From Endomychus coccineus (lineage: Eukaryota > Arthropoda > Insecta > Coleoptera > Endomychidae), in contig OY294071.1 in the NCBI GenBank assembly GCA_958510875.1, positions 36,858,581-36,922,580 of the forward strand: 64,000 nt of DNA, written 5' to 3'. The translations under genes and the position numbers were made by a program. This document shows, in pieces, positions 1 through 64,000 of this stretch (the stretch's first letter is position 1; each line of letters opens with the position of its first letter). The notes under the pieces were generated by a model that worked only from the letters and a program-made list of their open reading frames with translations, was not told the DNA's origin and made no database searches.

Positions 1-2225
1 TTTGATCATTCGATAAAACTATTACACTCAACAGTTTGATTCACCGAGCTCGATCATGCAAGACCAAGATCACATTAATAAAAAAAACTACTCAAATCAA
101 GTTTTTTCACATATTTTTAAAGTTATTAATCCGAATATGAGCTTGAAACATAATATAATATTCTTTCGAAGTGTAGTTATTACTGTTCAATCATAAGATA
201 GTCACCTATAGGTAGCTAAAAAGTTTATTTCTAATTCCCTCAAAACTACTGGACAGCAAGGAAGCTCTACAGTTTTGGAATATTCCAAACAACAACATTA
301 AGTGGAATGATTTCAAGTCGATTTGAAGAGCGCCAGATGAAGTTATGCTGGGTAAGGTCTTATAGAAGAGTTTTCATTTCTCTGGCAAAAAAAAGAAGAT
401 TTAGGTTGTGTTAGATCAGTTCTGAATGTATACGGTCCTTACATCTTTTATACCTGAAGTCTTTGAAGCTGTTCTTTCTAAAGCACTATTGTTCAATCAT
501 AAATTTCATTCCATCTGAAGCGTGATATTTGAATGATGCAATGTCATAGTAATTATAGTTTGTTTTGTAAAGGACTCTTTAAAATGTTATCGTAATTTCA
601 ACGGAGTTGTGTTGAAAATACGTCAATTCAAATAGGAAATAACATAAAACGTGAATTAATTAATCTGATCGATTTAGTGAACCAATTCAATTCGAAGGAA
701 GTTCAAGTCTTCTCATTGAAAACATTAAAAAGACAAATTATTCTATTTATTCACGTAGTCTGCAATATCTGTTTGCAATATACTATAAATTGACAAACAG
801 TACAAATAGTGTGTTTCAAACTGGCCAGATTTGATCATTGAATTGAAACGTACAATTTAAACATAGTACATGTCTTATTCGTAATTTCAGCTAGTTGGAA
901 ATTCTCCTCCATAAAGAGAGAATTTAAAACGGTGGGTGATGAGTGGATAATTCAGTTGAATATTGGAAACTATGTGTTGATCTTCTTAAGTAGAGATGGA
1001 ATTGGAACAAGTGAAATATACAGTCAATAAGTTGAATTCATTTCCTCTTGGTGGAACTTTTATTGATCATTTAAGATAGATTTGAATTTTGGTGTAGCTG
1101 CTATGTTTCAACAAATAGTGGAATTGAAGAATAAGAAATGCCTGATACAAAAGTTTTGTTTAGAAGTATAATATTTTCTACGTTGAATTTTACCTTATTT
1201 TCATTAAGAATACTTGATCACTCCTTGTATCATTTGAAACAATAAGTTCAGTTTCTTAGATTGAATATAAATTTGAAACGTGCTGCTTAAATAAAGCTAC
1301 GGCAACGTTCAAGACTAAAAGATAACGTTCCAATGTTTTGCTTTCAAGTTTTTCGTAGTTTCTCCTAAATTGACTTTTATCTCCAAAGGAAATGAAACAA
1401 ACTTCATTTCCTATATCTGGGTTGCATTAATGCGATTTTCTTAACAATTGTAATTTGGTATATCAGTTTAAAAGCTTGCATTAAGCTCGGAATTTGTTTC
1501 GTTTATTTGGAATAAGTAAATTTTTAAGGATTTAAGAGTGCTTGATTTGAAATGTCTTTTATTTCAAGACAATGAATTATTCTACTCTGTATTAGACAAT
1601 TACATACTTGCTGCATTTCATGCCGTAACAAAGTATTCCTGAGATCAAATGTAATCAGTATATTTGACTCTGAAACAAATGGGGGTGCATATTCGGAAAG
1701 ATTTATTCATCTACTATGTAGTTAATTCAGTGTATTTACTCACGGAATTATGGAGGGTAGGTATGTACTAATTGGAGATTTGCATCGTAAGTATAAATAT
1801 GAAATTTCATTCGTACCTGCGAAGTTAAGCGCTTTCGTTATTAATTTAGAACTTTGGGACGTAGGAAGCTGAACTTTCATCAAACATCCGGATTTTTTCA
1901 TGGAGTAGGCTACTCTTAGTTATTTATTAATGAAATCACTTCCATAAACAATATTTTTTATCAATATTTCCGATAATAAAAGGTTCATTCTATAGATTGA
2001 AATATGTTGACTGCATGCAATTGCAGAATTAATTTGTTCTTTTGACCCCAGAAATCCAAAATTTTTGGTTACCAAACGATTTTGGATCTCATCACTTAAG
2101 AATGTTATACCTGTAAAATTGTCGTTTAACATCAAATATGTATTTCTTTTTACATTCCTCCCTCTTTTATAAGATATTTGCCGACTATACTCATTTAATC
2201 GTACATGAAATCATCACATTGCTAA
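1..2225. other. AT-rich stretch, no supported gene
   Basis: No open frame longer than about 70 codons and no recognisable domain on either strand. I saw no tandem array, inverted repeat or RNA gene. The stretch could be intronic or intergenic; nothing here decides which. Confidence 0.6.
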
Positions 2226-2980
2226 ACATGAATGAAGTCGTCATTTTCCTTACTTCCTAATACTACTTCACTAACCCAAGACTCTATGTACCTCTATGTA
2301 CAGTACTTCTCACTTCGATGGCACAGTTCTGCGATGATTATACTCAAATATATCTCGCATCACGAAATACGAACGACTGCAAAAATTCATGTAAATTCAA
2401 CGCCATGTCATTACAATATAACTGAAACATAATGCAATATCCACAAACGAATACAAAATCTTCTTTCAATTACTTGGCAACAGGTTCATAGCCGGTGGAG
2501 ACTGGAATGCGGAACACACATTGGGTTTCAAGACTCATACCAACAAATGCCCAAAATATCTTGATATTCATGACTGACAACAACTATGACTTACTTAACA
2601 ATACAGCCCCCACGTACTGGAGAAGCTATCCCAGAAAATGTTCGGACCTACTGGATTCCTCTATGTCAAAAGGAAAATCTAGAAATAACTGCTTAATATG
2701 AATCTATGACTTTCCTCTGATCATATACTTGTTTTCAATGATGTGAGTACTACAGTTAAAAACGAATCACCCCCCTCCGACTCACTTCTAGGAAAACTAA
2801 TTGGACATTTTTTCAATCTACCTGGGGAAAAACACTAATCTTAACCTGCGAATCAAAACTCCAGGTGACTTGGATATAGTAGTTCAATAATTCACTACCC
2901 TTGTGCAAAAGAAATGCTTGGAAATCTATACTCCAAAAAGGTTAAAATACTTTCCCACGGAATGGAAATTTGGCGTAATC
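2226..2980 (+). pseudogene. Jockey-clade LINE relic, endonuclease part
   Basis: Broken reading frames carry the Jockey apurinic-type endonuclease signature. Around 2480-2510 one frame reads FIAGGDWNAEHT, the GDWNAKH motif of Jockey ORF2. It continues with matches to the TNPKG and PTYW..YPRK..DLLD blocks (2550-2660) and the LSSDH catalytic block near 2710. The segment ends in the linker before the reverse transcriptase (FPTEWKFGVII, about 2950-2980). Stops and frameshifts are frequent, so it is dead. The 5' edge is approximate. The reading resumes at 5360, because a hAT transposon (2989-5351) has split the copy. The clade is inferred from motif order and not from a search. Confidence 0.8.
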
Positions 2981-2988
2981 ATCATAAC
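2981..2988. repeat. Left candidate target-site duplication of hAT
   Basis: ATCATAAC sits immediately outside the left terminal repeat. The octamer outside the right end is ATCGTAAT, so 6 of 8 positions match and both differences are transitions. Eight bases is the hAT length. Removing the element and one copy restores the spacing of the Jockey reading frame. Confidence 0.6.
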
Positions 2989-3021
2989 TAAAGGGCGGAA
3001 TATATGCACGTCAATTCAGTT

Positions 3022-3105
3022 AAAATATGCGCATATATATGCATAGTTTTTCTTTGAAATATGCAACAATATGCATTTATTTGTCAAAATAAGCAATTAT
3101 ATGCC
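3022..3105. repeat. Left subterminal TATGCA motif cluster
   Basis: Several copies of ATATGCA or its near variants in both orientations occur within about 85 bp just inside the left terminal repeat. A matching cluster lies at the other end. In hAT elements such subterminal repeats are transposase-binding sites; that role here is inferred. Confidence 0.6.
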
Positions 3106-3205
3106 TTGAATATAACATGGAAAAATGGAAATAAAGAAACGCCGACTGTTACAAAAATTGTTTATTTTAAGTAGAATTAAAAGAAAAATATAATAGGTTT
3201 AATTT

Positions 3206-4672
3206 TTAACATGAAATAGTATAAAATGCATTTATAACGATATATTTTTCAAAATTTTCCAATAAAAGTGTTTGCCTTCTGTCTGTAAAAATATGTTTGT
3301 ACAAAGAAAAAGATCTTTCAACATCTACCGATATGATCTGGCAATATTTTAATTTGGGTAGTAAGTTATAAGGCCAAGGTATTACTTCGTTGGATGGTTT
3401 AGTATCAAAAATATGTTTGACTACCATTAAATACTTAAAGCCTTCATTCTTTCCCACAATAACTTCGAGTTTACTTCTTACTTGATTTCCTACATCACCG
3501 GGAACTTTTTTGCATTTGTCGGAAAAAGTTTCAACAATATTAATTGATTCTCTTGAATTCATATTCCTACTTTCTAACGAAGTTATTATATCTGGTATAA
3601 AACTAAAATTAACCCTAATAAAAACAAGTTCCTTAGCTAAATTTACATTTTTGAATACTGCTTGACTTTGCACTACACACTGTGAATTGTCTTCTAAATC
3701 TAAAACTATGTCTTTAATGGCTTCAAAATGGTCTGCGTAGAATATCGCGGCCTTAATCCATGTTCCCCATCGAGTAATTACGGGCTCTGGAGGTAAACTA
3801 ACTCCTGGCAATTTCTCTCTATAGATCTGCACTCTTAGAGGTGCTTTCAAAAACACTTTCTTTACATTTGAAATTAATTTGTTCACCAAGGGATATGCTG
3901 TTCTAATAGTTTCTGCAACTCTGTTTATCCCGTGTAAAAGGCAAGTGACATGTACCATATTGGGATAAAATATTTTTAAGTTTTGGCCTACTTTAACCAT
4001 ATACGGCGCTGCATCAGACAAAAACACTGAAAACTTCTCTACTGGAACTGAATTTGGTAAAAAAAAATTTGATAGAGACTGCTGAATAAATCGAGTTACG
4101 GTCACATTATTTGTTTTGTCTAACTGTTTAGAAGATATTAAATATGGCTTCCCTGGATCATTTTCTTGAAGCCCTCCAATAATAAGATGTGCGATATATC
4201 GACCACATGAGTCTGTGCTTTCATCAACAATAATATAAAAATGTTCATCGCCCAGTGAAACTTTAATTTCTTCCAATACGGTTTCGTATACTGTTTGCAC
4301 ATACTTCTTTCTAAGTGTGGATTCGTCAGGGATGTTTTGATTACAATATTTTTGCAAAAAATCTCTGAATTGTGTATTTTGCAGTTTCTTCAAAGGTATA
4401 TTTGCTGCGACTAAAGCTTTGCATAAGTCTTGATGAAACACCTCCATTTCACTCTTTGGTTTGACATTTTGAAATGCAGTTTGCACACACTGCTGAACAG
4501 GCACAGATTTATTTTTCTGCAACTTAGCTTTATGCATAGTTGTTTTCAAGTGTTGATCAATTTGGAACTTCTTTTCACAAACAATGATTTTGGCACAAAC
4601 TTTGCAAAACACTTTATCCCCACTAAACTCCAACTCAGGAAAATTTTTAATCCACGAAGCGGCTTTCGGCAT
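3206..4672 (-). CDS. hAT-family transposase, 488 aa
   Basis: DDE-type cut-and-paste transposase that would act on the ends of its own element. An N-terminal BED-like zinc finger is visible (C23, C26, H41, H47). The RNase H-like core follows: IIVDEST with D150, FLSDAA with D220, the CLLHGIN motif with C244 and H247, and RWGTW around W302. The C-terminal hAT dimerisation region reads SVDVERSFSLYKHIFTD with E452, the third acidic residue. All three catalytic acids and the family motifs are present. The length is at the short end of the family (usually about 500-700 residues). The methionine at 4672 starts directly before the zinc finger. The zinc finger resembles CGBP1-type BED proteins, so a domesticated role is possible but less likely given the intact terminal repeats. 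Confidence 0.88.
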   Translation of the reverse strand: MPKAASWIKNFPELEFSGDKVFCKVCAKIIVCEKKFQIDQHLKTTMHKAKLQKNKSVPVQQCVQTAFQNVKPKSEMEVFHQDLCKALVAANIPLKKLQNTQFRDFLQKYCNQNIPDESTLRKKYVQTVYETVLEEIKVSLGDEHFYIIVDESTDSCGRYIAHLIIGGLQENDPGKPYLISSKQLDKTNNVTVTRFIQQSLSNFFLPNSVPVEKFSVFLSDAAPYMVKVGQNLKIFYPNMVHVTCLLHGINRVAETIRTAYPLVNKLISNVKKVFLKAPLRVQIYREKLPGVSLPPEPVITRWGTWIKAAIFYADHFEAIKDIVLDLEDNSQCVVQSQAVFKNVNLAKELVFIRVNFSFIPDIITSLESRNMNSRESINIVETFSDKCKKVPGDVGNQVRSKLEVIVGKNEGFKYLMVVKHIFDTKPSNEVIPWPYNLLPKLKYCQIISVDVERSFSLYKHIFTDRRQTLLLENFEKYIVINAFYTISC

Positions 4673-5243
4673 TTTAGGCGTTTGAAATAGATATTTTCGA
4701 AATCACTCTTTTCACACTGAAATCTATCGACAAACTCAACTATACAATATAAATACAAAAGAAGAGACCACATTTGCTGTCCAATTAGGCACCGAAAAGA
4801 AACAAGACAAGAAGGTTCACTCGGCGTCGGTACTTTGAAGTCCGAACTACAAAAGCCAGCCACCGCATTCCAACTAGACCCCGAAAAAAAAAAAGTTTTG
4901 TTATGAATTCATTCGCGCACCGAACAGAAGTTTCTGTTCGGTGACAATACTTACTACCACCGAACACGACTTGGCACCACCAGGGATTATTTAAGTGTGC
5001 CAGCGAAATAGACAACATTAGGGGTGGAGCTTCAAGTGAACCTTCTTGTCTTGTTTCTGTTCGGTGAATTAGGCAAGCTGATTACTTGGAAATTCCTAAA
5101 CATCCAATAAATGCCGGCAATAAACCATATGATAATAAAATGGGTTCATAAACCATATAATAATAAAACCTACCCACCTTTCAAATTATTTCACTTATCT
5201 GCAAGGGTCGCACTTAATCTTTTGATAAAACGAAAAACATAAA
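4673..5243 (-). promoter_or_regulatory. hAT 5' region with inverted repeats and hairpin
   Basis: Noncoding sequence upstream of the transposase. It contains a perfect 26 bp hairpin at 4918-4943 with 12 bp arms (CACCGAACAGAA and its complement) around GT. Variants of the ACCGAA block recur nearby. A separate 24 bp perfect inverted repeat pairs 4798-4821 with 5035-5058, enclosing the hairpin. These could be promoter, regulator or transposase sites. No TATA box was assigned. Confidence 0.45.
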
Positions 5244-5335
5244 AATATGCACACAAATTTTATTTTTGCCGAAATATGCAATTTTTTATGAAATTTGTAA
5301 AAATATGCAAAATATGCAAATATATGCACTTTGCA
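5244..5335. repeat. Right subterminal TATGCA motif cluster
   Basis: At least six ATATGCA-type motifs lie within about 90 bp next to the right terminal repeat. They mirror the left cluster. Confidence 0.6.
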
Positions 5336-5351
5336 TATATTCCGCCCTTTA

Positions 5352-5359
5352 ATCGTAAT
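5352..5359. repeat. Right candidate target-site duplication of hAT
   Basis: ATCGTAAT immediately follows the right terminal repeat and pairs with ATCATAAC at 2981-2988 (6 of 8 identical). Confidence 0.6.
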
Positions 5360-6440
5360 CATGCAAACGGCATGATGAAATAATATCTTATCGTCTCATC
5401 ATCATTTTGCCCCAACCATAAGCAAAGTTTTTGAACGATTGCTGCTGCAAGGATCTACACAAACCACGAGCTCCAACCACTATTACCAAAACATCAATTC
5501 GGATTTCGGGGAGACCACTCAAACACTGAACAAGTTCATCAAATAGTTAATGAAATATCAAAACGTCCCGAAGAGGAGAAATACTGCAACGCTGTATTCC
5601 TAGATAAGTTCCAGGCATTCGACAAAGTTGGCACATGCTTGTTCTATAAATAGAATAATACACTATCCAGTAACTAGTTTCTCCTATATACCTGTTAGAT
5701 GTGCACTATCAACAAATTTCAAGACCGGAATTTTCACAGGGTATTGTTCTCAACACCACACACAACCAATATACTTGAAACTCGTAACACAACAATCTTC
5801 TCCTTTGCCGACAATGTATTGATACTTGCTATGAACGAAGACCCTCTGAGTGTCTCCCAAAATCTGCAGCATCACCAGGATATAATTAAGGATTGTTACA
5901 CTAGGTGGTGAACAAAAATAAATGAAACAAACTCAATTCAAATGAATGTTTATCACGCGTCACATTTGCAAAATACTTGTAAAATGCACATTGAAACTTA
6001 GAGAAACAACTAGATCTAAAGATCCGGAAAATGTACTGGCTTCAATGTCGACAATCAACACTCGCGGACTGCAACAAGATCATACAAAATCATGTCCAAG
6101 TCTATTTGGTTATTGACTTCATCATTGGGCCTGCACAAAACCTACTTACTGAACATAACTCAAAGACTTCAGTATAGAGTACTAAGATCGATTATGGATG
6201 CACGATAATACGTAACTAACCAGACCCTTCACGATGACCTGAAGATTCCTTTCATCGGAAATGAATTCCACCAGCTACTGCGTAAAGCAAGGATTAATCA
6301 AATGTATCCTGCTGGGACGTTAGAATCATGAGTCAAAGCATACCTACCGTAGATGTCAAATAATTGGAAGGGATTCATAAAATATTTAAGTCTTCATTCC
6401 AGTACATTTAAAAGAAGATGCAACAACGCGTGGAGGCGTT
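5360..6440 (+). pseudogene. Jockey-clade LINE relic, reverse transcriptase part
   Basis: Continuation of the copy broken at 2980. Shifted frames show SKVFERLLLQ (about 5420-5450), the HQFGFR-like block and the A-box region with FLDKFQAFDKV (about 5600-5630). The C box region reads FADNVLILAMNEDPLSVSQNLQ (about 5800-5870), corresponding to FADDTAIL in active elements. Near 6150-6240 there is a degenerate form of the Jockey block QRLQ..ILR.I.DA..YVTNQTLHDDLKIPF. Multiple stops and frameshifts make it inactive. The catalytic YADD/FADD motif has itself lost its second aspartate (FADN). The end at 6440 is approximate. Confidence 0.8.
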
Positions 6441-8260
6441 GAACTGTATAAATTATTTCTTGTTGAATCTCGCTGCGTCGTTGTTTAACTTGCGCTAATA
6501 CCATCATGGAAAATACTGATGGTAATTAAGAACGGCCGAATGAATAATTATAAAATATATTAAACGAGGTAAACAGAAAGAGATTGTGTTGTTAGAGGCT
6601 TTGTACACACAATGTACAAACGAAATAAGCACTTAAATGGTTTTCCATCTGATATCTATTTATAATGAATATGCAAACTGTGGTAACTGCTATTCATTCC
6701 GTTGCGCTTGCAGTTCATCAGAGTTGCTCATGATCCAACCTAATTAGTAGCAATAGTAGCAATGAAATCATTAAACTTATGTAAAAAAATATGCAGAATA
6801 GTGAAATAAATCACAAACTTTAATTGCTAACAATTATTTAGTCACGCAGTGGCATTTTCAAAGAGAGTTGTCATCTAACTAGTTGAAAATGTCACTGTGT
6901 TACGAAACAATGGTAAGCATTCAAAATTTGCACTTTTCACTTTACACTTTTCACTATATTACATATTTTTCAAAATAAATTCACGATAATTCCATAGAGG
7001 TGAATTATAACACATCATAACCACGGAAATGTCTGTTTTGTATTATTCTCATTCGAATTTCCTTCAAACTCCAGAATCAATACAGTGAATCAAACGGATT
7101 CATTCATTCTCGTATTGTAAAATCTTAAATACGGCGAACATTGAAATATTCAGACTTGGGTGATACCTTGATCGCTTAATCATACTCATATTTCATTTTA
7201 TGGCGGCATACTTTGAAAGAATTAAATACACCCTGAGCATTATATAATACGAACAATGATGCATCTGACACACTAGATGAATGAATGAGAACACTTCTAG
7301 ACAGTAAGGCCCCACTTAATTATAGTTATTCCAGAAACATTTAAGGTACAACAATACATCAACCCTTAAACTGAATTTAATGACTGTTCCAGATGCCAAC
7401 AAGAGAATAAAACAAGAACAATCTACTCGTATACACTATTTAATTCATACTTCATAATAATTTAAGGATAACAGAAGGTACATAGACACAATTTCTAGAT
7501 TTTCCGCAACAACAACAATGTGTTATCGAAGTTATTAATAAAACGAAACAACATGGAATCTCTCACTTTGAGTAGACTTATATTAAGACGTGAATCTATA
7601 ATGGAGGGAGGATAAAATTTTGATGTACAATACGCATGAGCATGCCGCGTTTATTCCATAAATATGGGACTTTATTCATATTTTATTTTAGGGTTGTGTT
7701 CAACTCCGGTATTCACAGAGTTGGGAATTTTAACAATAATAGGAACCAAATCTATGCAAATACATGTAATTATCAGTTTTACATTACGCATCACTTTTTT
7801 CAACAGATCACAACTATAATTCCTTCACGTGCTGTTTCATATTGAAGCCGTGAAGCAATTAGTAAAAAAGATTATCTAGTTAGTTATAAGATCAGCAGCA
7901 ATATCATATCACAGATGGCTTGGTTAAATTCTGGGATGAAATAACAGTTAGTTGAAACAAGAGATTCATTATTGCAGAAATTGGTACACTTACAATCACA
8001 ACTATATTTGCCTTAGGTATTCTCATTAACGGAATACATTGAAACATTCCTTGATAATCACATCGCGAGGTTGTATAAATCGTTAACATAGAGTTAGAAC
8101 GGTGAAGAGAAGAGATATATCTCACGAATAAACGTAATTCAGTTGTTGCCATTGTATGGCGATGAATGAAAGGAGTATTTTCTTAGTCTCAAAATACATT
8201 ATATTCCGAGTTACTATGATATGCTGTAGTTTTATATTCACCTTTATAGAATGTCTGAAT
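6441..8260. other. AT-rich stretch with one imperfect inverted repeat
   Basis: No recognisable gene. The one structure is an imperfect 21 bp inverted repeat, 6841-6861 against 6883-6903 (18 of 21 paired by eye), around a 21 bp loop. Its right arm resembles the terminal motif AATGTCACT..GTGACGAAACAATGG found at 33533-33563, so this may be a fragment of the same dispersed repeat. Confidence 0.5.
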
Positions 8261-8270
8261 TCAGAATTCT

Positions 8271-8935
8271 GCTCGTCTCATATACAATGACCCTAATAAA
8301 ATCAGGTTTATAAAAGGATAATGGCACTTGAAATAGGAATCGGAGTTGTTCTGAGATTTGATTGAACAAATATTAGCAATAATTAAATTTTTTTTGAATT
8401 TTCCATTTTGTAATATTTCATAAGAGGAAATCTCGATTTTGTCGACCTCATCGATTCTAATGATACACCTATATGATACGTTTCTGAAGTTGACTTAACC
8501 TCACACCATGATTACCCACGTCACAGAGTCTCGGAACCCTAAATATTGCTCATCTCATACAAGATGACCCTAATAAAATCAGGTTCATAGAGGATAATGC
8601 ACTTAAAATTTGAATGGGTGTCCTTCTGAGGTTTAACTGAAAAAATTTCAGCGATTATCCCAAATTTTTCATATTCGATTTTTGCAAAAATAGATATGGA
8701 AAAGACTCTATTTATTTGGACCTCATCGATTCTAATAAAACATTGATATGGTACGTTTTCGAAGTTGACAAATGCGATTATAGCCTTAGTTTTAATCTCA
8801 GACCAAGTTACAGAATCTCGATACCCTGAATTCTGCACATCTCATATACAATGATCTTAATAAAATCATGTTGTAGAAGATAGTTCGATTTTGGTCGACC
8901 ATTCGATCTACTTAACTATATTATAGCATGTTAGT
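8271..8935. repeat. Tandem repeat, about 280 bp period
   Basis: Two full units and a truncated third begin at about 8271, 8548 and 8835 with the shared start CTCATCTCATATACAATGAC followed by CCTAATAAAATCAGG. Later landmarks in the unit are GACCTCATCGATTCTAAT and the GATACGTTT..GAAGTTGAC block. The copies are diverged. The same unit, also as an adjacent pair, occurs at 35460-35915, so it is a dispersed satellite-like repeat and not a local duplication. Confidence 0.75.
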
Positions 8936-10886
8936 TGTATGTAGCTCATAACTCATTTTGTTTAACGAAACAACGGTTATTGAAGTGTAAATTTAGGTTT
9001 TATTGACATTTTACTATTTAATTTGTCGAGTTACACGCAGTGAATACCAAAGATCTAGAATTATTGCATATTTTCTACCAAAGCAAACAAAGCATCCCGG
9101 GAATATTCTAACTGATAAGACTAAACTAAATTTGGTTCGTATTTAATCCAGGAATAGTTCAAGAATTTCAGATGAATGCACCTCGCATGTTTCTGTTTAA
9201 TCGTTTTTGATATGGTATGCAAATCTATATTCAAATGAAGTTAGGTTTCGGATAATCATCGTATAGTGAAGTTTTGTCAATCATCCCGGAGACATAATAT
9301 GATGTCGCAAACGTAATCACTGTTATAAGATTATACCAAGTAACATGAAATTAATAGAATTATATCGGGGAATTAGTGATACAACCATCACGCTTTGTGC
9401 CTTTAATCGAACCTGTTTTGTCAAACAATCAGCAATGCATTAACTGTGTTTGCGATCTTTAGCCTATCTTGATCAAATAATCTACTAGTTTATGCAAATG
9501 ATTGGAACGCTCCTTCAATTCCATTTTCTTACATGGCAACAGATAAATACCCTTTGAATGGTATTAATGAATTTCAACCTTGGATGCACACAGACTATTG
9601 GAAACTGAAATACAAACTTCATACTGTCAAATTACTCTACGTAATTATTCATTGGAGTCGAATATTTGATTCTCGAGATGCAGAGAAATTATATTCAAGG
9701 ATACGTATTGTTTCCATGCATGAATATATTTTTTGCTTAAAAATCATTCACAGTTGTCAAGTAAGGAAAGATTATTAACCCGTAACCCAAGATAATGACA
9801 CACTATTCACAACACCACAAGAAATAGCCAATAACCAATAACCATATGCCTGAAATTGTATTTCGTCAGCTGCACCTTCGATGCACACGTTTCGCGAAAC
9901 ATTATAACATCTTCAGAACCGGATTGGAACTCATAATTTCTGAAATGTACTCACCTCATTTAGTGATTATTCTTCTCAAAAACTTTGGGAATATATGTCT
10001 TCATATATTTGAGTCAATTTCAAACATTTTGGAAAATTACCTGAATCGAAGCTTATAAGTTTGAATGGCATTTTAATGTATTTTGAAATTAATTTTGATG
10101 TTTAAGATTTAATTTCAATAAAACCTGGACATTTATCATCTATCCCTCTATTCATTTCACTGGGAATTTTACCTTCCGTTACTAGATCTAAAAAGGTTAA
10201 ATTTTTAATTCAATTCATTTCCTTTATATGAGATGTTCTATTATTTTAAATAGGAGATCTCAAAGTAAGAAATAAACAGCACAATATTGACACATTTTAC
10301 AAGATCCGGGATAAATCAGCATTGAAGTTTCAATATTGTGAAAACAATAACAGAATTGTTCGAAGGCATTAACGTTTTGTGACACGTGCACTGAATTTAG
10401 TTAAAACATAATTTCAATTTTTACATTTATGGCTTAGAGCTTTCCACTGTAACGAAGCTCAAAAATATAGTAGATTATCAAATAAGGAACAGGAGAAATC
10501 GTTCGTAAAGTCAGAATGAATATTTCATATCATTTCAAAACTTGCAAAATGAAATATTATTGAATAATTCCGAATAATTATATTATTGTAAAATACTTAT
10601 GTTATTTAGCATTGAAATTATCTAGTTCATATTTCGAATAATCCAGGATTGATTCATTCAACGCTCGAATTAATCGATACGTTAGATTAGTTAGTTAGAT
10701 CGTGTCAAAATCCCGTACCCTCTTCTAGCATGATTCGGAAGATGCGCCGATTATGTAAATTATAGTGATGTATGTGAGTCGCGGTAGAGGGAATATCCCT
10801 CCATAGAATCCCTTTCCATGATACCCGGAGGAAATAAGGTATTCAAACTAGATCGCAGCCTAAGAACGACACTTCTACTACTGACT
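8936..10886. other. AT-rich stretch, no supported gene
   Basis: Only short open frames (70-81 codons) without recognisable domains. At 9866-9920 there is a short piece resembling the GCGAAACGT-type 3' end of Penelope-like or LINE elements (on the minus strand CTGAAGATGTTATAATG then CGCGAAACGTG), too short to assign. A perfect 11 bp palindrome GGGAATATCCC lies near 10792. Confidence 0.5.
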
Positions 10887-10970
10887 CAGACTTGTAATTT
10901 AGACTTCTACCTTTGACTTCTAATTTTGACTTTGATTTCTAACTTTTAATTTGAACTTCAAGAAGTAAGT
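10887..10970. repeat. Degenerate short tandem repeat
   Basis: About six imperfect copies of a 13-15 bp unit close to GACTTCTAATTTT, all in the same direction. The copies are degenerate and no function is suggested. Confidence 0.55.
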
Positions 10971-11214
10971 AACCGAGGTACTACCGACAGTGAAAATTAA
11001 TCAAGATTCAATTAAGGTGAGATTTAGAACCGCATAATACCTGTAAATCACCGCTTGCTTATATTTCAGCGGAAGCTATTCTGGATTCATTACTTGTGAC
11101 TGCGCCGTGGCATTGTTTGTAGAAATAATCACATAAATTGTTTAAATTATCCGAAGTAGATTCATTCTTGCTATACCTCGTTTACCGTTGATAATTATAT
11201 TGATTGAACTGTAA

Positions 11215-11529
11215 GTAATTGCATGGTGTCAGAGTGTGAGAAAGGTGAAACAGAATCACACCCTTCAGTTGTACACTGTGCATATCCGGAAATAACGGAA
11301 GGGTGTAGATGAGCTACCGGCAGTTGCTGCACACTGTGCATATCCGGAAGTAGGAACTGCAGGTCAAAGTGTGTTTGTGGATCACAGTACTCAGTTGTAC
11401 ACAGAAATAACGGAGTACTGTTGATTGAGATATCTATAGTTTTTGCACACTGTGCATATCCGGAAGTAAGAGCTATAGATATCCTTTTTATGAATGAAAT
11501 TGAAAGAGCTGACACTACTTTGCAATTAC
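11215..11529. repeat. Array of four hairpins with different stems and shared loop
   Basis: Four consecutive inverted repeats. Unit 1 has arms 11258-11266 and 11298-11306 (ACACCCTTC / GAAGGGTGT). Unit 2 has arms 11317-11325 and 11355-11363 (CCGGCAGTT / AACTGCAGG, one mismatch). Unit 3 has arms 11384-11392 and 11413-11421 (ACAGTACTC / GAGTACTGT). Unit 4 has arms 11429-11439 and 11473-11483 (GATATCTATAG / CTATAGATATC). Stems are unrelated in sequence, yet the loops share CACTGTGCATATCCGGAA and a following TAA or TAG. Unit 3 has lost the middle of the loop. Loops 2 and 4 contain the palindrome TGCACACTGTGCA. The whole is enclosed by GTAATTGCA (11215-11223) and TGCAATTAC (11521-11529), each with a nearby GTGTCAG or its complement. 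A 106-codon frame runs through it on the minus strand (11195-11515), which may be incidental. Function unknown. Confidence 0.8.
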
Positions 11530-12226
11530 CGTGTGAAGGGATTCCGTGTACTAACTCAGATTAGAGCAGAATCAATTGAAGTACATAGTCATAGTTTGTA
11601 ATTGGTTGAACCATAAATAATTACAGATGATGTGCGGTTGCGGGGCGAGTATTGATAGCCGGACGGAAACCGTTTGCACCCGTTTCACCTGCACTGCTTT
11701 TTAAGTTTGTACCGCTTCGATTAGTACCTAATAGAAAGTACCGCACGAATTTATATTAGTTGATAGTTTGCTTGCTTTATCAAATATCTGTAAATAACAT
11801 ACCTATAATTAGTTTGCTATAACCGCTTGCCGTAAAGATTGTACAGAATTTCCTTGCATTCCCTCCGAGAGATTAATGATTACATGATATGTTGTTGACT
11901 ATTCATTCACCGGTGTTACCATTGTGTTTTTTAAAAATAAAGTCAATAGTTGAAAAAGTTGTCTCATTGCAAGGAAGTGAATGAAACCTCTGCTAACATC
12001 AACTTATAAAAGACTGTATAACCCGTTCTCGCATTTAGTTACAATTAAAGCCTGTAATTCAATGCAAATCATTTTGCCCTGTCAAATGCGGTCCCTGGTT
12101 ATATTCTTCACTGACGCTATCCTGGGACAAGGTAGTCTTTAGACAGCACTGTGACGGCTTTGTTGAGAGGGCCCTAGCAGAAGTCCTCGATGAGGAGTAA
12201 ACCTTTAACAAAAATCTGGCGCCCGA
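11530..12226 (+). mobile_element. Possible LTR retrotransposon 5' edge (weak)
   Basis: The sequence changes character here: less AT-rich, with a TATA-like TTATAAAAG at about 12003-12011, a polyadenylation-like ATTAAA near 12047, and TGGCGCCCGA at 12217-12226. The last matches the first ten bases of a primer-binding site for lysine tRNA, a usual primer of Gypsy-type and retroviral elements. The order promoter, poly(A) signal, primer site is that of an LTR followed by its leader. The match stops after ten bases, no second LTR was found in the window, and no gag or pol follows. The LTR start was not located. A solo or truncated relic is the best reading; chance is possible. Confidence 0.3.
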
Positions 12227-13136
12227 GAAATAAAGATCATCCCGTAGTAAGTATTCAACGCCAAAGTGACAAAGCACGTCACACCACCTTTACTTCCTAT
12301 AATCATACAGGTATTCTCTAGAGTTGCTACCTCATGTAGGCTAAATGGAATTTCATCTCCATTTATTATATGTTTACCTATCCTTGTCCTTCCCTAATTG
12401 TTGTGCACTATGTAATGACCGGAGAAATATATTGAATGGTGGAAGAACTTTTAGAATATCTTGATTTGAGATACTAAGGAACTAAGATTGTCAGATGTTT
12501 ATGCATTATATTGCCGCTGCCATATTCATAACTGGAATTAGTAATAGGGCAAGAATATACTCAGGAAATCGAGATGATTCAATTCAGCAGATCGTGGATG
12601 TTCACTTCCTCGTCCGATCCACCGATTGATGAATATGTTATTGGAATGATTTCATACTGCTACGGGATAATGAGCATGGACACTAACTTGTAAGTACGAC
12701 ATAATAGCCCTAATATTCAAAGGAATATTATCTAGGAGGGATACATTATGCTAGGTTAAGTAATCCTGTACATACGTTTTGCTGGCCTACAATGTGCTCT
12801 CCGACTGTACTTAACCAAACGTTTGATTCAAATTCTTGCTGAAAATGCATCGGTACTATTTGAATTTTCAACAGCCCATGTTCGATTTCAGATAGCTAAC
12901 TACCAGCTCAACCTGAAATTGACAAATTATGGTTTTCCATATATTTACAGCATCAACTACAAGCCCAGGTTCCTTCAAAATGATGCACTTCAGCGACAAG
13001 CATTAAGTGCAAATCGATTGTTGTTTCAAAATAACAAATCATATCTCAAAAATCACTATCCTTGAAAATATCTCAGAGGAATACACAAATATACCGTACA
13101 TTAAACGTAAGAAACGAGCAAATTTTTTTTATATAC
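12227..13136. other. No supported gene
   Basis: If 11530-12226 is an LTR edge, gag would be expected here. None is seen, and there is no frame longer than 80 codons. Confidence 0.5.
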
Positions 13137-13735
13137 ATTGACTACACTAGAGGGAAACCTATAATGTTTGAAGAACATCTTTGAGCCAGGAGTGGAATGT
13201 AGAGAGAGGAGATAGGCATTCGTATATTTTTCTTGGAGGTTTGAAGGTTATAGAAAAAAGTTCGGCAGGTCTCGAGTTTGATAGTGAAGTGATGACTAGT
13301 TTGAACTCGTCTAGTCCGCCTATCTGAAATCTCTTGTGGTGGAACAACAACAACAATGACGAGATTTATGATGAACACCGACCATGAAAATGTCTATGGG
13401 AAAGGAAGAGATCTCCCAGCTTTCTACGACGTGCTATAGAGGTCATTGAACTCGTGAGTGTGACATCATCAATTAAATATGGATATAATCCAAGATGTTC
13501 AGCGTGTGTTTGGGAACCAAACTCCAAACATGTAAACAGTACTCCAAGATAGGTCGAATCTGAGCTATGTATATGTAAAGTCGCTCTTGGCATGGAATAT
13601 AAAAGCTAGTTTTGAAGAAGCGGTTTTCGCAATGAACCTCACATGATCGTGTCGTGAGAGGGTGCTGTTGGTGGTGATCCCGAGCATTGTTATAAATTAT
13701 CATTAAAAGAAGAAATGAAAAACTCAGGTCCATAA
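13137..13735 (-). pseudogene. CR1/Jockey-type LINE relic, ORF2 C-terminal part
   Basis: On the minus strand, shifted frames give IRPILEYCLHVWS (about 13520-13560), a block after the reverse transcriptase core. It is followed by LIDDVTLTSSMTSIARRRKLGDLFLSHRHFHGRCSS (about 13366-13500) and the C-terminal end down to 13142. The same blocks occur in the plus-strand copies at 15640-15800 and 16180-16400. The 3' end (GTAGTCAATGTATATAAAA on the minus strand) matches that of the 40.3 kb copy. Frameshifts and stops are present throughout. The family is a non-LTR retrotransposon; the exact clade is not decided. Confidence 0.75.
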
Positions 13736-14834
13736 CTTCTTAAATCATCTCATTTGCGTTCAAGTAAGCTTTACTGAAGTATTGCTCATTCTTCACTGAA
13801 TATTCTGTGTATATTTCGATAGTTTCTATAGTCTGTTATTTTATACGCTTTGTAGTATCAGTTGGAATTAAACGGGAAGTTTAACGTAAGATTGATGTAA
13901 TAGATATTCCTTCAATTAATCTATCATAGTATAGAATGTGTAAGTGGTAGTGAAAAATCGATGCCTCAGGAAACGTTTGAAGAGCTGTCTTAGTTCACCC
14001 GACTATGCTAGCTTAACGTATGGCTTGCCGTAAACAGAATGAAGACGCCAAATCTAAGCAGTTATAAGTCTAAACGAATTGCATCCACATAGATATCTGC
14101 CAATTTCATTGGCTTTACGGGATGCTCGATCCCAATATTATACATCTCATTAACCATTTAATAATTCGAAATGGATACTTCATACCATATAATTTTATTT
14201 ACGAATCTATCACTGACAGAAATCTACATTTGTACCAGGTACGTCCGAATTCACCCAATGAACAGATTTCGATGTGAATAATATGCTTTGAATATATTCC
14301 AATATTACAATAGATCTACATTATGTTCTAATTATTTGAATACATGCATTGATTAATGGCTGGAACAAATTTAATAATTATGAGGGGCCGGTTGAGTTTC
14401 ATCATTCCGTGTTTGTTACAAAGATGCTATCGAAGGGAATTCCAATTAATGTTTGTATCATATATAATTTTATTGGAAGAATACATTAGTTTGTGGCAAA
14501 CAAATTACTGATGTTACGTTAACGGAAGGATGTTTTATCATTATTTCACAGGCTTTTAGTTGTTATTGTTGTTTCTTCCTGTTAGTCATTGATTGAGTCC
14601 AATTATTTGTATTTTCTCCAGATATACATACATCCATGCTGTTTACGATTATTATTATCATAATGATTTGAAAGTTAGAATCAATTACAAGTTACAGATT
14701 TATTGATTTCGTACATATTTGGAATATGAATATTCGATGAGGGACATTTTTCGTTGAATCAACTTTGGTTTTCTCTATTTAAAGGTACTCCTGGGCAAGA
14801 AGAAGGATAAGTTTTTGTTTGGATTGTCCAGGCC
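13736..14834. other. AT-rich stretch, no supported gene
   Basis: No domain, long frame or repeat recognised between two LINE relics of opposite orientation. Confidence 0.55.
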
Positions 14835-15990
14835 AGTCCAATAAAGGAAGGAGACCCTTCCCATCAATTATAAACCCATTGCACTAAAGTCTGTGAACTC
14901 TGAAGGAATGGAAGAAGCAATCAACATCAAGCTCATCCAATATCTAGATAATCGCTTTCGTCACCAGAGTTCAATAGGGGAACTGCTTGCCTACGTAAAA
15001 TATATATGACTGACATCCATTCAAAAATATGGGATATCTCCAAAGTATTCGACCGAGTCTGGCAACAAGGCCTTCTTGAGAAACTTCCGGTATATGGTTT
15101 TACCGGTCCTTCTCTGTAGTTGCTATCAAAATGTCTTTCAGGCAGCTTAATCCACGTGGTGATTGATGTAGTGTCCTCCAATACAATGGATATTAACGAT
15201 CAGTCTTGGCATCAACTTTTTGCTGGTCCATATCAACGATATGTTGGGAGTGACTTCCTGTTTCATCTACAGCCTTGATATATCATCCAATCAAGGAGGA
15301 CGTGCAGCCATACAGGTCCACGCAATAAATAAACATTTGGCTAGAATTTTGGAATGAAGATCTGATAATCTAGTAGAGTTTGGCCAAGACTCTACCTTGT
15401 ATTTCCTCCAGGAAGGGGTTCCACCATCTCTAATATGATGAAGTCAGGTACTATGGAGTTCTCAATATCCATGCTCGGTACCACCAGCACCTTAGCATGG
15501 GACGATCATGTGAGGTCTATTGCGGAAACTGTTTCACAGAATATTGGTTTTTATTCCATGCCAAGGGATACTTTACACGCCATCTGCTCATCATGATCTC
15601 TAAAGCGCCGATTTGATCTGTCCTGGAGTACATGTTTGGAGTACAGCTCTCAAAGATACGCTCAAGCTCTCAGACTATACTCAGAGGAGAGCTATGCAAT
15701 TGGTTGATGATGCCACATCTACGAATTGACTGATATCTCTGGAACATCGTAGAAAGGTGAGCAACATCTCTCCTTTCAATAGATATTTTCATGTCTGTTA
15801 TTCCACCATTGGAGATTCTAGGTAGGCAGACTGGACTAGCTCACGCTGGCCACTCCTTGACTGTCGAACTGGCTGAACACCTCTCTATCAGACTCAATCT
15901 TTCATGAGAATGATGAAGTTGTGGAACTCTATGCCTAGTGTGGTCTTTCGAAACTGAAATTACAATGCGTTCCTCCTCTCTCAACAATTC
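14835..15990 (+). pseudogene. CR1/Jockey-type LINE relic, RT to C-terminus
   Basis: The longest copy of the family in the window. Across frames one reads YKPIALKSVNSEGMEEAINIKLIQYLD (reverse-transcriptase start, about 14865-14950), SKVFDRVWQQGLLEKLPVYG (A-box region with the conserved aspartate, about 15030-15100), and LLVHINDMLGVTS (about 15210-15250). Next come SDNLVEF (15360), the degenerate TSTLAWDDHV block (15485-15510) and LEHRRKV (15740-15760). The copy is full of stops and frame changes and is inactive. A second partial copy follows at 16016 in the same direction. Confidence 0.8.
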
Positions 15991-16015
15991 ATTCCTGGCT
16001 CGCATGTTGATCTAT

Positions 16016-16440
16016 GAACATTGTAGGTTTTCCTCTTGTGGAAGCACAACGTCTTCTTTATCCATGTCCGGGATTACTATCAACAGCACACTCTCATGGA
16101 ACGATTATGTGAAGACCGCTTCACAAACATTTGGTTTTCTATTTCGTGCCAAGAGCTACTTTCCATCCCAGCAGCTCCTCATAATCTACAAAGCACAGAT
16201 GATTCGACTTGTCCTTGAGTACTGTTCACATATTTGGGGTTCAGCTCCCTAACATATGCTGAAGCTCTTGGATTTTATCGAGAAGAGAGCTATTCATCTG
16301 ATTGATGAAGTCAGACTTACGAGATCATTGACCTCTCTAGAACATCGTAGAAAGGTGGGCGATATCTCCCTTTTCTATAAATATTTCCATAGTCGGTGTT
16401 CATCAGAAGTCTCTTCGAATTGCATTAATTGATATGCTTT
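16016..16440 (+). pseudogene. CR1/Jockey-type LINE relic, second partial copy
   Basis: One frame is well kept and reads SGITINSTLSWNDYVKTASQ..FGFLFRAKSYF, then RLVLEYCSHIWGSAP up to 16250. After a stop it resumes as LIDEVRLTRSLTSLEHRRKVGDISLFYKYFHSRCSSEV (about 16300-16415). It repeats the 3' part of the preceding copy in the same orientation, so it is either a second 5'-truncated insertion or a local duplication. It is less damaged than its neighbour. Confidence 0.8.
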
Positions 16441-17395
16441 GTTTGTTTCAACGATAGTTTACAAATTGCATCATTTCGGAGTTTACTTAAATTTCGACTT
16501 CTGTTGAGCAAATTTAGTGTTATAATTATTCTATAGTAAATGTGGTGGCTAGATGACAACTTTGCACTATTGCCTCTACAACAAGTCAACAACATGGTCC
16601 CCGAACTTCAACTGCTTCAGAATGAAATTGTTTACACCATACATATTCAATTCTCACCAACTTCAGCCGTTGAGTGAATCAGGTATGGAGACAGGAAACT
16701 CTCCGCGAATCACATTGATAAGAACTGACTGCAATATGTTTGTTCTTTAGTTAGCTACTACAAATGCCCATAATCGAACTTGTTATGCTGGTGAAACGAA
16801 TTCGATCAATTCTAACCATATCTAATTGTTGAAACCAACCATGCGACTGTCTTTTACTCAGTTCGATAATTTGCAAAGTGTAATAAAGTAAATCTGCTCC
16901 ATCGATTCGAAATGAAAAAGACAAAGTTAGTTTGATTGATTGTTTTATTACTGATCACCCAATAAGAGATCCGAATACAAGAGACCACTTCCGATCGAAA
17001 ATTACTGTAGCTACAGTAACTTTGCATATCGCATTGTTATTATCTAATACTCGATTATGTTTTTACTGCTCTAGTGTTAGAAAGTCATTCAGTTCAAATG
17101 AGATTATGACTGAACTTAGCCAAGGAACCATTTCAAGTTTCATCATAAACAACAACTAGTAAAATATCCGTTCCTTAATTGCTCTATCACTTTGAACATT
17201 ACCAAGTAAGTAATTTCGTTCTAGTTCTCTTGCAAGCTACGGTAGAAATTATGTTGTTCAAAGGAGAAAATAGACAAATATATTATCGACAGTCGTTATC
17301 TAGGTATACGTGTATGATAGAGAAAGCAGCGCTAGCTCTATTACTGACATACGAAAAATGAAATCGATCAACAACGATACTTGAACGCTTTCAAT
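16441..17395. other. AT-rich stretch, no supported gene
   Basis: Frames of 60-75 codons at 16553-16750 and 16932-17159 have no recognisable motif. Confidence 0.5.
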
Positions 17396-17775
17396 TTTTA
17401 TATTATGTAATTAAACTCTTGTGTCAGGTCTGACAAGTTCGTGCTGACATCTGGTGTTCCACAGGGTTTAGTCTTGGGCCCTCATCCGTTCATATTTTCA
17501 TTGATGCTGTTACCAGAATATTCAGGGTGAAATGCTCTTATGCGGATGATATGAAGATTCATTTACAGATCAGAACTATATTATAAGATATCAGGATAGG
17601 TTACACTTACGATGCCAATCAAATGAGCTGGGTCTGAACACCTCGAACTGCAGTGTGGTCTCATATACCAGAAACGAGTCGCTACTGTTGTTTTCATACA
17701 GCATTGCTTCTGTCCCAAGCATGTAAGATTAAAAAGACCAAGCCAAAGTTCTCTGACGTCACAAAACTTGTTCAA
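17396..17775 (+). pseudogene. LINE reverse transcriptase relic
   Basis: A short piece carrying the B and C boxes. It reads SGVPQGLVLGPHPFIF (about 17450-17500, the SGVPQGSVLGPLLF motif of LINEs), then FIDAVTRIF and CSYADDMKIHLQI (about 17500-17575), the catalytic YADD. The following sequence resembles NELGLNTS.C.VVSYTRN. Frameshifts lie between the blocks. It belongs to a different family from the copies at 13-16 kb, as the C-box context differs. Confidence 0.7.
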
Positions 17776-20700
17776 TAGAAATTGGTTTAGTGTAGCAGCA
17801 TCATTCTGATCATTTGAATTAAATTTAGGGGTTCATGGCTCTCTGCTTAAAAAACAAAATGAGCGTTTCGACAATCAAAATATCAACTATGGGGTATCAT
17901 TGGACCCAGAAAATTATATAAATGTCAGAAATGTTATAATATGAGCACCCAATTTGAAGACCGGAATTTGAAAAACTCTCCAAAAATGTCAGAAAGTGTG
18001 TCCAATGTTCCAAGTCTTAGAAAATAGCTATGAAAAGAATGGATAAAGAAGGGTGTACCATGACGTTGTGTTACACAGTTTTATAAGATTCTTTCTCGTG
18101 ATAGAAGATAATGATGTTATCTAGCAATATTGTTGATTGAAATTTAATTAACTGCATCTCAGAAAATCAGCTATTGGTATAGTATATAACGACTTGACGA
18201 TAAGCTGACTGAAGAAATACTTTAAGCCTTTTAGTAGGTTTGTTTCGGATTCGATAATTAGTGCTTTATTGAAAACTGAAGAAAAGGAAAATACGCTAAC
18301 ACACCAGGAGGTACGCTTCTAAATCGATATTACGTTAGTTCAGCTCGTTCTGGACCCGCTGTGAAGTTCTTTGTCCATAACTGCTTTTCAGTGTGTTGCC
18401 GATAATGCTTTATTTTCGACCATTCTCACCCTTTCTAGTGCATGTAAATAAAGAACTTTCTAATGCCTGTCACTATAAACTAACGCGAAATGTGAGACAG
18501 GTTATACATTACAATTGTCCTTAATTGAGTTTTTTACTCAAATATTGTTCAGCACATAGTCATTCGAACTGGCAGTTTTATTAATGAAACTAATGTTTCA
18601 TTCTCCATATATTCCTCATATTATGGTCTACACTCCTTTGTGTTCAGGAGAATTATACTTTCATAATGGACTTATTCTTGTGATGGTTCAAGCTGTATAT
18701 TCACGTCTCTCAAACTCGTATTCATGAACACTCAGACAAAACACAGTTTTTGTAGATCTCCCAATTTTTACCCATTTCGATAGAATTAAATCTCGTTTTT
18801 CAACATTTAGAGTGGAAAAAGTTTGATTCAATAACTTACTAGAGTCACCACATTGACCATAGTCTAAAATAGGCCAAGGATTACATTTGTTTCTAATTCG
18901 GTGAGCACAGCTATCTGAGATCTGGGTGAATACGTATTTCTTTCTATAGCGATGATCGTGATATGAAAGCCAGGTATACAAGAATTTCTTTGAAGACAAA
19001 TCGGAACAGAACTTTCTGATATCAGGACTCAGGACCTTACAAAACAGTTAGCTCCATAAAAGAGAAAGATTGTGAAAAGAAATATTTACTCTTACAATGA
19101 ATCAGTAGAACGGAGAAGTTCCATATAACTTTACAATAATTTGCATGATAAACGACACTTGGGCTGCAATTTGACTGATGATGAATAAAGATATGTGAAA
19201 CAGTTTAATTTTTTCACAAGCATCCGAATTTAGTTGGACTTTTCTAGCTGATTTTCATGATTGATTACAGATATCTTTCGGAATTCACATTTTGTTACTT
19301 TTGATGTCTTCCACAATTTTTGATTGTTCAATTTTATTTGAAACCTTTGTTAGCAAAATATGAAATGTAGTAAGGATCACTCAAAAGATTATATTATCAG
19401 AGTAGATGTCTGCTTTTTCATTCTACATTATCTCTTTCATTACTTATAGCCGAAAGTTTGAAGTTATACCAGTTCGGCGCATACAGATTGGAATTTACAA
19501 AGCATTAGATACAAGATTATGCTAGTGTTAGAATATAGCCACATATGTATCCAATTTTCACGAGAGCGAGAGAGCTATTAATAATAGCCAATCAATTATT
19601 TGCAACACGGTCAAGCTTGTATTATCTGTCTGAGTTTTCAAAAGGATGGTTGCCCTCTACATAAAATCTACCACAGGTTAGGAATTTATTAAGCACTCAT
19701 TTCTCAAATCTGATGATGATCGACTACGGGGATATCCTCTGGCCCGCAAGATCTCCTGAATTGCGTAGTTGTTTCTATGATCGATTGAGGTACCGTCTTG
19801 CCAACGAAGGATATCCTTCTGTTTTATGAATTCGGTTCATTTTATGTAGACCATTTGGATAACATTTCAATGTAACATAGAATATAATGTAACGTATTTC
19901 CTTCACAGTTTCTGAATATTTCCAATATATTTTCTGTTCCTACACTTGACCCGCAGGTCAGAAGACTATCTTGCTAACAAAAGTGAGAAATTTCTCCTGA
20001 TCAAATGATCACAGCTTTTTATAGTTACGGTTTCAGGTGATATTTACTTTTCCAATATTTCCGTTGTATTGAATTCCCAACACACAAAAGTAAACATAAC
20101 TCATATGTTTCATGATATTTTCAGCAAGGCTATCATAGTTTTGTTGAACGATAATATAGCATCAAGTTACCCACAGGTTACATTTTTAATATATTATTAA
20201 GAAGCGCAATCAGTCATATGCCTCACAGCTAACACCCAAGCTGAATGAAAATGGTATTCCTTCGAGATTCCGATAGATATATAATTTAAAATAATTCTTC
20301 TATTCAACTCTTTATTTACAAAGAACAAACTTTCTCATGGACAAACTCTAAACATATTGAAACGTATTTATGATGAATAGCACATTTCCCAAGAAAGAAA
20401 CTTCTCAACGAAAATTATCTCACCACATCCATCAATATTCCCAAGCATTCAGTTCGTATCGCATTTACTATCCGGACATAATTATCTTGAATTTACTTAA
20501 TTGTGAAATTGAATTGTCGTGAAGTTACCCAGCTAAGGGTTTTGACATTATCCTATTTGGTTTCAATGAAAATAAAAGAAGCTTACTGGGTAGTTTTACA
20601 CAATTTTATTAATTACAGCAATGAGTAATAATACTTGAACTGGTTCCCTTGTTAAACAGTATTTTTTGGAATTCATCAATTCGATGTAAATTTGATAATG

Positions 20701-23700
20701 AGCATGTAATCGTTACTTATTGATGATAGACAATTATACAAACTATCAAGATGTCAATGGAATTGTGCTCTATCTTCCGATAAAACGCAAGTCTGCGTAT
20801 AAGGTACGCACCAAAAAATTCGACATGCTAACAATTTGAACAGAATCCACCAGCATCCTGCTTTATTTTTGGCGCATTTTACGATGCCCGCAGCGTCGTG
20901 CCTAATGCTTGTTAATTAAGAGATATTACGGACACTGCGCTCTCGCATCTTATAGCCCTTTGGACTGAAAAAAGTTTAAATTGCTTTTTCAGCAATTTTA
21001 TAGAGCAAGTTCCCTCAGTTTATTCTATGGATTCGATATCTCAAATTCTGAACTGTTGATGACTTATTTACTAATTATCGCGAAGAGGTTGCTTGAGGAA
21101 TCGATTATGTTTCCTTTCCTACACACGTTTCTGCTACTACAACGGTCATCAGAGCGACAAGAAGACATTTTGCTTCTTGATGGTAATTTGAAACAGCAGT
21201 TAATTTTTTTCGTTAGATTCAATCTCCCGTTCATCGACAATACGTAAGGGTACTGCTTTATTGAGTATCCGTTTCCTCCGCGTTTTACGGAAGAACCAGA
21301 TGTTCCCACTGAAGGTACTTCAGCAGTTCCTATTTAGGATCGTATAAATTGATATCGTTGAACAGAACATTTATTGGATTGGCACACAAGGGAATTTGGA
21401 CGTGAATGCAGGAAATGAGACGTATGAACCGTGTAGTTCATCTGACACATAATGCAGGCTTTGTAATACGTTTCTATGTAGTATTCTATGAAAATAAAGT
21501 CGTTGCCATTAGTGATGTTCAAAACATAATAAACCATTTTGTTGCAAAGTATTAAATAGGTTTTGATTCTCTATTTTACATTTTTTGTGTTCTGAAACTG
21601 ACTAGTCCCTTAATTTGTTTACATCATAACATTTTTTACAAATTGAATTTATATGTGTTATCAATTCCAGATTATTTTTTATACTTACGACTGAAAATTT
21701 GACACTGCATGCTTTTTGAATTGAGGATGTAAACTCTGTTCTTATTAAATAGTTTTTATTTTCATTTTTATTTTGCTTATTGAATTTGCTATATGTAATT
21801 TTCGCTACATTTAAATGGAATATTTTTGCCAAATAAAATTCCCGTTTGTTTTGAAAACGTTCATTAGCGTTCTGTATCAGCTTCAACATGCCTTTTCCGT
21901 TTACTGAAACTGTGGTAATCAGCAAAGTTAGACCAGTTTGGAATTTTAAAGTCAGGAATGAATATTGGATAGAGGAGTGGTACTAGTACTTATCTCTGGG
22001 GTACTCCCCTATTAGTTACCTGTTAATGAAATTTTCATATGAGAAGGGTTAATCGAATGGTTTTACTTTATCACCTCTATTCTCTCAAATTTTTATGGGT
22101 TCTCCACTTTTTACTTTGTATTCTTTATAGTCATGCCAAAGGTACTGAAGATATATTAACTTCATCAATGTCCGGTTGCATTTTAGTATGCAACGAATTG
22201 TGGATATGTAGGATAAAAAGGTATGTACTGATAACATTCTTTCATAAATTCACCAAATTATATGCGTGATTTTGCATCCCAGTGAATTGATGGAAGAGAA
22301 TACGTACTATGTACGTATTCAGTTAGCTTCTTTGAAAAATAAGACATCGAATTATTTATCAAGCGCATTTGTCTCGATGCATAAACAGTCATAATTGTCA
22401 CACAATGTGGAATTGATTTGGAACTCAAGTAACATTTAATACGATTATCTTGAATAAAGTATCTAATTGATTGTCACAGCATCAAATTAGCTATGTAATA
22501 TCATTGTCTTACTAGTTGGTAATTGGAATTGGGTGTACTTCTACTGATTCCCGACACTGCTCAATTTGTCTGAATGATTCACTATGAAGTATTACAAAGT
22601 TGTTCCAACCAGCAATCGCAGAGAGTAGTAGTAATGAGTGGAAGTGACGAATTACATGATAAAGAACTTATGGACTTCGTACCAATGAGTTTATTGATAT
22701 GGAATAAATCACCTTCCGAAATTAATGTGAATGTGAAAAATTATCGATTTGATAGAATTGAAGAGAGTTTTGGAGAGCTCGGTCTCAGTACTTAGAGATA
22801 GATAACAAGAAGCATATGCATCGCTTGGTAACAAATGGACATATTCCTGATGAGTTTATCAATTAATTTTATTTTCGTTTTGGAATTGTGAGGAATTTCC
22901 ACCGCTACACAGACATTTCCAGAATCTTACGAATATTGTGTGGAAGAATAGAAGCAGACAGCACAAAGGAGTGTAGAACATTTAATAATGAACTCCATAC
23001 GGAATCAGTGTAGTGTGGATCTGGAAAGGACATAACCGCAGTTAGAAATAAATAGATTGATAAATGGCCTCACGAACGTGAACAGAAGATAATTCATTGT
23101 AGTTTCAACTGGTCTGATAGACGGAGAAAAGATACATCACTCAACCCTTTTCCCCCAAAACCGCTACTTGACAAATACTACTACAATTTGAACGGATATT
23201 AGTAAAACTTCACGTCAGGAGTTCTGGGATTTATTGCTGACAATCGACTCACCATACAGTGGAATCATCAAAGTGAACTAAAATAATCATAAACTAACCT
23301 AGCATACAACAAGAAATGTTACCTTCAATTTTATTCATGTTCATCATTCATAAATAACATGATTTCACTAGTAATCAGTTCAAGGTTCTGTTTTTTCGTT
23401 TCTTCTTAGCTATTGGAGTTCAATTTGGAGATAGTTTGTGCAATTGGATATCTTTGATCAAAGCATATCCTCTGAATCAGTATGCTAATCAGATGAGGAA
23501 AATAATTTGGTTAATGACTAGCTTGTGTTCAAATATGATGATACAGATTGGGGATCCTTGTGGTACACCGATTGCTATTCTCATGGTATGCGCAGAACTT
23601 AATGGTACACTTTAGATTCTATTATTGGAAACGTATCCACTGTTGATCGTTGTACACAAGAAAGAAATAACAGGATTGAGATGATTGATAGTAGCGAATA

Positions 23701-23940
23701 AGTTGGAATGATCAAGGAATAATGAGACATTTACTTTTCGTTTTTAAATTACACAGAATACATTCAGTCAAATTTAACAAAGTAAAGTGATGAGATATAA
23801 TAAGGGCAATATTCCGATTGATAAAATGTTATAGGGAATATGATGAGTGATGTAAGGTAGGAAGCGGGGAATATATCTTAATAATACAATAACAACATCA
23901 TCAGAACAAAATGAATCAGAACAAGGTTGGAATCATTCGA
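17776..23940. other. Long stretch without a recognised gene
   Basis: About 6 kb with no domain I can name. Frames of 88-107 codons exist at 18688-18999 (-), 20981-21247 (+) and 21602-21925 (-); the two minus-strand ones have fairly ordinary codon make-up but no motif. A possible very decayed LINE piece lies near 19690-19820. A locally GC-richer block at 20800-20960 (GCATTTTACGATGCCCGCAG) stands out from the surroundings, but no role can be given. Confidence 0.45.
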
Positions 23941-24040
23941 TAAACAAAGTTTTGGTTCTCCAGGTTGATAATTTTGAACACGTCTATCAGTTCCGGGCAG
24001 CTGTTTCACTATCTCATGATCTCATCAATGGGACAAACCA
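23941..24040 (-). repeat. Dispersed repeat with decayed hammerhead core
   Basis: Related to repeats at 32222-32320 and 33183-33255, sharing TTCTCCAGGTTGA and the block around GCAGCTGTTTCACTATCTCATGA. Read on the minus strand it has a hammerhead-like order, but CUGAUGA is changed to UUGAUGA and the stem I arms no longer pair well, so it should be inactive. Confidence 0.5.
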
Positions 24041-24349
24041 GACGATGACGTTACTTATCATAATCCAAACCTGAAGGTGTAGATTTGAAACAGTACTATT
24101 GATCATCTGAAACCGTACCATTTATGACACGTTTCAACCACACTCCAGTTACCCCATTTAAAAATAGTTCAGATGTTTTTGGAACATACTGTTATGAGCA
24201 AAATACGATTATTCCCTAATAATAGAATAAGCTGGTATAGGGGTGATAGCGTAATTTCAATTATTACGCTATTAATAAAGCTCTATCCAGGAAACTCGAT
24301 AATATGACAAAATATAATATTCTCACACTAATAGCTTTAGACAGATATT

Positions 24350-24660
24350 ACAAACAGTACTATTTCCCTATCAAATAATAAGTCCGATGATGACGAATAT
24401 ATTAGCAGTGAACACAGATTTACCGATGATGGTAGACTTCATATCGCTGTCTCTTCTAAAGCCCATACATCATCCAATAAACACATATGTGCAAGACGGA
24501 GACAGGTCAATGTAATACATGAAGATCTAGCAAACATTCTGAAATGGTGATCTGATAATCTAGTAGAGTTCAATAAAACCAAAACTCAAGCTCGTATTTT
24601 CTCCTGGAAAACGGGTCTCAGAATTCCTCACATGATAATGTCGCGTACAACTCAGAGACG
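24350..24660 (+). pseudogene. CR1/Jockey-type LINE relic, RT fragment
   Basis: Reads HRFTDDGRLHIAVSSKAHTSSNKH (about 24412-24480), the equivalent of FADDGTLHTAVS in sister copies, then a frameshift and SDNLVEFNKTKTQARIFSW (about 24548-24605). Same family as the copy at 14835-15990. Confidence 0.7.
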
Positions 24661-27245
24661 CCTCGTGGGTAAGCAATTTCAGCGAAAGCCAATTTGATTT
24701 TTCATGTATTTTTGGGTTTTTCCTCGTTTCTTTGCAACGATTTCCAACAGCAAAAATTATTGTATAAAACTTTGTACAATAGACTACAGATGCATAAAGT
24801 AGCATTGTGAATATATTATCCAAACTAAAATGTGTTCTTGTCTTTCCTTCTTCAATGGTAAAATTTGGGTTAATGAATTTTTAACTCTCCTTGCGTTGAA
24901 TTGCTATGGAAAACTGAATCAAATGTAACCAAAGCAAACAATAAACTTAGTTCTACAGGAATAAAACGCGATGAACAATTTTTGGCGGTTTAAATCAGCA
25001 AGAATGACAGTTGTTGCCATATTGTGATGGAATATCGAATAACTGAGCAGATATATTCATTACTTAATGAAGGAATCGCAAGAAACGAGAATATACTACA
25101 GTTTCGTACGCTTCCTATTTTCGAGAATATACAGTTTCGTCATCTTATCTGTTCTAAAATTTACCTGGCATTCAAAATCCTTACAAATAGCATACTGATT
25201 TAGAATTGCCGCTTGGAGATGGTTGAAATATGTTTCTCTCGTCTGTTCAGTTAATGTTGCATTCAAGAATAAAGTTACAAATATGATACTAGCCAAGAAT
25301 GGCCGATTGGTGATATCTTGTTTTCATATGTGTTCAGATAATGTTATAGCATCCAAAAATGAAGTTACAAATAATCTTGTTCACCGGTACGACCCTCGGA
25401 CGAAAGTGTATATTTAAAGTTTTAGTGACCAGACAGAAATGTTTGACCTAATTTAGGGCACAAAAAATTACGCAAGAAAATGTAATTACCGGAACAATTC
25501 ATTTTCATTGATTACATCATGTTCTCTACACCAATATTTTGCAACATAAGAGTTCCTTCGGTATGTTTATGAAAGTGGCGTTCACGTAGTAGTATGCAGA
25601 ATAAGTGTCCAGATCGGAATTGGGCGGGGTATCGTTATTCCCGAAGTTATATTTCTAGACATAGAATCTGTTCAGTTCAACATTTTTATTCCGTTCGGAA
25701 CTGCTGTTCTGATAAATCAATTTATTTCTTTTTTCTGATTTCCAATAATTACGTAGTTGAATAAATTGATATTCCGTAAGCTGCGAGGTATATACTATAT
25801 AGTTTCATAGTTCATAGTGTATTTATTTGAGATATGTTTAATTCCGCACTATAATAACAGTTGTTTGACTTAGTGATATGAGACCCATCACTATTGAATG
25901 GGGGAAATGAATCGTAGAAAGGTCCATATTGATGAAATTTATAACTTACATCAAATTAAAGTTTGATATATTGAATGTTTAATGTATTAGAAACTATTAT
26001 ATTACGAGCTGAAGCAGATAGAGTTGCGGTAGAACGGTGCTATCCAGTAAAGCCTGAAGCAAAGCGACGACCTCAAACTGATACAGGGACTCCTGTCTCC
26101 ACAGAGACAATAAGAAGTTGGCTATAAATCTAAGATCTAGTTAAAAAGGTTTCCTGTGACAACTGACGGCAAACGATAATTACAGAACCCGAGATAAGTC
26201 TCAGAGCGCTTTGACTTTTGTATAAAACCTAAATCTACCGACTACAGACGGAACAATTGGGCTCTCGTCTCGAAATTATAGTGATTGGTGAAACAGAAAC
26301 GCATTTCTCACTAAATAATATTGAATTGTTTCAAATTATGGAATTTGTCTATTTTCGAAAAATATGAAATCTTTCGATTGATTATAGAAGTAATAACTTC
26401 ACTGGATTTTAGAAAGAATCAATCAGGTTGGGAGTAACGAACGATCTCATCGTTTGACGCACGTTTGTTCATAATCAATATTATGCCGATACCTTCGCAT
26501 TCTCACTGAGAATGAAATGGAGATCCAGTTATATGAAATGAGGAACAAAACTATCATTTCAAGATGAAGTTTCCTTTCGTGAACAGGACTCAAAATATTT
26601 TCAGGAGACATCAAATCAGCTAACCTCTATAAAATTTACGACATATACGTTCTAAAAAACATCAATATCTGTATTACTAAAGACAGAAATATCCAGATGC
26701 TTCTGAAGACCATGAACTTTCATCATAGCCCGGAAGCTAACGAAAATCTTGATGACCTCAATACCTCTCAAAATGTGTTCTAATTTTCCAATTTGTTGTG
26801 GGAGGAATTGGATTAGCAGTCTACATCGGACAAAGTAGAAGAATGTTAGAGTAGGTATATGTTGATTTGCTCACAAATGGATCATGGAAACCAGTTCCTC
26901 AAGATAACTTGGATTCTAGTTGCAAACCGATGTTTCAATGAACTCACTTCTATGAATTGTTCTCGTGAATTCAGCGTAATAAGTTAGACGATAATATTGA
27001 TATCACTGAAGATAGCAGCATAATTGAATAAATTCGGAACAATTATTTTATGGACATGGGTATTCAAAGCCTTACTCCAATGAAGATTGGAGGTGATGAA
27101 AGATTAACTTACCTAAAAATAATATGAACAACAGCTTGTACTGCTTGTTGACCAGATTCATATTTTGGTGGAGTTACTTGTTGTTGAAATGGTCTTCATA
27201 CCTGTAAAATAGAGAAATTGTTTTAGTACTCTATTAATCACACGA
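24661..27245. other. AT-rich stretch, no supported gene
   Basis: Short frames only. Near 26815-26860 a frame reads AVYIGQSRRMLE, which recalls the GIY-YIG core of Penelope elements, but it is isolated and was not called. Confidence 0.5.
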
Positions 27246-27497
27246 GTTGATATATTTTGTTTTGTATCCGTATCTCTATCCACTGAGAGTTGTTTCTCAT
27301 AAATAATTCGCTTGTTTATATGGAAAGCGCACGTTCAAATGCATGTTACAGTAATTCGAAGAATCGATAATCGTCAAATTTGCAACAAACTTTGTATATG
27401 CGAGTATTCTAAACCGAAAATTAGTCAATCAATGTTGTTTTATGTTGAAACTGTAAATAAAAAATAAGCTCAGGATCGTTGTTACAATACTGCTATA
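27246..27497. repeat. Direct repeat, left copy
   Basis: About 250 bp matching 28709-28952 in the same direction, with landmarks TATCTCTATCCACT, CATAAATAATTCG, GCGCACGTTCAAATGCAT and ATCGATAATCGT. The copies are diverged with small gaps. They flank a LINE relic. Confidence 0.75.
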
Positions 27498-27559
27498 ACG
27501 ATTATCTGAAACTGGGATATCCACATTTTACTTTTGTATTTAGGTGTTACGTTAGTTAT

Positions 27560-28140
27560 TTCTTATTTTGGTGTCCACATCAAGTGGATGGATTCAGAAC
27601 ATGCTTGAACAAAAGTAGTCATAGTAAGTGTAGGTAATTCCATCAAGATGACTACAGAATGCCAACAGGCTGGTTATTATCATTCCAGCTATGGAAAATT
27701 GTAGTAGACGCCATAATGAGGCAACATTATATACCATAGGATACGCGGATAACCCAATCATATTGCTAATAGGAAGACTTGAGACGGTTTTTATGCGATC
27801 TAATGCAAGAGAGCCCACAAGATAATTGAACAATAATGTGGAGGTCACTCTTTTAATGTTAACCCGTCAAATCTGGTAACAATCACGAGAAAAAAGAAAA
27901 AGGCGAGGACACGCTACCGACACTATTAAATACCATCCCAAAACCATCTCCGGAAGTTGAATACTTTGGTAGAATCTTCGCTGGCAAGTTGACCTAGGGG
28001 TTTCATTCGGCAGGGAGTTGCGAAAAGCAAGTTTGGAAAACGAATCGGAAAGACATGGAACCTATTTCCGAAGATGGCTTCACATCAATCACACGAACAA
28101 CATACATAACAGCTATAAAAGCAATGCTCTTCTACCCACG
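27560..28140 (+). pseudogene. LINE reverse transcriptase relic (R1/LOA-like)
   Basis: Reads IGYADNPIILLIGRLETVF (about 27735-27795), equivalent to the GYADD.VILI.GKF motif. It continues in other frames with degenerate forms of NNNVEVTLLMLTRQ, KRKRRG, SPEVEYFGRIF and the LRKASLE block to about 28045. The catalytic motif has YADN instead of YADD. The copy is frameshifted, and the GKF context suggests an R1/LOA-type element distinct from the other LINE copies here. Confidence 0.65.
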
Positions 28141-28708
28141 TAGAGGAAATGACAACAGCATCTACACAACATTTTTATTTAATAGGACTATGGTACAAGA
28201 GAAGTAAAGGAGGATATATTGAATTCCTTACAGATAGCGGAACAAAAATACTAGCTGAAAATACATTAGAGAGTTCCTAGTGGGTGAGATCTGGCCGAGC
28301 GTTGTATGAGAGAGACAGCGCCCAGTGGTCTTGTTCGTTACACACCCAGTAGGTCAGTAAATGAAGGAAAAATAACCCAAATTTTTCCACTTGATTCGCC
28401 AGTTTTTCGTTCACTTGCTGGAGTATAGGGTGTAGCTAGGAACATACCGAAAGGCCGTACCCCATGGAGGGGGTACAATGACCAAAATGAGAAGTAAGTA
28501 CTAGAACAACCTTGGATTCTGATGAAGAATGGTAGCGACAAAATCAAATTTTCCGTACAGCAATATATAATGATAATATTAGTAAGTAGGTAGTATATAA
28601 TTTGTTACAATACTAACAATCGAAAATGAACTTCAAGGGGATTTGAATGTTTAATAATAATGTATATATAGGGAAAATGTAGATTTACAGTTTACAGTTG
28701 TTCATTGG
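28141..28708. other. Spacer between LINE relic and direct repeat
   Basis: Contains a GC-richer block at 28270-28550 without recognisable coding content. It lies between the LINE relic and the right copy of the direct repeat, so it may belong to the same element or duplication. Confidence 0.4.
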
Positions 28709-28952
28709 AGTTGATATATTTTGTATCCATATCTCTATCCACTAAAACATATTTCCCATAAATAATTCGTTTGTTTACATTTGTAGCGCACGTTCAAATG
28801 CATATTAAAATGATGCAAAGCATCGATAATCGTAAAATGTAGTTGCAACAAAACTTGTATGCGCCGTCTAAAATAAAAAGGAATGATTAATGTCATGTTT
28901 ATGTATTAACTGTAAAGGATAGCTCTGGACAATTGTTACTATACTATGTGTA
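28709..28952. repeat. Direct repeat, right copy
   Basis: Second copy of the repeat at 27246-27497, offset by about 1.46 kb. Confidence 0.75.
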
Positions 28953-31900
28953 TGTTAGTTGTATATTTGTATCATGTGTTATGAATGTTAGCAGGTTTGT
29001 GCAACAGTTTCTTTATGAATATCTTGTAGTAATGGGTTATTCATTAAGTTAGTTATAATGGTAAATAAGCTTCCACTGAATTAAAATGTTTGTTAGAAGA
29101 ACATTCGAACAAAAACAACGCACTACATAACAGATATGCAGGAAAATTGTACAGTTCCGAAACAAATTGCTTAACACCTCAGTTTAATGAGAAAATTACC
29201 GTTGGAACAGAAACATCTGGAGAGATTTAAATAACAAACAGGCATCGACTAAATGAAGATCCCGGGTTAAAAAGCTCCTAATGAAACTACATTAACAGCC
29301 GTAGAATATTAAAAAACGTAATTTATGGATCAGCAACACTGTTTTGGTAAAGACTCTTTAATGCAGAAAATTCTAACTGTTTCGGAATACTGATTACTTG
29401 AATGCAAAATGTAATTGTTCCTTCACTTAGTCTCAAACTGTTCAGTGACTAAACACAATAATTCAGACGTAAGCATACTTGAAATCCACTGGGAGCGTGG
29501 ATAATTATTTCCAAATAGAAACAAACAAGACATTTTTTTTAGGCTAATTACATTTGCTTACTCATATTACGTATTACGTATATTGAGTGGAGTAAAAAGA
29601 TTTAAAATGAACTGTGATGCAACTGTTCAAAAATATAAGCAAATAAAGTTGTCAGCCTTATTTTTGCCCATTCTGTCTTGTATAAGAACATGGATTAAAG
29701 AATAATTAATTCCTTAATCATATTATGGTTTTCATATTTAGAAATTGAATCTACTTTTCTGTTGTATATGAGGCAAATTGGAACGTTCATAATTAATACT
29801 TAGTAAAACTTGGCACCTTGTTGAAGAAGTTAAAAGTTCGGAAAATTCGTGGTTTCTTCTTTCAAAATGATACGTCAAGAACAAAGAAGTTGGACGAAGT
29901 ATTTAAATTGGATTTTATATGAATTTGCAGATGCACCAACTGATGATATTCATCAAAATTGCAACACATTATACTGGCAGTTCTGTTGAACTATGCATTA
30001 CTTCGAAACTGAAAGAACGTAATTTATTTCCTTCATGCAGGATTCGTTGCTGAAGCGACATTAATAACTACTCGAATACGGACTACTGTAAATTTTAATT
30101 GTTCCTCAAATTGGATCATTTCTGCATGCAGGATATTCTATTTTCATTATTATACTCTCAATCATCGGGAAGTGTTTCATTACTGAATAGTCATAGAATA
30201 AATCATAGAAAATGTCCATCATAGGCTTGCAAACAGTTCCAAAGATCACTTGATGCCATTCGCGTCCCCGGTGTTTCCGTTCATTACACCATTCCAGCCT
30301 GCGGGCACGATAAATTGGAGTAAGGGGTAAGCATAGAAACGGTCGGCAAGAATGACGTCCATAGGATCATATTCGTCGATATACGGAGGCCTTGGAGAGA
30401 CATCTTCATTCTAGAGTTTTCCTCTAATAATTTCCTAAAGCACGTTATGTGGAAAATATGTCCTTTACCGCGCACGGAGAGCGTTCTTCGTGACCTGTGG
30501 TCACCCCAGGACATCCTCATCCGCTACGAGGCCCATGAACACATTCTTCAAACTACCTGAGGCAACATATCGAAGGCCATCTACGTGGTTGGCAATTTTT
30601 TATGAGAAAATTCGGCCTCCCTCATACCAACAATACTGTCACTATCAAAATCACTCAATTAACGATAATTTAGAATTTGTTAAATATGGGTATTGTAGAT
30701 AATGTTTACAGAAAAGCAGCAACAGGATTGACATAAATGTATCTATTTGTCCCAAAAAATGATCCAAAACATGCACTTTTAAAATGAAAACCGCAAAAAA
30801 CCGAGGTGACGTTGAGATTTCCTGTTGAAACTTCAATCATGTCTTTGTTATATCTGAATTCAGATATAAAATACATTTGTTGACTAATACTTGGTATTGC
30901 GGTTTTTATTCAACTCAGTAGCTATATAGATCGGGACAGATTGAGCAGTGTATAGGATTAATGTGAGCGTATGAGAGAGTCAGACGCATCGTATTGTTAA
31001 TAAGATAAACAGAATAAGAACTTGTGTTGATCGATAGAAAAAGGAAGAGTGTGCATTACATAGGTCGAATTGTTAGTAAAAATTAGATATGGAATGCCAT
31101 TCAGCGATCTGTTGTTATTTACCAACCGTTATTTCATAAAAGCATTTTGTTTAATATGAAATAGCAACTGCCATTTTGTACCTCTTATTCGAAACATTTA
31201 TTTTGAGATTTGAGACAGAAATAGCAATAATGGCAATATGATTATGGTATTTATATCTGGAAATAACAGTTTTGCCCATCTCTAGTAAAAATACTGGTAT
31301 GTGTCATGAGTTAAGAGGTACTGACATGTCCCTTATAAATCACACATTTTCAGGTTGGGGATACATGCTATTCTCATTTGACTCAATCTGTATACATTCA
31401 GAGAATTTTCTCTATATGTATAAATATTATGTAGCTTCAATCTTAAACTATCTAAATGCAAATTTCAAACATCAGAAGCATATTACTTCACAGTATTGAC
31501 TGTATTTGAATACAAATTATTCGTTAATATGTATATAAAATTTCCAAGAAATGGTTTAGAATCGCCTGTTCAGGTTAAATATATTGCTGTGCTAGTGAAT
31601 ATCGTCAGAGAAACGAACTCGTATCTGAAAGAAAAATAAATTTATGATCTTTCTTAATATTTCCATTACCTGCTTGTAAACTCCGAGAATAAAATATTGA
31701 TTACGAAGCATTCACGACGTTTTCTATGTGAGCAAGATTCGATAGAAATTTACATTCATGTATCACAACGTCGATCTTGGTATTTGATGAACCTCGTCAG
31801 ATACGTGATTAGCATAAGTTAGACAATTTTCGATAGTTAGAGTCTAACGTTCAGGTTGTTTCAATTTCCTCGATTTTAAAACTGTTAACCGTGTTCCGCT

Positions 31901-32221
31901 TGCACGGAAACATTAATTTGTATATTAATCACACCATAATGTTGTAGTATTGTCAGAACTTATTCTCTTGCAAACTTAGACAATAGCCTTGTCTGTAATA
32001 AATTGTGTTTTGAATATTGAAATTGTTTTCTGTTTTCTAATTTGGACCCGGATTTCGCTAATAGTGTCACTATTGCATTTGCCAGATGACGTGGTCACGC
32101 AATAGGTCAACTAGTGCGGAGAGCGTTGTTTATCATACTCCAATCCAATTAGTGAGGTTAGAGCTGGGATAGCATGCACCGAGAGTACTGAGAAAAAGAT
32201 GGCGGACCAGGTTACTCTATG
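28953..32221. other. Mostly AT-rich, GC-richer block at 30240-30620
   Basis: No gene recognised. The block at 30240-30620 differs in composition and is open on the minus strand in two frames: 30284-30520, and an overlapping frame reading ADRFYAYPLLQFIVPAGWN near 30300-30360. This could be a decayed coding exon or element. No family was recognised. Confidence 0.4.
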
Positions 32222-32320
32222 ATAAATAAAGTGTTTGATTCTCCAGGTTGAACAGTGACAACACATCTAATAATTTCAGCCAGCTGTTCCGCTCTTCTCA
32301 TGGGCTCATCCTTCTTGCCA
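32222..32320 (-). repeat. Dispersed repeat with decayed hammerhead core
   Basis: Shares TTCTCCAGGTTGA and CAGCTGTTCCGCTCTTCTC with the 24.0 and 33.2 kb copies. On the minus strand the core is damaged: the CUGAUGA position reads AGGAUGA and GAAA reads GGAA. Confidence 0.5.
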
Positions 32321-32970
32321 AATTTCTATTTATTACATCGACTTTGCAACCAAATATTTTTTTCACATCAAAATTTGACATGATTTGCCCACCGCCTCAT
32401 TAATTTCTACTTGGAATAGTTTAAATTGTTCGTTGACTATGGAATGTATTAATCCACGCAATAAAGACTGCAAAGGTAGTAATTCCTAAAGATTGGGCAA
32501 ATATAAATTTCCTAATTCCATCCCGTCAAAAATAATTATTGATCGGCGACGCGTGCCAACATCTAATTCCTAAATATACGTTATTGAGGAAGATAATCAC
32601 AGATCACAGCATGTTCTGTTGAAAATCGATAATTGCATTCGCATTACGATCTGATATAAGACAACTTATGGAGCATTGTTCACCCTCATATTAGATTAGA
32701 CATTGCATGTTCAGAAATGGAAGAATGATTTAGATGAAGGCAACATATACAGCATGTCTACGATTGCATGACTGTGGTCGGTATTATAATATACTGTTCA
32801 CCGAAATAGTACGATTCCACTAGAATCATTATCGAATATGAGCCTCAACTCACAACTCAATACGTCATTCAGAAGTTGGATTTCGTCCCTGGAGGAGTCC
32901 ACAAACGTATTGAGAATAGTGAAACAAAACAGAAATTCAAATTCCTCCAGACTGCAAGGCTTACTTGCCG
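32321..32970. other. AT-rich spacer, no supported gene
   Basis: Nothing recognised between two dispersed repeats. Confidence 0.5.
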
Positions 32971-33561
32971 ATTGTTTCGTCACACAGTGACATTATCAAG
33001 AGAGTTATCAGATAACAGGCTATCACATCATCAGCATAACATATTTTTGAATTTTTTACACATTAAACTTGAAGAGGTTTTGATCTTTAAAAAGTGGGAC
33101 TTAATATTTCCTGATGTGTAAGAGAACCATAAACAAATGAATATATGAATATACCTATTCATCTCATGTTGGCTTTTGCCAGATAACAATGATAAACTTA
33201 TAGTTCCAGACAGCTGTTTCGCTATTCTCATAGAGCTCATCAGTGGAACGAGTAAGTTTGCAACGATACTGAAGGATCTCTGTTGAAGGTTGTCATAACC
33301 GGCCTACAACGTGGTAAAGAGACCACCACGAAAGTAGGACATCTATTCATAGATGGCATGAGATATGAGTAGTAATTTCATATTAAATGACCAACCTGAT
33401 ATTTATAACTCGCCTATTATTGAGTATATTGTAAATAACTTCCTCTTTCCAAACAATAGCTCCCCCTACATCATACTATTGTAGCAAATTTAAGGTTAAC
33501 ATTTCTATCTGTAACTTAGTTGATTACTCGTTTTGATAATGTCACTCTGTGACGAAACAAT
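32971..33561. mobile_element. Short element with 29 bp inverted ends (MITE-like)
   Basis: The terminal segments 32971-32999 and 33533-33561 are inverted copies differing at one of 29 positions. One end reads ATTGTTTCGTCACACAGTGA and continues CATTATCAA. The 591 bp between have no protein-coding capacity but contain the hammerhead motif at 33203-33249. A related end motif is at 6883-6910, so the ends belong to a dispersed family. No target duplication was identified. It could be a nonautonomous DNA element, or a retro-element whose ends pair by chance of two insertions. Confidence 0.5.
33203..33249 (-). ncRNA. Hammerhead ribozyme, Penelope type
   Basis: Read 5' to 3' on the minus strand: stem I arm GUUCCA (33249-33244), CUGAUGA (33243-33237), a 16-base stem-loop II (33236-33221, outer pairs GCU/AGC), GAAA (33220-33217), palindrome CAGCUG as stem III (33216-33211), UC at the cleavage position (33210-33209), and stem I arm UGGAAC (33208-33203), which pairs perfectly with GUUCCA. 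Every invariant core element is present. Hammerheads with very short palindromic stem III are known from Penelope-like retrotransposons and are thought to work as dimers. Stem II has a mismatch after three pairs, so activity may be reduced. Self-cleavage is inferred, not shown. Confidence 0.75.
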
Positions 33562-35459
33562 GGTCAGCAAGTAAGCTTTGCAGCTCGTGTAAATTCCAAT
33601 TTGTATTCTATTTCTCAATTCTACATAATTGTAAAATGAATTTACATTAACTAATCTTCAAATCCATGGAGATAAGACCGCAAACGCTTAGCTTTATAGT
33701 TTCACATACATTTTTGATGATGCAAACTACCAAAAAATTAAACAATTAAAACAACGGGGAATTGAGATCTTAACAATAAAGGACTAAATTATTGAAGAAA
33801 TTTATCACATAATTTAGAATGACATCATAATCTTTCGATCATAAGAATTTTCTAGAAATCGTATAATATTTTTTGATGAACAGTGACATCTAATTTGATC
33901 ACCAAACAATTTGTAACGAATAGAATTTTCTGTTGAGATCGGCTGGAAACGTCATGTCTACATACATCGCAAAACGGTATCATTTATCAACAAGCAATTA
34001 ATTAAGATGTCGGAATCGCAACTATATTTTTGTAAGATTTATGAACCACAAAGTTATCTGCCGTAAGATTGAAAGCAAGATTTCCTGGATGGATTTGTGT
34101 GTCCACTTCCTGCGCTTGTGACGTCACAACATAGTGACCTATAAATAGAGAAGATTATGGAAGTATCAATGAAATTGCGGCCAAACTATATAACTGTATT
34201 GCTCAACAACTGCAATATATAAAAGGTGTAAGTCTTTCCACTCAATATAATTAACTTCATAGTTTCAGTAATGCTGAATCCGAACTTCTCCAACAAAAAT
34301 GATATTTCGTTATTTATAGGGAGTTTCGCAAGTTTTTACCATAACAGATCATTAATAAACGTGGATTTTGGGGTCTTTCTATTGTATTCATCTGTCCGGG
34401 TGTCCCGATTATCTACACTCTCTACTAGACCTTGTCGGGCCCATTTAGCTTTACACGTTAAAGGCGGGACGAAGCCTTCAGTTTGGAACCACGAAGGCTT
34501 TTGCTCGATCTGGAAAACACTGCTAATCTATTTGGTTCATTTATTCCCTGCTACGAGATGCGCAACATACGTTCTCCGTCTAAAAGCCCTCTAGAGGGTA
34601 TGTTAAACTGTATTATTGAGAATGTCAATCATTTTACACCATCTGATATAATCCATCATTAACTCAAGGTTGGAATGTTTGGATGGATTTCACGGAAGAT
34701 TAACAAGTGGTACAGAAGTCGTTATGCCTCTCTTCGCTTCACCTTATTCATTTCTATAAGACAATCTATGTCCATGCTACAAAATTTTCGATTTGTTAAT
34801 GTGTAATTTTACATTCAATGAAAAATGTATAATCACTTTGACCAGTCATACCTTTTTCTCCAAATATTATACTCAATAATGTGGAGTTTCTAATCCAAAC
34901 GTAAATTATAATAATCCATAATGTGCAATTTGTCAATATTGAAAGTATGGTTAACTCATGGTAACAATATTGAACTCGTTCTTGCGATGTAATCATCTTC
35001 CAATGTAGCCTGACAGATCACAACATTTCGTGGTAATAAAAGAAACACGTATCTACGAGAGAGGAAGCAAAGCGGAATCACATAAAACATGACAAATGAA
35101 ATAGTTCACCTGAACCAGTAATGGATGTTTTTCTTCAAACCTAATATGAGCAGGTTTATTTCTCTGGATAATCAAATTACTGCAGTTCTTTGATGTTCTC
35201 ATTCTATTCCATTCTCAGACTCATAAATTTGCTACAAAATTAAAAAAGCCAACAGAAATGCTTTACAGCTTCTCTGGGGAACTTTGGAGAGAATATTGTT
35301 TATGTGGAGGAAGAGTTACGGAATATCTTGTCGAATTTGAACTTATCTACTTATCATTTTAGTATATTGATCAGTACAAACATAATACCCTCTAATGTGT
35401 ACAAGCTTGGTAAGTAAAATGAAATGAGCTTTGCACCTCTTCTTATTTTTAAGTTTAAA
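33562..35459. other. AT-rich stretch with one promoter-like site
   Basis: Apart from the site at 34119-34148 nothing was recognised. A 107-codon frame at 34271-34594 (+) has no known domain and a stretch rich in Leu, Ser and Arg; coding status is uncertain. Confidence 0.4.
34119..34148 (+). promoter_or_regulatory. CRE plus TATA-like promoter
   Basis: A perfect palindromic TGACGTCA (34119-34126, the cAMP-response element consensus) is followed after 13 bp by TATAAATAG (34140-34148). A start about 30 bp downstream would give a leader of roughly 100 bases to the unrecognised 107-codon frame at 34271. The two sites are exact matches, but short motifs arise by chance in AT-rich DNA. Confidence 0.3.
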
Positions 35460-35915
35460 TAATCAAACCAATTTGGTTGACCTCATCGATTCTGGTGAAA
35501 CTTGGGTTTAATTCGTTTTCGATGATGAGAAATTCAAGTCGAACGTTAGTTTTATCCTTAGATTATGATTGACCACGGTAGAGCGTTTTAAGTCCCTGAT
35601 TTCTGATCATCCTATAAACAGTGACCCTCATACAATCATGTTCTGTAGGAATTATATAGTTATAATTTGTATTGGCATCCTTCGAAGATCCTGCTGAGAA
35701 AATTCCAGCGATTGTCCTAACTTTTTTGAATATTAGATTTTTGCACAAAAGTGCATGGAAAAATATCGATTTTGGTCGACGATATCTTTGATTCTTATGA
35801 AACTGTTGCAATTAATACGTTGATGATGAGAAAGTTGAGTCTAACGTTAGGTTTATCCTCAGATTATTATTAACCATGGTACATAGTGTCAAGACCTGTA
35901 TTCTGCCCATTGCCA
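35460..35915. repeat. Second locus of the 280-300 bp satellite-like repeat
   Basis: Two adjacent partial units about 300 bp apart. The GATTCT..TGAAACT and GATGATGAGAAA..AAGTC landmarks are at 35492 and 35790, and the CAGTGACCCTCATACAATCATG block at about 35618 matches the tandem repeat at 8271-8935 in the same orientation. Confidence 0.65.
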
Positions 35916-36144
35916 GGGTGCATGTTCTTCCATTTGATGAATTCATTATATAACAGAGTGCTACAATTTGGAAATTTTAGTCTCCCTATCACTATGTCAG
36001 TGGCGAAAGCTAACAAGAAAGCATTTTTTATTTCTCGATAGTTACATTTGTTTGGTGCCACCATTTGCTACTCAAGTATTCAACATTCCATTATGTGAAG
36101 TGCTAGTAATCAATGAGTCAATGTATATTACTTAGATTTCTGAA
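35916..36144. other. Spacer
   Basis: Nothing recognised. Confidence 0.5.
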
Positions 36145-36615
36145 TGTCCTCAGAGAACTACTGGATAGATAGTGGCTCTCGGTTTTGCGCAGTGCCCCCG
36201 GTAGGAGGCAGGTTCCACATCGCGAAGTTCTCGCTCAAACGCTCAAAAATCCTTCTCTCTATTAGCAGAAGAGGCTTGAAACTGGCGACAGGACCCCTCA
36301 CTGGACACACAAACATCTACACTCAATGGGCATCGTTGAAGACACAGGTTGTAGTAGATGAGAAGAGACGAACGAAACTGCCTCTCATATCCTTGCAGAA
36401 TGTCCAGTACTGGCGTCTGTTAGGATACACCTCGGCAGCGCATACATGCCACTTGAGAACGTAAGAGACATCGGTTCATTCAGAATTCTAGCCTTCGGCA
36501 TTGTCTTAGGTCTGCTGGACTGAATATTGGTATCAAGTGGCGCACAATGGATTCAATCAGGCGGTCTAACTGCTCTGGACTTGTCCGCCCTCGTTCTGCT
36601 CAATTGATTGATTGA
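36145..36615 (+). pseudogene. R1-like LINE, ORF2 C-terminus and 3' end
   Basis: The C-terminal zinc-knuckle region of ORF2 is readable. TGHTNIYTQW is followed in a shifted frame by ETASHILAECPVLASVRIHLGS (about 36380-36440) and DIGSFRILAFGIVLGLLD ending in a stop near 36523. The A.H.L.ECP.LA..R...LG pattern is typical of R1-like and related elements, where a cysteine pair precedes it; here that pair falls in a frameshifted part. A GC-rich 3' tail ends in ATTG repeats (about 36600-36615), a usual LINE 3' terminus. It is severely 5'-truncated. Confidence 0.75.
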
Positions 36616-39600
36616 TTGTTGTGAGAGATCTACTTACAGGTAGATGGCATTAGACATTTCGGTCTTTCTACAATATAGAGGCGCAAAAGTAAAATACTAG
36701 GATCAGCCTCATAAGCTTTCATTTTCAGTTCTATACGTTTGGAAATACATTCAATTGACGCTTTTTTCCGAAAAAATTCTACTTCCTCATTGCTTAGACT
36801 GAAAATATCACCAACATGATGCTGAATAGAGGAAAATTGCTAATGTTCTCTTTCCAAGAGATTTAATCTTCCTCCGAAAAATCAGTCAAATCAACTGGTG
36901 GATGGATCTTTTTCCAGAGAAGAATATGATGATTGTTTATTTCACTTCATCGTTGGAATTGAACGTCTTCAATTATGCAAATTCAGTTGAGGGCCCGGAG
37001 TAAATGAATATGTTGATTTTATTGAGCGTAGAAGCTCTACATATATGTCGGGAACAATTATCATTACAACAATTACCATGAATAGACAATGCCAACAAAT
37101 TGAATGACCTCGAGAACTATTGTTCAACGTGCATGAAAATGCGAATAAAAATACATGAATGAGTTATGATGAGTGATGGAATTATAAGAATTAAGCGTAT
37201 GATTTTGTTTAATTTGACGCCGGGTGGAATTAGCGATATTTGGTCAAATGTTCAGTACATTGTTTGAACGCTTCAAAAACAAACAATTAAGCACAAAATA
37301 TTCCGACACTAATGTTTTATTTACGTTCAAAATTTCCTGCTACATTTCATAAACTCCACTAGAATCAAGAATGAGTTTTATCTCATGATATTTTTCAATA
37401 ATAGATATCATGAATACACTTTTTTATTGCCATTTCATACCGATATTCAAATTTTTCATCACACAAATAGCCTTTGTCATATAATACCCTCATATGTTGA
37501 TCGGTTTATTGCAATTTTATTTATATTCTATACAATATTACGTTATACAGGGCTTATCGTTTCTAAGAAACCATCTCTGGTTTGTTATCATGCACTGCTG
37601 TTTCGATTTCCTATTCATCATCAAGGGAATAAGGCAGATCGCAGTGACACTGACAGCATCATCTTCAGATAATTATGTTATGGTCAACACAACCAAATCA
37701 TTCGAATGCAACATGCATATGGCCCAGTTAGACGTCTGGCAGACGCGATATAAATAGAACGTCCATTTATCCCCATCTTTGTCTGACCTATTAAATCAAT
37801 ATATACCGCTGATTTAAATTCAATATATGTAATATAATGAAGGTCCTTGTGTCGACCCTTGTGAAACACACATATTGTCAATTCGAATAAACTTTCAATG
37901 TAATGATATAGAATATATTTTCACGTCTTTCCACTTGAAAATATATGCTTCTCATCATTTGAAATTTTTGGTTCCTAGGGAAGTTGAAGATCTATGTATC
38001 ACAGTTAATTTCACCATTAGAAGAGGGTACAGTATGTACAATCTTTCAATTTGTGAGATTTTATTCAGATTTTGTATATTAATTTGTATCCTTCCCCTTT
38101 TACATCTACTGATACTTAATTCCAGATATATTTTTCGGGATCACTTTAAAATAATTAGTTGATCATATAATCAAATTATAAAACAATTAAATGTCGACGA
38201 TGGTTACTTCCAAAACAAATAAGTTGACACCGAAGCATTTCCTCTCAGTGAGGGCCATAATATGCTTACACGTCGGCTGTACGATATAGTTCTTGGGAAT
38301 ATAATAAACAACTTGAAATTTTGGCGAAGGAGTGTGAGTTATTAAATTTTTCATTTTCTTGAAGCATTTCTTGTGTCATTAATTGCAATATTTTTGGTGT
38401 CTCTTCGTAGCGCGACTGTTATTTACAGAGTCATTACTTGGCTCGAAACCAGGGATGATAATAATTAATTTCCTGTGTTTTACAGTCAGTCGTTTCACAG
38501 TGCCCCTTACTTCCGTACCTTAGCACCGAAAGCCCAATCTTAAATTCTAATTATCGTGTCCCTTCTCTCATCTGTAATTGTTTATTCAACTCTGAGGTTG
38601 CCTATAATTATGCTCTTGTATAGTAGGGGCTTAACAGTTTGTGACCTAGATCAAAGAATTATCCATATGCTTAAAATATGAAGTTTGGGACTGAATACGT
38701 CTTAAGTATACGGCCGGAAATTAGAAGTGCTTTGCTCAAGATTAGAGTCAACTTTCAACCCCCGTAATTTTCACAGAGTATACAGATTTTGATAGTTCCT
38801 TTTCCTTTGAAGATTATCCAGAGTGAAACATCCAGATGAATCAGAATGTTCCTCTCAAAAATTGAAGTAGGATAATAATGAGATGAATTCCAGGAGATGC
38901 AGTATAACAGAAAGATTCAATATTAAAGTTACATGTTGTACATGATTTGTTGTGAGCTTTGAGCTATACATTCAAAGATACATGAAATCGGTTGGAGACA
39001 TTTTGAATATCCATTGTAATTCAGCTATGTAAATGATCATATTGATACCCTGTATTCCAATACCGGTAGATAATGAATCAAAATGTATGAAGGGAATATT
39101 AATGACAGTGCATCATGAGCATAATATATATTTAACATTTTGAACTCAATTATGATATTGCATTGTTCCAAACCCAGGTTCCAAATCTAATAGAACGGAT
39201 ATAACTCTCTCGTTTAGCCTCATATTGTGGTTTTTAATCTACTTTGATTTGTGTCTATTCCGTTATTACGAAAATATTAGATATCGATTCCAATTGAAGT
39301 TTGTCAATAACGTAGATCCTAAACGTTTTATTGAAATACAGTAACGTAATTCTATTTTGATAGGCCAAGACAACGTATGGTGAGTTTCATCATATCACCT
39401 TTACCTTCACTAAACATAAATCAGTAACTTTTGTAGTGTAGATCGGTATTCACCGTCTATCGAGATCATATTGTGGAGTATGCATACATGGTTGGTGAAT
39501 ACTGAATATCTTACAATTTTTGGAGATTTTGCCAAGTTTCAAATTTGGGGTTCAGCCAAAACCATTTTGATGGCAATGATCTGAAAATTCGGAAGTAGAC

Positions 39601-40275
39601 AGTTTCGTGTATCTTGCTAGGAAACCTACTTTCCTTTTATGACCATTTTACGTTTAAAGATATTTCCCGTTACTCTTTTTCTGCCTCACAACTCCGTTTA
39701 TATTCACTTAGATTTCTGATTCTTATCGCTTAAATAGAACGGAATTGTATTTTTGCGATAACATAAACCAAGAATGAGAATTCATTCCATATCAAAATTT
39801 ATATATTGTTTCATCCGTTCTAGAATGAAGAATTTTTCCCTCACCTGATGTCGACAATGAATAGCATCTCGTGTTAGAGAAGATGGGATTATGTGCCCTG
39901 GGTAAAAGTTATTCACGGTTTCTAGACAGAATCATTCATATGTTAAAACGATGTTTGAAACAAGGTATGGCTTGTGGGAGGAGAAATATATGTAAATGTG
40001 ATTCGTGTTTAGAATAAAATTGGAAACTTGAATCGTCTTAATGTGCAACTGGCTTGGAAGGAGCTCATATTCTTAGTGTGCTCGCTTGGTATTCTGGTAT
40101 TATTTCTTAATAAAAAATGTGATACATGATTAACTTAACGAATACAACTGGAGATGTAATCTAATAGTTGGGGTCAATCTAGTGGCTAATTTCAATCGTC
40201 AACTTACTTGAATCTTGAATAATTTTGAGTTATGTATGGGTATTGAAATATGCTCTCGGAACACATTATTCTCTT
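36616..40275. other. Long AT-rich stretch, no supported gene
   Basis: Frames of 62-95 codons only (37385-37672, 37494-37757, 37875-38162). They are rich in Phe, Ile and Leu as expected for AT-rich noncoding DNA. No repeat or RNA gene recognised. Confidence 0.5.
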
Positions 40276-40700
40276 ATATGTTGACTACACGAGAGGAAAA
40301 CCTATAATGTTCGTAGAAAATCGTGTGAGCCATAGATGGAATTTTGGGAGAGGAAATTCTGAGATATGCCTTCCTGGAGAAACTACCAGCTTGCGTTTTG
40401 GTTGCATCAAGCTCTACTAGATCCCAATTTCAAAATTGAACCTGAATCTATTGCATCAACCTATCTCTGTTTTGCACCTTTGGCTTTATTAGATGATATA
40501 TGTGCTCTACAGGAGAAAGCTGTATGGAATGGACCATCATCCATAAATCTGTGGACGTTACAGGAGATCACTTCCAACAGATAGTTGATATGGAGTAGAG
40601 ACATAGTTGATACCAAGAAATATCCCTGTGGAACAACGGCTTTGATAGTCATCGTATCGAAAGAGACTTTACTATCAAAGGGATGGATCTATCTGAGAGA
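40276..40700 (-). pseudogene. CR1/Jockey-type LINE relic with internal deletion
   Basis: The minus strand reads TIKAVVPQGYFLVSTMSLLHINYLLEVIS (B box region, about 40560-40650) and CNVHRFMDDGPFHTAFSCRA (C box, about 40490-40560). In this C box the FADD-type catalytic motif has become FMDD. The 40276-40360 end matches the 3' end of the copy at 13137 (GGTTTTCCTCTCGTGTAGTC on the minus strand), so sequence between RT and 3' end has been lost. Confidence 0.75.
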
Positions 40701-41029
40701 AAAGAGAACGAGTCTGCAGAAATTACACATTGATTTGGAGCGAAACAGGTATCATGACTTTTATCAGTTCTAACAAATTCTAAATGTAATGAATTCTTGG
40801 AAGCCCTTCTACGCGGTCACTGGTTTTATCAGAAATTGTGTGGAGAAGGAGCAATTGCTGGAATGACACACACATTATTTCGGACTTTATAATTTTCAAT
40901 ATTTCAAATGCATAAGATGAAAGTAACTATAATAACCTATGAGCATCACGCAATCGATAAGACACATATTCAAGCATAAGGGGTGTTCATGCTTGTTAAG
41001 TTTCAGATCTGGGAGATAAAGTTATAACC
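40701..41029. other. AT-rich spacer
   Basis: Nothing recognised. Confidence 0.5.
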
Positions 41030-41420
41030 TTAAATGATTGAAAATTCATGCTTGAAGCGACTAGTGTTTGCAATGGCGCTATTGCTGGCAGAAAGGTTAA
41101 TACCACAGGTAGAAAAAATGCAGGACTTTGACAGGGAGGATTTACTCGTTAAAGGCATGTCGGAAGGCGCCGTGTTTTACTTTTATAAAATGCGATATCG
41201 GTATTTAAAAGGCCACTGTATTTTAGGTGGTAGAATTTATCGTTCACAAGGAGCGATTTATAGGGGCAATAAAAGAGAGTGCGGCAATGCAAGAGCTGCG
41301 TAACGATAATTACGTCTAGGTGAGTACGTCGGCTGGGCGACAATGCGCCGACTGTAGCGACACGCGGGCTGGGCTACGGCCCGGCCCCGGCATAATTACA
41401 ACTTAGAGATGAAATCTGCG
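41030..41420 (+). other. GC-richer island with ORF and splice-donor-like site
   Basis: This block contrasts with its AT-rich surroundings. It holds an 89-codon frame (41034-41303) rich in charged residues with no known domain, then AGGTGAGT at about 41316, an excellent 5' splice-donor match. A GC-rich palindromic stretch around 41367-41395 follows. Together these could be the first exon and promoter of a host gene whose other exons lie outside or are unrecognised, or a fragment of a foreign element. There is no direct proof of either. Confidence 0.25.
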
Positions 41421-42213
41421 AACACTCCCCAACATTATACTCTCGGGGATCGCTAATAAAAAGTGATTAATATATCTAATTAACTCGTTGAACCGCTGTG
41501 ACGCAACTTCAAACTACAACAATTTATTTTAAGTCGAAGAATAAAAACTTTGGCGGCAGAAATAACCGGCATAGAATGAATGTAATTTAAATAAACTAAC
41601 AATCAGCGAAGTTTAGTTGGCACCCACCAGCCCATGCCGGTTGATTTAACGGATTATCGTCAGCTCATTCTGTTATTGGAAGTAAGCGGACGTTATAAGA
41701 GATTTTGTTGAATTTTAGTGCCTTTATCCAGCGGGACAAATGAAAATAGTCTCTGGAATTAGCAGCTCGCTCCGCTTTCAGGTCAATAAATGAGAATTTC
41801 ACTATATTTCATCGAATACCATGCATTTACGTCAGCACTCGGACACGCGTTTGGCTCGTCTAGATATTGAAAATCATAAATACGAGAAGAAGCTCTAACG
41901 TTGAAGGGCCATCTCCAATAATTCCGTTATAAATCTACATTCCTATCCTTTCAAAGTACTGAGCTTCAACTTCTTTGTTCATTTAACCAGACTTGGTAAT
42001 ATCATATTTAATTAAAAATCAAGACTCTGTCTAGGAAGCGAGCACAAAATCTTTCTATTTTCTTGATTGATTCAAATATTGGCTTGAGCTGACATTATCA
42101 TACTCCGTAACTCAGGAGTATGTATTTGGTATTCACACAGACATGAATATTGCAGAAATTAAATCTTAGAAAGGCAAGTGGTCGATATTATTATCTAAAG
42201 AGTACTGATTTCG
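41421..42213. other. No supported gene
   Basis: Mixed composition. 41620-41860 is less AT-rich than the neighbourhood (for example GGCACCCACCAGCCCATGCC), but no frame or motif was recognised. Confidence 0.45.
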
Positions 42214-42216
42214 TAA

Positions 42217-42993
42217 TAGTCTAGGAGCTAGACCGATATTGATGGTCTGAACATTAACCCGATGGCACTATGGTTTATCGTTAGAGGACGGTTCAATGAC
42301 CAATTCATCTCACAGACCGAATTCTCCCCGGCTGCTAGATCTCGAGATACGGCATCCGCATTTTTTTTTGTTTTTGACTGGAGGTTAACCCTTTCCAAGT
42401 TGCGGTTACTCGAAGAGCATGCCATTTTTATACACTTCCACCATGTGCCATCATTTTTTATCGTGTCCGTTCATGATACCGACCAGTTAAAATTGGACCG
42501 AAAATGGACTGCAAGTTAACCATCCCAAACCTGGTGTAGAATGTTCATTGATGTTGGCAATTGTTAACATACCCTATGCCATCAAAAGTTGTCGGTTCAT
42601 GTTCGAGTGATTGGCCATTATTTGGACCGAAACGTTTCTTTTTTTCATTTTGTGGATAAAACTTGCGGGTTACAAGGCAACATGATGGCACCATGTTAAA
42701 TAACTTTATTGGAGGTCAAATGAAGATTTAAAATTATTGCCATCACTCCTTGCCTATTTCAACCTCCAAAACTCCCTAAAACCATCCGGCAAAATAAAAA
42801 AAAATAAAAAAAAGCCATTTCGATTTTAAACCCAACTAGACTTTCGAAAATTGACTATTTTATCATAAAATTGGCCATAATATCCATATTTTTCATATTG
42901 ATGGTTTATTTTACCCCCCTACAACCATTTATTATACCCACTCCACGCTGAATTAACGTGAAACATACTAACATACTACTGTAATTGAGCATG
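42217..42993. repeat. Long terminal inverted repeat, left
   Basis: Pairs with 47691-48436 over its whole length with point differences and small gaps. The two arms translate to near-identical 65-codon shadow frames, with about eight differences in 65 codons. It contains poly-A/T runs near 42360 and 42790, and the innermost shared block is TGTAATTGAGCATG. Confidence 0.85.
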
Positions 42994-43116
42994 GTTTCGT
43001 TTTCAAAAGTCATTACGGTATTATATAATGTGTTGTCGTGTCGAGTAGACGTGCCATCTGTTACTCCTTAATTATCATTATCAATCTGTAGTTTTGAATT
43101 AAAATTAGCATCCACT

Positions 43117-43728
43117 ATGCCACCCCCGGAAAATACAAGATCTAATTTACGTGAAGATGATGAACTTATCCAAAGGATTGTCGAAGAAGTACTTACATCT
43201 GAAAATTTTCTACAAAATTTAGTAGACAAATTATGGAACAAAATTAACATTCAAGTGCAAAAGGAAATCAAGGTTATAGAAAGTAAGGTTGAGTCATTAG
43301 AAAATGAATTAGTATCAGCTCATGATGAATTAGAACAATATTCAAGACGTAATAATCTAAGATTTTATGGAGTTCCGAAGAATGAAAATGAAAATACGGA
43401 AGAAACTATAATAAACTTGTGCAAATCTAAACTGGGTATCAAAATTTCAACGGATGTTATCGACTTTTGTCATAGACTAGCAAGTAAAGAAGGTACTTGC
43501 CAACCAATTATTGCCAGATTCTGTAAGTTAAAAGGAACTAGACTTGTATGCCGTGAAGACCTAACTTCAAGAAGGATTGGTGTTTTAAAAACTGTCGGTG
43601 AGCAATATGGGATTAAGAACGTGTGGTCGAATGGAGGTACGATAATGTTCAAAACTAATAATAAGCTATATAAATTTAAAACTTTAAATGACTTTCACAA
43701 GTCCAAATTGGAATTACAAAAGGAGTGA
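43117..43728 (+). CDS. LINE ORF1 protein, 203 aa
   Basis: Nucleic-acid-binding ORF1 of a non-LTR retrotransposon. A predicted coiled coil (about residues 42-76, ESKVESLENELVSAHDELEQ) ends in the characteristic SRRNNLRFYGVP (76-87), the start of the RNA-binding domain. CHRL (118-121), CREDLTSRRIGVL (145-157) and YGIKNVWSNGG (164-174) mark the C-terminal part. This layout is common to insect LINE ORF1 proteins. The frame is open from start to stop. The link ARFCKLKGTRL (133-143) is shorter than I expect for the family, so a small in-frame deletion is possible. ORF2 starts 204 bp downstream. Confidence 0.8.
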   Translation: MPPPENTRSNLREDDELIQRIVEEVLTSENFLQNLVDKLWNKINIQVQKEIKVIESKVESLENELVSAHDELEQYSRRNNLRFYGVPKNENENTEETIINLCKSKLGIKISTDVIDFCHRLASKEGTCQPIIARFCKLKGTRLVCREDLTSRRIGVLKTVGEQYGIKNVWSNGGTIMFKTNNKLYKFKTLNDFHKSKLELQKE

Positions 43729-43932
43729 TGAGTTCACCTTAGAATCTACTCTCTTGTACTAATACTTGCTAAGAAACCATAAATTAATTAATATTCTTTA
43801 TCTAAAAGTAAAAAACGTGTGAAATCGATTGTACATTTCTTTATTTTTATCTTCATCTTTTTCAATTCTGCTATAAATACTGAAGTGGATTTCCTGTTTT
43901 CCAGCTAGTAAATATAATATGAACGAATCATC

Positions 43933-44850
43933 ATGAAAAACTCATTATCAATTGCACATTTGAATATTAGGTCTTTAATACCAAAAATTTCAGAAATTAA
44001 GCAAATGCTTGAAGAAAAGCAGTTTCACATTTTAGTTTTAAGCGAAACTTGGCTGTCACAAGATGATTTAGAAGATAGATTGCAAATTGATGGCTATAAA
44101 GTAATACGTAAGGACAGACAAGACAGGGGCGGTGGAGTGGCATTATACATCTGCAACACAATCCAATTTAAAATAGTTGATTGTAATGATTTCATTGAAC
44201 AACTTTGGATATGTGCAAGTATATCTAAGGAAAGGTTTATATTTGGAGTTGCCTATAAGCCACCCACGTGCAATTATAAGCAATTCCTAGAACATTCCGA
44301 AGATACAATTATGTATTGCTCATCTATTTCCGATAATATTTTCTGTCTAGGTGATTTTAACATTGACATGTTAAAATTTGAAAATAGTGGTACAACTTAC
44401 TTAAATGATCTACTTAGCTCACTGGAATTGACACAGATAATTACTCAACCCACTATGAGTACTAGCACATCTCACACACTAATTGATCTTATAATTACAT
44501 CCGATCCATCTATCATTTTGAACTCTGGTGTTTTAGAATATGATTTCACAGACCACTCTCTTATTTTTTGTAATATTAAAGTAAATATTCCCCAAACTAA
44601 ACTTTTTTATACCTATCGCGATTTTGAATACTTTGACATTAATGAATTTCAGTCTTATCTTAAAACTTTTCCTTTTCACTATATATATAAAATTAACGAT
44701 ATACATTTGAAAATTGAGTACTTCAATAAATATATATCAGATGCTTTTGATATACATGCACCATTAAAAACAAAGTATACTCATTGTAAACCAAAATCAC
44801 CCTGGATCAACAACTGTTGGGTTGCCGGGATATACTCCGCGTTGTCGTAG
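43933..44850 (+). pseudogene. LINE ORF2, endonuclease domain only, truncated
   Basis: Open frame of 305 residues. Residues 1-220 form an apurinic-type endonuclease that nicks target DNA: HLNIRS with N11, SETW with E38, GGGVALYI (66-73), YKPP (109-112), GDFNID with D141 and N143, and TDHSL with D207 and H208. All catalytic positions are present. Native sequence runs to SPWINNC (about residue 295). The last ten residues come from the Penelope insertion that begins at 44817. No reverse transcriptase, which should follow, exists on either side of the insertion inside the enclosing element. LINE copies normally lose their 5' end, so a missing 3' half implies a later deletion or another origin. Confidence 0.85.
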
Positions 44851-44877
44851 ATTGGTTTCCATAGGAACCGTTGATGT

Positions 44878-44917
44878 GACGACGTTTCGGCACAATCTCA
44901 TGTGCCATCTTCAGGTC
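44878..44917 (-). ncRNA. Hammerhead-like motif, left Penelope copy
   Basis: Minus strand: GAC (44917-44915), CUGAAGA (44914-44908, fits CUGANGA), a hairpin with five-pair stem GGCAC/GUGCC, then GAAA and ACGU-type palindromic short stem III, C, and GUC that can pair with GAC. All core positions are kept, but stem I is only three pairs and an unpaired U sits at the base of stem II. Penelope elements carry such minimal hammerheads in their terminal repeats. Activity is uncertain. Confidence 0.5.
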
Positions 44918-45929
44918 TTTTCTTCAGGGCTGCTGCTCTGCTTCGAGTTAACTTGAAACTGATCTCCGTTGATCCTGTTGGTGTTTTATGTATCATTGTT
45001 ACATCTGGATGATTTTGCCGGTTTGATGCGTCTGATTGAGTTTGTTGGTTTGTTGCGTTCGAGCGATTTTCTCGTTTCGTTGCGTTCGAGCGAGTTTGCC
45101 GGTCCGTTGAGTTAGTCTGGTTGACTGTTCTCCTGGGTGGTTGAAGGGCTGGTTTCCAAGCAGTTGGGAGTCTCTGTGTATCATCTCTTGTATTAAGATT
45201 TGAAGGTCGCTTCTCGATTTCGATAGCTTCTCTTATGATGCGTTTTCTTTTGTGCTCCAGGCTGGCTAGGACTCGGGTGTTGTCAAAATCGATTTCATGT
45301 GGAGTTTTTCTCACATGTTCGGCAAGTGATGAAGTTGTTTATTGCTTTGCGACTGCATTGTGGTGTTCTTCACGTCGAATGTTGATTCTTCTGTTAGTTT
45401 GTCCTATGTAGCTTCCTCCGCAATCTTTGCATGGAATTTCGTAGACCCCTTGTGTTTCAGGATTTATTTTGGATTTAGCGTTGGGCAGTATTTGACCAAT
45501 CTTTCTTGTCGTGTTGAAACTTGTCTCAATGTTGTGTTATTTGAGGATTCTGCTGATCTTCTCTGTAAGTACCTTTGACGTATGGGAGATGGGCTTTGGC
45601 GACAGGTTCTCCTTTTTCTTCTTCTGTGGTTCGATCTGTCTGGCGTCGTGGCCTTAGTGATCGTCTGATATTGTCTTTTGAGAACCCGTTTTGCTGTAGC
45701 GTGGTTTGTATTGTCTGCATTTCTTGTTGTTTGTGGTCATTGTCGGTTAGTCGGTCTGATCTGGTTATGAGTGTTTTCATTACGGATTGAAGTTGTGCTG
45801 GATGGTGATGTGACTGGACGTTCAAGTAACGATTCATGTATGTTGGTTTCCTGTATATGGTGTGTCCTATTCTGCCGTTTGTCTTGCTCACAAGAACATC
45901 TAGGAAGGGTAGTTGGTTGTCCTTCTCGA
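44898..45929 (-). pseudogene. Penelope copy, left, frameshifted
   Basis: Encodes the same protein as the right copy but is broken. One frame (45526-45891) covers the post-RT region (SKTNGRIGHTIY to HLPYVKGTY). Another (44898-45314) covers the C-terminal end from KTPHEIDFDNTRVLAS to KRPEDGT. The GIY-YIG core in between (about 45320-45520) is out of frame and contains stops. Confidence 0.85.
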
Positions 45930-47088
45930 AAAACCAAAACTATGGCTACGATACGTAGACGATACGTTTGTTATCTGGACTCACGGAGAAGCCACACTGG
46001 CAACATTTCTGAGCCACATAAACAGGATTCACGAAAAAATCGTGTTCACAATGGAGATCGAGAAGGACAACCAACTACCCTTCCTAGATGTTCTTGTGAG
46101 CAAGACAAACGGCAGAATAGGACACACCATATACGGGAAACCAACACACATGAATCGTTACTTGAACGTCCAGTCACATCACCATCCAGCAGAACTTCAA
46201 TCCGTAATGAAAACACTCATAACCAGATCAGACCGACTAACCTACAATGACCACAAACAACAAGAAATGCAGACAATACAAACCACGCTACAACAAAACG
46301 GGTTCTCAAAAGACAATATCAGACGAGCACTAAGGCCACGACGCCAGACAGATCGAACCACAGAAGAAGAAAAAGGAGAACCTGTCGCCAAAGCCCATCT
46401 CTCATACGTCAAAGGTAATACAGAGAAGATCAGCAGAATTCTCAAAAAACACAACATTGAGACAAGTTTCAACACGACAAGAAAGATTGTTCAAGTACTG
46501 CCTAACGCTAAATCCAAAATAAATCTGGAAACACAAGGGGTCTACGAAATACCATGCAAAGATTGCGGAGGAAGCTACATAGGACAAACTAACAGAAGAA
46601 TCAACATTCGACGTGAAGAACACCGCAATGCAGTCGCAAAGCAAGAAACAACATCATCACTTGCCAAACATGTGAGAAAAACTTCAGATGAAATCGATTT
46701 TGACAACACCCGAGTCCTAGCCAGCCTGGAGCACAAAAGAAAACGCATCATGAGAGAAGCTATCGGAATCGAGAAGCGACCTTCAAATCTCAATACAAGA
46801 GATGATACACAGAGATTACCAACTGCTTGGAAACCAGCCCTTCAACCACCCAGGAGAACAGTCAACCAGACTAATTCAACGGACCGGCAAACTCGCTCGA
46901 ACGCAACGAACCGACAAAATCGCTCGAACGCAACAGACCAACAAACTCAATCGGACGCATCAAACCGGCAAAATCATCCAGATATAACAAGGATACATAA
47001 AACACCAGCAGGATCAACGGAGATCAGTTTCACGTTGACTCGAAGCAGAGCAGCAGCCCTGAAGAGAAGACCTGAAGATGGCACATGA
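45913..47088 (+). CDS. Penelope RT end plus GIY-YIG endonuclease, 5'-truncated
   Basis: Open frame of 391 residues, the C-terminal half of a Penelope polyprotein. LRYVDDTFVIW (residues 12-22) is the catalytic C box of the reverse transcriptase, and NQLPFLDVLV (53-62) follows as in the family. The GIY-YIG endonuclease is seen as YEIPCKDC (211-218, with its CxxC), SYIGQTNRR (221-229), RREEHR (233-238) and LAKHV (250-254). A C-terminal tail has short repeats of the type RQTRSNATN. Most of the RT (fingers and A box) is missing, so it cannot retrotranspose alone. The listed ATG lies in sequence from the inverted copy and is not an authentic start. Confidence 0.85.
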   Translation: MVVLLEKPKLWLRYVDDTFVIWTHGEATLATFLSHINRIHEKIVFTMEIEKDNQLPFLDVLVSKTNGRIGHTIYGKPTHMNRYLNVQSHHHPAELQSVMKTLITRSDRLTYNDHKQQEMQTIQTTLQQNGFSKDNIRRALRPRRQTDRTTEEEKGEPVAKAHLSYVKGNTEKISRILKKHNIETSFNTTRKIVQVLPNAKSKINLETQGVYEIPCKDCGGSYIGQTNRRINIRREEHRNAVAKQETTSSLAKHVRKTSDEIDFDNTRVLASLEHKRKRIMREAIGIEKRPSNLNTRDDTQRLPTAWKPALQPPRRTVNQTNSTDRQTRSNATNRQNRSNATDQQTQSDASNRQNHPDITRIHKTPAGSTEISFTLTRSRAAALKRRPEDGT

Positions 47089-47108
47089 GATTGTGCCAAA
47101 ACGTCGTC
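47069..47108 (+). ncRNA. Hammerhead-like motif, right Penelope copy, mutated
   Basis: Same layout as the motif at 44878-44917, but GAAA reads AAAA, which removes the core G needed for catalysis. CUGAAGA and the GGCAC/GUGCC stem are kept. Expected inactive. Confidence 0.5.
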
Positions 47109-47169
47109 ATATCAACGGTTTCCATCGAAACCAATCTAGGACAACGCGGAGTATATCCCGGCAACCCAA

Positions 47170-47690
47170 TACAGCATATAACGCTGTATATGTATATATA
47201 AGTATATATATATGTATATCTAATATTTGTTATCACAATAACAAATATTTTTAGCTTCAAATTACTCTTTTATATTACATGTAATTTCAATGAGATTCTC
47301 ATCCGCCAGAATAATTGGAATAGTTTTTCATTATTTACAAGGTAATTCAACCAAAATTGTATAAAAAACATGTTATTTTTCTCAAATGCTATGTTTTTAT
47401 TTCATTTTGAGAAGCAAAATAACATGCATATCATATATATATATATTTTTTTTTTTGTCTATTTTTTTGGAGAAAATAATCTACTTTTAGTGATATGTTT
47501 AGTGCTGTAATGAGGAATAAAACAGTTATATAACGTTGTAATGAAAAAGCTTAAGAATACTGATTTTTTAATATTGTTCTGCATAGGGGTTGCTTAAAAG
47601 GGGGATGATGATGTACTTGAGATGGGGTGAATTAATGAGTCGTGGAGGGAGGGGTACATTAATGTATCGTAATAATTTTGTAAAAAAACA
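47170..47690. other. AT-rich segment between Penelope and right inverted repeat
   Basis: Holds TA-rich microsatellite runs (47185-47215, 47437-47455) and a perfect hairpin, 47222-47233 against 47238-47249 with 12 bp arms (AATATTTGTTAT) and loop CACA. No reverse-transcriptase remnant of the neighbouring LINE is present, although it would be expected here. Confidence 0.6.
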
Positions 47691-48436
47691 CATGCTCAAT
47701 TACAGTTGTATGTTTGGCGTTAATTCAGCGTGAGGAGGGTATGATAAATTGTCGTAGGGGGTAACATAAACCATAGATATGAAAAATATGGATATTATGT
47801 TCAATTTGATGATAAATTAGTAAATTATTGCGACTCTGGCTGGGTTTAAAATCGGAACGGCTCTCTTTAACTTATTTTCATTTTCGTGGACGATTTTAGC
47901 GAGTTTTTGGGGGGTTGAAATAAGCAAAGAGTGATGGCAATAGTTTTAAATCTTTATTTGATCTCCAATGAAGTTTTCCAACATGGTGCCATCATGTTAC
48001 CTTGTAACCCGCAAGTTTTATCCACAAAATGAAAAAAAAAATTTTTGGTCTAAATGGGCGATAATTTTTGATGGCATAATGTATGTTAACAATTGCCAAC
48101 ACCAATGAACATTTTCCACCAGGTTTGGGGAGGTTAACTTGCAGTCCATTTTTGGTTAAATTTCAACTGGTCGGCCTGATAAACGGACACTATAAAAAAT
48201 GATGGCACATGGTGGAAGTGTATAAGAATGGCATGCTTTTCAAGTAGCCGCAACTTGGAAGGGGTTAACCTCCAGTCAAAAACAAAAAAAAATGCGGATG
48301 CCGTATCTCGAGATCTAGCAGCCGGGGAAAATTCGGTCTGTGAGATGAATTGGTCATTGAAACGTCCTCTAACGATAAACCATAGTGCCATCGGGGTAAT
48401 GTTCATACCATCAATATCGGTCTAGCTCCTAGACTA
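47691..48436. repeat. Long terminal inverted repeat, right
   Basis: Inverted partner of 42217-42993. Its outer end reads GGTCTAGCTCCTAGACTA and is followed by the candidate duplication TAA. Confidence 0.85.
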
Positions 48437-48439
48437 TAA

Positions 48440-50607
48440 CTATTAGGGGGAGATACCATTGTATATCAGCAGCGGCATTTGATAACAAATGAAACGTAAC
48501 GTGACTTACAGATAGTATATGTAGAATCCTTACCGACCAACCTTACGATTTATATTTTACAATGTCAATAAAATTTGCATACAACGTGTGTACGTTTGTG
48601 CAACCAAGAAATAGGATTCTAGCCTTTATTTTTCCGAATCTTAGTTGTTACACCTATACAACATTTATAAATGAACATAGAATGAATAGCAGCATATAGC
48701 GCATGAGTTAATCAACCCATAATATGAGTCGAGTCTTGTTGTTTCAATTTTGTAGTCAACATCTTTAAGAATGTCAGGAATGATAATGAGAAAAATGAAT
48801 TTTGGCGGTGTTCAGGAACGTTGAAATCTCAATTTCAAATATTGAGCGATTACAACCACTTCCCGAAATTTGTCTGTAAATAAGTTAAATCACTGATATT
48901 TTTCATGTTCATTCCAAAAATTCACAGTTGATCATTTATTGAATTCCTCCCAATATAATGTTAACTATATATAGATAACGAATTTGCGTGTAAACACTCT
49001 AGTAGAACGTTTTGATTAGGTATATGGTTTACGACTAAACTGTACTCATAGGGAATCCTCTTTGAATCCGAACCAGTGAAGCAAGTTGCGTACAGTCCGC
49101 TAGGCGAAGCCAGATAATTAAATAGGTTGGGTATCAATGCATTAATTATTGCCAATATCCAGTAAGGGCTATCTTAATTAGGAACTTGATAAAATTGAAT
49201 ATGTCTAAGTTATCTGATTATTGAATTGCGAGAAATATGATTCGGTAGCTCTAGTAGTTTATCAAACCTCAAACATGAAACAAATACATTCTGGTGTTGA
49301 GGATAACAAGTAAACTTTAGTGAATTCTCCACTTGGTTGAATTTGTAATGAATATGTTTTGTTTGAAATATTATCTACCTAAGGAAATTTTAGTTGTAAG
49401 TTGACCAATATACGCCTAAGTTACTATTAATTGAGTTTGAAATCAATACTACCAAGAAAAGGGACCACTGTAACTGTTATAATATCTTAATAGGTCAATT
49501 AGGACTCTTAAAAAACTGCTTATAACTAGTTAATTATCAACAATCAGTCTAACTTAGTTGAAACAACATTTTACCGTATTTTACTTGGTAAACAAACTAT
49601 ATTCAGTTCACTTATGCCAAGTACTATTATACATTGGTTTACATTATAATATAGGATAATTTCTGAACAAAATCAATGCAAGAGTTCAACCTAACTTGGA
49701 ATATCTAGAACTCAATACCTTCATCACATTTGATAATTGTATCAAATACATGAGCCAAACGTTTCATATTTTTCTGAGAACGAATCGCAGGAACAAATAT
49801 TAACCTTATTACTTCTGAAGGAGGACTGATCCTTTTACATTTACTGTAATTGCCTTGACTTGATATAAGTATGACCTAGTTTAGTTACGATTAAATTTGA
49901 AAGATTTAAAACACAACTATATGATTGGTGAGAAGTAGTCTTAGGCGGTAAGATGGCCTCCTAGGACACGACAACAAACACATGAAAATCAGTAGAAAAA
50001 GTCTAGTATCTAATAGTCATCGTTTTTCTCAAATTGATGAGTCACTGGATATGTAAATAGACACTCTATATCCGCCCATCTCTGCAGTATAAATAAAACT
50101 CATGGATAGTAAAAAAACCCAAATAAGAAATGTATAATATTAAAATCATCGATTACCGCGATGGAAAGGGTCCAAAACTAAATATAGCCCAAGAAATTTA
50201 TGACCACATTATTTAAGCATATGAACAACCGTGCATTCTGAACATAGTTGCTTTTCATTTTAGGAAATATGAATACCACTTCTGGAAAACAGGTTATCGG
50301 AAAGGATTTCTAAATGACAAAAAATCACTAGAATTCCAATTACCCTTTGAACGACTTCAATTAAGAACTCATTCTAATCGCAACTATATATCATTTTCAT
50401 TTTACAGACTGCACCGTATACTTTATGTTTTCAATCGGGGAACATTTAGTGAAAAAGAAATTCGCGTACAATAATAGCTCTAAGCTAAGGTTATATCTTC
50501 CAATTATGTTGAAATTTTTGTTCATAGACTCATTACTTGAACGTCTACATAAACGAACCAACCTGAGGAATGAATTTTGTGCAATCACTGCAGTTCCAAT
50601 AGTGCAG
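48440..50607. other. AT-rich stretch, no supported gene
   Basis: No frame above 72 codons, no domain and no repeat recognised. Confidence 0.55.
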
Positions 50608-52491
50608 TACCCCATAGATCATTCATGACTATCAAGAACGCGGGGGTCGACCTTTCTACACCCCCCCCCCCCAAAACGGGATTTCGACCCCTCAGAGGAG
50701 CATTCTTATAAAAACAATCCGAAAGTGTAGAAAATTAATGAATTAAGAGTCGAAAATGACCCCTGGTATGTTTTTTGGGTCGCTGATCACGATTCCGCAG
50801 TTAGTTTTCTCCTCCAGATGGGAAATATGGAAAATAATATATAATTTATAATTTTGTTGCAAAAATTACCTCTGGCAGGTTTTTTGGGTCGCTGATCAAG
50901 ATTCCGCTATTATTTTTCCCAAAAAACTCTTTCCAGATTGAAAATTTCAGGAAATTTGAGATTCTCCTGAGACGGATGTGAATAATAAAGTATAATTTTG
51001 TTGCAAAAATGACCTCCAGTAGGTTTTTTGGGTCGTTGATCACGATTCCGCTGTTATTTTTTCCAAAAAACTCTCCAGATGGAAAATTCGAGAAATTTGA
51101 GATTTTCCTGATACGTTTATGGATGATAAAGTATAATTTTGTTACAAAAATGACCCCTAGTATGTTTTTTGTGTCGCTGATCACGAATCCGCTATTAGTT
51201 TTCTCGGAAATCTTCCTCCATATGGGATATTTGGGATTTTCCTTGGGTTTGGGAATAATAAAATATAATTTTGTTACAAAAATGATGATGCCTAGTAGGT
51301 TTTTTGGGTCGCTGATCATGATTTGGCTGTTGGTTTTCTCGGAAAACCTTCTCCACAAAGAAAAATCTTGAAAATTGTAATTCCCTTTGCAATTTCGGGG
51401 AATAAAATGAAATAAAAGAGATCATTTTTTGCAACAAAATTATAGTTTATTATTCGTAACCGTCTCAGGAAAATCTCAAATTTCCCGAATTTTCCATCCG
51501 GACAGTTTTTCGGGGAAAATAACAGTGGATTCGTGATCAGCGACCCAAAAAACCTACTAGAGTTAATTTTTGCAACAAAATTATAGATTATATATTATTT
51601 TACAAATTTCCCATCTGGAGGGAGTTTCCCGAGAAAACTAACAGCGGAATCGTGATCAACGACCCAAAAAATCTACTGGAGGTCATTTTTTGCAAAAAAA
51701 TTATACTTTATTAATCATAACCGTCTCAGGAAAATCTCAAATTTCCCGAACTTCCCATCTGGAAAGAGTTTTTTGGGAAAAATAACAGCGGAATCGTGAT
51801 CAACGACCCAAAAAACCTACTACAGGTAATTTTTGCAACAAAATTATATTTTATTATTCACAACCGTCTTAGGAAAATCTCAAGTTTCCCGAATTTTTCA
51901 TCTGGACAGTTTTGAAAAAATAACAGTGGAATCGTGATCAGTGACCCAAAAAACCAACTAGAGGTAATTTTTGCAACAAAATTATAAATTATATATTATT
52001 TTCCAAATTTCCCATCTGGAGGGAGTTTCCCGAGAAAACTAACAGCGGAATCGTTATCAACGACCCAAAAAACCTACTAGAGGTCATTTATTGCAACAAA
52101 ATTATACTTTATTATTCATAACCGTCTCAGGAAAATCTCAAATTTCCCGAACTTCCCATCTGGAAAGAGTTTTTTGGGGAAAATAACAGCGGAATCGTGA
52201 TCAGCGACCCAAAAAACCTACTAGAGGTAATTTACGCAACAAAATTATAAATTATATATTATTTTCCAAATTTCCCATCTGGAGGGAGTTTCCCGAGAAA
52301 ACTAACTCCGGAATGGTGATCAGCGACCCAAAAAACATACTGGGGGTCATTTTCGGCTCTCAATTCATTAATTTTCTACACTTTTGGATTTTTTTGATAA
52401 AAATGCTCCTCTGAGGGGTGGAAACCCCGTTTTGGGGGAGTAGAAAGGTCGACCCCCGCGGCCTTGATAGTCATGAATGATCTATGAGGTA
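50608..52491. mobile_element. Foldback-like element of inverted tandem repeats
   Basis: A 1.88 kb element whose ends are inverted copies (50608-50760 against about 52340-52491; both ends contain CATAGATCATTCATGACTAT). The interior is made of tandem units. Five in the left arm have GGTTTTTTGGGTCGCTGATCA landmarks at about 50771, 50881, 51023, 51163 and 51301. Seven in the right arm are in the opposite orientation at about 51541, 51660, 51803, 51943, 52062, 52205 and 52327. In the right arm spacings alternate near 120 and 140 bp, so the higher-order unit is a short-long pair. The centre lies near 51360-51420. No coding capacity is seen. The plan matches Foldback/Galileo-type elements, whose long inverted repeats contain tandem subrepeats. 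No target duplication was found. Confidence 0.8.
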
Positions 52492-55179
52492 TTAGGAATA
52501 AAATGCAAAAAAAATTTTGAAATTCCAACTTACGATATTCTTTTTTCTCATTATGGTCTTTTTCCGTACTTATTGCCTGGACTAACAATCTTGATTAGGT
52601 ACTGAATTGGAATACACCCCTCACCTACGACTCAATCTAACTGTTCAATTATGATGGAGAGATCCTGTCTAGTTTGTAATTATTACTAAATTCCATTGAA
52701 TTTCATCAGCTTCAAAAATAAATAATAGCAGGCAGTTATGAAAGAAATTAGATTAGACTTGCGAAGGTTGGAGTATAAAGTTTGAATGCTAAATATAAGG
52801 ATTATTACAATTTCAGCAACAGTCTGGAGCATTAGACCCAAAAGAAAGGAGAGATTAATTTTCAATTTGTCAGGACAAAGCTTGAGCAAAATGTTCTCTG
52901 AATACTCACTTCATAACGTAGTAAGTCCGACCACATCAAACAAAGAAACACAATGAATATAAGAATGCTTATTTTCAACGGCGCTAGGAGATTCCTGACA
53001 CAATCATCGAGGGAAATGACCAAAAAAGGCAATTCAGATGCTGAATATTTCTAGCTTTGCAAATGATCGCTGTAATGTTGTTAGCAAATGAACACGATAA
53101 CATCATTGAATATGAAAATAGAGTTAGTTCATGAACAGATCTCCTCTTCTGAAAATATACCTGGAAGGTTTCTAGTGTATTCTACAGAATTTGGACCTTT
53201 TCAATATATAATCTTACGTATCAAGTGGAAATTTATTTTTCTTCATCGTGTATATGTATGAAATCAGGCACATGCATGAGACCGTGTATAGAAGAAATAG
53301 TGGTAGAAAATTATTATAAATGTTTTATGTATACCACTAAGCCATGAATAGGTTTTAGTTGTAGTTATCCAAAGTCCAAAGATAGGTAGAAAGGATCACT
53401 ACTAATTTATAACCACCAAATTAGTAGATTTTTGAAATATGTCGATTACTGATAATTATATATAAATTATCGGAAAATAGGTCACACTAACACATATGCA
53501 TATCATTTCCGTCTTTAGATACGTTACGGTCTCATGGTCATCACTGTCTAAAACGAGATTTCAATTAATACCTGGGTCAAGAATCATTATTAATTACTAA
53601 TAATCGACAGCTGATATATCTCGATTATTCCCATCAACACATGAGGCGTGCTGATTACATTTTTCTGAATTTCATTCAAAGAGCAATAACCGCTTTTCAA
53701 AATTATGTTTATATCTTCTATATGATATTTATCTGTGGACTGTGTTTTTTGATGTAAGACAGAGCTATTTCGAAATAGTTGTAATTGTTTTGTTGTGTGA
53801 GAAAATCGATATTTTGAACTGTTGTGAAATGTGGAGTTGTTTTGTTCGTCTTCTGAATTTATAACTTCGACATGTAATTGACAAGATTCTTATAATCCAA
53901 AGAAAATAATGTGATCATAATAGAAGTAGATGCAGAAATCTACATAGATTGGAGACCAAATCTTGTTAATGACGGGTTGAGGCTAACCGAATATGGAATA
54001 TCTTACTAGACAATGCTTCGCAAGGTGAATTCGAAAACCATGTGCCAGATATTCTACTTGGAACGCAGTCAAAACATTTTGGCTAGTTCAAATAATTCTA
54101 CAGCTATTTTCATCAAAGTTATTATACCAACTAGTCATGGTTTATTGTTCCTTGAAATGATATATTTTGATGTTTAGCTTGTTTAAGGGCCGAGAAATTC
54201 ATAAAATAACTTTCTGCACTATTAAACGGTTAACTCTACCAAATAAATTCTGAATATCATTATCTTTGATTAACACGATATTATTATTCAGAACTTGAAA
54301 CTATTATTTACTCCGTTGTGGTAATTTTTTCTTCATCATGATTTTGATTTTCGTTATACAAATTTCCTCCTGGGATCGACATCGAATCTAATATCAATAA
54401 TGATTTTCAGATAATGTTATGTGCACCACTGCAAAAATAATTGTATTGAATGTGTTTGTTTTAATAGCAATTTTGGAATATGCATCATTTTTTATTACCC
54501 GGGTTCGATTAAATGTTATAAAGTTTTTAGAAAGCGCTGTCTAATTCACAATCGAGCTAGGAAGAGCGTAAACTGTCCATGAAATTAGGGAATTCATGAG
54601 GCAGAATTGAAGTACCTACAGTAAATCTTTAAGAAAATAAATACGCGCGTTTGTCTCGTAGAAAGTAAGTACGATACAAGACCTCAAATAGTTCTGAAAC
54701 TCCGATTCTTTCTATAATCGCAAAAATGAGATAATCCCAATTTTAGTTACAGTTATGAATAGTCATCATTGAAACCACAGAAGGAAAAGTCCTTGATCAC
54801 TCAAATGGCAACATGACATGAAAAATATCCAATCAGCGGGTTATACACTATACATTGAGGAAACCTAGGTATGAACTGAAACACCAAGCAATAATAATAA
54901 TAATTGTATCAATGAAACTGATGAAACACAACTATTTATTCTTATTAAACTGTTGACTCATTTTATGTGAGTGACTTGCACTCTATGAACCGAATCAACC
55001 CATTCATGCACAGTTCAGAATTATAAATCAGCCGACTAATATGGAAGGACCACCTAATATCGCCACCATCAATAACTATATGTCTGGAATATTCTCTCGT
55101 CAGCGCAAAATTAGACACATTTTGCTTGATGTCAATACCGAAAAGGGTATAGGGCAAATGGAATTCCGCCTACAGTTCT
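52492..55179. other. AT-rich stretch, no supported gene
   Basis: Short frames only, with no repeat or domain recognised. Confidence 0.55.
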
Positions 55180-56060
55180 CAAAAACAACTAGCTTGAAGT
55201 GTTTGCTTCCAGCTAGATAAAACCAATTCCAAAGGAACAAATATCCTTCCTGGAAATTGTAGACTCATAGCACACCTAACTTTAACCTCTACAGTAATTG
55301 AGAAAGCAATCAATATTGAGGTCATCAAATATTCAGATAACTCCAAAACCGTGAACAATCCGCAATTTGATGGGGAAATCTGCTTACCTATGTATCACAT
55401 GTATGGCATATATTCATTGCAAATATGTGGAATCTCTAGTTGCAGCATTGAATATCTCAAAGCATTCGACCGAGTCTTACACCAGGACCTTTTGAGGAAA
55501 CTACCATCATAATATGCCTTCTCAAGTTCGGCGTTTATTATCAAGTTAATCAGATATATCACTCCATGTGGTGATACAATGGCTATCAAGGCTGATGTTC
55601 CACAGGGATCTGAATCGGCACTTTGTGTTTGCTCCATATCAACGATCTGTTGCAACTGACCTTCCGTCGTGTACACAGCTTTGCAGATGATGGTTCACTT
55701 CATACCACTTTCTCCTCTAGAGCCCTTTCGAAATCCAATGGAGTCAGATTTGCAAGACTGAGACAGGTCGATGGAATGAATGGAAATCTGGTGAGAATTT
55801 TGGAATGGAAATCTGAAAATGATATAGAGTAGTCCAATCAAAACTCATTCTTGTATTTTCTCCAAGAAAGGGGATGCCACAAGCCATAATATGATGATGT
55901 CAGTTACAACAATCCCTAAGAAGTCCTCAATATCTATGCTCAGTATCACCACCAACAACAACACCCTCTCACAGAACTATCATTCCGTGTCTAGAAAATG
56001 GTAGAATGGTGGGCAATCTCTAACTTTGCTAAAGATATTCCGATGATTGGTGTTCATTGG
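55180..56060 (+). pseudogene. CR1/Jockey-type LINE relic, RT part
   Basis: Across frames: KPIPKEQISF (about 55220), STVIEKAINIEVIKYSDN (55300-55345), IEYLKAFDRVLHQDLLRKLPS (A box, about 55445-55510), MAIKADVPQGS (B box, about 55575-55615) and HINDLLQLT..VHSFADDGSLHTTFSSRA (C box, about 55628-55725). FADD is kept. The order and wording match the copy at 14835-15990. Stops and frameshifts are frequent. The 3' part ends in a degenerate TNNNTLSQNYH block near 55975. Confidence 0.8.
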
Positions 56061-58395
56061 AAATCTCGTATTAGGAGAAATTCTCTCCTCTTCCCACATT
56101 CCATCGTTGGCTCACACGATGTTGATATAGTACCCTATTTTGGCTTTAATCGATCTATGTGTACTGTAAATAAGTCAAGTATTAATGTATAGACATAGGA
56201 AAATGTAAGCTCGATTTATTCCCAATGGTTAGCTGGATATTTACAAGAGAAAATAATAATTGCACCTTATGGTGGGAAACATGTTATCCACAGGAAAAGT
56301 TTTCAAACTGAACAAAATTGCACAAATGACTGAACGAATATGGAAACAGGTCATGTAGTGCTCTTTCAGTTTAGCACATTCGACAACTTCTCCCAAACAC
56401 AAGCATTCTCGTAGCAATTAAAGTCTACAATGCTACTATAAATTTTCATTTAATGAGGAGTTGAAACGAATAAAACAGGCAATTATAAACTTGTCACCGC
56501 TCGGTAATTACCGCACTATATTTTGCTTAAAAAATATTTGATATGCACATTAACAATACATGTACATTGTCACCTGAATTGTAAGATTAACTATTAATTC
56601 GTCTTGCGATTATTTCCCGGATAAAAATCATGGGGCTGGTTAGAAGGAGGAGTAATTAAGATTAACAACTAATAAGCGATGGCAGAATGATTCCAATATC
56701 TTGGGAATTCTGCAAATGAGGTAGTTTTTATTAAACTTGTCAGCTTCTGCAAAAGTGGATGTGTACAATTTAATGAGCTCGATGGCACCCGCAAACTACT
56801 TGATCTGATCAAAACCGCAAAGTTGATGGTTCAGGTTAAACAGTTGAATTGCATTATGAATCTGAAGACCCAATGTAAGATTCCAATGTCTGACTAAATG
56901 AGGTCATGAAAAAATTATCAGAGTTAAAGGAAACATCCATAGTTCTCTTTTGGAGATATTTTCGCATGTGATAACAACTTTACAGGTCAAGAAATTTAAT
57001 CATCGATATATGATATGATATACAAGTTGATTTGGAATTAAAAATTATTTTATCAAAGTCAAAGGCTTAATAATTCCGTGCACCTATCAGCTAAATCTTC
57101 TCTTAGGTTCAATTGGAGAATTGATCAAAGATAACATACTGGAATTATTGGATGCGTTTGATACATTATTAAAAATTCGAGATATATCTCCTATCAGTTT
57201 TCCTTCAGAAGGTTCTAGTCTGAAATTTTTTGCACTACCTTATTTTACATTATCCATGACAAGAAATAGTGTGTCTTCCACACATGTCGCTCAAAAAAAT
57301 ATACCAGAAATTGATATAAAACCTTGGTTACTTTACAAAATAAATTTACATGCTGATGCCTGTGTAAATGTGTATGCTAATAAACTTTATTGTGAAGGGT
57401 TCTAAACTAAGTCAATACACTTTATGAATCTATTAAAAACTTACAAATATAATGAGATTATTTGACATGTGAATGCAATATTCAAGCGGAGTCAAAACAA
57501 AGCTTGAAATTTTCAGTTAGGCTGCTTCTTGCGAAACGTTATAATAGTGTAAATCACTTTGGATAAAATCATGCACTAAGTTTAAAAACAAAATAATTCT
57601 TGAATATACCCGACGTTGGCCGAGCCACAGAAGAATATATTTCATCTCATCCATTGTATGAATCTACATTGCTATTAATTTTGAACCCTAAAGTTGTTGA
57701 AAATTGTGAAATGTGACAAACAAATGTATTTCCAAATGAAATCTTCAGTGGTATAAATTATAATAGAAAGGATAGCCAAGACATGTCCTACATAAAAGTA
57801 GGACTTCAATATTAGGTTAATTAGTTCTACAGTGACACAGATGACTTCTGAATTAAAAATTACTTAGAAAGGAGTTACTGAAAAGTCTTATTTATCAAAA
57901 CAGTTTGCGTTCTCAAAACGAACGTGGAATAGATACAAAATTCGCTTTTGTTGAGGAATTGGTGTAATGCTGGCAAATAAGAAAACGTAATTTGAAAATA
58001 GTCAATATTCATTAGGGTACTCGTTCCGAGATTAATATATTTATATCAGGCACGAATTACTTTTCAAGCTAGTTAGTGATATTCATCAGTTTGGTGCAAT
58101 TTAACGGAACTTCCATCAGAATGGAACTTAATGCACTTACGTCAAAACTCCGTATTCGCTCGAATTGAACTAGATCGAAATATTCAATCCGAACATCATC
58201 AGCAATAAAAACATCAGTGGCAATATTTGTCTTGAAATTTCTTGAAGGCAGATTACCAATATAAGCGAATATGGTACAGGGAAAGTTTATCAGGCTGCTT
58301 TTCAGGAATTATGTTTCAAAATACGAAAACACACTCGCATATGCCGCTTTTGCTTCGACTATTTAGTTTCTACATTCTTGATTCTGGATTGAATT
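56061..58395. other. AT-rich stretch with one unrecognised ORF
   Basis: The frame 57121-57405 (+, 94 codons, ending HADACVNVYANKLYCEGF) has codon use that looks more coding-like than its surroundings, and an acceptor-like TTTTCCTTCAG at about 57198. No family was recognised. The rest holds nothing that can be named. Confidence 0.35.
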
Positions 58396-58407
58396 GGGGG
58401 GGGGGGG
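58396..58407. repeat. Run of twelve G
   Basis: An uninterrupted G12 tract at the edge of the LINE relic that follows. A C12 tract of the same length lies at 50661-50672 in the Foldback-like element. Confidence 0.9.
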
Positions 58408-58409
58408 TA

Positions 58410-59500
58410 CCTATTCATCAGAGTACTTAGTTCTCATCAGGACCATTGTATCCCCTTGATTCCTCCCTGATACTGCCCAGAGTTTTCCCAAGATGGCTTC
58501 TAAATGTTAGCAACAGTTGAGTCGGTACGCAGCACGAACTTCGCCATCTCTTTCGCAACACCTACACAGCGAGTCATCAACTAGATCCATAGTACGCATG
58601 TCTTTGTTCCGTTAATTGACAGTATTCCTTAGTGAGTAATAGCAATATTCTTTCGCTTCCTTGGCATATAAAGAACCTGGGCTTTCATCCCATCGTTGAT
58701 TGTGCGTTTTAGGGGTGATTCAAGAATGGCATTAAAACTTTTGCATGATGGTGTAATCATTATCCTCCCTCCGAATTTACTTTGGCGGATCTCTCGCGAA
58801 CGAGCTCGTCTGCCTTCTGTTATGTCGTCTCCCTTTAATCAATTTCATGTTGTTAGTGTTTACTACTTGGTTCAGGATGTTGCGCTTCTTTGCTGTATGT
58901 GGTTCTGTGTTCTCTTTCAAGCGCTATTTGGGCACAACAGCTATAGCCAGTATTACTGTTCAGAGAATAGTGGCGTATAGTAATACTTTTCGTTGGGCGT
59001 TTGCTGCGGTATATCCCCGCTGCATCCAGTTCATGGTTTCTGGTTCCATCAGTGAACCATATTCAACCAATTGTTGGAGGGGCTGATTAGCTGTTATTGT
59101 TGAGCCAATCTTCTGTGGAGGATATACGAATACGAAACATCTTTTTGAAAAGGTATCGGGGTGAAATACCATCCGTTTTCATTCAATATATGCGATGTGT
59201 TTCACCATTAATTGGTAATAAGATGAGACTACCTTTTCCCTTCCACAATCCTATTGGCATACGAGTCTGGAAACTCTTGTTGCTGCTTCTGGTATGTTCA
59301 GATGTGATAATTCCACCTTCATCAAAGCTTCAAGTGCAGCAGTGGGAGTAGTTTTCATAGCTCTCGTGACCCCACCTAGGATAAGCACAGCCTTTCCATC
59401 TGAGAAGGCTGCGCTATGCAACTGCTCCAGGCCTAGTTTGGTTGAGCTCAGTTTTTTTCCATCACACCAACCTGAGTTTTAGTATGCCTTCGAAGGTCTA
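58410..59500 (-). pseudogene. R1-like LINE relic, RNase H and C-terminal domain
   Basis: On the minus strand one reads LILGGVTRAMKTTPTAALEALMKVE..HLNI.EAATRVSRLVCQ (about 59420-59260), the block after the reverse transcriptase. WFTDGTRNHELDAAGIYRSKRP (about 59075-59005) is next, the first motif of an RNase H domain with its aspartate. LVDDSLCRCCERDGEVRAA (about 58595-58535) then forms the start of the C-terminal zinc knuckle. Frames shift between blocks, and the connecting RNase H motifs are too degraded to place. LINEs with RNase H belong to the R1/I-type groups. Confidence 0.75.
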
Positions 59501-62500
59501 TATAATGGTATATAGCCTGATGCACACATTAATTAGAGGTAATTCCCACAATGATGGTGGAAAAGAAGATAAATGAAGTGAACATAGGTAGTTATATAGG
59601 AATACAGGTAGCATAGGAATCAATATGTGGAAATAAAGAAGAACTAGAAAATATTAGGTAACTTTTTGTAGAACGCTGTTTAATTTTTTAGGTGAATAGA
59701 CCTTTCTAAGTAAATTTGATTTTTCCAAAACTACTTTGAATGCAAAAATAATATTGAAATGAAATGAATGACCTTTTAGTTGCGCAAAATTCTCCTCATT
59801 CAACCAAAATTGTATCTGTTACCGTTTCCGATATCCCTATCATATTGAACACACTGTATACTGTGGATGAAGGTATCACTGAGAGCTGAGACTTCTGCAT
59901 TTTGCATCGAAATTATTTAGGTGTAATAGGAGATTTATAGAAGTTTGGCTATTCTAAATAAGTGAAACACATCCATTCGAAAAGTTCCAACAAAGGTAAT
60001 TCGAGTCTAGATTTCCTCTTGTTTCCAATGTATTTATTGTCAAATTTTCTTCCACACTCTCAATTTAATCCAAGTCTCTATCCAGTAATGTAAACTTTGA
60101 AGAAGGGTCAGGGAGCGTTTACTCAACATACATGTTTCACTTTCTCTACCGACCAATTTTCCCCGTCATATTCAGTACCCTATCTGTTATAAAATCAAAC
60201 ATAACATACTTCATCCGCAGTTAGCTTATAGCTGATAAATCTCAAGATCCTTTCGACTGACTATCAACCATACGCGTAAATTAGGAATCCCACAAACCCT
60301 AATCGAGTTCATCAGCATTTTTCCAAAAATAAAGCACAAATTCAACAATACATTACCTTATTCCTGATAATAAATCTTCACATGGGAATTATTTATTATT
60401 CAAAATTAATATGGAATAGCGAAATAAAACACATCCACACGAAATGCAGAGTTATGTTACAAAAATGTTTTATTTCAGTATTCTACATAATTCTAAAATG
60501 AATTTGTTCCAAGTAAACGCCGAATCCATTGAATTATCTTGTTGCTTGAGTTTTAGCAAATTTTGAAGTGGTGTATTGTATGAAAGAAAATGCTGTAAAA
60601 GAAAATCTTATAGAATTCGGCAAACAAAATGAGCAATGGAAACTTGGCGAGTGTATATTCTGAATCCAGTGATGCGTAGTTCCCTACTTATGCAGCACTA
60701 AAACAAAAACCCGAAAGCAAAAGCTTTTTTCCAAAGCAATGCTGGTGTGAATAAATGAGCTATCAGGCAGTCAATGTTGAACGCAATTTATCATTAGAGT
60801 TATTCACAACACTAACATCAACGCAAGCCTAAAGGAAGAAAGATTACCTGCCACGAGCATTCAAAAAAAGTAATGTTGAATTTTTAACAGCTACACATAT
60901 TTCAAAGGCTACAATATTTCCCAACGGTATAATAGTACCACTAAAGGATATGCTGAGCTTATACTTCCATTAAAACTAGACTCAAATACCGAGTTCTCAT
61001 GAATCAAGGATGAATAATATTGTTCGAATATATTTGAAAAAGAACCGTTCCCATAATACCTGTAATTCTACATTACTTCAAACAGTTTACTGAATATGTT
61101 ATCGAATGTAATACAGCTTTCAAGGGAACCATTCTTTTATCAAAATCTGGTTAACCTCACAGCGTCGTGAAAAGAATTCCCAATCAATAAGGTACCCTTT
61201 CTGATGTTATTCGATCATCTTTTTATTTCAGCTTATTCTGTGCATCACATGAAATAAAAACCAAAGATCATGGCTCTATCAGCTTATCAACCGTACACCA
61301 AATTTGGAAACTTGATTTCCTATTCTCTACGTACCTTGTTAACAGACTCGTTCCAATAGTTATTGAAATTGATAACCGGTTTTCATATCAACACACAAAA
61401 ATATTGATACGAAACAACAAGAAATACTGGAAGGGTCAAATTAGAGGAAGGATAGATTACAACCCGAAATAATGAATGAAAGTATTACAGGTACTTGTTG
61501 GCCGAAAATAAACATCATGTATTCCCGGTAATCATTAATCCCATTAATAACAAATAATTACTCATAATTATGTATTCCTAGAGCTGATCTAGGGTTCATT
61601 GCAGTGTTTTTTTTAATTGAAGATGAATCAAGATTCAGTTATTGTTTTTACATATCTATATGGCTCCCTATGTATCCAAGTAACTTTAGTTGCTCTATTT
61701 TAAAGGAGAAAGTCCCGATTTTGTAAGCGTATAACCGTTTTATAAGACATGGTTTGCTACGGCGGACTTAGCAATGTACGAACATGATAAAAATCATCTT
61801 TGAACCAAGTAGGAATATTTCTATCAATTAAACCAGCATAACTTTTATCGGAGTCATTACACATATACGTGGCAATCTGATTACTGTTTTATACATTGAG
61901 CAGTTAATTCTTGTGATCGACTAACCATAAAAGCATAGAGTACACAATGACCTGAGATGAAAATGAAAACCTCCACCTCGGTGATGAGATATAATATGAC
62001 ATAGATAAAAAAGCGCAAACTGTTGAAATCTTGATAATGTTGATAGAACATTATTAAACATCTATTTTGCATTGTATGAGGATTGGAGAATATAGCAGGA
62101 TTCATTTCTAAAATTATATTTCCATTAAATGAATATGGTTTTATTCTTCACCGAATTCTATGAAAGTAGTAGTAATTGAATACCTTATGAGCTACACATT
62201 TATTTTCAGCATAGTGGATCAAATATATCACAAGTTATACTCTATGTATTAATTTAAAATTGACAGTTAAATATGGATCCATTTTCAATTTATTCAACTG
62301 ATACAATATCAAAAGCGAAGGCAATCGTTTTATCGCAAGATTTATATCCCAGTTCATTCCAACCGGGATATTTATGTGGCAAAATAAAAAATATTTATTT
62401 GTTATAGCAGTGAATCCAGTGATCTACCGTTGTGATGCTCATAATTTTTTGCTATATATTCGAGATGAAATAATACTACCAATGTTGGGTAGTAAACATA

Positions 62501-64000
62501 CATTGTTCGAAACTATAAAATGTAAACAAAAGGAACAAATATTGAAAGATGTTGGCGTTCACCAAAGCCAACTAACCGACGTGCATGTACATTCTCCGAG
62601 TTTCGATAATTCATCCCGTTATTGACGGAGCCTGAATAATATTTTCATGCATTCCTTCTTTGTCGGTAAACATAGAGGAAATCGTATCTTATCGTACCCT
62701 GAGGCTAACAAAATATTTCCCATTATAGAGAGCGACGATACGGATGACAGGAAATTAAACATTTCATTACGTAATTGAAAACAAAAAATTAAATATTTCT
62801 AGAGAAAACATCATTATTCACTTTGTCCCACGTCATACATTTTTTAAGTATCGGTTGTGAGGACTTCACTTTTTCTTCATGTTACTTCAACCAAACTTTT
62901 GAGAATTGTCTTTCGAGTTGAAGATTTCGGATGAAAATAAATGATTTATTAATAACAACTCCATCATATTTCCAGAGTCACATGTCTTTATAATTATGTA
63001 TTTACATCACGATATTGAAGCCCTAAAGTGGTGAGCACTTCCTCCCTTTATTGCAAGTTGTGTGCCTAATAAGCTAAGCGCTTTAGAAAATAAACACATA
63101 ATTCCTCTTGAAGTCGTTATGATAAAGATGATTAATGAATACAAACCACCGAACGTGCGATCATCCAACATTGTTTTGTCTATGCTATAACAGCTGTATA
63201 AGTTGAAGAGCTTGATAACTTTCAGTAACGAAATTATATTTGTTCTAAGAAATGCTTGTCCAAATAAGGCAATACTTTAGAAATCCTGAACTAGATCTAT
63301 TATGATTATTACACCCGGCTCAGCTCCGGTCTATTGGTGAAGTTAATTTGGATCTGTCAGATGACAAATTGTTTGTAGCGAAGCAGTAGATTCAAACTGA
63401 TAAACGGCAAAACACTATCAAACGTATTCAAAGTAAGAAGATGTGCTACATTTTGGTTTGAATTCATTAGCTGTAGGTACATTATCTGTGTAAGGACAGT
63501 AGCTACAATAAGAATGGATACGATATGCTACTGGTAATTGCAATTGCAAGAGAAGTCTAACATGTCATGTAACATAAATGGAAGTTTATTGGGAAGGTAA
63601 CAAAACTTGAACACCCATGTGTTACGATGAATCCCTGATTTTATTCTCAGCAAATTAGTAATGCGACCCTGGCACAATAAGAAACAGAGAATTGAGCTCC
63701 CTCGGACTTGTCTAGTGGCTCAATAGTTGACTCTATTATATTTTAAAGTGGACTGCATAGTCCCCAACTTATAAAATTACTGTTATCTGTAATGTTAGTG
63801 AGAGAAAGGTAGAGAGTTAATTAGTAGTCTCTGATACTGGACTATGTGGAATTTATCGTCTACATATGGACCGGACATGAACAACGTGAATAGTATTCCT
63901 ATACATTTTATTTTCTTCAATTTATGGACAAAAATTAAAGATGGAACGATTGAAATCTGATATATGGCCTGTGCAACGTGAAATATGGAACAGATATCAG
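59501..64000. other. AT-rich stretch with one unrecognised ORF
   Basis: No gene recognised. A frame from 62274 (about 43 codons) is followed in another frame by 62374-62625 (83 codons). The two could be one interrupted coding region, and further open stretches continue to about 62775. No domain can be named, so this is only a possible relic. No repeat, RNA gene or element end was found in the rest. Confidence 0.4.

Follow-up and report, generated by a model that had tools for sequence, protein, structure and literature searches.

Structured RNA elements in LTRs are already known, and retroviral 3' RNA elements such as the constitutive transport element of Mason-Pfizer monkey virus are among those most like the array reported below. 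The constitutive transport element is a structured element near the 3' end of a retroelement RNA that shows a repeated loop motif to a protein. It consists of one long stem with two related internal loops, whereas the array comprises four hairpins with apical loops and private stems, and an export role could be suggested for the array by analogy only. The tandem enhancer repeats of retroviral U3 regions resemble the array in lying upstream of the TATA box and in varying in repeat number; they are not known to have covarying hairpin arms. Likeness of another kind is offered by RsmZ and the other Csr/Rsm bacterial sRNAs, in which several motifs per RNA bind copies of one protein (PMC4005645). 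Binding by the array is putative, and RsmZ differs from it in being a bacterial stand-alone RNA with GGA motifs; common ancestry is not implied. Drosophila roX2 shows tandem stem-loops in a protein-bound insect RNA (PMC6451107), and protein binding would again be putative for the array. Unlike the array, roX2 is a host long non-coding RNA, and the MLE contacts described in PMC6451107 lie in its helix grooves rather than in a common loop. Four private-stem hairpins with concerted loops are, as far as found, a variant not described before: no like array was encountered in the open-access literature searched, which does not in itself prove absence, and a full-text search with the four loop strings returned a single occurrence in one circRNA-biomarker paper.

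The array is located in the window, i.e. the whole 64-kb stretch of DNA that was analysed. Three states of the loop are distinguished, state A (TGTGCATATCC), state B (TGTGCATCTCC) and state C (TGTGATCTCC). The features of the array and of its surroundings are as follows:

10448-12283, + strand: solo LTR, probably of Ty3/Gypsy type, 1,836 bp, TGTAAC...GTCACA, with a CCAC duplication on both sides and ends common to copies
11215-11232, + strand: outer closing stem, 5' arm (18 bp, 3-nt bulge opposite), 3.8% divergence among copies
11258-11306, + strand: hairpin H1, loop state A (inverted repeat, structure, covariance model match)
11316-11364, + strand: hairpin H2, loop state A (structure, covariance model match)
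11384-11421, + strand: hairpin H3, loop core deleted in the window copy and present in most other copies
11429-11483, + strand: hairpin H4, loop state A (inverted repeat, structure, covariance model match)
11274-11291 (H1), 11332-11349 (H2) and 11448-11465 (H4), + strand: loop core common to the three hairpins (3 matches; shuffle mean 0.02)
11509-11529, + strand: outer stem, 3' arm (bulge 11518-11520), 4.9% divergence among copies
12005-12012, + strand: TATA box TATAAAAG, exact in 21 of the 30 copies where the region was found
12229-12234, + strand: AATAAA, a putative poly(A) signal that would belong to R; 18 of the 26 copies where the region was found have it exactly

The four-hairpin array is genuine. 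The four successive inverted repeats of the original prediction were all located in 11258-11483, with stems of the kind it had described, and they form two related pairs, H1/H3 and H2/H4. In the window copy each hairpin has 15-18 stem pair positions; H1 and H3 contain one mismatch each and H2 two, while H4 has no mismatch other than G.T pairs. The loop had been thought common to all four units, and this held for H1, H2 and H4, which share the 18-mer, but not for H3, deleted for it in the window copy and carrying the full loop in most other genome copies. The outer inverted repeat said to enclose the array is present as paired flanks (11215-11223 with 11521-11529 and 11224-11232 with 11509-11517), but it is not the border of the element.

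The array folded as RNA to -112 kcal/mol on the + strand (z = -5.65) and to -89.2 kcal/mol on the - strand (z = -4.17), and the DNA fold of the array had z = -4.65; in each case 0 of 100 shuffles was as good. In a 1-kb fold H1-H4 were all retained and the outer stem gave way to other pairings. The outer flanks were not significant in a plain duplex-energy test: of 2000 shuffles 344 did as well, and of 128 controls taken from the window 13 did.

That the stems keep pairing rather than sequence, the core of the original prediction, was borne out by the comparison of the four hairpins with one another. When they were aligned by sequence only and scored on the hairpin structure, 94.2% of cells were paired and 11 of the 15 main-helix pairs showed two-sided changes with pairing held, whereas neither value was reached in any of 500 shuffles and sliding the 3' partner by 1-3 columns lowered pairing to 33-52%. 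Within each related pair of hairpins (15 pairs each) four of four two-sided changes were compensated, with a randomisation P of about 2.5e-5 for H1/H3 and about 4.5e-5 for H2/H4. Positions that pair in one hairpin of a related pair but not in the other are limited to the two H2 mismatches, which are paired in H4; an A.G mismatch is found in both H1 and H3, two pairs from fully covarying pairs. The 19-nt loop core shows no difference (0/19) in the H1/H2, H1/H4 and H2/H4 comparisons, and the arms differ at 24, 26 and 15 of 36 positions, respectively. A covariance model built from H1-H4 had these four hairpins (50.6-78.2 bits) as its sole matches above 15 bits in the window, the next scoring 14.7.

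The array sits in the middle of what is, judged by its sequence, a solo LTR of a Ty3/Gypsy-type retrotransposon. Homology among copies runs past the outer repeat, to 10448 and 12283 in most of them, and the LTR has TG...CA termini and a short target duplication; exact 4-bp duplications were found in 17 of 26 other copies having both ends. A MITE with the outer repeat as terminal inverted repeats was ruled out, since the copies extend beyond that repeat. A primer-binding-site-like string directly after the LTR (L027, L045, L088) and a purine tract before it were noted, the border strings in L027, L045, L088 and L089 being identified by eye. In L033, a decayed copy, two LTRs flank RVP (protease), RT_RNaseH (RNase H) and rve (integrase) pieces in that order (Pfam; no RT family match passed), and this domain order together with the 4-bp duplication suggests that the element is of Gypsy type. 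The positions of the TATA box at 12005 and of AATAAA at 12229 suggest that the array is part of U3, as everything upstream, array included, would be. In LTR elements the genomic RNA carries U3 at its 3' end, so that by standard LTR biology the array would be transcribed within the 3' UTR of this RNA.

Two minor observations concern the LTR element itself. A primer-binding-site-like string is also present at window positions 12217-12226, within the presumed R region and upstream of the string that follows the LTRs in L027, L045 and L088. L033 also has protein kinase pieces (5003-5586; Pfam Pkinase) that lie after the integrase piece and before the 3' LTR, with E values of 6.7e-14 and, for a match that falls below the curated cut-off, 6e-07; they may derive from a captured host gene or from a nested insertion.

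The loop 20-mer with up to 2 mismatches was found 140 times in the genome (906 Mb in 129 contigs; 99 and 41 matches by strand), compared to 1 match of the reversed-pattern control. The first copy set consisted of 40 stretches around places among 100 listed of these 140 matches, the loci being thus chosen by loop. The concern that loop copies elsewhere might lack paired arms proved unfounded, as the covariance model gave 161 matches at E <= 1e-4 in the window and the 40 stretches, with arms paired around the loop copies. When 115 loop copies were compared with the four arm sets, 101 fitted one set on both sides, 7 were chimeric, with arms from two sets, 2 had one arm outside every set and the last 5, having diverged too far, were excluded. 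The chimeric hairpins were found in scattered old copies. The proposal that a short loop element had been repeatedly inserted into palindromic sites is unsupported, since copies of this one LTR show the four arm pairs again and again in an unchanged order. The length of the array is variable, and in L059 a 126-bp two-hairpin unit is repeated several times.

The amplified unit of L059 (1448-2443) has its own loop variant in six H3-type units. In a hand count over the first 100 of the 140 matches, 19 of the 21 state-A loop clusters on contig C1 were in + orientation, while other contigs look mixed; two cluster pairs on C1 lie within 10 kb of one another, so each may be one element.

The loops of the 40 copies diverged from the window by 3.3-4.5% and the two outer arms by 3.8 and 4.9%; seven of the hairpin arms diverged by 2.9-7.0% and the eighth, the H4 3' arm, by 10.2%, the linkers by 6.9-13.1% and the remaining LTR by 7.7-8.5%. 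These loci were chosen by loop, and some 60-bp bins elsewhere are as low as 3.2%, so that the array cannot be called the least variable stretch of the LTR. Among orthologous copies two-sided change was counted in 7 cases, where permutation gave a mean of 3.2 and reached that number in 68 of 2000 runs; 4 of the 7 were judged misaligned, which left 3 compensatory and 0 broken. One-sided changes in the compared copies break pairs in 57 cases and keep them in 35, and a majority of broken pairs is expected of dead copies.

The strand on which the structure might act was approached by comparing G.T with A.C pairs. There are 10 of the former and 0 of the latter in the window array, which we count as about five independent events. 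One A.C pair does occur in H4 in its family form. One-sided changes giving G.T and A.C among the copies stood at 33:15 (21:12 distinct) in a narrower count, and at 70:60 (40:34 distinct) in old and 7:1 in young copies in a wider one; outside the array they were even (611:595 in old and 106:94 in young copies). The strand signal, strong in the window, thus fades with more copies. Mean folding energy was lower on the + strand than on the - strand in every hairpin. On context, action as RNA is tentatively favoured over a protein-binding DNA cruciform.

The young copies, 20 in number, were taken from the top of a DNA search with the array, in which 40 of 140 candidates were scored. In this lineage the loops have changed in concert from state A to state C and the stems are unchanged. 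State C is exact in 77 of the 80 loops, the same two loop changes being present in all four hairpins. All 20 copies have four hairpins with their own arms, an intactness that is partly a selection artefact, as the copies were drawn from the best-scoring matches to the array. Five further C-type arrays include three with state C in all four hairpins, a broken one (L093) and one with two altered loops (L094). State C with at most 1 mismatch has 230 matches in the genome, 115 per strand, and among 100 of them listed at least 3 sets are paired about 10 kb apart in the same orientation. In one of the pairs on contig C1 the borders show, where they should, a string like a primer-binding site and a purine tract, and on contig C2 the arrays of one pair share 99.4% identity over 347 nt, which indicates that young copies with two LTRs exist in this lineage.

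In the first copy set of 40, no B- or C-type loop was present in 33 and the other 7 contained B or C. Arrays with at least 2 canonical loops (n = 56) were uniform in 51 cases and mixed in 5. When a tree was made from the LTR sequence outside the array, with the 55 of 61 copies that were long enough, and rooted at its midpoint, the non-B/C copies are basal and the C copies form a late clade, adjoined by B-containing copies, four in the sister group and two just outside. L054, within the late clade, has loops reading C, C, B, A. L055, with B loops, falls outside the clade in which C copies are united with mixed ones, and A, B and C therefore do not follow one another in a simple succession.

Fixed differences between the 33 old and the 20 young copies numbered 0/126 in the hairpin stems, 1/35 in the outer stem, 1/85 in the linkers, 2/19 in each of three scored loops and 53/1433 in the rest of the LTR. 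The stems with the outer stem included (1/161) and the loops (6/57) both differed from the rest (53/1433), with P of 0.037 and 0.022, respectively. The H3 loop was left out of this count because it is absent from the window copy; the young H3 shows the same change. In 17 of the 20 young copies CCGGAA in H3 is replaced by CCTGAA and the apical 3-bp pairing is lost, and in 5 of the 20 the inner 5' arm of H2 is H4-like and still able to pair.

As an explanation, to which we give about an even chance, we propose that the array is a multivalent RNA docking element in the U3 of the LTR, in which homogenisation or joint selection acts on the loops and nothing but pairing is preserved in the stems. 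Sense RNA would fold near its 3' end into four hairpins presenting one common apical loop. The loop would most likely be recognised by a protein, candidates being the Gag of the element itself and host factors for RNA binding or export, and its repetition would give avidity. The stems would be selected only to pair, and each hairpin would for this reason keep a private stem. Likeness of the loops within an array may come from short-tract exchange between hairpins, from selection for one binding specificity, or from both, and by these means a new loop variant would spread to all four positions. Similar loops on private stems are what would be expected if the partner reads the loop and the stem is a mere scaffold. 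Exchange is visible in the 7 chimeric hairpins among 115, in the amplified 126-bp unit and in the H4-like inner arm of H2 in 5 of 20 young copies.

It is possible, though rather doubtful, that the specificity of the partner drives the same loop change through the four hairpins, compensation being the way in which the private stems evolve; a stepwise switch of binding site between the element and the host or Gag would then be recorded in the mixed arrays (A with B, then C). LTR copies of differing age preserve old, mixed and new loop arrays of a structured element, and one genome thereby makes readable how a repeated putative binding site changes everywhere with the scaffold kept. The array also allows a clean distinction, since different outcomes are predicted by hairpin-templated mutation and by selection for pairing.

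Mutation without any selected function would produce such an array if template switching (hairpin-templated correction) kept the stems paired and recombination via the identical loops homogenised them. Hairpins can arise and be maintained by template switching, with compensatory changes of several bases (PMC8794818), and loop-centred exchange is seen in the same chimeric hairpins (7/115) and H4-like H2 arms (5/20). Frequent correction should erase mismatches, however, and the A.G mismatch that H1 and H3 both retain, only two pairs from fully covarying ones, argues against it. Since, in addition, the stems have 0/126 fixed changes against 53/1433 in the rest of the LTR and the chimeric hairpins seen lie in scattered old copies, we consider this explanation unlikely.

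The proposed RNA element was also weighed against a DNA-level enhancer in U3, whose transcription factor sites would be the loops and whose palindromic arms would give rise to cruciforms or to half-sites in pairs. About 0.48 kb separates the end of the array from the TATA box downstream, the loop contains CCGGAA followed by (G/A)T, which is ETS-like, and the state-A loop of H2 and H4 has an odd dyad, TGCACA-C-TGTGCA, recognised by eye. Array length varies, as with the repeated 126-bp unit of L059, which resembles the U3 enhancer repeats of retroviruses, and the DNA fold also beats shuffles. Yet covarying private stems are needless for binding sites, the state-C change breaks the dyad and CCGGAA has become CCTGAA in H3 of 17 of 20 young copies, and an enhancer is therefore held to be improbable. 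Pairing of identical loops within one RNA or between two genomic RNAs, as a dimerisation or packaging signal, would demand that the loops change together, as all four did, and could use the TCCGGA palindrome of A, B and C and the 4-base palindrome seen by eye near the apex in each state, but short palindromes are common by chance, TCCGGA is lost from H3 in 17 of 20 young copies and U3 is not known as the usual site of dimer signals, which makes it very improbable.

Comparison with the databases returned no counterpart of the array in the collections searched: none of 4227 Rfam families matched the window at the gathering score, and a permissive Rfam search of 11100-11650 gave 5 matches, all far below their gathering scores. 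The loop 18-mer had no match in viral contigs. Single matches of the loop 16-mer in viral contigs (6 stretches) and of the 18-mer in prokaryotic genomes (5) lacked the array stems and were rejected; one of them, from Pseudomonadota (L002), is flanked by long arms, but their pairing is in a different register and it was taken as chance. A six-frame Pfam search of 6001-18002 found no family, and a 106-codon minus-strand frame over the array, having a GTG start and too few words in common with any protein, was treated as chance. MicroRNA precursors are long-stemmed hairpins with conserved arms, and a microRNA cluster was rejected for the 15-18 stem pair positions of the hairpins and for conservation between them of the loops, not the arms.

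Other features were noted in the window. An open 498-codon frame of hAT type (DUF659) occupies 3206-4702 on the - strand, with 78% identity to its best, unnamed protein match and 70% identity to the best named one, from the longhorn beetle Exocentrus, by which the window is recognised as DNA of a beetle-like insect. A non-LTR-type endonuclease frame (Exo_endo_phos) and a downstream 391-codon frame, Penelope-like by eye and with no Pfam match, are found at 43072-47088. Tandem arrays with a unit of about 141-143 bp and longer periods of 263 and 401 bp extend over 50847-52353.
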